DNA of 33,785 nucleotides from positions 1 through 33,785 of the forward strand of contig JAHWGK010000031.1 in the NCBI GenBank assembly GCA_020054495.1, given 5' to 3'. The stretch comes from Thermoplasmata archaeon (GTDB lineage Archaea; Thermoplasmatota; E2; DHVEG-1). Each line of letters begins with the position of its first letter. The first letter of the stretch is position 1. The notes under the pieces are model-generated. The model saw only the letters and a list, made by a program, of their open reading frames with translations. It was not told the DNA's origin and did not search any database. Made by a program: the position numbers and the translations under genes. Shown in pieces: positions 1 to 33,785 of this stretch.

Positions 1-58
1 TGTCACCTCGTTGTTTAAGGGTTTTTTGGTCAAGACCCCTAATAGCAAAGGGGTGACA
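1..58 (+). promoter_or_regulatory. Inverted-repeat leader that can mask a ribosome binding site
   Basis: TGTCACC at 1-7 is the exact reverse complement of GGTGACA at 52-58. The second arm contains the GGGGTGA ribosome binding site (50-56) of the small gene starting at 60. CCCCT at 36-40 can instead pair with AGGGG at 49-53, and GGTC/GACC (28-31, 34-37) can form a small hairpin. Two mutually exclusive pairings of the same ribosome binding site are therefore possible. Upstream context is outside the window, so its role as a leader is inferred. Confidence 0.35.
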
Positions 59-59
59 C

Positions 60-158
60 ATGTCTTTGGGTTACACAAAATATGTAGATATTATCAGTTT
101 GATACTATTAATAATCGGGATTTTCTTAATTGGTAGAAAAATATCACGAGAGTGGTGA
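60..158 (+). CDS. Small single-pass membrane protein (32 aa)
   Basis: The ATG at 60 follows a strong ribosome binding site (GGGGTGA) and opens a 32-codon frame ending in TGA at 156-158. The start is MSLGYTKYVDIIS, followed by a hydrophobic stretch rich in Ile and Leu (about residues 10-25) and a basic tail (GRKISREW), so it should be one membrane helix with a positively charged end. The next gene begins 8 bases after the stop, and its ribosome binding site lies in the last codons of this one, which suggests translational coupling. No family is recognised. It is too short for most gene finders, and the evidence is the ribosome binding site, hydrophobicity and spacing. Confidence 0.45.
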   Translation: MSLGYTKYVDIISLILLIIGIFLIGRKISREW

Positions 159-165
159 TAAAGAA

Positions 166-519
166 ATGAAAAAAATTTCAGAATTTGATAAAATAAAGAG
201 CAAATTTGCTTTAACACAATTATCTGGATTATTTTCTCCTTTACTTGCGATAACAGTTTTATATGCAATGTTAGCTCGCTTGATTTTTGGTGAAAATTAT
301 TATATCTCCATAGTGCTTGCAGGAATACTTGGTGGCCTCTGGAGTCTTGTAATGGCAAAAGGTTATGATATGTGTATTGACAATCTAAATAGAACTGAAA
401 AGAATTGGCACTCAACAAAGACATATGAAACAATCCTCCAAAAATCGAGAAAATTTGCTAATAGGGGGCTTTTTGTTCTTATTATTGAGATTGTTTTGAT
501 TATTGTTTTGCGATTGTAA
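166..519 (+). CDS. Hypothetical membrane protein (117 aa)
   Basis: The protein starts MKKISEFDKIKSKF and has about three hydrophobic segments: roughly residues 20-37, 46-62, and a C-terminal one made almost entirely of Ile, Leu and Val. A polar region with several Lys and Asn lies between the second and third. The ATG at 166 was chosen over an in-frame TTG at 130 because GTGGTGAT sits at the right distance before it and because the TTG would start inside the preceding small gene. No family is recognised. It probably forms a two-gene membrane unit with the 32-residue protein upstream. Confidence 0.6.
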   Translation: MKKISEFDKIKSKFALTQLSGLFSPLLAITVLYAMLARLIFGENYYISIVLAGILGGLWSLVMAKGYDMCIDNLNRTEKNWHSTKTYETILQKSRKFANRGLFVLIIEIVLIIVLRL

Positions 520-690
520 GAGTGTGATATATGCAAGTGTTAACGTAAAAATACCAAAAACAGCAAGTAATTTAGAAAATATTTCACCTTGGAATATAAA
601 AGCAATAGTATAAACAACAAGAGTAATAAGTAAATAAGAAAACCAACTTATTTTACATCCACCAATTGACGTAGTCGCAACACCTCCCAC
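412..690 (-). CDS. Doubtful small membrane protein, antisense-overlapping
   Basis: A GTG-started frame of 92 codons encodes two hydrophobic segments in its first 60 residues, then an Asn- and Lys-rich tail that lies antisense to the end of the gene at 166-519. A GGAGGTG motif occurs just inside the frame, too close to the GTG to serve it, and no good start codon follows it. The hydrophobic part (520-660) is otherwise unexplained by any gene. It could be real, with a convergent overlap, or a chance frame. Confidence 0.25.
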   Translation of the reverse strand: MGGVATTSIGGCKISWFSYLLITLVVYTIAFIFQGEIFSKLLAVFGIFTLTLAYITLLQSQNNNQNNLNNKNKKPPISKFSRFLEDCFICLC

Positions 691-712
691 TTTTTTTACT
701 ACAACACTCTAG

Positions 713-738
713 GGTGCGAATCCCCATGGATTCGCACC
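713..738. repeat. Perfect 11-bp inverted repeat with 4-nt loop
   Basis: GGTGCGAATCC (713-723) and GGATTCGCACC (728-738) are exact reverse complements around CCAT. On either strand this would be a very stable hairpin in an AT-rich context. It could be a terminator-like structure or part of a larger RNA. It resembles a tRNA T-arm only superficially. Confidence 0.7.
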
Positions 739-841
739 AATGAGAAAAAAACATTGCTTCGGATAAATAAGGTTTATCCAAAGACCTATACGAAACAACA
801 GGAGAAAAAAATGAGAAACATTGGGGGAGAAAAAGAGAAAG

Positions 842-909
842 TGTTATGCCTGTTTTATCTTCACACCACGAGTGTGAAGATGCTGCCATAGTTTCTCTAT
901 GGCATAACA
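842..909. repeat. Nested, competing inverted repeats
   Basis: TGTTATGCC (842-850) pairs with GGCATAACA (901-909). Inside it lies a 10-bp hairpin, ATCTTCACAC (857-866) with GTGTGAAGAT (872-881). TGCCATAG (884-891) pairs with CTATGGCA (897-904) and so competes with the outer stem for bases 901-904. The exclusive pairings look like a conformational switch, but no regulated gene is evident directly downstream. Confidence 0.6.
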
Positions 910-1108
910 TGTTTTCCCCAAATATATTTTCTCCTAGTATATTTTCCCCACTTTCCCAGTGTTTAAAACTAAATGTTAAATCAGAATCAAAAACAGTCTT
1001 AACATCATCTTCCATGACGTTGATGATGCCCCACTTAAAAAAAGAAGTTGAGAATGAAAATGAGAAATTGTCATTTTCACCATCATTAACTAAATCTTGC
1101 GGATAATT

Positions 1109-1120
1109 CTTATATAAATA
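1109..1120 (+). promoter_or_regulatory. TATA box for the HPS-RraA gene
   Basis: CTTATATAAATA is centred about 26 bases before the ATG at 1140, the usual archaeal TATA-to-start-site distance. Transcription would therefore begin at or next to the start codon, giving a leaderless message. No ribosome binding site is seen before 1140, which agrees with this. Confidence 0.65.
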
Positions 1121-1139
1121 GTTGTTTATTCCCTGTTAG

Positions 1140-2432
1140 ATGAAAATTATTCTACAAGTTGCTCTGGATCTTCTGAACGAACATAGAGCACTTGCTATCG
1201 CAAAAGACTCTATAGAAGGGGGAGCAGATTGGCTTGAAGTAGGAACGCCCCTAATAAAAAGTGAAGGAATGAAAGTTGTTAGAAAACTCAAGGAAACATT
1301 TCCAAAAAAAACACTTGTTGCAGATATGAAAACAATGGATACAGGTGCCTTTGAAACAGAGATGGCAGCAAAAGCTGGTGCAGATGTTGTTTGTATACTT
1401 GCTGCATCTGATGATATTACGATTATAGATGCTTTGAAATCAGCACGAAAATATGGTACAAAAATAATGGCCGATCTCATTGGTGTAGATGATAAAGTTA
1501 ATCGTGCAAAAGAGCTAGAAACGCTAGGTGTAGACTATTTATGTATACATGTAGGAATTGATGAACAAATGATTGGAAAAAAACCAGTTGGAATTCTTTC
1601 ATCAGTTGTCAATAACACTAACATTCCTATTGCAGTCGCAGGAGGTATAAACAGTGAAACAGTTGCAGATGTAGTTAACGCAGGAGCAAGTATAGTAATT
1701 GTTGGTGGAGCAATTACAAAAGCAAAAGATGTAACAAAAGCAACTAACCAGCTAAAAAGAGCAATTATTGAAAAAAAATCTATTAAAACCGATCTTTTTA
1801 AAAAATATGATAAAACTGAGTTGAAAAAAGCATTTTCACTTGTTTCAACTCCAAATATATCTGATGCATTGCATAAACAAGGTGCAATGCATGAAATAAG
1901 ACCTATCAAACTTGGATTTCATATGGTTGGTAGAGCACTAACTGTCAGAACTATGGATGGAGATTGGGCAAAACCAATTGAAGCAATTGACAAAGCAGAA
2001 AAAGGAGAGGTAATTGTTGTTGATGTAAATGGAGGTAATACTGCTATCTGGGGGGAGCTTGCCACTTGGAGTGCTAAACTAAAAGGCCTTGCAGGTGTAG
2101 TAATAGATGGTGCAATTAGAGATCTTGATGATATTGTGAAAATGGATTTTCCAATTTTTTCAAGACATATATCATCAAATGCAGGTGAACCAAAGGGTTT
2201 AGGCGAGATAGGAACAGAAATTACATGCGGAAATCAAACTGTTAAAACGGGTGACTGGATAATAGGTGATGATTCAGGTGTTGTAGTAGCTCCTCAAGAA
2301 ATCGCTCAAGAAATTGCAAATCGTGCGCTTGATGTTAAAGAACACGAAAATCGAATTAGAGAAGAAATTAAATCAGGTGGATCTCTAGGAACCGTAGTCA
2401 AAGTAAAGAAATGGGAGAAGAAGATAGGTTGA
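1140..2432 (+). CDS. Bifunctional 3-hexulose-6-phosphate synthase / RraA-like protein
   Basis: The N-terminal half (about residues 1-210) is a TIM barrel of the OMP decarboxylase/HPS superfamily, with the DxKxxD catalytic motif as DMKTMD at residues 62-67 and a phosphate-binding AVAGGIN loop near 180. The C-terminal half (about 225-430) is RraA-like, with the family segments VVIDGAIRDLDDI and GDWIIGDDSGVVVAP. Such fusions are common in archaea. HPS links formaldehyde and ribulose 5-phosphate to hexulose 6-phosphate, and in archaea it usually runs in reverse to supply pentose phosphates. The role of the RraA half is not established; the fold is shared with aldolases and with an RNase E inhibitor. 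The isomerase partner (PHI) is not in the window. The next gene overlaps its end by 22 bases. Confidence 0.9.
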   Translation: MKIILQVALDLLNEHRALAIAKDSIEGGADWLEVGTPLIKSEGMKVVRKLKETFPKKTLVADMKTMDTGAFETEMAAKAGADVVCILAASDDITIIDALKSARKYGTKIMADLIGVDDKVNRAKELETLGVDYLCIHVGIDEQMIGKKPVGILSSVVNNTNIPIAVAGGINSETVADVVNAGASIVIVGGAITKAKDVTKATNQLKRAIIEKKSIKTDLFKKYDKTELKKAFSLVSTPNISDALHKQGAMHEIRPIKLGFHMVGRALTVRTMDGDWAKPIEAIDKAEKGEVIVVDVNGGNTAIWGELATWSAKLKGLAGVVIDGAIRDLDDIVKMDFPIFSRHISSNAGEPKGLGEIGTEITCGNQTVKTGDWIIGDDSGVVVAPQEIAQEIANRALDVKEHENRIREEIKSGGSLGTVVKVKKWEKKIG

Positions 2433-3415
2433 ATAAAGTAGTATTATTCACAGAATTAACAAAACTACATGATGCACTCAATAACTTTAATATTCAAAGT
2501 TTTGAAGATAAAAAAGTTCCAGTAAAATTACACATGGGTGAAATTAAAAATAAGTATTTTCCAAAACCTGATTTTGTAAAATATGTAGTTCAAGAATTAA
2601 AAAATAATAAGATAGATCCATTTCTATTTGATACAACTGTGGCCTACAGTGGTTTAAGACATTATGTATCAAGTTACCAGAAACTTGCACAAATCCATGG
2701 CTTTTCTGTGAAAAAAATCGGCTGTGATGTAATAATTGATGATAGCGGAGTTATAATTAACGTAGAAAACAGAGATTATGAAGTTGCATGGCATATTAAG
2801 AATTCATCCCATATTTTTGCAATATCCCATGTAAAAGGGCATGTTGCTACAGGAATGGGAGGAGCGATTAAAAACTTTGGAATGGGTGGCGTTACAAAAG
2901 AAACAAAAAGAAAAATGCATCAAGGTAGTAGACCAATTTATAAGAAAGATGCATGCACTTTTTGTGGAGTCTGCGCTGAAGTATGTCCTTTTAATTCAAT
3001 AAAAATTAAAAATACTACATGGAAGCAAAATATTAGATCTTGTTTTGGTTGCGGAGTTTGTGTTGAAAATTGTAAACAAGACGCTTTGAAATACAAGGAT
3101 GTAGATATTCAATACGCGCTTGCTTGTGCTGCAAAAGCATGTGTTCAAGATAAAAACGTGATTTATTTAAATGAATTAAAAAGAATATCAGACAGCTGTG
3201 ATTGTGATCCTTTCGCAAAAAATATTATTTGTCCAGATATTGGCTACCTTGTATCAGATAACCCAGTTGCAATAGATAAGGCATCACTGGATTTAATAAA
3301 TAATGTCAAAAAAGACGTTTTTATAAAGGAAAATAACATAGATCCATTAAAACAAATAAAATATTGTGAGGAGATTGGTCTTGGAACCTCCTCATATCAA
3401 TTGATTGATTTGTAG
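2411..3415 (+). CDS. DUF362 family protein with two 4Fe-4S cluster motifs
   Basis: The 334-residue protein has a DUF362 region over about the first 180 residues (HIFAISHVKGHVATGMGGAI, NFGMGGVTKETK) and then a ferredoxin-like insert with CTFCGVCAEVCP and CFGCGVCVENC, which should bind two 4Fe-4S clusters. A third Cys-rich patch (CDCDPF) follows. The protein is presumably cytoplasmic; no signal or membrane segment is seen. The ATG at 2411 overlaps the preceding gene by 22 bases. An in-frame TTG at 2429, preceded by GGAGAAG, is an alternative start that would begin LNKVVLFTEL. The overlap suggests coupled expression with HPS-RraA. The family's reaction is unknown, so a redox role is inference. 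Confidence 0.85.
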   Translation: MGEEDRLNKVVLFTELTKLHDALNNFNIQSFEDKKVPVKLHMGEIKNKYFPKPDFVKYVVQELKNNKIDPFLFDTTVAYSGLRHYVSSYQKLAQIHGFSVKKIGCDVIIDDSGVIINVENRDYEVAWHIKNSSHIFAISHVKGHVATGMGGAIKNFGMGGVTKETKRKMHQGSRPIYKKDACTFCGVCAEVCPFNSIKIKNTTWKQNIRSCFGCGVCVENCKQDALKYKDVDIQYALACAAKACVQDKNVIYLNELKRISDSCDCDPFAKNIICPDIGYLVSDNPVAIDKASLDLINNVKKDVFIKENNIDPLKQIKYCEEIGLGTSSYQLIDL

Positions 3416-3417
3416 TT

Positions 3418-4005
3418 TTATTTTATAGTAGGTCCGCCTATAGGCAGGATTTTTTTTCCAAAGGTTTCGTTAATAACTTCTGCCATTGCCAGATAAATTG
3501 CACTGAAACCACAAATAATACCCTCAATTCCTATCCATCCGCCACTAATTATTCCCCAGTCTTTTAAGGCTAGCAGGAAGAATAGAACAAATAGTGTGAA
3601 AAATACAAATTGTAAAGCTTTTGGTTTCTTCAGGGTAGATATGAACATCATGAATGTAAATAGACCCCACATGAAAAAATACCATGCCAAAAATGGTTTA
3701 CTAGTGGCTCCTGTATAGGTTCCTTCTGCAATTATGTCTGGTATGATCAAAAGAGCAACTAATGATATCCAAAATAAACCATATGAAGTAAATGCTGTTA
3801 CGCCAAAGGTATTCCCTTTTCTATATTCTAGAATACCTGCAATAATTTGGGCGAGTCCACCATAAAAAATTCCCATTGCAAGAATCATCGCACTTATTGG
3901 AAAAGCAATAGCATCTGTATTATGAATATTCAATAGCACCGTTGTCATTCCAAAACCCATTAGACCAAGCGGTGCAGGGTTAGCCAATATTCCTTTTTCA
4001 GCCAT
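3418..4005 (-). CDS. AceTr (SatP/YaaH, GPR1/FUN34) acetate-type transporter
   Basis: This 195-residue protein has six hydrophobic segments and the family signature [14 protein letters not shown] at its N-terminus, followed by [26 protein letters not shown], and [10 protein letters not shown] in the middle (quoted in parts). Length and motifs match bacterial and archaeal SatP/YaaH proteins, which carry acetate and succinate, usually with protons. It ends two bases from the convergent DUF362 gene, so the terminators must overlap. A TATA box (4036-4047) lies upstream. The exact substrate cannot be read from the sequence. Confidence 0.9.
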
Positions 4006-4035
4006 AATAATTCACTGGGGGGCTGAATAAAAAAC

Positions 4036-4047
4036 TTGTATAAATAC
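4036..4047 (-). promoter_or_regulatory. TATA box for the acetate-type transporter
   Basis: On the minus strand this reads TATTTATACAAG, about 36 bases before the ATG at 4005. It predicts a short leader of about ten bases. Confidence 0.5.
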
Positions 4048-4070
4048 CTATCTAGAAAATCAAGAAAATA

Positions 4071-4175
4071 TTATCTAATAATAACCACAAAAACAGATAG
4101 TATCATTGCTATAACAATCATAATAACTAAAAACTTGAAAAGCCAATTTTTTAGTGTTTTACTGTTAATTTTCAT
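4071..4175 (-). CDS. Small single-pass membrane protein (34 aa)
   Basis: The ATG at 4175 lies one base after the stop codon of valyl-tRNA synthetase, and AAGGT in the last valS codons can serve as its ribosome binding site. The 34 residues begin MKINSKTLKNWLFKF (basic, polar) and continue as one uninterrupted hydrophobic helix of about 19 residues rich in Ile, Val and Met, ending in Arg. The layout suggests a cytoplasmic basic end and one membrane helix. No family is recognised. Adjacency to valS suggests co-transcription, and the function is unknown. Confidence 0.45.
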   Translation of the reverse strand: MKINSKTLKNWLFKFLVIMIVIAMILSVFVVIIR

Positions 4176-4176
4176 A

Positions 4177-6885
4177 TTATTTTACCTTAAGTTCTAAATA
4201 GAAGTTATCAAATGAAAGAATTGTGCTATCTTTTTTACCTTTGACTTTGGTTTCTTTTTCAACTTTGATATAACCTTCTTTTAATAGACCTTGTTTTTCT
4301 TTGGAGCTAAAAACAGGTATATCTGAAATTTTGAAGTCTCCCTTCTTCTCGATTTTTTTTATGATTTCGTTTTGATTTTCGTTTATCCATTGGACTAATT
4401 TTTTTCCATCTTTTTTAAATGTTGGCCCAATCTTTGAATAAACTGGAACAATTTTTGTAATCTTTTCTTCGACGTCTGGTTTTCCAGGTATAAACTTGTG
4501 AGAATCTGGATATTTCAATGTCGATGTAATTATCGATCCACTTGGTTCTATGCTATTAATTGTATTAGCCGTGGAGTAGGTTGCTGAGGATTCTATAGGA
4601 GCATTTAATGCTATACCTTGTTCACTTTTCCAAGATCGAACTTGTGAGATGTATTCTTTTACAGATTCACCAGCGATTTCCTTTTCTTTATCAACTAAAA
4701 CTGGCTCTGGCCAATCAGAGATATGTATACTATCATCTTTTTCGAATTGTTTATAGAATTTCTGGTAGATTTCTTCAGTAATATGTGGAATAAATGATGC
4801 AAATAGTTTAAGTGTTCCAAGACCAACCGTATAGAGAGTATATTTGATGCTATCGACGTTGTTGTTTTCATAAATTGACGATTTGATCATTTCAATGTAG
4901 TGATCAGCTAGCTCGTGCCAGAGGAAATATTCGACATCCTTCATTGTTTGTGAATAATCAAAGTTATCCATTTGCTTGGTGCATTTTTTCACAAGTTTAC
5001 TATATTTTGTAAGAATCCATTTATCAATATCAATAAGATCTGTTTCATTGGGTTTTTCATCTTTTACTATATTTTTTATAAATTGCTGAACATTCCAAAT
5101 TTTTCTCAAAAGTTTAGTTCCACGGATGACATCTTTTGTTCTAAAAGGATTATCTTCGCCAAGAGCACAGCTTGCAGCATAGCATCTAAATGCATCTGAA
5201 CCATATTTATTGATTATTTCAATTGGATCTATTACATTTCCAAGACTTGCATGCATAGGTGTTCCATCTTCTGATAAAATAAAACCGCCCATCATAATAT
5301 TTTCAAATGGTTTTTCTCCTGTTATTAAACTACAACGAAGAATTGTGTAAAAGGCCCATGTCCGAATAATATCATGAGCTTGAGGTCGTAAAGACATAGG
5401 ATATAATTTTTTGAAATTTTTATCATCTCTGTACCAAAAAGTATTGTAAAGTGGTGAAATGGATGAATCCATCCACGTGTCAAAAACATCTTCACAACCA
5501 ATGAGTTTTCCACCACATTTAGGACATTTATCAATATGAGGTTTGTCAATTGTTGGATCAATATAGCAATCTTCAGGTCTTGCAATTACAACTTCACTAC
5601 ATTTTTTACATTCCCAAAGAGGAATTGGTGTAGCAAAATAACGTTGACGAGATATAACCCAATCCCACTCAAGACTATTAACCCAATCTTCAAGTCGAAT
5701 TTTCATAAACTCAGGAAACCAGTTCATCTCATCGCTTTTTTCAAGAACCATATCTTTAAACTTTGTAGTTTTCAAAAACCATTGTTCAGCATTTATATAT
5801 TCAACAGGTGTTTTACATCGCCAACATACACCAACGTTTTGATCGAGTGGTTCTTGTTTTATTAGAATATTTTCTTTCTTTAAATCTTCGATAACTGCTT
5901 TTCTAGCATCCACTATTTTCATACCTTTATATGGTCCGCACAGCTCAGTCATACATCCTGCTTCATCTATGCTCATTTCAATAGGTAGTTTGTATTTGAA
6001 AACCCAGTTAAGATCCTCTTTATCACCAACAGTACAAACCATTACAATTCCTGAACCAAATTCTGGGTCGACTGCGTCATCTTCTACAATTTTTACCTCT
6101 TTATTAAAAAGTGGAACAATAAGTATCTGACCAACTAGCCATGGAGCACGCTCATCTGTTGGATGAACTGCAACAATCTGACAAGATGGAAGCATTTCAG
6201 GTCTAGTGGTCGCAATTTCAACATATTCACCTTTTTTGTCTTTTCCGATACTATGGTACTTAAAAACTTGTTCAGGTGGATTATCTTTAAAATAAAACTT
6301 TACAGTGTTGAGTTTTGTTATTCTATCAGTATAAGTTACTTCTGCATCAGCCATGGCAGTCATACATCGGGGGCACCAATTAACTGGAAACTCTCCTTTA
6401 TAGATATAATCTTTATTAAAAAGCTCGATAAAAGATATTTGTGTAAGTCTACGGTAGTATTCAGCATTAGTCTGATAATAAATAGATGGATCCATGCTTT
6501 CTCCAAGTATTATGAACTGGTCAGTCATGGTCTTGATATTCTTTTCAGCAAATTCTGAACACAGTTTTGTGAATTTATGTCGATCTATATCTTTACGTGT
6601 GATATTTAATTGTCTTTCAACTCTTTCTTCAATAGGTATTCCATTCACATCAAAACATAGTGGAAAGAACACATCGTAACCTCTCATACGTTTATATCTA
6701 GCAGCAAAATCAATATGAGTATAATGAACAGCATGCCCCACGTGAAGAGGTCCTGAAGCATAACGAGGCGGAACATCTATACTATATGGCTTTTTATTAC
6801 TATCAAAATTGAAATGATAGATTTTTGTCTCCTGCCATTTCTTTTGCCATTTTTTTTCTAAAGCTTTCTGATTATATGCTAACAT
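4177..6885 (-). CDS. valS: Valyl-tRNA synthetase
   Basis: A class I synthetase of 902 residues. The HIGH box is GPLHVGHA near residue 50. The editing-domain hallmark EIATTRPEMLP, the ValRS-type segment NWCPRCMTAMADAEVTY, WDWVISRQRYFATPIPLWEC, and RPQAHDIIRTWAFYT all follow in the order usual for archaeal ValRS. Zinc-binding pairs (CWRC, CKKC, CPKC) are present. The KMSKS loop is unusual: near residue 542 it reads GTPMHASLGNVIDP, so the two usual lysines are missing. The anticodon-binding helical domain and a C-terminal extension follow. The ATG at 6885 was preferred to an in-frame GTG at 6900 because GTGGAG sits at a ribosome-binding distance before the ATG. The enzyme charges tRNA-Val in the cytoplasm. 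Confidence 0.92.
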   Translation of the reverse strand: MLAYNQKALEKKWQKKWQETKIYHFNFDSNKKPYSIDVPPRYASGPLHVGHAVHYTHIDFAARYKRMRGYDVFFPLCFDVNGIPIEERVERQLNITRKDIDRHKFTKLCSEFAEKNIKTMTDQFIILGESMDPSIYYQTNAEYYRRLTQISFIELFNKDYIYKGEFPVNWCPRCMTAMADAEVTYTDRITKLNTVKFYFKDNPPEQVFKYHSIGKDKKGEYVEIATTRPEMLPSCQIVAVHPTDERAPWLVGQILIVPLFNKEVKIVEDDAVDPEFGSGIVMVCTVGDKEDLNWVFKYKLPIEMSIDEAGCMTELCGPYKGMKIVDARKAVIEDLKKENILIKQEPLDQNVGVCWRCKTPVEYINAEQWFLKTTKFKDMVLEKSDEMNWFPEFMKIRLEDWVNSLEWDWVISRQRYFATPIPLWECKKCSEVVIARPEDCYIDPTIDKPHIDKCPKCGGKLIGCEDVFDTWMDSSISPLYNTFWYRDDKNFKKLYPMSLRPQAHDIIRTWAFYTILRCSLITGEKPFENIMMGGFILSEDGTPMHASLGNVIDPIEIINKYGSDAFRCYAASCALGEDNPFRTKDVIRGTKLLRKIWNVQQFIKNIVKDEKPNETDLIDIDKWILTKYSKLVKKCTKQMDNFDYSQTMKDVEYFLWHELADHYIEMIKSSIYENNNVDSIKYTLYTVGLGTLKLFASFIPHITEEIYQKFYKQFEKDDSIHISDWPEPVLVDKEKEIAGESVKEYISQVRSWKSEQGIALNAPIESSATYSTANTINSIEPSGSIITSTLKYPDSHKFIPGKPDVEEKITKIVPVYSKIGPTFKKDGKKLVQWINENQNEIIKKIEKKGDFKISDIPVFSSKEKQGLLKEGYIKVEKETKVKGKKDSTILSFDNFYLELKVK

Positions 6886-6937
6886 TCTATGTTTCTCCAC
6901 GAACCAGAGTCAGATTATTAGAGGTCAAAGAATTTTT

Positions 6938-6950
6938 ACTTATAAAAGTT
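6938..6950 (-). promoter_or_regulatory. TATA box for valS
   Basis: The minus strand reads AACTTTTATAAGT, about 58 bases before the chosen ATG, predicting a leader of about 30 bases. Confidence 0.45.
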
Positions 6951-6989
6951 GCTTTCTATAAGATTTTTATTAAATTAAAAAAAAGTTGG

Positions 6990-7008
6990 TTTTGTTAAAA
7001 AAACAAAA
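6990..7008 (-). terminator. Putative terminator after the wHTH regulator gene
   Basis: TTTTGTT (6990-6996) and AACAAAA (7002-7008) form a 7-bp hairpin just after the stop codon at 7017 on the minus strand. Its loop is T-rich in the transcript, and a second run of eight T follows a few bases on. Archaeal transcription stops readily at such U-runs. Confidence 0.4.
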
Positions 7009-7016
7009 TATTTGAT

Positions 7017-7412
7017 TTATCTGTTATCAACTAATTCCCTGAGTTGTGATAGATCCTTTTTAACTGAATCTATTTCTTTTATTTTTTCTTTTTCAAAAGT
7101 GTTAACTATCTTATCTATTGAAGACGTAAGTTTATAGATATGGACAGGTCTTCCTTTTCCTTTCTTTTTAAGATTTCTTCTTGCAACCCAACCCCTTTTC
7201 TTAAGCTGTTGCATTGCAACACTTACTTCGGGTTGTCTGAGGTTTCCCCCATGTTCAATTTCAGCTGAGCGACATTCATCAACCTGGGAGATATACAAAA
7301 GGGTTTTTGCCAGGTTTCTTGGCATACCTAGTTCAGAAAACACCTTAATTATTTTTTGATCTTGTGAAGTGAATGTGTAGTACTTATTTTGTTTCATATT
7401 ATCATCCGACAT
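7017..7412 (-). CDS. Winged-helix transcriptional regulator
   Basis: A 131-residue protein with a winged helix-turn-helix at about residues 25-100: the recognition-helix region NLRQPEVSVAMQQLKKRGWV is followed by a basic wing (RRNLKKKGKGRPVHIYKL). A charged helix follows (IVNTFEKEKIKEIDSVKKDL), probably for dimerisation. It resembles archaeal predicted regulators of the TrmB/ArsR-like type (COG4738-like). It follows aIF6 by 80 bases and has its own TATA box, so it may be transcribed separately. The target is unknown; the AT-rich near-palindrome just before its start could be an autoregulatory site. Confidence 0.75.
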   Translation of the reverse strand: MSDDNMKQNKYYTFTSQDQKIIKVFSELGMPRNLAKTLLYISQVDECRSAEIEHGGNLRQPEVSVAMQQLKKRGWVARRNLKKKGKGRPVHIYKLTSSIDKIVNTFEKEKIKEIDSVKKDLSQLRELVDNR

Positions 7413-7454
7413 ATTAATATATTATTATATTTTCAGATATATAATATATAATGT

Positions 7455-7464
7455 GTTTATAAAC
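7455..7464 (-). promoter_or_regulatory. TATA box and AT-rich palindromic region before the wHTH gene
   Basis: GTTTATAAAC is a perfect 10-bp palindrome and a plausible TATA box about 43 bases before the ATG at 7412. The following stretch (7428-7452) is a run of ATAT-type near-palindromes where the regulator itself could bind. Confidence 0.4.
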
Positions 7465-7492
7465 TTTTTCATTAAATAAATATAATCAAATT

Positions 7493-8158
7493 TTATTGTA
7501 AAAAACCCAATGCTTCTTCTATACGACCCATCTCAATACCCGTAGTAAGATTACCAATAATAGCCCCATTGGAGTTTGCCACTAGTCCACTACCAATTAT
7601 TGGAGAACCATGATTAACAGTTCCAATCATAACATTTACATCAAAAACCTTTTCCAACACTCTTTTTTCTTCATCTGTAACCTTTGGGTGACAAAGAAGA
7701 CCTTTATTTGTAACAACAGCAGCCATACCAACAGTTTTTAAAGAACCAATTGTACCCTGATATACTGGGACATCAAGTGTTTTTTCTATCACTTTCAGCG
7801 ATTTATCCTTAAAACCAGGATGAACAAGTGCCCCATTATCATTTACTAAAATATTGTTACCTGCAGCATTCAGTTTGTCGTCAATAATGCAAACATCAAG
7901 CCCCTGATCATTGATAATCTTTACAGCGCCACTATCAATAAAATCTGTTACTACTGCTCCCTTTGAGTTAAAAGAAAGTAAAGAACCAATTATAGTTGCG
8001 TCAACAATACTCAATTCCACAAGCTTAACGTCTAAAACTGCTCCAATTTTTTTCGTAATCTTTTTTAAAAGACCCTTTCGAATAAAAGCAACATTATCAT
8101 TAGCCCTACAAAAAACACCTAAGCTAGGATTTTCGTTAAAATCCAAAAGTTGAAGCAT
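7493..8158 (-). CDS. Translation initiation factor aIF6
   Basis: The 221-residue protein is typical in length and shows the five-fold pseudosymmetric repeats of the eIF6 pentein fold (NPSLGVFCRANDN, VVTDFIDSG, NNILVNDNGALVHPGF, MAAVVTNKGLLCHPKVTDEE, GSGLVANSNGAIIG). It binds the 50S subunit near L14/L24e and blocks premature joining with 30S. It sits three bases after L31e, as in many archaea. The LX-prefoldin alpha-ftsY genes that often follow aIF6 in archaea are missing here. Confidence 0.95.
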   Translation of the reverse strand: MLQLLDFNENPSLGVFCRANDNVAFIRKGLLKKITKKIGAVLDVKLVELSIVDATIIGSLLSFNSKGAVVTDFIDSGAVKIINDQGLDVCIIDDKLNAAGNNILVNDNGALVHPGFKDKSLKVIEKTLDVPVYQGTIGSLKTVGMAAVVTNKGLLCHPKVTDEEKRVLEKVFDVNVMIGTVNHGSPIIGSGLVANSNGAIIGNLTTGIEMGRIEEALGFLQ

Positions 8159-8161
8159 AAA

Positions 8162-8776
8162 TTATTCACTTTTCACTTTTTTAGAACTAGATTTTTTTTT
8201 AGTAGATTTAGGTTTAGATGCTGTCTTTTTCGTAGCTTTACCCTCTTTCTCCATTGTCTTTTTAGGTTTTTCTTTTGGTTTAGCTGATTTCTTTGCTTTC
8301 TTTGGTTTCTCTTCTTTGGGTTTCTTTCCTTTTTTTGCTTTAGGAGCCTTCTTCTTCTTAATTTTTACTTCACCATCAGCAGTAGGTGCAACCTCATAAT
8401 CCTCTGCACCAGCTACTTCACCCTCTTCTTCAGGTTCCATTTCTTCTTTCTTAAGAATTGGTTCCTTTTTTTCTCTTTCTTCTTTAAGAAGTTCACGTCG
8501 TGATTTCTTAACCTCGATCTCTGGAACATAGGCTTCAACAACACCATCATCAAACTTGACAGCCTTCACACGAATTTTACTTGGCATGTTATATTTTCCT
8601 CTAGACCAAAGTACATTATTCAAAGATTCATCTATCCATATATTTTCTTTCTCTACTTTCATATGCCTTGTTAAATAATTTTTCACTCGTATTACAGCTG
8701 TTGGTGCTGCTTTTGAGGACTTGTAACCAGTCTTTTTCAAAGGTATAACATATATTCTTTCAATTTCTTCTGCCAT
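8162..8776 (-). CDS. rpl31e: Ribosomal protein L31e with a long Lys-rich tail
   Basis: The first 90 or so residues are a normal L31e (IERIYVIPLKK, AVIRVKNYLTRHMKVEKENIWIDESLN quoted in parts, NVLWSRGKYNMPSKIRVKAVK). The protein then continues for about 110 residues, while archaeal L31e normally stops near 90. The extension has an acidic part (EEMEPEEEGEVAGAEDYE) and then a Lys/Ala/Pro-rich, histone H1-like tail (KKAKKSAKPKEKPKK). The ATG at 8776 was chosen over a TTG at 8785. It lies five bases after L39e and three bases before aIF6, in the usual gene order. Confidence 0.93.
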   Translation of the reverse strand: MAEEIERIYVIPLKKTGYKSSKAAPTAVIRVKNYLTRHMKVEKENIWIDESLNNVLWSRGKYNMPSKIRVKAVKFDDGVVEAYVPEIEVKKSRRELLKEEREKKEPILKKEEMEPEEEGEVAGAEDYEVAPTADGEVKIKKKKAPKAKKGKKPKEEKPKKAKKSAKPKEKPKKTMEKEGKATKKTASKPKSTKKKSSSKKVKSE

Positions 8777-8781
8777 AGTAA

Positions 8782-8940
8782 TCAAGATCTCTTAAGTTTG
8801 TTTCTACGCCAGTTGCGTGTTTTAGGATGACGTGTAAAACGTCTATTAGTCTTAATCATTATCCAAGCAGGGACACGTCTATTACTATTTGTAGCTTTAT
8901 TAAGACGGAGTTTTTTACCAAGTGTTTTATGAGTTGACAT
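8782..8940 (-). CDS. rpl39e: Ribosomal protein L39e
   Basis: A 52-codon frame starting with ATG at 8940 encodes [20 protein letters not shown], then [20 protein letters not shown] and [12 protein letters not shown]. This is the very basic L39e family in full, with the conserved [12 protein letters not shown] and RNWRR segments. L39e lines the peptide exit tunnel of the large subunit. It lies between the PDCD5-like gene (6 bases away) and L31e (5 bases away), the order found in many archaea. Confidence 0.95.
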
Positions 8941-8946
8941 AAGGTT

Positions 8947-9282
8947 TTACCTTCTTTTTATTTTAATGTCTCTTTTCTTAGGAATTGCCTTCGAAAGTAG
9001 CATACGTAACTGCTCATCATTTATTTTATTTTTGAGTTGTCCGCTCTGAACAGCCATTATTAGTTGATTTTCAATGGATTCAACAATTTCAGGTCGTGCA
9101 ATTTTTATTCTGCCAAGTCTTTCTCTCGCATCTATTGTAAGGATAGATCGAAGAATCATCTTTTTTTGTTCTTCAAACTGTTTTTGTTGGGCGTCTTGTC
9201 CTTCTAAATCTTCTTGAAGCGAAGCCTGCTGTTGCAAATCTTGCAATTTTTTTTTTCTTAGCTTTTCAAGTTCTTCATCCAT
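8947..9282 (-). CDS. PDCD5-like DNA-binding protein
   Basis: The 111-residue protein matches the archaeal PDCD5/TFAR19 family: an N-terminal charged coiled coil (MDEELEKLRKKKLQDLQQQA), a central helical core with the diagnostic ILTIDARERLGRIKIARPE and IENQLIMAVQSGQL, and a basic C-terminus (KKRDIKIKRR). Family members bind nucleic acid, but the cellular role is unclear. It sits between S19e and L39e, the normal position in archaea. Confidence 0.93.
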   Translation of the reverse strand: MDEELEKLRKKKLQDLQQQASLQEDLEGQDAQQKQFEEQKKMILRSILTIDARERLGRIKIARPEIVESIENQLIMAVQSGQLKNKINDEQLRMLLSKAIPKKRDIKIKRR

Positions 9283-9311
9283 AAATCCAAATGACCATTA
9301 TTTTATCTAAC

Positions 9312-9764
9312 TTAATATTTTTTCAATTCAGGATAATACGCCTCAACATCTTTCATCACTTCATTTGAAGTGTTATCTAAAAAGGATTTACCTTTAGAAG
9401 TAAGTACACGTCCTTTTCCTTTGATCTTTGTCACATAACCTGCTTTTTCGAGCTGCTGAAGAGCTCTTCGCACAATAGAGCCGCTTCCACTCCTCGCCTT
9501 ATTGGGTTTGGAACCACGATCTCTTTTACCTCCATATTCAGCTCTTAGATGCTCTATACCTATAACATTGTTAATATAAATTTTACGAAGAATTGAGGCG
9601 CACCTTGTATGCCACCAATTTTTTTCCATTGGCGGATTTTCCTTATTAACACCTGTTCTAGAAAAGATATTTGCATCTGGAATAACAATGGAATCGTCAT
9701 TCTGAAGTTTTTTAGCTACTGCATCTATTAAATCCTTTGATGGAACATCATATACAGTTGTCAT
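9312..9764 (-). CDS. rps19e: Ribosomal protein S19e
   Basis: The 150-residue protein has the S19e landmarks TVYDVPSKDLI, NWWHTRCASILRKIY, GIEHLRAEYGG, and a basic RDRGSKPNKARSGSGSIVRR followed by the winged-helix QQLEKAGYV. It belongs to the small ribosomal subunit. A TATA box lies at 9817-9830, so S19e is probably the first gene of the S19e-PDCD5-L39e-L31e-aIF6 operon, which has gaps of 3 to 29 bases. Confidence 0.96.
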   Translation of the reverse strand: MTTVYDVPSKDLIDAVAKKLQNDDSIVIPDANIFSRTGVNKENPPMEKNWWHTRCASILRKIYINNVIGIEHLRAEYGGKRDRGSKPNKARSGSGSIVRRALQQLEKAGYVTKIKGKGRVLTSKGKSFLDNTSNEVMKDVEAYYPELKKY

Positions 9765-9816
9765 TATTACATTACTCCTGATATAAGAACGAAATCGAAT
9801 AACGGTAATAACCGAT

Positions 9817-9830
9817 AAGTTATTTAAGCA
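9817..9830 (-). promoter_or_regulatory. Promoter of the S19e-aIF6 operon
   Basis: The minus strand reads TGCTTAAATAACTT with a TTAAATA core, about 60 bases before the ATG at 9764. A small inverted repeat, CGGT-AATA-ACCG, lies just after it at 9803-9814 and could be a regulator site. Confidence 0.45.
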
Positions 9831-9845
9831 TAGCGGATGACAATC

Positions 9846-10166
9846 TTAAGAGCTTTTAAGTGGAAGTCGGGTATATCTCTTACAATTATAGCAATAAATA
9901 ACAAGCTTTCCTCTATGTATTCTAACCCTGCAGTTTGAATCTGGTAGAAGGTAACAATAGCAGTGTTTGCAAAATCTTTGTTTATATTCTTTTGAGATGG
10001 GAACTAGAGTTCTCATTGATATTTTCCTTGCGATCTCTACGTATCTATCTGCAAGATTAAAGTTACCTGAAAGAGCTCTTTGTTCAGCCATTGAAAAAAG
10101 TTTGTTAATTCTTATGTTTGAAATTGTTTTTTGAATTTTTTTATCTCGTATGTTTCTTTTTGTCAT
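9846..10166 (-). CDS. rnp4: RNase P protein component 4 (Rpp21)
   Basis: The 106-residue protein has N-terminal helices with the family segment IRINKLFSMAEQRALSGNF and a C-terminal zinc ribbon with CKHC and CYNC pairs (RFCKHCYCYLLPDSNCRVR, VIYCYNCKRYTR). Rpp21 is one of the archaeal RNase P proteins that help the catalytic RNA mature tRNA 5' ends. Its neighbour in many archaea is S19e, as here. The gene ends 81 bases before the S19e start, with the S19e promoter in between. Confidence 0.93.
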   Translation of the reverse strand: MTKRNIRDKKIQKTISNIRINKLFSMAEQRALSGNFNLADRYVEIARKISMRTLVPISKEYKQRFCKHCYCYLLPDSNCRVRIHRGKLVIYCYNCKRYTRLPLKSS

Positions 10167-10193
10167 AATAAGACCAGTAGAAAACTAATAAGT

Positions 10194-10200
10194 AAAAAAA
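10194..10200 (-). terminator. U-run terminator after the third Hint pilin gene
   Basis: A run of seven T on the minus strand, preceded by CCTTCC, lies about 35 bases after the stop codon at 10235. There is no clear hairpin, which fits archaeal U-tract termination. Confidence 0.35.
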
Positions 10201-10234
10201 GGAAGGGATATTTTATGTTTTTGTAATTCTATAA

Positions 10235-12565
10235 CTATTTTACAACGGTTACCGTGATAGTTGCATAAGCATATCCTGCTGAATCTACGATGATAATGTT
10301 TTCTCTACATGTTACTACGACATTTGCTGAGTCTAAAGAAACTGATTGATCGGGGACATAGTTTAAGTATATAGCTTCACTGTTCCCTATTGTAACAAAG
10401 AAATCGTATTCATCTGACAAATCAAAAATATCTTTTAAATCTTGATAAGGCAGTTCTGATAGTTCGTATATTTTATCCATACTCAACAGAGCAGTATAAT
10501 CATTTTCAGTAACACTAGTTTGTCTCGAAAAGCTAATTTCTTCTTCATTTCCTACCAATATATAGGTTCGAACAGCATTATGTGCAATAACAATATTGTC
10601 TCCAAAGATTACCAAATATGTGTGATATTTTTCTGTTTCAAAATTATAGGTAGGGACCTTTTTATAGATTTTTTTCAAGGAGTCAATCTTGCCTTTGAGT
10701 AATGCTTCTCCAATTTTTAATTTACCTGCAGATATCCATTGTCCGTTTATGTACAATGGATGATCTGGAGTTATTCCTAGGTCATTGTTGAGAACTAAAT
10801 AATAATTACTTCTCATTTTCTCTGGAGGGTCATGAAAGATTTGAACTACTCGGTCCTTAGTAAAAATGTGGGTTTTTTCATCATATGATTTAACAATGTC
10901 TCCGATTTGAATATCTTCAATATTTTTTTGTGAACCATCTGCCATTTCTATTTTAGTACCCGCAAGAAAACATTGCAGCTCTTTCCCTCCATCTTCAATT
11001 TCACCAGGGACAACAACATTTACAAAAAAGGGCTCAGACCAGTCTTCACTTCTAACACCCTGCCTGTCCTCAGCAATTGCCCTTACCTCATACTCTCCAA
11101 GTGAACTCCAAAGGTGAGATGTCAAATAATCTTCGCCTTCTGGTAATCGATAGCTTGTCCATTCATCGACAATTATGTCACCATCCCAGTCCCAACCAAT
11201 TCTCACCGTTTCACCTTCAGGTGGAAGATCATCCACAGTGGATGTAATGAAATCAGCCAGCTCATCTTCTTCTATTTCCTGAGGGCCATCAGGTTTACTT
11301 GGACTTTCTGGTGGATTATTTTCTGGAGGCTCACCCTCCTCAACCAGAACCTCAAGTATCTCTGACCAATCCCCAAAGGCACTATGATTATCATCCTGAG
11401 GTATAGCCGTTACTCTATAAACACCTCCAGGTTGAGTCTCACTTGATTCACTCCAAACATGAGTTGCAGCCATAGGATTAAAGTTAGAATAAATAGTAAA
11501 TTCATCAACAATTTTGTCGCCATCCCAGTCCCAACCAATTCTTACATTATCACCATCTGGATCTCCAGCTACAACAGAATACTCACATATAGTAACACCG
11601 ATTATGATTTCAGAAGTAGGTCCTGTTGGACCAGCAAATATGATTGGCGCCAAATTTCCTTCGACAGTAATTACTTTAGGATCTGACCATTGGCCGTTCC
11701 AAGCATCATGTTCATCTTTTGCTCTAACTCTGATCTCATAAGTGTCTGCACTATTCCAGATATGACTTGCTTCTACATCATATCCAGATCTATTTGGGCC
11801 AAGCCAATCGCTTATCTCACCATCCCCCCAATCCCACATATAATAAACATCATCGCCCTCTGGATCGGTAGTGCTTGTTTCAAAAGAATATTCTTCCCCG
11901 GTTACATAGTCTATAGGATAAACTTGTTCAGTACAACTTGGAATAGTTGGCGTCTCTGGCGGCTCGTTAGGTGGGGGAATAGTTGCTGTGAAGCTCCATT
12001 TATCTGAAGTAGAATTACCAAAAGGTTTTGAATCATTAACTGTAACATACCACTTGTAATCTCCTGGTGATAATCCCACCCAAGTAAAAGAAGCACGACC
12101 ATGGTTGTTAACACCAAAATCTTCTCCAATAAGTTCTCCAGACTCTGCATAAAAAGAAACATTCAGTTCTTGGTCTTCTTCCTCATCTGCATCATGAACA
12201 GCAACACTTAACTCAATACTGTTGAGTGGACCTAACAGTACATTATCGCCATTCCCAGGGATTGGGTTATCCGCATATGGCGGTGAATTAAGAATAGTGA
12301 TATCAGTTATCGACTCAGTCGGAGGAACGGGCACTGATGTTTCAGGCTCTATTACAAGACCAACTTCAGATTCTGAAGTTAATAATATACTCATTATCTC
12401 TGTAGCCTTTACATTTGCATCAGCATAATACTGTGCAGATGCTTGTTCCACTGGAGGAGCCATCGAAGCAGTCACAACAACGAGAGTTGAAATTAATGCC
12501 ATACTCGCTATTGTAAATTCAAGGGGCGAAACAACCCCATAATTATTTTTGAATGATTTTCTCAT
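10235..12565 (-). CDS. Pilin-like protein with PKD repeats and a Hint domain
   Basis: This 776-residue exported protein begins with a basic end and a pilin-type hydrophobic helix (NNYGVVSPLEFTIASMALIS), then a helix ending in TEIMSILLTSES. A cadherin/FN3-like region (about 75-205) and three PKD-like domains (about 210-520; motifs such as RIGWDWDGD) follow. The Hint domain spans Cys532 (CFLAGTKIEMADGS) to His662-Asn663 (NIVIAHN), then Ala. The last 110 residues (LLSMDKIYELSELPYQDLKD, DEYDFFVTIGN) look like the second half of a haloarchaeal-type pilin (DUF7287-like; family number from memory). A PKD-Hint block thus seems inserted into a pilin. The ATG at 12565, preceded by GAGGGGAAGAGGGA, was preferred to an upstream TTG. 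It has its own promoter at 12634-12662. Confidence 0.85.
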   Translation of the reverse strand: MRKSFKNNYGVVSPLEFTIASMALISTLVVVTASMAPPVEQASAQYYADANVKATEIMSILLTSESEVGLVIEPETSVPVPPTESITDITILNSPPYADNPIPGNGDNVLLGPLNSIELSVAVHDADEEEDQELNVSFYAESGELIGEDFGVNNHGRASFTWVGLSPGDYKWYVTVNDSKPFGNSTSDKWSFTATIPPPNEPPETPTIPSCTEQVYPIDYVTGEEYSFETSTTDPEGDDVYYMWDWGDGEISDWLGPNRSGYDVEASHIWNSADTYEIRVRAKDEHDAWNGQWSDPKVITVEGNLAPIIFAGPTGPTSEIIIGVTICEYSVVAGDPDGDNVRIGWDWDGDKIVDEFTIYSNFNPMAATHVWSESSETQPGGVYRVTAIPQDDNHSAFGDWSEILEVLVEEGEPPENNPPESPSKPDGPQEIEEDELADFITSTVDDLPPEGETVRIGWDWDGDIIVDEWTSYRLPEGEDYLTSHLWSSLGEYEVRAIAEDRQGVRSEDWSEPFFVNVVVPGEIEDGGKELQCFLAGTKIEMADGSQKNIEDIQIGDIVKSYDEKTHIFTKDRVVQIFHDPPEKMRSNYYLVLNNDLGITPDHPLYINGQWISAGKLKIGEALLKGKIDSLKKIYKKVPTYNFETEKYHTYLVIFGDNIVIAHNAVRTYILVGNEEEISFSRQTSVTENDYTALLSMDKIYELSELPYQDLKDIFDLSDEYDFFVTIGNSEAIYLNYVPDQSVSLDSANVVVTCRENIIIVDSAGYAYATITVTVVK

Positions 12566-12633
12566 TTCCCTCTTCCCCTCACTCCTCCAATTTTTATATT
12601 TGAATCTATGTACATTATACTTTCTCACTTTTA

Positions 12634-12662
12634 ATATATAAATATATCGTGTCAAAATGACA
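12634..12662 (-). promoter_or_regulatory. Promoter with shared Hint-pilin upstream element
   Basis: On the minus strand TGTCATTTTGACACGAT is followed directly by a TATA region, ATATTTATATATT, and further on by AAAGTATAATGTACATAG. The same order and near-identical sequence precede the gene starting at 25566, and a weaker version precedes the gene starting near 21568. The element sits where BRE and activator sites lie in archaea. Confidence 0.6.
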
Positions 12663-12666
12663 TTTA

Positions 12667-13167
12667 TTAGTAAATATCGTAACTTATCACCTCAGAAACA
12701 AATTCATTACCATTACCAAACTTTAAAAAGCATATTATTCCATCTGGTTCATCATTAGTATATGTTAGTCCTTTATATTCAGCATCAAAGTAATTACCGC
12801 TCAACGATTCAATAAAAAAAACAAATATATCTCTGGTATCATTAAAATAGGTAAAAATCAGAGTGTCTCCAAAACTTAATTTACCACTGAGCCTATCTTT
12901 AAGTGCCGCTCCAAATTCCTTTCTAACATTATCATAATCAGATTTTATAAAAGATGTTTTATCAATAGAAATATCAACATTTGCTAAGCTTACGGTTATA
13001 GATGCAAGCGTAATAATTGCAACACTCAAAAAAATACCAGCCAGTAATAGTAGTTGGGCATCATCCTTTGCATAATTTCTGCATCTTTTATTTGAAGTGT
13101 GTTTATTTTTGTAAATTTTTTTAGAGAGATTTTTTTTGGAACCTAAAGGTAGAATATTTTTTTTCAT
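12667..13167 (-). CDS. Small pilin-like membrane protein, DUF7261-like
   Basis: A 166-residue protein with a very basic N-terminus of about 40 residues and one hydrophobic helix (DDAQLLLLAGIFLSVAIITL) of the type seen in haloarchaeal pilus-cluster proteins with a DxGQ/DDAQ start. The rest is a small extracellular domain. The ATG at 13167 is preceded by AAGGTGAT. It is the last of a four-gene set with gaps or overlaps of at most 4 bases. It is probably a minor pilin or pilus accessory subunit; the family number is from memory. Confidence 0.65.
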   Translation of the reverse strand: MKKNILPLGSKKNLSKKIYKNKHTSNKRCRNYAKDDAQLLLLAGIFLSVAIITLASITVSLANVDISIDKTSFIKSDYDNVRKEFGAALKDRLSGKLSFGDTLIFTYFNDTRDIFVFFIESLSGNYFDAEYKGLTYTNDEPDGIICFLKFGNGNEFVSEVISYDIY

Positions 13168-13171
13168 AAAA

Positions 13172-13639
13172 TCACCTTAAAGTTAAAAACATGGTCAACA
13201 CTACCTTATAAATATTACCATCAATTACAATGATTCTAGAGGATCTTGCTTCTTTTCCAACTTTAACTAGTGCTTCTTTTAGTATCGTAGTATGATCATT
13301 TATTGAGTTTTCTGGATGTTTACTAAACTCTGATATATCAACTAGAGAAATCTCATACATAGTTCCATATGGAAGACTTCTATTAACATAATCTTTAAAC
13401 TCATCCTTATAGTCAATTGTTGAATACCTAGCCAATAAACTTGGATATTGTTCAAGATTATCTGGCACTCCTTCAAGGCTTGTTAGAATTCCATTACCTA
13501 AAATTTCAAGTTCGTTTTCTTCAGTTTTTGTTATATTAGGTGAAAATTCGAAAGTTCTGACAAAATAAAGTGACATAAGTAACATACCAGCTACAACAAT
13601 GACTTCAAGAACATGTATTTGAGCTGAGTTATTCATCAT
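13172..13639 (-). CDS. Small pilin-like membrane protein, DUF7288-like
   Basis: A 155-residue protein starting MMNNSAQIHVLEVIVVAGML with a single N-terminal hydrophobic helix, then an extracellular domain (ELEILGNGILTSLEGVPDN). It resembles haloarchaeal pilus-cluster proteins that begin with a QxHxLE-type motif. The start overlaps the stop of the preceding gene as ATGATGA, with GGAGGTAA just before it. Translation of the two is therefore coupled. A minor pilin role is inferred from context. Confidence 0.65.
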   Translation of the reverse strand: MMNNSAQIHVLEVIVVAGMLLMSLYFVRTFEFSPNITKTEENELEILGNGILTSLEGVPDNLEQYPSLLARYSTIDYKDEFKDYVNRSLPYGTMYEISLVDISEFSKHPENSINDHTTILKEALVKVGKEARSSRIIVIDGNIYKVVLTMFLTLR

Positions 13640-15510
13640 TTACCTCCTAAAATATTAATAATTCTTTCCCCACGTTGAATAGTCAAATCACCCACAGCCC
13701 AATAGTAATCACTAGCAGCATCGGCATCATCAAAGACAAGTTCAATTTGATAATTCCCATCAATAAAGTTGGGGAATATATCATAAAAAAACATTTTTTT
13801 ATAAGAGTTATCACAACTAGGGGCATCGTGCGAATTACCATTTATTGCAATGGTCATATTTTCAACCATTTTCTGTGGATCGCCTACAGTAAAAACCAAG
13901 CTGTGAACCTCGTTTGTTAAATTCGTAATTGTGAATGTAGCAGCGGCATTTGTTGAGTTGCAAACAAAATCATAGCTATTACTTCCGACATCATGCTCCA
14001 TTGATTTTATATTGCTAGGAATGTTCCATTCATAATCTTGAGAATCAGTTCCACATACATATGTAATAGGGATTGATTCTTCTGGACTAGCAACGCCCTC
14101 TGAAACATTGGCTTCAAATTTGCGTACAAATATCCAATCATAGTACGCAGTAGTATCACTCTCGGTTGTACAAAGACCAAAATGACTATCAACAGCATTA
14201 CTAGTTGAATAGCTTAATGCACCATCAACTGTATAGTTTTCATAAAAATAACGGCAAACAACAATGTCACTTTTATTTATAATATAGACAAGTCTATTCC
14301 ATCCTTGACTAACAGGCAATTCTGAAGAATTTTTAGGTGTACTTGGATAGTCTTCTATTATCGAAAGGTTTTTATTTCCCGTTGTAAAGTTTCCTGATGC
14401 AAAAAGATATGCATGACTATAAGGTACTCCACCATCTTCATCGTTTCTTGCAAACATGCTTGCTTCTCTTTTATCCCCAACTGTTTTTGCTTTAGCTTCG
14501 ATAACACATGGAGATGAGCCGATTTTTATTGTGGAGTTTATAGCAGATCCGTTTTTTATAACTATTTCACCATCATCAATAAAAATATCATCAGGGTCAC
14601 CAGGAATATATGTTTCCCATTCAGCTAGAGATGCTGAAAAGTCGTCGAAGAAATCAAATGTAGCTTCACCATTACCCATAGGTGACGCAGAACGTTTGCT
14701 ATGATACATATAAATTATTTCCGCAGGATATGAAAGAGATGTAATATTCACCCATATTCTCGATGTATGTGTATCTCTAGGATACCATCGTTCTATCCAG
14801 TAATTTAACATAAAACCTGTTTTGTTAATAAATCTTAAATCAGATCCGTTACTATTAGCCGATGAATAATCAAAATTAGTATCATCTAATTGAATTAGAA
14901 CCGAATAATTTTGTAAGGTTTTTCCAACTGGATTTGTTATTATAATAGGAGTTCTATTCGTCCAGTCCTTAAGGCTACCCAGCCATTTATTATTATTTGA
15001 TGAATTTGTTACTCTTGTATACCCTGTGCTCCCTTTTGAAGTATTTGAACCAAAATCAAATTTATGCACATAGTCATAACCATCACAAGAAATATTTATC
15101 GAACCATAGGATGAAGATATTTTACTAGATATATATAGAGACTGTTTCTCTGTGGCGTTATAAATTGTACTTTTTTCATTGATTTTCCCATCATATGATT
15201 TAACATATACTCCACTCTTGTCAATTTGAATATAGTACGAAAAACGATCTACTAGCTTAGCTGGAATCTCGAGTGCTGCCAAATGATCTGCATTTGGGTA
15301 ATCTTCTTTAAAATCACATACATTTGATATTGCACTTGCAACCTGATTTGCAATATTTTCAGCATATATCTCAGCTGCATCTCCTGCTTTCTCATCGATG
15401 AGAGTGTTAGTTGTTACTATAGTGACAACAATTATAACCGTTGTTAAAGAAAGTGTTAACATATAACCTATTAAATGAGAGACCCCTGAATTACTTTTTA
15501 AGAAACTCAT
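13636..15510 (-). CDS. Pilin-like protein carrying DUF2341 and LamG-like domains
   Basis: A 624-residue exported protein. The N-terminus (SNSGVSHLIGYMLTLSLTTV) is a pilin-type helix followed by a pilin-like region to about residue 150 (DUF7266-like). Residues about 160-290 match DUF2341 (LKDWTNRTPIIITNPVG, NYSVLIQLDDTNFDYSSAN, GSDLRF, LNYWIERWYP). Residues about 290-470 look like a LamG/concanavalin-type jelly roll. The last 150 residues form a separate beta-rich domain (MTIAINGNSHDAPSCDN). The cargo suggests binding to carbohydrate or another surface. The ATG at 15510 overlaps the upstream stop as ATGA. Confidence 0.75.
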   Translation of the reverse strand: MSFLKSNSGVSHLIGYMLTLSLTTVIIVVTIVTTNTLIDEKAGDAAEIYAENIANQVASAISNVCDFKEDYPNADHLAALEIPAKLVDRFSYYIQIDKSGVYVKSYDGKINEKSTIYNATEKQSLYISSKISSSYGSINISCDGYDYVHKFDFGSNTSKGSTGYTRVTNSSNNNKWLGSLKDWTNRTPIIITNPVGKTLQNYSVLIQLDDTNFDYSSANSNGSDLRFINKTGFMLNYWIERWYPRDTHTSRIWVNITSLSYPAEIIYMYHSKRSASPMGNGEATFDFFDDFSASLAEWETYIPGDPDDIFIDDGEIVIKNGSAINSTIKIGSSPCVIEAKAKTVGDKREASMFARNDEDGGVPYSHAYLFASGNFTTGNKNLSIIEDYPSTPKNSSELPVSQGWNRLVYIINKSDIVVCRYFYENYTVDGALSYSTSNAVDSHFGLCTTESDTTAYYDWIFVRKFEANVSEGVASPEESIPITYVCGTDSQDYEWNIPSNIKSMEHDVGSNSYDFVCNSTNAAATFTITNLTNEVHSLVFTVGDPQKMVENMTIAINGNSHDAPSCDNSYKKMFFYDIFPNFIDGNYQIELVFDDADAASDYYWAVGDLTIQRGERIINILGGK

Positions 15511-17360
15511 CTCAACCCCTCAATATTTACCTCGATGAACGAACTATCTAGAACAAAACGCTTACCATTTTCTGTATAATATATTGTATTTGGTCTATCT
15601 ACTATTCTTTCAAAGTCATATGATGTAGTGAAATAATTTATCCATAGCTCTGTGGCTTCTTCGAATGGATCATAAATCTGCATTTTGAAATTATATATTT
15701 TAGAATATTGAGATTCTTTTTCTGTAACTCTTGGCTCTCTGCTATAGCTATTTTTCATATTGAGTCCGATTTCGTATACTCCAGAACCACCAACACCTTT
15801 TACATAGGATTCACCTATCTGCATTATTCTAAATCCAATAGCTTCATCCTCCTCGAAAAAAGATGGATGGCTTTTTATACCATTATTTATAGGGCCAAAT
15901 GTCAATATGCCACCGTTTTGAAAAATTGTTATTTGAGAACCAATATCATTTCGAGATTCATAGGTTATAGAACCAAGGTCAAATACCCAAATTCTCCCAA
16001 AAGGTATATCTGTCCAAGAACCACCCCCAAACAAATCTATCCTTAATGTACCATTCAGTGGCTTTGTAGCCTCTATTGTCCAAATAGGATTAGCGCCATT
16101 TTTAATTGGAGATTCACTATAATATCTATCTTCTGGCAAATAATCGCCTATTCCAACAGATATTTCAGTTATATTATCCCCTTCATATATATTTCCATTG
16201 GTATCTTTTACTTGTAAGGTTATTGTATAGGTACCTGGTCTTGCATAAGTATGTGAAACATCATAATCTGTATTGTTGTCCACTAAAGGTGATTCTTTAA
16301 ACTCTCCGTCTCCCCAAAAAATTTTATAACTAATTTGATCATCATCGTTGTCTGTTGCAAGCGCATTATAATTTTCACTAACACCTGATCTAATTGGCGG
16401 AGTAGGTAAATTTAGTAATGGAGCATTTGGTGGAACATTATCCGTAAAATTTAATCTATATCCAAAATCGTAATCAGAGATTGAAGTCCATTTATCTCCA
16501 TTATTAACAGTAACATTTGCATCATAATAACTAGAATTATAAGGGGAATCTTTACTAAGACACCATTTGTAATAATTATAACTTCCACCACCAAAGCTAC
16601 CTCCAGAAGTATTTATACCAATATGATAAGTTTTACTGCCCTCTAATTGTATATCTGGATCAATATCCCATTCTATCCACTCAAAAGAAGAGGATATTTC
16701 ATCTTTAGATATAACGCTAGAAGCATAGGAGTCATTAACATCAGGTAAGTTGTTCCCAGTGGAATTGTATATAGAAACATTTAAATCGCTGGTGACCACA
16801 CCTCGTTCTGCAACATATATCTTTATTTTGTCTAGTTTCCAGTTGTCTACTGGTGGAGTAAATGATTGTGCACACCAATGATCCTGATATATCTTTCTAT
16901 AGGGTGATGTTTCAAAAGCATATTGTTGTGTTGTTTTTCCAGGGTCAAGCCAATAAATTTGTACTCTGTTTAGAGTTAGATCTCCTTCTATTGTAAAGGT
17001 TTCATTCTCATCATCCAAACCTGATACATTGAAATCAAAAGAATCGCCATCGTCAAATGCATATATTAGGATAAGTTTTTTACCTTTAGAGTCAATATTT
17101 AGAGACGCCTGCTCATTAGAACTTACAATATTGCTAAATCCTTTGGATCCATATCCATCAACGATTAAACCACTCATAGTGTCGTACATAACATCAAATC
17201 CAGCAAACACAGCCTGAGTTTCACCTCTTATCTCTTTTTCCTCAATATAAGGGATACCCCAGGCAAGAACCGCAGCTACAACTCCCAATACAATAGTGAG
17301 AGTCAATAATGTTGAAACAACTTCACCAACTGCGTTATTACTAATTTTCATTCCGTCCAT
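15507..17360 (-). CDS. Large pilin-like protein with a PKD domain, no Hint
   Basis: This 617-residue protein has a type IV pilin/archaellin-type N-terminus (NNAVGEVVSTLLTLTIVLGV) and a pilin-like domain ending in VQIYWLDPG near residue 140. A beta-rich region (about 140-315) and a PKD domain (about 316-400; ISYKIFWGDGEF) follow. The C-terminal 210 residues (GTLRIDLFGGGSWTDIPFGR, IWVFDLGSI) match the C-terminal domains of the two giant Hint proteins, so all three share one scaffold. Here no Hint follows the YWL motif, where the other two have it. It is the first gene of a four-gene overlapping operon. The ATG at 17360 follows AAAGGAT. Confidence 0.78.
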   Translation of the reverse strand: MDGMKISNNAVGEVVSTLLTLTIVLGVVAAVLAWGIPYIEEKEIRGETQAVFAGFDVMYDTMSGLIVDGYGSKGFSNIVSSNEQASLNIDSKGKKLILIYAFDDGDSFDFNVSGLDDENETFTIEGDLTLNRVQIYWLDPGKTTQQYAFETSPYRKIYQDHWCAQSFTPPVDNWKLDKIKIYVAERGVVTSDLNVSIYNSTGNNLPDVNDSYASSVISKDEISSSFEWIEWDIDPDIQLEGSKTYHIGINTSGGSFGGGSYNYYKWCLSKDSPYNSSYYDANVTVNNGDKWTSISDYDFGYRLNFTDNVPPNAPLLNLPTPPIRSGVSENYNALATDNDDDQISYKIFWGDGEFKESPLVDNNTDYDVSHTYARPGTYTITLQVKDTNGNIYEGDNITEISVGIGDYLPEDRYYSESPIKNGANPIWTIEATKPLNGTLRIDLFGGGSWTDIPFGRIWVFDLGSITYESRNDIGSQITIFQNGGILTFGPINNGIKSHPSFFEEDEAIGFRIMQIGESYVKGVGGSGVYEIGLNMKNSYSREPRVTEKESQYSKIYNFKMQIYDPFEEATELWINYFTTSYDFERIVDRPNTIYYTENGKRFVLDSSFIEVNIEGLR

Positions 17361-17707
17361 TTATCCTTTATTCAACATAATCCATTTTTTCGATAATTTA
17401 TAACTTGAAAAAACTGATTTCAATATGTTAAGAGAAGTAAAATTTTGATTAAATTCTCCTAGCATTCTTCCCACTCCTAAACCTTATATAGAGAGCAACC
17501 CAGTTTATCTAATGATATATTAATTAAAAAGCTTTTTGCTCTTGTAATTAGCTCTAACAAACTAAAATGGTGTTTTTTTTACTAGTTTGAATTCAAATAA
17601 AAAAAGTTTTTAGTTATTAAGAGCTAAATTTATTAAGAGATAAAATAAAAGAGCATCATTTTTATTTAATTGGCAGTAATAAAAAAGATATAGGAAGATG
17701 AAGTAGT
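17361..17707. other. Intergenic region: promoter, 3' region of the giant pilin, U-tracts
   Basis: No gene is seen. The left part holds the promoter of the pilin operon (TATA, 17391-17406). The right part is the 3' region of the upstream gene, with T-runs on the minus strand (about 17562-17609 and 17683-17690) that may end its transcript. TTATATAGAGAGCAAC (17485-17500) resembles TTATAGAGGGCAACTG (21705-21720), so part of this stretch seems copied along with the giant pilin gene. Confidence 0.5.
17391..17406 (-). promoter_or_regulatory. TATA box for the four-gene pilin operon
   Basis: The minus strand reads AAGTTATAAATTATCG, about 38 bases before the ATG at 17360. The TGACA-type upstream element of the Hint-pilin genes is absent, so this operon may be controlled differently. 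Confidence 0.4.
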
Positions 17708-20700
17708 TTATACTAAATCAGTTTTAATAAGAGCTGACGTAAAAATCAACTGTTTTCCACGATAATTATCATAGACTAAAAAATCAGAAAACTGCCCGGT
17801 TTGAGAATCAAACTTAAAATTCTTAGTTAAATATTCATGCCATGTAATACTATACTCCCCTGAAAATTTGACTTTAAAATTATACACATTATATCCCTGT
17901 TGTTCTCTAGTGAAAGTATCCTGATTTTCAAAGGAAAGTCCATATGTACCAGCACCACTTCCAGCAATAATATTATCTGCTCTAATCATAGTAATAGTAA
18001 ATCCAAGAATATCTCCGTTCTCATAGATATTTGAAAAGCTATCTACGTATGCGCCACCTGGTAAAACTGACATCACACCACCACTCTGAAGACAGGTCTT
18101 AAACTCTCCAGATGCTGAAGGGATTCTATGAACAATAGAACCAAGGTCAAACACATAAATAACACCAAATGGAGCCTCACCTCTAGCGGGATCATCTGCA
18201 GATGGATAGCTATCATTAAACAAATGGATACAAACTGCACCAACTAAATTATTACCAGCATCGATAGGGTCTCCAGGATCAGAAATTCTTATGGATGTTG
18301 AATTGTCTGGTGGAACAACATACTGATAATAAACCTTTATTGCTATTGGAGCCGCCCAGTCGCTAGCTGAACCATTTGTGGTAGGATCACCATCTTCATC
18401 TGCATTATCATCATTTATTGCTTGAACAGTAATTTCATAAACACCAGATACATCCCAATTATGAGAAGGAAGCAATTGTCCAGATTCATTAACTGTTTGA
18501 TTTGCTTTGTATGGACCCCACCAAGTCCTACTTTCAATACCATCTCCCCAATCAAAATAATAGTAAATATCATCTCCCTCTCTATCGGTACTACCAACAT
18601 TGAACTCGTAAGAAATATCATTGTATAACTTTGAAGGATTGAAAATAACTTCAATATTAGAGGGAGTAGTGGGAGGACCACCTGGAAAAACATACTTTGT
18701 TAAATAACCATAACGACCAGCTGTTTCCTCAACACGAAGCTTAACCTCATAGGATTCATCACTACCATGATCATAACTAACATTAACACCAGAAGCATCC
18801 CAGCTTCCATCATTTTCAAAATCCCATGAATAACTTGTTATTGGACCCTCGACACCATACGAACAACTACCATTAAAATACATAAGTGTACCAGAAAATC
18901 CACCATCAGCATCCCAGTAATCAAAGCAAGCAACTGGCCCATCAATATTTTGTGTAAAATAATCATATTGACCTATTGCATCTTCCACACGAAGCCTAAC
19001 CTCATATGCTTCAGTGCTTCCATGGTCATAGCTAATATTAATACCATCGGTATCAAAAGTTCCATCATTTTCAATATCCCATAAATACTCCACTATTCCA
19101 ACATCATCAGATGAACAAGTTGCATCAAAATAATATAGATTACCTCCCCCACCATCAGCATCCCAGTATTCGAAACAAGCTGTTGGAGGGGTATCGCCAG
19201 GAGGGGTAATACCAAAGTCACTGTCATATTGTGTACTCCATCGCCCCAAACTCTTACTAGGAAAAAACACCTGTTCATAAACATAGGTCCATGCTCTAAT
19301 ATAATAGGTTGTATCAGGGTTCAATCCACCCTTTGTGTAAGAAGATCCAGTACCATTGTAAAAAACCATAGCGGTAAGATCTTCTGGATGTGAAGGATAA
19401 CCACTGGTCTTAGCTAAAATTTTTGTATAAACATCAGCACCATCTCCACATATTGCCTTATCCCAAGAGAGATGTAACGATGTTGAACTTTGAGGGGTTG
19501 CATCAAGAGCTTGAGGACCAGGTGGTATTGTAATGAAAAAATTAGTCCAAAAAATTTCATTAGGCCATAATTCTGTAGTACCAGCATCATTTGTGGCATC
19601 AGCCTTTACAAAATAGAAATCTCCTGAAACAAGATCCGCTATATCTGTATTAACTTGACCCGTATAGCGATTTTCAACATCAACCGAATCATGATCGCCA
19701 TAACACGTATCACCATTTTTATAGTAAAAAGTAACGGTATCTCCATCGTTATGAGTAGCTAGTGTTGCATAATCCAAACCATCATCATCAAGATAAGCAT
19801 TCAATGTTGCTGTGGTTTCTCCAACATTTGCTGATTCATTTAAGGTACCCTCAGGTGGAGTAACATAATGGACTATTAACTCCGGAATTTTATCGTCGAG
19901 TCTTAATGATTCAAATGAGATAACATATTTGGGCGGCAAACCTGGTTCGCTTTCCCAGGCACTTATTAACCAACCATAATTATCTCTTAGACCAGAATGT
20001 AGCTCTCTAGTACTTTGGGTCATACCAATGCCACCCTGTAAAGGAGCATCATCACCCCAAATAACCCACTCGCCAATCGAACTCGGCATAGTTGCTTCTG
20101 CAATTGTATCAAGCTGGGGATATTCAGGCCCTTGTCGTATATGCTGCCGGTATATACCACTTAAAGGCCACTGTTGGGAACCAGATGTATCCCAATATTT
20201 CCAGCTAGTATCACCATCCTCCCAGTCACAATCATTAACTTCCTGTGAAAAAACCGGTCTGCCTACAGGATCATTATATACCCATGAACAATAATAAAGT
20301 TCCAACCTTGCTTTTTCAATAAATGCATTACTGGGAATATTATCTAAAGGAAATCTAACCAGTGTACGCTTTTTATTAGTACCTATAGCAAGCTTATTAC
20401 ATAATTTGAGATAATTTTCAGAACATCCTGATGTACTAGATACGTCAGCTTTATCAATATAACAATCTTGATCTGGATATAAAGTTAGTCCATCTCCAAT
20501 CTGTTCTGGCTCACCTCCAACTCCGGCTCCAAGTGGACTAAGCCAGGTTGGGGAACAAGACATCCTATTTACAACAACAGAGCTAGAAACAACAAACTTT
20601 TCAACATCTGAACGAACTAAGAAACCATCAGCAAAATAAGCATTACCAGATTCTATCAACAAATCAAAACTAAGCTCCTTCGAAAACCTCTTTTCTACAG

Positions 20701-21568
20701 AAAACAAAGAAATCTTACGACCAGCAACATCAAATAAAACATCACCAACACTAAGCTTTCCAGCCTCAACCCACTCGTTATTAACAAATAGTATATGATT
20801 AGGAGTAACCCTTAACTCATCATTAATAACAACATAATAATCAGTCATGCGATCTTTACTATAAGACAACAGTTTTTTCACACGAGAATCAACAAAACTA
20901 CCAGAAACATCATCATACGACCTAACAACATCCCCCGCGTCAATATCCTCAATGTTCTTCAAGGATCCATCTGCCATAGTTATTTTAGTACCCGCAAGAA
21001 AACACGTACCCTCAAGCCAATAAATAGTTACATTATCAACATTAGGTCCATCAATAGAAAAAAGAGAGTCATCATCTTCCAATCCACTAACATTAAAATT
21101 CCAATCTTCATCTTCGTTATTAGAATATAATGCTATTAATCGCTCACCCGTCGAATCAATCTCAATTGATCCATCATTAATAACAATATCACTAGTAGAA
21201 CTAGAACCATTCCCACCTGCAATTAAACTATTAAGAACTTCTACAATAGAATTATATTGACTAATAGTAGCTCTAGTCTGATATTTACTTTCTTCACCTT
21301 TAATGTAATCCGGACCCCACAAAAGAACTGCACCAGTTGCTGAGAAAAAAATCATTAATACTAACATAAGGGACATGGCAGAGCTTACAGCATCATTTTT
21401 TAAAAGTCTGTTTAATTTATGTCTAATGTTATGTACTTTTTTCTTCAGTATACCCCTCCATATATTACTATGTAGAGTGCAATCCGATAGTCTTAATATA
21501 ATTGGGATATAAAAGCTTTTTATAATAGAGTTCTTACTAAATATTGTACAATTTACATTACCAACCAT
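17708..21568 (-). CDS. Giant Hint-domain pilin-like protein, paralog A
   Basis: About 1286 residues. A pilin-type segment (LLKNDAVSSAMSLMLVLMIF) leads into a pilin-like domain ending in NVTIYWLEGT. Next comes a Hint domain starting at Cys189 (CFLAGTKITMADGSLKNIED) and running to about residue 335, ending YFADGFLVRSD rather than His-Asn. A DNRLRE-like domain (about 345-570), two FN3-like domains, two close PKD copies with the CFDYWDADGG start and a third PKD domain follow. The last 200 residues (PFGVIYVFDLGSIVHRIPSA) complete the pilin scaffold. The start is uncertain: ATG at 21568 follows GGAGAG, but homology with paralog B suggests a CTG at 21448 behind GGAGGGG. Confidence 0.85.
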   Translation of the reverse strand: MVGNVNCTIFSKNSIIKSFYIPIILRLSDCTLHSNIWRGILKKKVHNIRHKLNRLLKNDAVSSAMSLMLVLMIFFSATGAVLLWGPDYIKGEESKYQTRATISQYNSIVEVLNSLIAGGNGSSSTSDIVINDGSIEIDSTGERLIALYSNNEDEDWNFNVSGLEDDDSLFSIDGPNVDNVTIYWLEGTCFLAGTKITMADGSLKNIEDIDAGDVVRSYDDVSGSFVDSRVKKLLSYSKDRMTDYYVVINDELRVTPNHILFVNNEWVEAGKLSVGDVLFDVAGRKISLFSVEKRFSKELSFDLLIESGNAYFADGFLVRSDVEKFVVSSSVVVNRMSCSPTWLSPLGAGVGGEPEQIGDGLTLYPDQDCYIDKADVSSTSGCSENYLKLCNKLAIGTNKKRTLVRFPLDNIPSNAFIEKARLELYYCSWVYNDPVGRPVFSQEVNDCDWEDGDTSWKYWDTSGSQQWPLSGIYRQHIRQGPEYPQLDTIAEATMPSSIGEWVIWGDDAPLQGGIGMTQSTRELHSGLRDNYGWLISAWESEPGLPPKYVISFESLRLDDKIPELIVHYVTPPEGTLNESANVGETTATLNAYLDDDGLDYATLATHNDGDTVTFYYKNGDTCYGDHDSVDVENRYTGQVNTDIADLVSGDFYFVKADATNDAGTTELWPNEIFWTNFFITIPPGPQALDATPQSSTSLHLSWDKAICGDGADVYTKILAKTSGYPSHPEDLTAMVFYNGTGSSYTKGGLNPDTTYYIRAWTYVYEQVFFPSKSLGRWSTQYDSDFGITPPGDTPPTACFEYWDADGGGGNLYYFDATCSSDDVGIVEYLWDIENDGTFDTDGINISYDHGSTEAYEVRLRVEDAIGQYDYFTQNIDGPVACFDYWDADGGFSGTLMYFNGSCSYGVEGPITSYSWDFENDGSWDASGVNVSYDHGSDESYEVKLRVEETAGRYGYLTKYVFPGGPPTTPSNIEVIFNPSKLYNDISYEFNVGSTDREGDDIYYYFDWGDGIESRTWWGPYKANQTVNESGQLLPSHNWDVSGVYEITVQAINDDNADEDGDPTTNGSASDWAAPIAIKVYYQYVVPPDNSTSIRISDPGDPIDAGNNLVGAVCIHLFNDSYPSADDPARGEAPFGVIYVFDLGSIVHRIPSASGEFKTCLQSGGVMSVLPGGAYVDSFSNIYENGDILGFTITMIRADNIIAGSGAGTYGLSFENQDTFTREQQGYNVYNFKVKFSGEYSITWHEYLTKNFKFDSQTGQFSDFLVYDNYRGKQLIFTSALIKTDLV
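20580..21013 (-). repeat. Hint-coding segment, copy 1 of a near-identical pair
   Basis: This stretch and 24690-25116 differ at only about one base in twenty by eye. The pilin-type parts before and after it in both genes are also very similar, while the DNRLRE/FN3/PKD parts are not alignable at the DNA level. The end of the third Hint gene's homologous segment (10940-10972) is also close. Confidence 0.8.
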
Positions 21569-21640
21569 CAAATTTTATCTCTCCAAATACACCTTTAGCA
21601 TGACATACTATGCCATTACAAGATATATTCTGTTTGAACT

Positions 21641-21671
21641 TATATTTAAATATTTTGTGTAAAAAAGGCAA
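21641..21671 (-). promoter_or_regulatory. Promoter of paralog A with shared upstream element
   Basis: On the minus strand TGCCTTTTTTACACAAAAT is followed by the TATA region ATTTAAATATAAG. The arrangement matches the elements at 25629-25660 and 12634-12662, though less exactly. The TATA box is about 75 bases before the ATG at 21568. Confidence 0.5.
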
Positions 21672-21837
21672 AAAACCCAAATTTTTATTTTTTTAGATTA
21701 TCTCTTATAGAGGGCAACTGAAAAAATATTATTTATCGAGTAAAGCAGCTAATTCGTAAAAAGATAAAAGCCTACATCATTTTTGTTTTGTAATAAATAA
21801 AAAAAGAATAGAGAGAAACCCTGAGAGAATAAGTAAT

Positions 21838-24800
21838 TTATTGTAAATCTGCTTTAATTAGCGCTGTTGAAAAAATCAACTGTTTTCCGCCATAATCATC
21901 ATAAACTAGAAAATCAGAAAACTGTCCAGATTGAGAATCAAACTTAAAATTCCTTGTTAAATATTCATGCCACGTAATACTATACTCACCTAAAATCTTG
22001 ACTTTTAAATTATATACATTGGATTCTTGTTGTTCCCTTGTAAATGTATCCTGATTTTCAAAGGTAAGTCCATATGTACCAGCACCACTTCCAGCAATAA
22101 TATTATCTGCTCTAATCATAGTAACGGTAAATCCAAGAATATCTCCGTTCTCATAAATATTTGAATAACTATCTATGTGTGCGCCACCTGGTAAAACTGA
22201 CATCACACCACCACTCTGAAGTAACGTCTTATGCTCCCCAGATGCTGAAGGGATTCTATGAACAATAGAACCAAGATCAAACAAATAAATAACACCAAAT
22301 GGAATCTTGCCCTTATCAACAGAATTTGCTAACGGTGGGTAACTATCATTAAACAGATGGATACAAACCGCACCAACTAAATCCTGATATGCTGTAAAGG
22401 TATTGCTCTCTGGTGAATCTGGAGATACTTTTTCAGGTTCTTCCCTTATATCCGGTGGAACAACATATTTATAAAGAACTCTTAGTGCTTGTGGATCTGA
22501 CCACTCGGTTTCGAAGCTAGTTGCGTCTTTTTTTGCTTTTACGCTAACTTCATAAACTCCTTTTTCACTCCACGCATGATCTGCTTCAACTGTATCTCCT
22601 GTGTTATATGGACCATTCCAATCAGTTACTCCATTTTCATCTCCAAAGTCAAACTTATAAGAGACACCATCTTCTGTTGCAGTTAATCCAAAGATATATG
22701 TTGTTTCATTATAATAAATTGAAAAAGGAAGATCAAGCGTATTTGGTTTACCCAGTACACCTGTCACATTTACCCGGCATTTATCTGACCAAGCACCTTC
22801 ACCACCTCCAGATGGAGCACGAGCTTGAGCACTAACGTTATATATACCAGATGATGGCCATGAATGACTCTCAAAAAAAGTACCAGGATCACTAAGAACG
22901 CTCCAATCTGTGATATCGCTCGTACCGTCAACATCCCAATTAATCCTGTATTGAATTTGGTCATTTTCTGGATCAGTTACTAATAGTTGAAATTCTCCAC
23001 TTTCGCCAATACTTAAATTACCTTCAAACTTTGGTGTAAGCACTACAGATGGTGGAATACTAACTGAAGGGTTGACAGTCACATTTAAAGCATTTGACCA
23101 ACTACTAAATGGTGGAGTATCAGAATCTTTTGCTTGGACTCTTACTTCGTATACACCTGGTGAGAACCATGAGTGAGACACACTAACAGGTGTCCCTGAA
23201 GGAACCCAAGATGACCAGCTACTAGACTCATCAACAACTCCTGAGGCATTCCAGTTAAACCGATATGAAATTTTATCACCCTCAGGGTCAGTTGCAACTG
23301 TTTCATACATATGTGGAACGCCAACATCTACTGGTGTATCACCAGCAGGAGTACTCGGTGTATCTGGAGGACTATTCGATGATGTACATATTATACACTG
23401 ATCTGGAACATTGTTTCGCTGCCAAAGCCCATCTTCAGTGACATTAGTATAAGCACTAAAATAATAACAAGTATCTTCGTCTAAATCATAAAATGTATGG
23501 TACTCCTGCATTCCTTTCCAAGCTTTAACAAGCGGATTTGTTAAGTCTTCATCATAAGTAGGATATGAACCTTCTTTACACAATACTTTTGTGTAAACAT
23601 CCTGACCAGTACCTTCAACTGCACCTTCGTCCCAAACAACCTTTATTTTATTTGGTCCTGATCCTGTAGAAGCTTCTTCGAGATATGTAGGAGAAGGTGG
23701 TATAGTAATGAATTCTACTATACTTCCATAACCATTACTATACGCACTGTTTTCTGCATAAGCTTTATATTCTACAAGATCTCCAGAGTTCAAATTGCTA
23801 ATGGAAACGCTGATAAGAGCTGAGTCACTATAATCATAACGGCTTGTTGATTTTGATGTTGTATACGAAAGTGAACCATATCCCCATTTAAAATAACAAT
23901 CGGTTGCCTCACCACCATCATAAGTTAGTTTACCCTCAAGTGTGGCTGAGTCGGTTCCGATACCTGTTGGATTCCATGTTTCAATAGTTGGTGGAGCAAT
24001 AAAACTAACAATCATGAATGGTGATTCATATTCTCTAGAGCGATATTTAACAGTGTGTTGTAATGTTCCAATATCTTCATCTACATCTTTTATATACCAA
24101 CCATGAAAATCTTCATAATGTCCTAGTTGAATACCTACCGGATTACTACCCCAACTATAACCTACGAACTCTTGTATACTACTTGTAACATCCCATTCCT
24201 TCCAACCAAAGCCTGTTTTACTGATTGATACACTATATAATACACCTGGATCTGATTCCCTGAAATTAAATTCTTGATTATCCCAATCTGCACCGGCTGG
24301 AGGTAATTCGTTCCATGAATTTGCACATTCATAAACATCGTGTTGACGTGGCCATCCTATTCCAACACCATCCCATGAGTAATAAAGGAGGTTTAAATCA
24401 GCATCAATAATATAGGAAAATTCTGGAATGTCTGATTCATCAAAATCAGTTTTAACAAGTGCACGATTTAGATAACTTATAACAGGGTGCATTGGATCTA
24501 CGTATAATTTTGGCTCCTCGCCATAATTAATATCTGGAGAATATTTAGATATATATGTATCTTTAGTTGCAGTGGAATTCAATTCTATTGGATAATCATG
24601 CCATGAACTAAGTGGTGGTACTGATTCTTCTCCAAGTGGATCTAGCTGTACTGGGGCACAAGACATCATACTTACGCCAACAGAACTAGAAACAACGATC
24701 TTTTCAACATCTGAACGTACTAAGAAGCCATCAGCAAAATAAGTATTACCTGATTCCAACAGCAAATCAAAACTAAGTTCCTTTAAAAACCTCTTTTCTA

Positions 24801-25566
24801 TAGAAAACAAAGAGATCTTACGACCAGCAACATCAAATAAAACATCACCAACACTAAGCTTTCCAGCTTCAACCCACTTGTTATTAACAAATAGTATATG
24901 ATTTGGAGTAACCCTTAACTCATCATTAATAACAACATAATAATCAGTCATACGATCTTTACTATAAGACAACAGTTTTTTCACGCGAGAATCAACAAAA
25001 CTACCAGAAACATCATCATACGACCTAACAACATCCCCTGCTTCAATATCCTCAATGTTCTTCAAGGACCCATCTGTCATAGTTATTTTAGTTCCCGCAA
25101 GAAAACACGTATCCTCAAGCCAATAAATAGTTACATTATTAACATTTTGACCATTAGTCATAATAATTTCGAGTAAATTTTTATTATTATCATCGAGTGA
25201 TGCATTAAAATCCCAGTTTTGATTAAAAGAATATGCAATTATTATCTTTTCACCCTTTGAGTCAATCTCAATTGATCCATCATTAATAACAATATCACTA
25301 GTAGAACTAGAACCATTCCCACCTGCAATTAAACTATTAAGAACTTCTACAATAGAATTATATTGACTAACAGTGGCTCTAGTCTGATATTTACTTTCTT
25401 CACTTTCAATGTACTGTGGCCCCCATAAAAGAACAGCACCAGTTGCTGAGAAAAAAATCATTAACACTAACATAAGGGATATAGTAGAACTCATTGCGTC
25501 ATTTTTTAATAGTCTTGATAAACTGTGTTTAATGGTATTAAGTTTATTTTTCATTGTTATATTCAT
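21838..25566 (-). CDS. Giant Hint-domain pilin-like protein, paralog B
   Basis: 1242 residues. The pilin-type N-terminus (LLKNDAMSSTISLMLVLMIF) and pilin-like domain lead to NVTIYWLEDT and a Hint domain from Cys154 (CFLAGTKITMTDGSLKNIED) to about residue 300, ending YFADGFLVRSD without His-Asn. Next are a DNRLRE-like domain (about 320-520; DTYISKYSPDINYG), two FN3-like domains (about 520-730), three or four PKD domains (about 735-1030; PEGDKISYRFNWNAS) and the conserved C-terminal pilin domain (PFGVIYLFDLGSIVHRIPSA). The ATG at 25566 is preceded by AAGGAAAGGAGAG. The ends are nearly identical to paralog A while the middle differs. The protein is presumably secreted and assembled by the pilus machinery encoded upstream. 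Confidence 0.87.
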   Translation of the reverse strand: MNITMKNKLNTIKHSLSRLLKNDAMSSTISLMLVLMIFFSATGAVLLWGPQYIESEESKYQTRATVSQYNSIVEVLNSLIAGGNGSSSTSDIVINDGSIEIDSKGEKIIIAYSFNQNWDFNASLDDNNKNLLEIIMTNGQNVNNVTIYWLEDTCFLAGTKITMTDGSLKNIEDIEAGDVVRSYDDVSGSFVDSRVKKLLSYSKDRMTDYYVVINDELRVTPNHILFVNNKWVEAGKLSVGDVLFDVAGRKISLFSIEKRFLKELSFDLLLESGNTYFADGFLVRSDVEKIVVSSSVGVSMMSCAPVQLDPLGEESVPPLSSWHDYPIELNSTATKDTYISKYSPDINYGEEPKLYVDPMHPVISYLNRALVKTDFDESDIPEFSYIIDADLNLLYYSWDGVGIGWPRQHDVYECANSWNELPPAGADWDNQEFNFRESDPGVLYSVSISKTGFGWKEWDVTSSIQEFVGYSWGSNPVGIQLGHYEDFHGWYIKDVDEDIGTLQHTVKYRSREYESPFMIVSFIAPPTIETWNPTGIGTDSATLEGKLTYDGGEATDCYFKWGYGSLSYTTSKSTSRYDYSDSALISVSISNLNSGDLVEYKAYAENSAYSNGYGSIVEFITIPPSPTYLEEASTGSGPNKIKVVWDEGAVEGTGQDVYTKVLCKEGSYPTYDEDLTNPLVKAWKGMQEYHTFYDLDEDTCYYFSAYTNVTEDGLWQRNNVPDQCIICTSSNSPPDTPSTPAGDTPVDVGVPHMYETVATDPEGDKISYRFNWNASGVVDESSSWSSWVPSGTPVSVSHSWFSPGVYEVRVQAKDSDTPPFSSWSNALNVTVNPSVSIPPSVVLTPKFEGNLSIGESGEFQLLVTDPENDQIQYRINWDVDGTSDITDWSVLSDPGTFFESHSWPSSGIYNVSAQARAPSGGGEGAWSDKCRVNVTGVLGKPNTLDLPFSIYYNETTYIFGLTATEDGVSYKFDFGDENGVTDWNGPYNTGDTVEADHAWSEKGVYEVSVKAKKDATSFETEWSDPQALRVLYKYVVPPDIREEPEKVSPDSPESNTFTAYQDLVGAVCIHLFNDSYPPLANSVDKGKIPFGVIYLFDLGSIVHRIPSASGEHKTLLQSGGVMSVLPGGAHIDSYSNIYENGDILGFTVTMIRADNIIAGSGAGTYGLTFENQDTFTREQQESNVYNLKVKILGEYSITWHEYLTRNFKFDSQSGQFSDFLVYDDYGGKQLIFSTALIKADLQ
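24690..25116 (-). repeat. Hint-coding segment, copy 2 of a near-identical pair
   Basis: Matches 20580-21013 at about 95% by eye. See that entry for the extent of similarity. Confidence 0.8.
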
Positions 25567-25584
25567 CTCTCCTTTCCTTACTTC

Positions 25585-25602
25585 GGCATAATAAATTATG
25601 CC
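25585..25602 (-). promoter_or_regulatory. Leader hairpin before paralog B
   Basis: GGCATAA (25585-25591) and TTATGCC (25596-25602) form a perfect 7-bp inverted repeat with a TAAA loop, between the TATA box and the ribosome binding site. The paralog A leader has only a weak counterpart (GCAT/ATGC at 21598-21613). It may be an operator or an RNA hairpin. Confidence 0.4.
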
Positions 25603-25628
25603 ATATACGTTATACTTTGTAAATACTA

Positions 25629-25660
25629 ATATATAAACATTTCGTGTAAAAATGTCAAAT
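25629..25660 (-). promoter_or_regulatory. Promoter of paralog B with shared upstream element
   Basis: On the minus strand TTGACATTTTTACACGAAAT is followed by the TATA region GTTTATATATTAG and, 10 bases on, AAAGTATAACGTATATGG. This is the clearest form of the element also seen at 12634-12662. The TATA box is about 68 bases before the ATG at 25566. Confidence 0.65.
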
Positions 25661-25720
25661 CAATAAATTTTTCTATTGCATTAAATATTATCATTTTATA
25701 GGGAAACATTTTGTTAATGC

Positions 25721-25754
25721 CTATATTTATATGTTTCTTGTTAAAATGTCAAAT
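25721..25754 (-). promoter_or_regulatory. Second copy of the TGACA/TATA promoter element
   Basis: TTTGACATTTTAACAAGAAA followed by CATATAAATATAGG on the minus strand repeats the layout at 25629-25660 about 94 bases farther upstream. It could be a second promoter for paralog B or a duplication left by recombination. Only a 27-codon frame starts near it (ATG at 25709). Confidence 0.45.
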
Positions 25755-25841
25755 CATCAATCTTTTAATTTATTGTAGATATTAGAGATATATAAGAAAA
25801 TGATTCAAACAATATTTTTTATAAATTAAACCTATGATACA

Positions 25842-27110
25842 TTATTTATCTAATTCATCGTTTTTAACAATCTTTTTCCATATAATAGAAATTATCAATG
25901 ATGATATTATACTCACTAAAATAATTCCTATCGCTGCAAATACATTCTTTAATAAATCCGGATTTATTAACAAAACAATTCCAAAAGAAAACATCATTAT
26001 ACCAGAAACCAATTTTAGAATCCTACCTTGATACTCGCTAATTTTCCTTCGACCAAGAGTTACAACAAATATCAAAACAATAACAATTAATGGTATCACA
26101 TAGACAATATTATATATTAGTATATATAGATAAGATTGCATTAGAGGGACATTGTGAATAATTAAAGAATTTGTAAAAACAACTGGTAATCCCAATGTAC
26201 AAGCTAATTCATAGGTATTTGCAAATATTGCTAATGCAATTGTTCCAAGAATCATTGTTGGCAAATGTGTAATTTTAACCACACCACGCATTCGTTTGAA
26301 TAATTTTTTCTTTTTACTTTTAGATATACTCAAAGAAAAACCTTGTTTAAAGAAGAAAAAATCTTTAATATTAATACTACCAAGAATCAAAGCAACTAGA
26401 CCCGCTACCAATGTAACAATAAAAGGTTGTTCTAGTTTAGTGAAAGTTGTTAACAACAAAACCATAAGTAAAAAATAAATAAAACCAGAAAAAAAGATAA
26501 AAATTCCTCCAATTATAAGCATTCGCTTTCTAGATTTTGCATATAAAAGAAGGTTTAATAAAAATAATAAAATGAAAAATGAGCAAGGATTCACACTATC
26601 AAGAGCACCCAAAACAATTGTTAGAACCGGTAAAGACAGCTCCGAGAGATTAAAACAAAATAAACCAAAAGGTGTATCTATACAAATACTATCCCGATCA
26701 GGTTCAGGGGGCACCTCTGAATAATTCCCGGCCAGATGATAATCTATTGCATCTTGAAGATTTTTTTCAGTTGTATTATCATAAACAAACCAAAATAAGG
26801 CTTTATTATTTGTTTGATTTTTAACAACTGTGCCAGGAGTGGCTGTAAAACCATATGAATAAAATAGTTCTCTATTTGCATTATTTTTTATTGAGAATCG
26901 ATAAACAGTTAGATTATTTTCATATTGTTCTTCAATTAGATCAATTATTGGGGCGGTCTCTTCACAATTACCACATCCTTCATTATAGAAAAATTCAAGG
27001 GCAATATCAGTATCTTCTGCAATAACAGACTGCGTAAAGTTAAAAAACAAAAAAGATAGCGAAATAGCAATAAAAAAGCAACGCAAATATCTATTCATCA
27101 AAGCAAACAT
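25842..27110 (-). CDS. Thioredoxin-CcdA/DsbD-like thiol-disulfide transporter
   Basis: The 422-residue protein starts with a signal-type segment, then an extracellular thioredoxin-like domain (about 32-130) with the active site CGNC at residues 46-49 and the cis-Pro region FTATPGTVV. A membrane domain with about six or seven helices follows, of CcdA/DsbD type, with SVNPCSFFILLF in its first helix and ELACTLGLPVVFTN later; these two Cys form the expected redox pair. It should pass electrons from the cytoplasm to extracellular thiols. It lies between the secretion genes and the Cys-bearing Hint proteins. The ATG at 27098 (MNRYLRC) is an alternative start. Confidence 0.85.
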   Translation of the reverse strand: MFALMNRYLRCFFIAISLSFLFFNFTQSVIAEDTDIALEFFYNEGCGNCEETAPIIDLIEEQYENNLTVYRFSIKNNANRELFYSYGFTATPGTVVKNQTNNKALFWFVYDNTTEKNLQDAIDYHLAGNYSEVPPEPDRDSICIDTPFGLFCFNLSELSLPVLTIVLGALDSVNPCSFFILLFLLNLLLYAKSRKRMLIIGGIFIFFSGFIYFLLMVLLLTTFTKLEQPFIVTLVAGLVALILGSINIKDFFFFKQGFSLSISKSKKKKLFKRMRGVVKITHLPTMILGTIALAIFANTYELACTLGLPVVFTNSLIIHNVPLMQSYLYILIYNIVYVIPLIVIVLIFVVTLGRRKISEYQGRILKLVSGIMMFSFGIVLLINPDLLKNVFAAIGIILVSIISSLIISIIWKKIVKNDELDK

Positions 27111-27155
27111 CCTTGCATAACGATTGTTAAGTTTTTTTCGTCTGATATATTACTT

Positions 27156-27170
27156 GATGTATAAATCTTT
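27156..27170 (-). promoter_or_regulatory. TATA box for the thioredoxin-CcdA gene
   Basis: The minus strand reads AAAGATTTATACATC, about 50 bases before the ATG at 27110. The gene therefore seems to be transcribed apart from the pilB-pilC genes, which end at 27234. Confidence 0.4.
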
Positions 27171-27233
27171 ATTCATTAATCATTAGTTATTAGAATAAAA
27201 AAGTTAAATACAACTCATTATGGTTTAGTCTTT

Positions 27234-28187
27234 TTATATTCCAGTGATAAGTAGCTTGAATATTAGCCATGCTACCAGCATCATAATAAAAGTATGTTTC
27301 ACACCTGAGACAACATTTCCTTCTTCAAAAACCCCTGTCACTAATCCCATACCCGCACTCTGGATAAGAGCCGCGTAAAAAAACACCTCAGTTATAGCAT
27401 ATTGTGTAATTCCTCCAGCACCACCCACTCCAGCAGTACTATAAGCCTGCGCAGCTTCCGCAGCACCCTCCCCGAGCATACTAGGAAGAAGACTTTTACA
27501 TAATACAATAATAATTAGTAAAAAAACACCCATACCAACGTATATTACAGCCACATAAGACATCATACCCGCTCTTCTTTCAGAGTCAATTAATTTTATT
27601 TCCCTTGCATCCTTTGAAGCAGCGTCTAATACATCGGCTACATTCCCACCACTTCTACTAGCTTCAATAATCAAAGAAATAGTTCTCCTAATAAGCTTGG
27701 TATTAACTCTTTTTGCAAAAGCACTTAAAGCATTGTCAACGCTACTACCCCAAGAAATTTGTCTAGCTATTTTTTGTATCTCTGGCGTCAAAACACCATA
27801 ATTTCCTCTAGAAGAATACATAATGGCCTTGGTAAAAGTCATTCCAGCGCGTCTTGATTCAGCTAAATCTCTAACAAAATCAGGAAATCGATTATCAATC
27901 TTACGCACTCTGTGTAAACGCAAGAATTCATATATACCAAAAACACCTGTAAGAATAAAAACTGCTATAAGAATAAAATCAACAGAAGTGCCAATAATAA
28001 TATATCCATCACCTGAAGGAATGTACATTGGTTTAATAATTCCTATAGAAGCCAATAAGCCAAAGATAATAAATATAAACGCGGGTATTGCTGCAGCCAA
28101 ATACACAATAAATCTTGTTAATTGTCCGGTAAAGGTTAGCCGTTTTATCAGCCCCTGTTTATTAACAACATCTGATTCTGCATCCAT
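27234..28187 (-). CDS. Type II/IV secretion system F family protein (TadC/PilC-like)
   Basis: A 317-residue inner-membrane platform protein of the T2SF family, with two N-terminal helices, a cytoplasmic helical domain (FPDFVRDLAESRRAGMTFTK, ISWGSSVDNALSAFAKR, EASRSGGNVADVLD) and C-terminal helices. The GLFMTLA-type details differ, but the SGG-N-DVL signature is clear. It forms the membrane base on which the PilB ATPase acts. It begins six bases after the preceding T2SF gene, with AGGTGTGATG before the ATG. The pair corresponds to the two halves of a pilus platform. Confidence 0.88.
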   Translation of the reverse strand: MDAESDVVNKQGLIKRLTFTGQLTRFIVYLAAAIPAFIFIIFGLLASIGIIKPMYIPSGDGYIIIGTSVDFILIAVFILTGVFGIYEFLRLHRVRKIDNRFPDFVRDLAESRRAGMTFTKAIMYSSRGNYGVLTPEIQKIARQISWGSSVDNALSAFAKRVNTKLIRRTISLIIEASRSGGNVADVLDAASKDAREIKLIDSERRAGMMSYVAVIYVGMGVFLLIIIVLCKSLLPSMLGEGAAEAAQAYSTAGVGGAGGITQYAITEVFFYAALIQSAGMGLVTGVFEEGNVVSGVKHTFIMMLVAWLIFKLLITGI

Positions 28188-28193
28188 AATTCA

Positions 28194-29057
28194 TCACACC
28201 TTTGCAGACATTGATGAAAGAACCACTGAAAATCCAATATGTATTAGCGGTATTATAAAACCAACAAAGACATACATAAACATCAACTGGTCTGTACCAG
28301 CTTTTGAAATTATCATCAAAAGAGGTATAATTATTATTATCAAAAGCACACCCGCAACTGCTGCGGTAACATACGCTTCTGCCATAATACCTAAACTCTC
28401 AATAAGCTGCCTTTGTGCCACTCGATTCTCACGCGTATACTGATCAGCTTTTGCCATAAAATAAGGTTTAAGAGCACCACCAGATTGAACAGTAACAACA
28501 GCACCTTGTAAAAATTCTTTAAACTTTTCCGAAGGAGTTCTATTAATATTCGCCTTCATAGCTGAGATTATGTCTCTGCCAAGAAGATTTACATCACGAT
28601 ATATCCACAGTGCTTCCTCTCTAATTTCTCCATAGATTCTCTGTTTAGAAAGACTCTTAAAAATCTCTGATGGAGTGATACCTGCAGAGGCCATAGCTGA
28701 TATAAAATTCAAGGCATAAGGTAAATGCAAATCAATCTTTTTAGCACGTGCCTTTGCTTTACTAGCCGGCATAATCTTAAAATATAAATAAGTAAAAAAG
28801 GTAGACAAAAGCGGAATGGTTACAAGTGCAAATATTAACCATATACTAGGGGACAAAAAAAGAATTAAACTAAAATAAATAATTGTTGAGACGATAGCGG
28901 CTAAGATTGTATTAACCCATAGACAAGAGACGTAAGCCCCTGGACGTATTGTAATATGAGCACTCTCAAGGGAATACTTCATTTTTTCTGTGATTACGCT
29001 CTCAGCAGTCCGTCCAAACCATCTATAACACATTTTTTGATAGTTATTAAGTGACAC
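28194..29057 (-). CDS. Type II/IV secretion system F family protein (TadB/PilC-like)
   Basis: A T2SF platform protein of 287 residues with paired N-terminal helices, the cytoplasmic domain (LHLPYALNFISAMASAGITP, LLGRDIISAMKANINRTPSE, VQSGGALKPYF) and C-terminal helices. The GTG at 29057 was chosen because GGAGGTGAT lies directly upstream at the right spacing. An in-frame ATG at 29075 gives a 293-residue form without that site. Either start overlaps the end of the ATPase gene, so translation is coupled. It partners with the following T2SF protein. Confidence 0.88.
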   Translation of the reverse strand: MSLNNYQKMCYRWFGRTAESVITEKMKYSLESAHITIRPGAYVSCLWVNTILAAIVSTIIYFSLILFLSPSIWLIFALVTIPLLSTFFTYLYFKIMPASKAKARAKKIDLHLPYALNFISAMASAGITPSEIFKSLSKQRIYGEIREEALWIYRDVNLLGRDIISAMKANINRTPSEKFKEFLQGAVVTVQSGGALKPYFMAKADQYTRENRVAQRQLIESLGIMAEAYVTAAVAGVLLIIIIIPLLMIISKAGTDQLMFMYVFVGFIIPLIHIGFSVVLSSMSAKV

Positions 29058-31086
29058 CCCTATCACCTCCTTCATCTGAAGCTTGAGATAATTCTACACT
29101 AATATTATCGTTTAACTCTTTAATAATCTTTTTAGCCGTTTTTCTTTTAATTCCCTTAATTTTTATCAATTCTTTCTGAGATACATTATTTAAATTATCT
29201 ACAGATGTAAATCCATTATCATAAAGCAAAACAGCTGTTTCATTATCTATGCTTTCCATATCCTTAAAAGCATTTATTTTATCATCCAATTCAACATCTG
29301 ATTCAGGTTTATCTCCTTCTTGTTTTTCTTCTGACTGAATTACAGGGGTTTCTTGTAGTTCTTTTTGATCTACGCTAATGTTATTACCCAACTCTGGTGA
29401 TTCTTCAACAAATTTCTCTGTTTTTTTCTTTTTAGACTCACTTCCTTTTTTATCTTTATTCTTATCTTTCTTTTTTTTCGGCTCAGGATGCCTCATCTTT
29501 TTTAGGAAGTCATCAGGGTTCTCAGAATATCTAGATACTGCTTTGGCAACCTCCTGATATGTTCTAATATCATTATCCCGCATCCATTCTAATATCTCTG
29601 TCCTATTTCTGATTTCTTTAGTAATCTCCTCTTTTGTTAAATCCCAACTAGCTCTTATGCCCTCTAAAATATAGCTTTTACCTGTGTAAATAAACTTATC
29701 CTCTATCGGATCCCAACGGAAAACCTCATTTGTCAGAATTTCCTTAGTTGTAGGATCAATATCAATAATTTCAATAATCTGCTTACATCTTCTCACACGT
29801 TTTCCCTTAACACGTGTTGTAATATGAATAGAAACAATATCTAAAGACTGCAACATAACCCTAGGTATCTCAATGGGTTTACCTTCAAGCCTATGTATTA
29901 GAGATTTCGCAGAGTCAGCGTGAACAGTGGAATATGTCGCATGACCTGTAGCCATAGCCTGAAACAGGACATACGCTTCTTTACCACGTATTTCACCAAC
30001 AATTATGTATTCAGGTCTCTGACGAAGCGCAGCCTTCATAAGATCATACATATCAATCTCACCAACCATTTTATTTGCTACAACCTCACCGAAACCTGAA
30101 CGTGAAACTCCTGGAATCCAATTCGGATGTGGAAGATTAATTTCCCTTGTTTCCTCAATGGAAACTATCTTGGCTTCACGAGGAATAAAAAGTGACAAGG
30201 CATTTAATATTGTAGTTTTTCCAGAGGCGGTCCCACCAGCAATCAACGCGTTCACTCTGTTTTCAACAGCAAGCCACATATAAGCCAAGATTTCAGAAGA
30301 TACCGTGTTAAGAGCTACCAGATCTGGAGGAGTAAATGGATCTGCACGGAATTTTCTAATTGTAAATGTCGAACCTTTCGTCGTTATTTCATTACTCAAT
30401 GTCATCTGAATTCTAGAGCCATCTGGCATAGTAGCATCAAGCATAGGCTCAGCTATACTGATATGTTTACCACATTTCTGAGCAAGTCGGATAACAAAAT
30501 AAGAAAGATCCTCTTCATCTTTGAATTCAACATTACTTCTAACGGAACCATATTTCCTATGATATAAAAAAATTGAAACACCAGAGCCGTCACAAGAAAT
30601 ATCCTCGAGATGGGGATCCCTCATCAAGGGATCTATTTTCCCAAAACCAAGAGATTCTCTCTTAATATAATACAAGATTTTCCTCTTTGAAAGATCCTCG
30701 AGCTCGATTTCATAACTGCTTATGACTTGTTCTACCTGCTCGGTTAGATAATTTTCAATTTTCTTAGAATCAAGTTCATCAAGCCGCATATTAAATGTTT
30801 TCAATAGCGTCTCCCAAACAAAATTAAGGGTCTTCTGTTCATCATCAGAAAGATACGGCTCAATCACTTTGTAATACTTCTCGAGAGTATCCATATTCTT
30901 TAAAACCTTTGCATAAGCAAATGGTTCATTCAGAGGATAAAAATCAAGTTCTTTAAACTCTGATTTAAAAATAATTGAACCTGTCCTACCACAATTGAGA
31001 CAGTCTACCTTTACTTTTTGACCTGATTCACCCTCACATTGAATTTTTGTATGACACCCAGGACAAATAGCTATTTTTTTATGCAT
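29047..31086 (-). CDS. PilB/TadA-type secretion ATPase with zinc ribbon and HhH ends
   Basis: The 679-residue hexameric ATPase has a Walker A motif, AGGTASGKTT (near 285), a Walker B region, EYIIVGEIRGKEA, and the His box GHATYSTVHADS. It powers assembly of archaeal type IV pilus-like filaments from the cytoplasm. The N-terminus is a zinc ribbon (CPGC and CLNC within the first 35 residues). After a charged, low-complexity linker (about 535-610) comes a helix-hairpin-helix segment (NVSQKELIKIKGIKRKTAKK). Both additions are unusual for the family. The ATG at 31086 directly follows the stop of the paralogous ATPase gene upstream. Confidence 0.93.
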   Translation of the reverse strand: MHKKIAICPGCHTKIQCEGESGQKVKVDCLNCGRTGSIIFKSEFKELDFYPLNEPFAYAKVLKNMDTLEKYYKVIEPYLSDDEQKTLNFVWETLLKTFNMRLDELDSKKIENYLTEQVEQVISSYEIELEDLSKRKILYYIKRESLGFGKIDPLMRDPHLEDISCDGSGVSIFLYHRKYGSVRSNVEFKDEEDLSYFVIRLAQKCGKHISIAEPMLDATMPDGSRIQMTLSNEITTKGSTFTIRKFRADPFTPPDLVALNTVSSEILAYMWLAVENRVNALIAGGTASGKTTILNALSLFIPREAKIVSIEETREINLPHPNWIPGVSRSGFGEVVANKMVGEIDMYDLMKAALRQRPEYIIVGEIRGKEAYVLFQAMATGHATYSTVHADSAKSLIHRLEGKPIEIPRVMLQSLDIVSIHITTRVKGKRVRRCKQIIEIIDIDPTTKEILTNEVFRWDPIEDKFIYTGKSYILEGIRASWDLTKEEITKEIRNRTEILEWMRDNDIRTYQEVAKAVSRYSENPDDFLKKMRHPEPKKKKDKNKDKKGSESKKKKTEKFVEESPELGNNISVDQKELQETPVIQSEEKQEGDKPESDVELDDKINAFKDMESIDNETAVLLYDNGFTSVDNLNNVSQKELIKIKGIKRKTAKKIIKELNDNISVELSQASDEGGDRGVT

Positions 31087-33785
31087 TTATTTTATAACAC
31101 CTTTTCCTACCTGTTTTAACGTTTCTATAGGGTCTTCATTATACTGAGCAACTATCTTAGCAACACCTCTAAATTCTCTAATGTTGTTTACATTCATCCA
31201 TTCCACAATACTTTTCCGGTTTTTGATTTCATTTGTCATTTCTTCTCGTGTTAGATCCTTCTCAGCTCTCACACGTTCTAAAATATAACTTTTACCAGAG
31301 TAGATGAATTTATCCTCTACAGGATCCCAACGAAAAACCTCATTTGTCAGAATTTCCTTAGTTGTAGGATCAATATCAATAATTTCAATAATCTGCTTAC
31401 ATCTTCTAGCTCTAACATTTTTAACACGAGTTATTACATGTAAACAAACAATATCTAAAGATTGTAACATAATTCTTGGAATATTAATGGGTTTACCTTC
31501 AAGCCTATGTATCAGGGATTGAGCCGAGTCAGCGTGAACAGTGGAATATGTCGCATGACCTGTAGCCATAGCCTGAAACAGGACATACGCCTCTTTACCA
31601 CGTATTTCACCAACAATTATGTATTCAGGTCTCTGACGAAGCGCAGCCTTCATAAGATCATACATGTCGATTTCACCAACTACCTTATCTGCGACAACTT
31701 CCCCAAAACCAGATCTTGCAACACCAGGTATCCAATTCGGGTGTGGAAGATTAATCTCTCTTGTCTCTTCAATAGAAACAATCTTAGACTCACGGGGGAT
31801 AAACAAAGATAATGCATTAAGCGTCGTAGTTTTCCCGCTTGCTGTACCACCAGCAAACAAGGTATTAATACCATTCTCAACAGCAAGCCACATATAAGCT
31901 ATCATCTCAGAAGACATAGTGTTAAACTCAACTAAATCAGGTGGTGAAAAAGGATCCGACCTAAACTTTCTTATTGTAAATGTAGAACCTTTTGCAGTTA
32001 TTTCATCGCTCAACGTCATCTGAATTCTTGAACCATCTGGCATAGTAGCATCAAGCATAGGCTCAGCTATACTGATATGTTTACCACATTTCTGAGCAAG
32101 TTTAAAGACAAATGAAGAAAGTTCATCCTCATCACTAAATCTGACATTACTCTTCAGAGAACCATATTTTCTATGGTAGAGAAAAACTGGAACATCAGAG
32201 CCATCACATGAAACATCCTCAATATTTGGATCCTTCATGAGTGGATCTATCTTTCCAAAACCTAGAGCGGTCTTATTCATATAATAAAATATTTTGTTTC
32301 TAGATTCGTCATCAATGTCTACATCATACTCTTGAATTACTCGATCTAACTGTTCTAGTAAATATTCATCTTCATTTTTTTCTTCCAACTCAAACGGATC
32401 AATATCTAGACTACTCAAGGTATCCTTGATAAAACCTAATATATTCTCCTCTTTTTCAGTTAACTCAATTTCGACTAGGAAATAACATTTATCAAGGCTT
32501 TCTTTCTCTCGAAGTATCTCAACATATGCAAAAGGTTCATGAAGTGGATAAAAATCAAGTTCTTCCCATTCTTTTTCTGAGAAACCAAGATCCGAAAGTT
32601 TAACAGATTTTGTTTGAAGCACTTCTTTTGGTAACTCTATGTCTCCAACTGCTTTAAGATCATTGAGTTCAATCTCGCTTTGAGCGGAAGGGGATATAGA
32701 TACCTTCTTTTTTTCCTTGTCAGTTATCTGCGGACTCCATCCCTCGAATGAGGGTTCTTCTTCATTAAAAAAAACATGCTCACGATCTGAACCATCTTTT
32801 ATAAATGATACGCCAACAGGATTTTCCAGGTCTGTTTTTTCTTTTTTTTCAACAGATGGTTCTTCTCCAGTAATAGACATCGATCTATCTTTCAAATGTT
32901 CTTTTGCAAGTTTTAACGCCTTAGCCTCAACTTTATCCTCCTCCACAACACCATCAACAACCCACGGAGACTCCTTTATCCTTTCATCAACCAAACCTAC
33001 ATCATCCTGATCAAAATCACCCCGAGGAATATTTTCAACACGAAACCCAGACCTACTCCTCAATTTATCTGACACTATCTCCTTTTGCCCTGAATCAACA
33101 ACTTTACCACCAGAAGACTTTTTTATCTTAAAAAAGGATTTCTTAATTTTAAAAATACCTCTACCCGCATCCTTGGATTTTATCTTTTTATCATCCCTAT
33201 CTTCAACAATAGGAACATCATCAATTTTCTTATCTAGTAACCCCGACTCATCCTTATCTTTCATATAATGTTCTTTTGCAAGTTTTAACGCCTTAGCCTC
33301 AACTTTATCCTCCTCCACAACACCATCAACAACCCCCGGAGACTCCTTTATCCTTTCATCAACCAAACCTACATCATCCTGATCAAAATCACCCCGAGGA
33401 ATATTTTCAACACGAAACCCAGACCTACTCCTCAATTTATCTGACACTATCTCCTTTTGCCCTGAATCAACAACTTTACCACCAGAAGACTTTTTTATCT
33501 TAAAAAAGGATTTCTTAATTTTAAAAATACCTCTACCCGCATCCTTGGATTTTATCTTTTTATCATCCCTATCTTCAACAATAGGAACATCATCAATTTT
33601 CTTATCTAGTAACCCCGACTCATCCTTATCTTTCATATAATGTTCTTTTGCAAGTTTTAACGCCTTAGCCTCAACTTTATCCTCCTCCACAACACCATCA
33701 ACAACCCACGGAGACTCCTTTATCCTTTCATCAACCAAACCTACATCATCCTGATCAAAATCACCCCGAGGAATATTTTCAACAC
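31087..33785 (-). CDS. Second PilB/TadA-type secretion ATPase, 5' end beyond the window
   Basis: The ATPase part (Walker A AGGTASGKTT; EYIIVGEIRGKEA; GHATYSTVHADS) is very similar to the next gene's. It ends soon after the catalytic domain and lacks the helix-hairpin-helix. The N-terminal part is long, acidic/lysine-rich and includes 124-residue tandem repeats (VDERIKESPWVVDGVVEEDK to GDFDQDDVGL). The frame is open to the window edge. The first possible start inside the window (TTG, 33738) is a Leu codon within the repeat, so the true start lies outside. Tandem ATPases may drive different substrates or form mixed hexamers. The repeat region is probably disordered. Confidence 0.9.
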   Translation of the reverse strand, partial: VENIPRGDFDQDDVGLVDERIKESPWVVDGVVEEDKVEAKALKLAKEHYMKDKDESGLLDKKIDDVPIVEDRDDKKIKSKDAGRGIFKIKKSFFKIKKSSGGKVVDSGQKEIVSDKLRSRSGFRVENIPRGDFDQDDVGLVDERIKESPGVVDGVVEEDKVEAKALKLAKEHYMKDKDESGLLDKKIDDVPIVEDRDDKKIKSKDAGRGIFKIKKSFFKIKKSSGGKVVDSGQKEIVSDKLRSRSGFRVENIPRGDFDQDDVGLVDERIKESPWVVDGVVEEDKVEAKALKLAKEHLKDRSMSITGEEPSVEKKEKTDLENPVGVSFIKDGSDREHVFFNEEEPSFEGWSPQITDKEKKKVSISPSAQSEIELNDLKAVGDIELPKEVLQTKSVKLSDLGFSEKEWEELDFYPLHEPFAYVEILREKESLDKCYFLVEIELTEKEENILGFIKDTLSSLDIDPFELEEKNEDEYLLEQLDRVIQEYDVDIDDESRNKIFYYMNKTALGFGKIDPLMKDPNIEDVSCDGSDVPVFLYHRKYGSLKSNVRFSDEDELSSFVFKLAQKCGKHISIAEPMLDATMPDGSRIQMTLSDEITAKGSTFTIRKFRSDPFSPPDLVEFNTMSSEMIAYMWLAVENGINTLFAGGTASGKTTTLNALSLFIPRESKIVSIEETREINLPHPNWIPGVARSGFGEVVADKVVGEIDMYDLMKAALRQRPEYIIVGEIRGKEAYVLFQAMATGHATYSTVHADSAQSLIHRLEGKPINIPRIMLQSLDIVCLHVITRVKNVRARRCKQIIEIIDIDPTTKEILTNEVFRWDPVEDKFIYSGKSYILERVRAEKDLTREEMTNEIKNRKSIVEWMNVNNIREFRGVAKIVAQYNEDPIETLKQVGKGVIK
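32896..33785 (-). repeat. 372-bp tandem repeats in the second PilB gene
   Basis: Bases from 32896 on repeat exactly with a 372-bp period (124 codons) to the window edge, at least 2.4 copies. The copies are almost identical; one visible difference changes Trp to Gly (ESPWVVDG versus ESPGVVDG). The array continues beyond the window. Confidence 0.9.

Follow-up and report, generated by a model that had tools for sequence, protein, structure and literature searches.

The window analysed here (33,785 nucleotides, part of contig C173 in a 2.72 Mb assembly of a Thermoplasmata archaeon) carries a type IV pilus operon in which three large proteins, A, B and C, have the features of modular pilins: a cargo is apparently inserted inside the pilin head, with a predicted self-cutting Hint domain at its edge. 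Judging from their sequences, A, B and C would be subunits of an archaeal type IV pilus, although their incorporation into the filament is putative. Within the literature searched, the Hint pilin is a new combination of parts that are separately known, namely modular pilins and Hint domains. If the mechanism proposed below is true, the subunits of an extracellular filament would be remodelling their own backbone once exported, and this would provide a natural job for cleaving Hint domains, the functions of which are mostly unknown.

The genes considered here all lie on the minus strand (Table 1), and genes for S19e, eIF6, Rpr2 and a PDCD5-type protein (Pfam), from which an archaeal origin is deduced, flank them. 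The ATPases and the T2SSF pair are located upstream of the pilin genes in the direction of transcription, so that an assembly ATPase and a platform protein are both found near the pilins, as is characteristic of type IV pili. Because its two members correspond to different halves of ArlJ/FlaJ, the T2SSF pair is read as a TadB/TadC-like split platform rather than as two PilC proteins. The helix-hairpin-helix part of the second ATPase resembles the N-terminal domain of RadA (HHH_5). A 372-bp tandem repeat (positions 32895-33785; 2.4 copies, 99%) runs to the contig end and corresponds to the N-terminal part of the first ATPase; this repeat is possibly an assembly artefact.

Table 1 Genes of the pilus operon and their Hint domains, with positions in the window
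Feature	Positions	Strand	Basis
PilB/ArlI-type secretion ATPase 1	31087..33738	-	T2SSE 3.6e-36 (Pfam)
PilB/ArlI-type secretion ATPase 2, C-terminal helix-hairpin-helix	29047..31086	-	T2SSE 8.8e-36, HHH_5 2.2e-10
Platform protein, N-terminal half of ArlJ/FlaJ	28194..29075	-	T2SSF 4.3e-18; ArlJ/FlaJ model positions 5-244
Platform protein, C-terminal half of ArlJ/FlaJ	27234..28187	-	T2SSF 4.2e-22; ArlJ/FlaJ model positions 246-448
Membrane protein with thioredoxin domain	25842..27110	-	Thioredoxin 4.3e-5; CcdA-like membrane part by eye
Hint pilin A: pilin N-half, Hint, DNRLRE/CBM96, PKDs, pilin C-half	21838..25566	-	Pfam and pilin profile
Hint domain of A, Cys1 = residue 154, end RSD (without His-Asn)	24709..25107	-	
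Hint pilin B: design of A, other cargo	17708..21571	-	Pfam and pilin profile
Hint domain of B, Cys1 = residue 190, end RSD	20606..21004	-	
Pilin D: A/B-like pilin halves, PKD-containing insert, without Hint	15507..17360	-	Pfam and pilin profile
Pilin-like E: DUF7266 N-terminus, DUF2341 domain	13636..15510	-	Pfam
Small pilin-like F	13172..13639	-	N-terminal hydrophobic helix; conserved operon place
Small pilin-like G	12667..13167	-	N-terminal hydrophobic helix; conserved operon place
Hint pilin C: pilin N-half, PKD-type repeats, Hint, pilin C-half	10235..12655	-	Pfam, relatives
Hint domain of C, Cys1 = residue 562, end IAHN then Ala	10577..10972	-	

A class III signal and an N-terminal helix can be recognised by eye in all the pilins and pilin-like proteins from A to G. 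This agrees with the pilin-type N-terminus that the original prediction had assigned to A, B and C, in which class-III-like leaders (KNDA followed by MSSTISLMLVLM in A, KNDA followed by VSSAMSLM in B and NNYG followed by VVSPLEF in C) precede a visible hydrophobic helix; in the AlphaFold2 model of A (residues 1-330) this helix is predicted weakly (pLDDT about 50-65). The start of B is uncertain, and that of C is probably the ATG at 12565 and not the TTG at 12655; the orthologues of C begin at the same methionine. A and B share their N-terminal ~130 and C-terminal ~200 residues with D and with the pilins of relatives. Plain pilins of 332-356 residues exist in three of these relatives (G069, G252 and G243), where the N- and C-parts are joined directly. 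A profile built from these three proteins recognises the N- and C-terminal ends of A, B and D (1e-21 to 1e-27 per half); in A and B, an insert of about 870-900 residues lies between the matched halves. DUF7289, which we take to be a pilin-like family together with DUF7266/DUF7287, covers the first half in one plain pilin and the second half in another; its match to the second half of A is weak (Pfam). Since the plain-pilin profile and DUF7289 match both of the flanking halves, cargo and Hint interrupt one single pilin domain. The three components (Hint, pilin end and cargo) are thus all present, but their arrangement is that of an insert within a pilin rather than a simple fusion. Among the expected surface modules, PKD is found in all three proteins and CBM96 or DNRLRE in A and B, whereas fn3 only gives a weak match in B (Pfam). 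The pilin head is recognised in A, B and D and less clearly in C, which may follow the same plan in a different type of pilin, the evidence being weaker; the C-half of C is common to Hint-free relatives. A model of D, reconstructed by AlphaFold2 with A and B as alignment, had a mean pLDDT of 35.5, which is too low for interpretation. In the pilins with both halves found, 12 of the 15 Hint domains lie at most 25 residues from an edge of the insert, compared with 2.7 expected at random in a test that treats related sequences as independent. The edge concerned is mostly the N-terminal one in A-type pilins and the C-terminal one in the C of the window.

The Hint domains themselves could be confirmed both by sequence and by predicted structure. 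Matches are above the Pfam cut-off in A (PT-HINT 1.8e-8, Hint 2.8e-8), B (Hint 2.3e-8, PT-HINT 3.9e-7) and C (PT-HINT 3.3e-10, Hint 2.1e-7), and the whole genome contains exactly three PT-HINT matches, which are these three proteins. In the AlphaFold2 model of A, the alignment for which took in 16 other Hint-bearing sequences, the Hint region (about 160-290) is confidently folded, with block pLDDT of 72-98 and most blocks >90. Its first Foldseek matches in the PDB are the Tetrahymena BUBL BIL2 (6y75) and a BIL of Clostridium thermocellum (2lwy), with TM by target of 0.81-0.84, followed by inteins and Hedgehog (1at0, 6tyy). The profile of the 21 operon Hints retrieves the same families by sequence (6y75 2.4e-22, 2lwy 4.2e-18). 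Given this fold, as well as Cys1 and the TxxH motif in 21/21 operon Hints, these domains belong to the Hint superfamily. The match to the Pfam 'Pretoxin HINT' model could also mean that cleavage releases an adhesin or a toxin-like portion to the medium, which is the role of pretoxin Hints in polymorphic toxins; in the proteins studied here, the Hint is followed by adhesin modules and the second pilin half, and such a release seems very unlikely. A polymorphic toxin was rejected, as Pfam finds no toxin domain C-terminal to the Hint in A, B or C.

Cys1, Thr67 and His70 are invariant in all the 21 operon Hints, whereas among the 43 other Hints gathered from loci in the phylum, 34 have Cys1 and 36 have His (alignment gaps account for seven of the missing Cys1); these counts treat related sequences as independent. 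The C-terminal His-Asn has been kept in 13 of the operon Hints, including C, and lost in eight: Arg-Ser or Lys-Ser replaces it in A, B and their orthologues from G138 and G181, and four more operon Hints also lack it. Only one of the 13 His-Asn-bearing Hints has Cys, Ser or Thr at +1. The combination of His-Asn and a +1 nucleophile that defines inteins is absent from all three proteins, as A and B have no His-Asn and the HN of C precedes Ala. A and B rather have the pattern of B-type BILs, with N-side motifs and no C-terminal motif, which is not the case of C, where HN is kept. Selection appears to have maintained the N-side chemistry and not the C-side chemistry.

In every A-type and C-type comparison the Hint is the part with the lowest omega: its dN/dS is 0.11-0.30, compared with 0.14-0.72 in the other parts of these proteins (0.13-0.30 against 0.34-0.72 for the A-type, 0.11-0.14 against 0.14-0.67 for the C-type). 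One might suppose that the Hint has no activity and acts as a structural spacer, or that it is a passenger module that spreads among exported proteins, given that these archaea have further exported proteins with scattered and tandemly arranged Hints, some of which are without Cys1 or His. Nevertheless, the presence of Cys1, Thr and His in 21/21 operon Hints and the strong purifying selection on the Hint relative to the rest of the protein argue against this supposition, and we regard it as unlikely, slightly more so than splicing (see below). Between A and B (17708-25566), identity is 95% in the Hint, 77% in the pilin halves and 30% in the cargo; homogenisation is seen at the pilin ends and in the Hint (dS 0.19-0.45), whereas the cargo has diverged (dS about 1.2). 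This pattern suggests gene conversion accompanied by a cassette-like exchange of cargo.

The invariance of the catalytic residues, combined with the Hint fold, leads us to infer self-cleavage at Cys1 in the manner of B-type BILs and Hedgehog, which would leave a nicked pilin with its cargo hanging from one half; we consider the chances of this mechanism being correct to be about even. B-type BILs, which have no C-terminal motif, undergo N-side cleavage (reviewed in PMC7765530). After export, the Hint would perform an N-to-S acyl shift at Cys1 and the chain would be cut there. In A and B, the cut would take place on the N-side alone and separate the pilin N-half from the Hint, cargo and C-half; in C, it would separate the N-half and cargo from the Hint and C-half. 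The halves would probably remain together, because they form one domain in plain pilins, and a single cut in an insert held at two ends would produce an arm that hangs from only one of the halves and might serve in adhesion. A cut at either edge of the insert leaves the cargo on one pilin half. The His-Asn of 13/21 Hints would also allow C-side cleavage. The proteolytic maturation originally proposed is therefore still to be expected from the N-side residues kept in 21/21 operon Hints. Such an opening is not obligatory for every insert, since D, the pilin of G135 (L140) and a third protein (L068:6329-7438) carry inserts without Hint.

Another reading is splicing, in which the Hint would be excised and its flanks joined to yield a Hint-free modular pilin similar to D. 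The His-Asn of 13/21 operon Hints, C among them, and the existence of Hint-free homologues (D and L140) would be congruent with this scenario, and splicing has been reported for BILs without +1 nucleophile, according to the title of a reference (Dassa 2004) in PMC7765530. Yet A and B, like their orthologues from two other genomes, have Arg-Ser or Lys-Ser instead of His-Asn, and the +1 nucleophile is limited to 1/13. As the C-terminal His-Asn has been lost, A and B would not be expected to splice: splicing is unlikely for them and possible for C, and as a general explanation we find it improbable.

Alternatively, the Cys1 thioester could be resolved by an external nucleophile, be it a lysine of an adjacent subunit, a glycan or the head group of a lipid, which would become covalently attached to the pilin N-half, as sterol does to Hedgehog. 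A and B are in a Hedgehog-like state, with the N-side chemistry kept and without His-Asn, and the nearest solved relatives are the ciliate BUBL BIL domains; in the BUBL locus, BILs flank ubiquitin-like domains. Nevertheless, no region resembling a sterol-recognition region and no acceptor was found after the Hint, and hydrolysis requires no partner. This alternative is improbable in our view, though conceivable for A and B, and slightly less probable is its consequence that transfer of the N-half to a subunit, the S-layer, a glycan or a lipid by a chemistry like that of Hedgehog produces archaeal pili with covalent links or anchors, an outcome also envisaged in the original prediction. A role of the thioredoxin membrane protein as the keeper of a reduced Hint cysteine was also considered, but weakened by its absence from three Hint loci and its presence in two pilin-less ones.

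Several known systems resemble parts of this design. The PilB and PilC pilins of S. sanguinis likewise bear large adhesive modules on a small pilin and have been proposed to display them at the tip (PMC8179133, PMC9934059). In these modular pilins a short linker joins the module, whereas the cargo studied here is located inside the pilin head with the Hint at its edge. The corresponding survey deals with bacterial IPR012902 pilins; it lists one peptidase module (IPR030392), and no Hint appears among the architectures that the text consulted mentions (PMC8179133, PMC9934059). In GspK of type II secretion an extra domain is also inserted in the pilin sheet (PMC8179133), but it is an alpha domain and not a Hint. 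B-type BILs are similar to A and B in their Hint fold, Cys1 and TxxH, missing C-terminal motif and, as predicted for A and B, mainly cleaving activity; the differences are that the host is here an archaeal pilin and that the 13/21 operon Hints with His-Asn look A-type. The Hog/Hint of Hedgehog has the same fold (1at0, 6tyy) and, as is predicted for A and B, an N-side thioester chemistry without the C-side Asn. Hog is nonetheless C-terminal, whereas the Hint is here in the middle of the protein, and adhesin modules (Pfam) follow it in place of a sterol-recognition region. Concerning the pilin part, DUF7289 resembles the pilin halves of A, B and D relatives, DUF7266 the N-terminus of E and DUF7287, weakly, a C-type relative; the profiles themselves, unlike A, B and C, include neither a Hint nor inserted cargo. 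The main text of a survey of archaeal type IV pili contains no Hint, intein, PKD or autoproteolysis (PMC4858521), and literature searches combining Hint, pilin and archaea returned nothing on a Hint pilin design. The claim that no archaeal pilus of this design has been described thus agrees with the literature searched, although modular pilins in themselves are well documented.

Hint-bearing pilins are found in the same operon in nine genomes, belonging to three families. In G181 the genes follow the conserved order PilB, PilB, platform, platform, (thioredoxin protein), A, D, E, F, G, C, rnp4, S19e, and portions of it are found in G138, G069, G252, G243, G214, G100 and G267, where several contigs are cut. 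The operon marker E is present in 10 of the 52 genomes of the order and nine of these ten have a Hint in the operon; the A-type pilin of the tenth (G135), located on a short contig, lacks a Hint. In two genomes, G246 (L141) and G184 (L142), the pilus machinery is directly followed by rnp4 with no pilin genes, which reflects either a loss or a state that preceded the arrival of the pilin genes. Beyond the order, a relative from the same class (L071) has a C-type pilin C-half with a Hint; neither recognised pilus genes in its vicinity nor a recognisable pilin N-terminus were detected. One profile scan of genome contigs produced a single distant match, in a bacterium.

Hints also occur in other kinds of proteins. 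An exported subtilase/rhodanese/thioredoxin protein (L060, G100:C62:150-8930) contains nine head-to-tail Hints (residues 1488-2822) separated by 2-6 residues, mostly ending in HN then Thr or Ser, and smaller arrays are found in L063, L045, L061, L064, L074 and L070. We know of no function for tandem Hint arrays of this type. Degenerate Hint-like domains without Cys1 or His are present in exported proteins of the same family (L037-L044). A Candidatus Collierbacteria MAG encodes a Hint (L004:643-5862, residues 995-1122) within a protein of the alpha-2-macroglobulin type, as assigned by eye, and Hints that end in HN-Lys are found on IMG/VR contigs (L075-L139), in putative phage proteins such as those of L075, L077 and L081.

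Follow-up and report, generated by a model that had tools for sequence, protein, structure and literature searches.

Two giant pilin genes in a type IV pilus operon

The window, the whole 33,785-nt contig that was analyzed, belongs to an archaeal metagenome-assembled genome (MAG) of 2.72 Mb, which is divided into 248 contigs and is 90% complete. Its minus-strand genes from position 33738 down to 10235 constitute a type IV pilus operon, with secretion ATPase and TadC-like genes neighboring the pilin genes. The operon encodes two ATPases, two TadC-like proteins, a thioredoxin-like membrane protein, the giant pilins B and A, pilin C, a DUF7266 pilin, two small pilins and a third pilin with Hint and PKD domains. 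The T2SSE ATPase was identified by Pfam, and the two ATPase and two TadC-like ORFs have syntenic homologues in Thermoplasmatales archaeon RS_17_39 (JAGMDE010000013; hereafter G018). A scan of genome contigs identified the relatives G018 and Thermoplasmata archaeon CSMAG_2056 (DAOWIZ010000080; hereafter G007), both Thermoplasmatota MAGs, and otherwise distant Hint domains. Distant Hint relatives were also all that an IMG/VR search returned, and positions 17300–26000 had no match in Rfam.

The coordinates of the features are listed in the table below. Both giant ORFs were confirmed, with gene B lying upstream of gene A on the minus strand. Giant pilin B consists of an N-terminal pilin half (residues 1–151), a Hint domain (152–286) with a tail extending to residue 313, a DNRLRE/CBM96 domain (331–523), FN3a, FN3b, PKD1, PKD2, PKD3 and a C-terminal pilin half (1056–1241). 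The listed start codon of A is a TTG at 21571, and homology with B starts only at residue 42, where a CTG codon is preceded by GGAGGGG and aligns with an ATG in G018. The true start of A therefore probably lies downstream of the listed TTG.

Features of the giant pilin locus, with positions in the window
Feature	Positions	Strand	Remarks
Giant pilin A	17708..21571	-	Homologous part of 1246 aa from residue 42 (about 21448); B-like architecture; middle vertically inherited
Giant pilin B	21838..25566	-	1242 aa
B promoter region	25579..25676	-	BRE/TATA-like element and palindrome; closest to the G018 promoter
A promoter region	21590..21700	-	Homologous to those of B and G018; most diverged of the three
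A leader	21449..21589	-	About 140 nt between promoter and pilin start; conserved in G018, absent from B
B N-terminal pilin half	25114..25554	-	Constant; class III-type N-terminus, TM helix, first beta strands
A N-terminal pilin half	20999..21448	-	Constant
B Hint domain	24709..25113	-	Cys1 and TPNH present; Arg-Ser in place of terminal His-Asn (FLVRSD)
A Hint domain	20606..21010	-	Terminal His-Asn likewise lost
B variable middle	22474..24627	-	DNRLRE and PKD1-2 non-orthologous to those of A
A variable middle	18323..20527	-	Orthologous to the single giant pilins of G007 (43-47%) and G018 (40-41%)
B C-terminal pilin half	21841..22383	-	Constant
A C-terminal pilin half	17711..18252	-	Constant
Pilin C	15507..17360	-	617 aa; shares both pilin halves but lacks a Hint; the insertion site holds another insert (PKD, choice-of-anchor-like)
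Third Hint pilin	10235..12655		PKD domains precede the Hint; Hint retains His-Asn (IAHNA)

The conserved ends correspond to one interrupted pilin

A compact-pilin HMM was built from three pilins of about 330 aa, encoded in the same operon of genomes G011, G022 and G024. On B, profile positions 5–144 matched residues 21–156 and positions 161–322 matched residues 1056–1231; on A, the matches covered residues 58–173 and 1045–1271 (E about 1e-45 for each protein). Both giant pilins contain the N-half and the C-half of the compact profile in this order, and the same two-piece match was obtained for pilin C and for giant pilins of other genomes. The cut-off of PF23960 (DUF7289) was exceeded by two of the three compact pilins used for the HMM; the PF23960 profile itself gave no direct match to A or B. 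In A and B, each conserved end is therefore one half of a compact, DUF7289-like pilin split at a single site, and the Hint domain and the middle together are an insert within this pilin. Co-conservation of the two ends is expected because both form one pilin domain.

Pilin C is compact in G011, G022 and G024; in the source genome, G007 and G018 it carries a 280-residue insert at the same site. AlphaFold2 modeling of pilin C from three sequences gave a mean pLDDT of 39.7.

By description, the giant pilins resemble the arCOG02911-type pilins (DUF7289, PF23960) in the ATPase/TadC operon context, the all-beta pilin and the class III-type N-terminal signal. These pilins of euryarchaeal type IV pilus loci are products of a duplication-prone gene and vary in length from about 250 to 550 aa (Makarova et al, 2016; PMC4858521). 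A and B differ from them in that the pilin is interrupted by a 900-residue insert of Hint and adhesin-type modules, bringing the proteins to 1242–1330 aa. In these giant surface proteins, the two conserved ends together make up one pilin, which the cargo splits.

The Hint domain lacks the C-terminal His-Asn

The Hint domain scored above the cut-off of both PF07591 and PF01079, and the nearest solved structures by sequence include the bacterial intein-like domain 2lwy. The N-terminal block of Cys and TxxH is present, with CFLAGTK and TPNH invariant. At the C-terminus, the His-Asn followed by Cys, Ser or Thr is absent from A, B, G007 and G018; all four end in FLVRSD, FLAKSD or FMVRSD, with Arg-Ser or Lys-Ser in place of His-Asn. 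The other Thermoplasmatota Hint domains inspected that are complete at this end all retain His-Asn. The Hint domains of A and B therefore share the fold family, Cys1 and TxxH motif of the bacterial intein-like (BIL) and PT-HINT/Hint domains, but have lost the C-terminal His-Asn and sit inside a pilin.

Without the terminal His-Asn, splicing and C-terminal cleavage should be lost in Hint domains of this type. At most, such a domain would be able to form an N-terminal thioester, allowing cleavage or ligation after the N-half of the pilin. A literature search for Hint domains together with archaeal pilins returned no relevant paper, and none of the literature searched reported Hint domains placed inside pilins. 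A speculative and rather doubtful extension is a display system in which one insertion site of the pilin takes exchangeable adhesin cargo behind the Hint domain: conversion would keep pilin and Hint interchangeable, cargo would be swapped between paralogs and species, and a thioester-only Hint would either free the cargo or tie it covalently to the pilus or to a surface.

Identity of A and B changes abruptly along the genes

The DNA identity of A and B in a codon alignment was 80.6% in the N-terminal pilin part, 94.5% in the Hint domain (about 95% in the initial annotation), 80.6% in the Hint tail and 87.0% in the C-terminal part. In the middle it ranged from 42 to 58% (DNRLRE, 44.9%; FN3, 46–54%; PKD, 42–58%), and the protein identity of the 700-residue middles was 22–40%. 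Synonymous differences per site were 0.32, 0.145, 0.31 and 0.27 for the N-terminal pilin part, Hint, Hint tail and C-terminal part, respectively, and were saturated in the middle. Long BLASTN alignments were limited to two blocks, one of 932 nt (86.5% identity) and one of 552 nt (86.8%), and the middle gave no long alignment. The drop in identity takes no more than about ten codons; it is located near residue 313 of B on one side and around residues 1035–1062 on the other.

The initial annotation described the middles as unrelated. They are indeed strongly divergent: the DNRLRE regions of A and B did not match each other at E 1e-3, and PKD1-2 of B falls in another clade (see below). However, both middles have the module order DNRLRE-FN3-FN3-PKD-PKD-PKD, and FN3b is clearly homologous (39% aa identity), so that "unrelated" is too strong a term for the middles as a whole.

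Such a tandem could in principle be an artifact in which two strain alleles of one locus were joined in the MAG, and the 248 contigs and the exact A/B repeats of up to 109 nt in the ends fit this view. However, alleles of different strains would be expected to be more alike than 86%, a homologous promoter and a spacer of its own accompany each copy, and the surrounding genes C, D, E, F and H occur once each, in the order found in G018. We consider this explanation extremely unlikely, although a misjoin inside the 109-nt exact repeat is conceivable in an assembly of this kind.

The middles carry modules of different origin

In trees and by identity, the middle of A groups with those of G007 (43%) and G018 (40%), and that of B falls outside (28, 26 and 25%). 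In a domain-by-domain search, the best matches of DNRLRE and PKD1-2 of A were the syntenic orthologs. For B, the best DNRLRE matches were G011 and a 4055-aa protein of the same genome, and the best PKD1-2 matches were generic PKD pairs across the family. The PKD1-2 tree placed A with the giant pilins of G018 and G007 (support 1.0) and B within the clade of generic PKD pairs (0.92), and the DNRLRE tree grouped A, G007 and G018 with a support of 0.96. In the FN3b tree, B branched near the giant pilins without resolution. DNRLRE and PKD1-2 of B thus derive from other lineages than those of A. No close donor of the middle of B was found among 45 genomes of the family.

The ratio d(A,B)/d(A,G007) was 0.26 for Hint, 0.46 for the C-half and 0.51 for the N-half, and rose to 1.93 for DNRLRE, 1.98 for PKD1-2 and 1.38 for FN3b, with FN3b and PKD3 in the range of 1.2–1.4. 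One history with proportional branches for all segments was rejected (2dlnL = 338.5, df 24, p~3e-57), indicating a mosaic, as the initial annotation had proposed, rather than uniform divergence. A uniform duplication would explain the saturated middle only through its exposure and relaxed or diversifying selection. The middle does evolve faster than the ends between orthologs too (A versus G007, 43% versus 65% identity), and the low ratios of FN3b and PKD3 are in line with this explanation. Against it, the middle of A is closer to those of two other species than to that of B, PKD1-2 of B groups away from A, G007 and G018, and the likelihood ratio test excludes a common history. As an account of the whole gene it is highly improbable. 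Considered module by module, uniform duplication was rejected for DNRLRE and PKD1-2 and may account for FN3 and PKD3.

Promoters are older than the coding ends

The promoters of A and B are homologous and have a TATA-like block and a palindrome in common. The palindrome lies directly upstream of both giant genes (GGCATAATTTATTATGCC at 25585–25602 for B and GGCATAGTATGTCATGCT at 21597–21614 for A, minus strand); its counterpart in G018, GACATGATGTATCATGTC, shows compensatory changes. It is a candidate operator or 5'-UTR hairpin. Within the leader of A lies a short upstream reading frame that shares the frame of the pilin. In G018, the corresponding frame encodes 39 aa and is in another frame; in G007, it encodes 37 aa and its stop adjoins the start codon. 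A leader peptide is a possible product, and the leader has been lost in B. The single gene of G018 joins a B-like promoter to an A-like leader and middle.

In the promoter core (104 aligned columns), the distances were 0.337 for A-B, 0.317 for A-G018 and 0.221 for B-G018; in the coding ends they were 0.129, 0.352 and 0.352, respectively. The branch proportions of promoter and coding ends were incompatible (LRT 44.4, p 2e-10; against third positions, 38.0, p 6e-9), and a model in which both promoters drifted freely, as fast as third positions, after the ends had split was rejected (p 3e-5). The promoters of A and B thus split about as long ago as G018, and the coding ends much later.

Trees of the ends join A and B as sisters and leave the syntenic single giant genes of G007 and G018 outside; the alternative groupings had AU p values of 0.002 and 0.02. 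When these two orthologs were used to define polymorphic sites, the longest run of identity between A and B comprised 55 consecutive sites at residues 66–100 of B, compared with a null mean of 17 and none as long in 5000 shuffles. Third positions alone were also clustered (p 0.0012); purely synonymous differences, which use no outgroup information, were clustered weakly and not significantly (p 0.09 and 0.14). Homogenization was stronger in the Hint domain than elsewhere in the N-half (Fisher p 7e-8). Both conflicting segment histories and identity runs, the two signs looked for in gene conversion, were observed. The age difference between ends and promoters and the 55-site run uphold the proposal that recombination or gene conversion kept the pilin parts and Hint alike. 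Differences in selection between segments might mimic part of the identity-tract pattern.

A tandem pair formed recently, by duplication of promoter and gene, might also account for the ends without gene conversion if the DNRLRE and PKD modules of B were then replaced once, by recombination of the homologous or the illegitimate type; the partner would be another giant pilin gene, which a relative may have supplied. The N-half, Hint and C-half taken alone are compatible with one shared age (likelihood, p 0.25), a single giant gene occupies the syntenic place in G007 and G018, the replaced modules are non-orthologous to those of A, and the homologous upstream regions imply that promoter and gene were duplicated together. 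However, the promoters are far older than the ends even when neutral drift is allowed, which would demand an exceptional promoter history; the identity tracts in the ends are patchy; and a donor for the middle of B was found neither in its own genome at the DNA level nor, as a close one, in the 45 family genomes. We therefore regard a recent duplication as rather unlikely, albeit the simplest competitor.

We favor, as the probable explanation, an old tandem pair in which the constant ends were homogenized by gene conversion between neighbors and the middles were diversified by module replacement. Repeated conversion between the neighboring copies would re-homogenize the pilin halves and Hint, and selection for assembly into the same filament would keep the ends similar enough for recombination. 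The middles would have passed the divergence limit for conversion and would diversify by module replacement. On a shared pilus scaffold, A and B would each display a cargo of their own, of an adhesive or carbohydrate-binding type. If the pair is old, G007 and G018 must both have lost a copy or had their two giant genes collapsed into one; the mosaic gene of G018 is consistent with collapse of a tandem pair through crossing-over. In these neighboring genes, the promoter, the pilin ends and the cargo each follow an evolutionary clock of their own.

Diversification without signs of programmed variation

The initial annotation had further proposed exchange of the middles, as in antigenic or adhesin variation. 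Exchange is in keeping with the modules in the middle of B that are non-orthologous to those of A, but the middles are old and saturated and do not represent recent swaps. DNA searches of the source genome, about 90% complete, found no copy of the middle of A beyond stretches of 28–50 nt and, for B, nothing beyond A and two single stretches, one of 95 nt in Hint and one of 41 nt. Cassette conversion would draw on silent, partial copies of the variable region, and none was found in the assembled 90% of the genome, and the claim of ongoing or programmed variation is unsupported.

A program exchanging middles from a reservoir during population growth would suit the constant ends around a variable middle, and homologous ends could guide the exchange. 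Module gain and loss at the insertion site does occur between species: in G007, Hint and DNRLRE are separated by an additional FN3-like segment of about 90 aa, and pilin C has its own insert. Set against this are the lack of silent cassettes of either middle in the assembled genome and the saturation of the middles, and relevant immune pressure is not known for an uncultured environmental archaeon; programmed variation is very unlikely. The data support an evolutionary diversification of presumptive surface proteins; nothing in them pointed to a system that switches on demand.

In Neisseria pilE/pilS antigenic variation, constant pilin parts accompany a variable exposed part, and recombination takes place between related pilin genes. 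A and B are similar in both respects. Unlike pilE/pilS, they are two full, expressed-looking genes with their own promoters and without silent cassettes in the assembled genome; moreover, conversion affects the constant part instead of the variable one, and the divergence is ancient.

Homology-dependent copying is efficient in Euryarchaea: efficient gene conversion between chromosome copies has been described in Haloferax volcanii (PMC11276520). That work concerns copies of one chromosome, whereas A and B are paralogous surface-protein genes in tandem. The locus offers a testable model of how uncultured archaea may diversify surface adhesins on a fixed pilus machine.

Other variable genes of the operon

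The third Hint pilin differs in length among the source genome and its G007 and G018 orthologs (806, 674 and 572 aa). The DUF7266/DUF2341 pilin (13636–15510) has 624 aa, and its relatives in G011, G022 and G024 have 1814–2207 aa; a constant N-terminus with a variable remainder is seen here as in the giant pilins. At 32895–33785, in the N-terminal part of the first ATPase gene, there is a 372-bp in-frame tandem repeat of 2.4 copies that are 99% identical. It extends to the end of the contig and represents either a recent expansion or an assembly edge effect.
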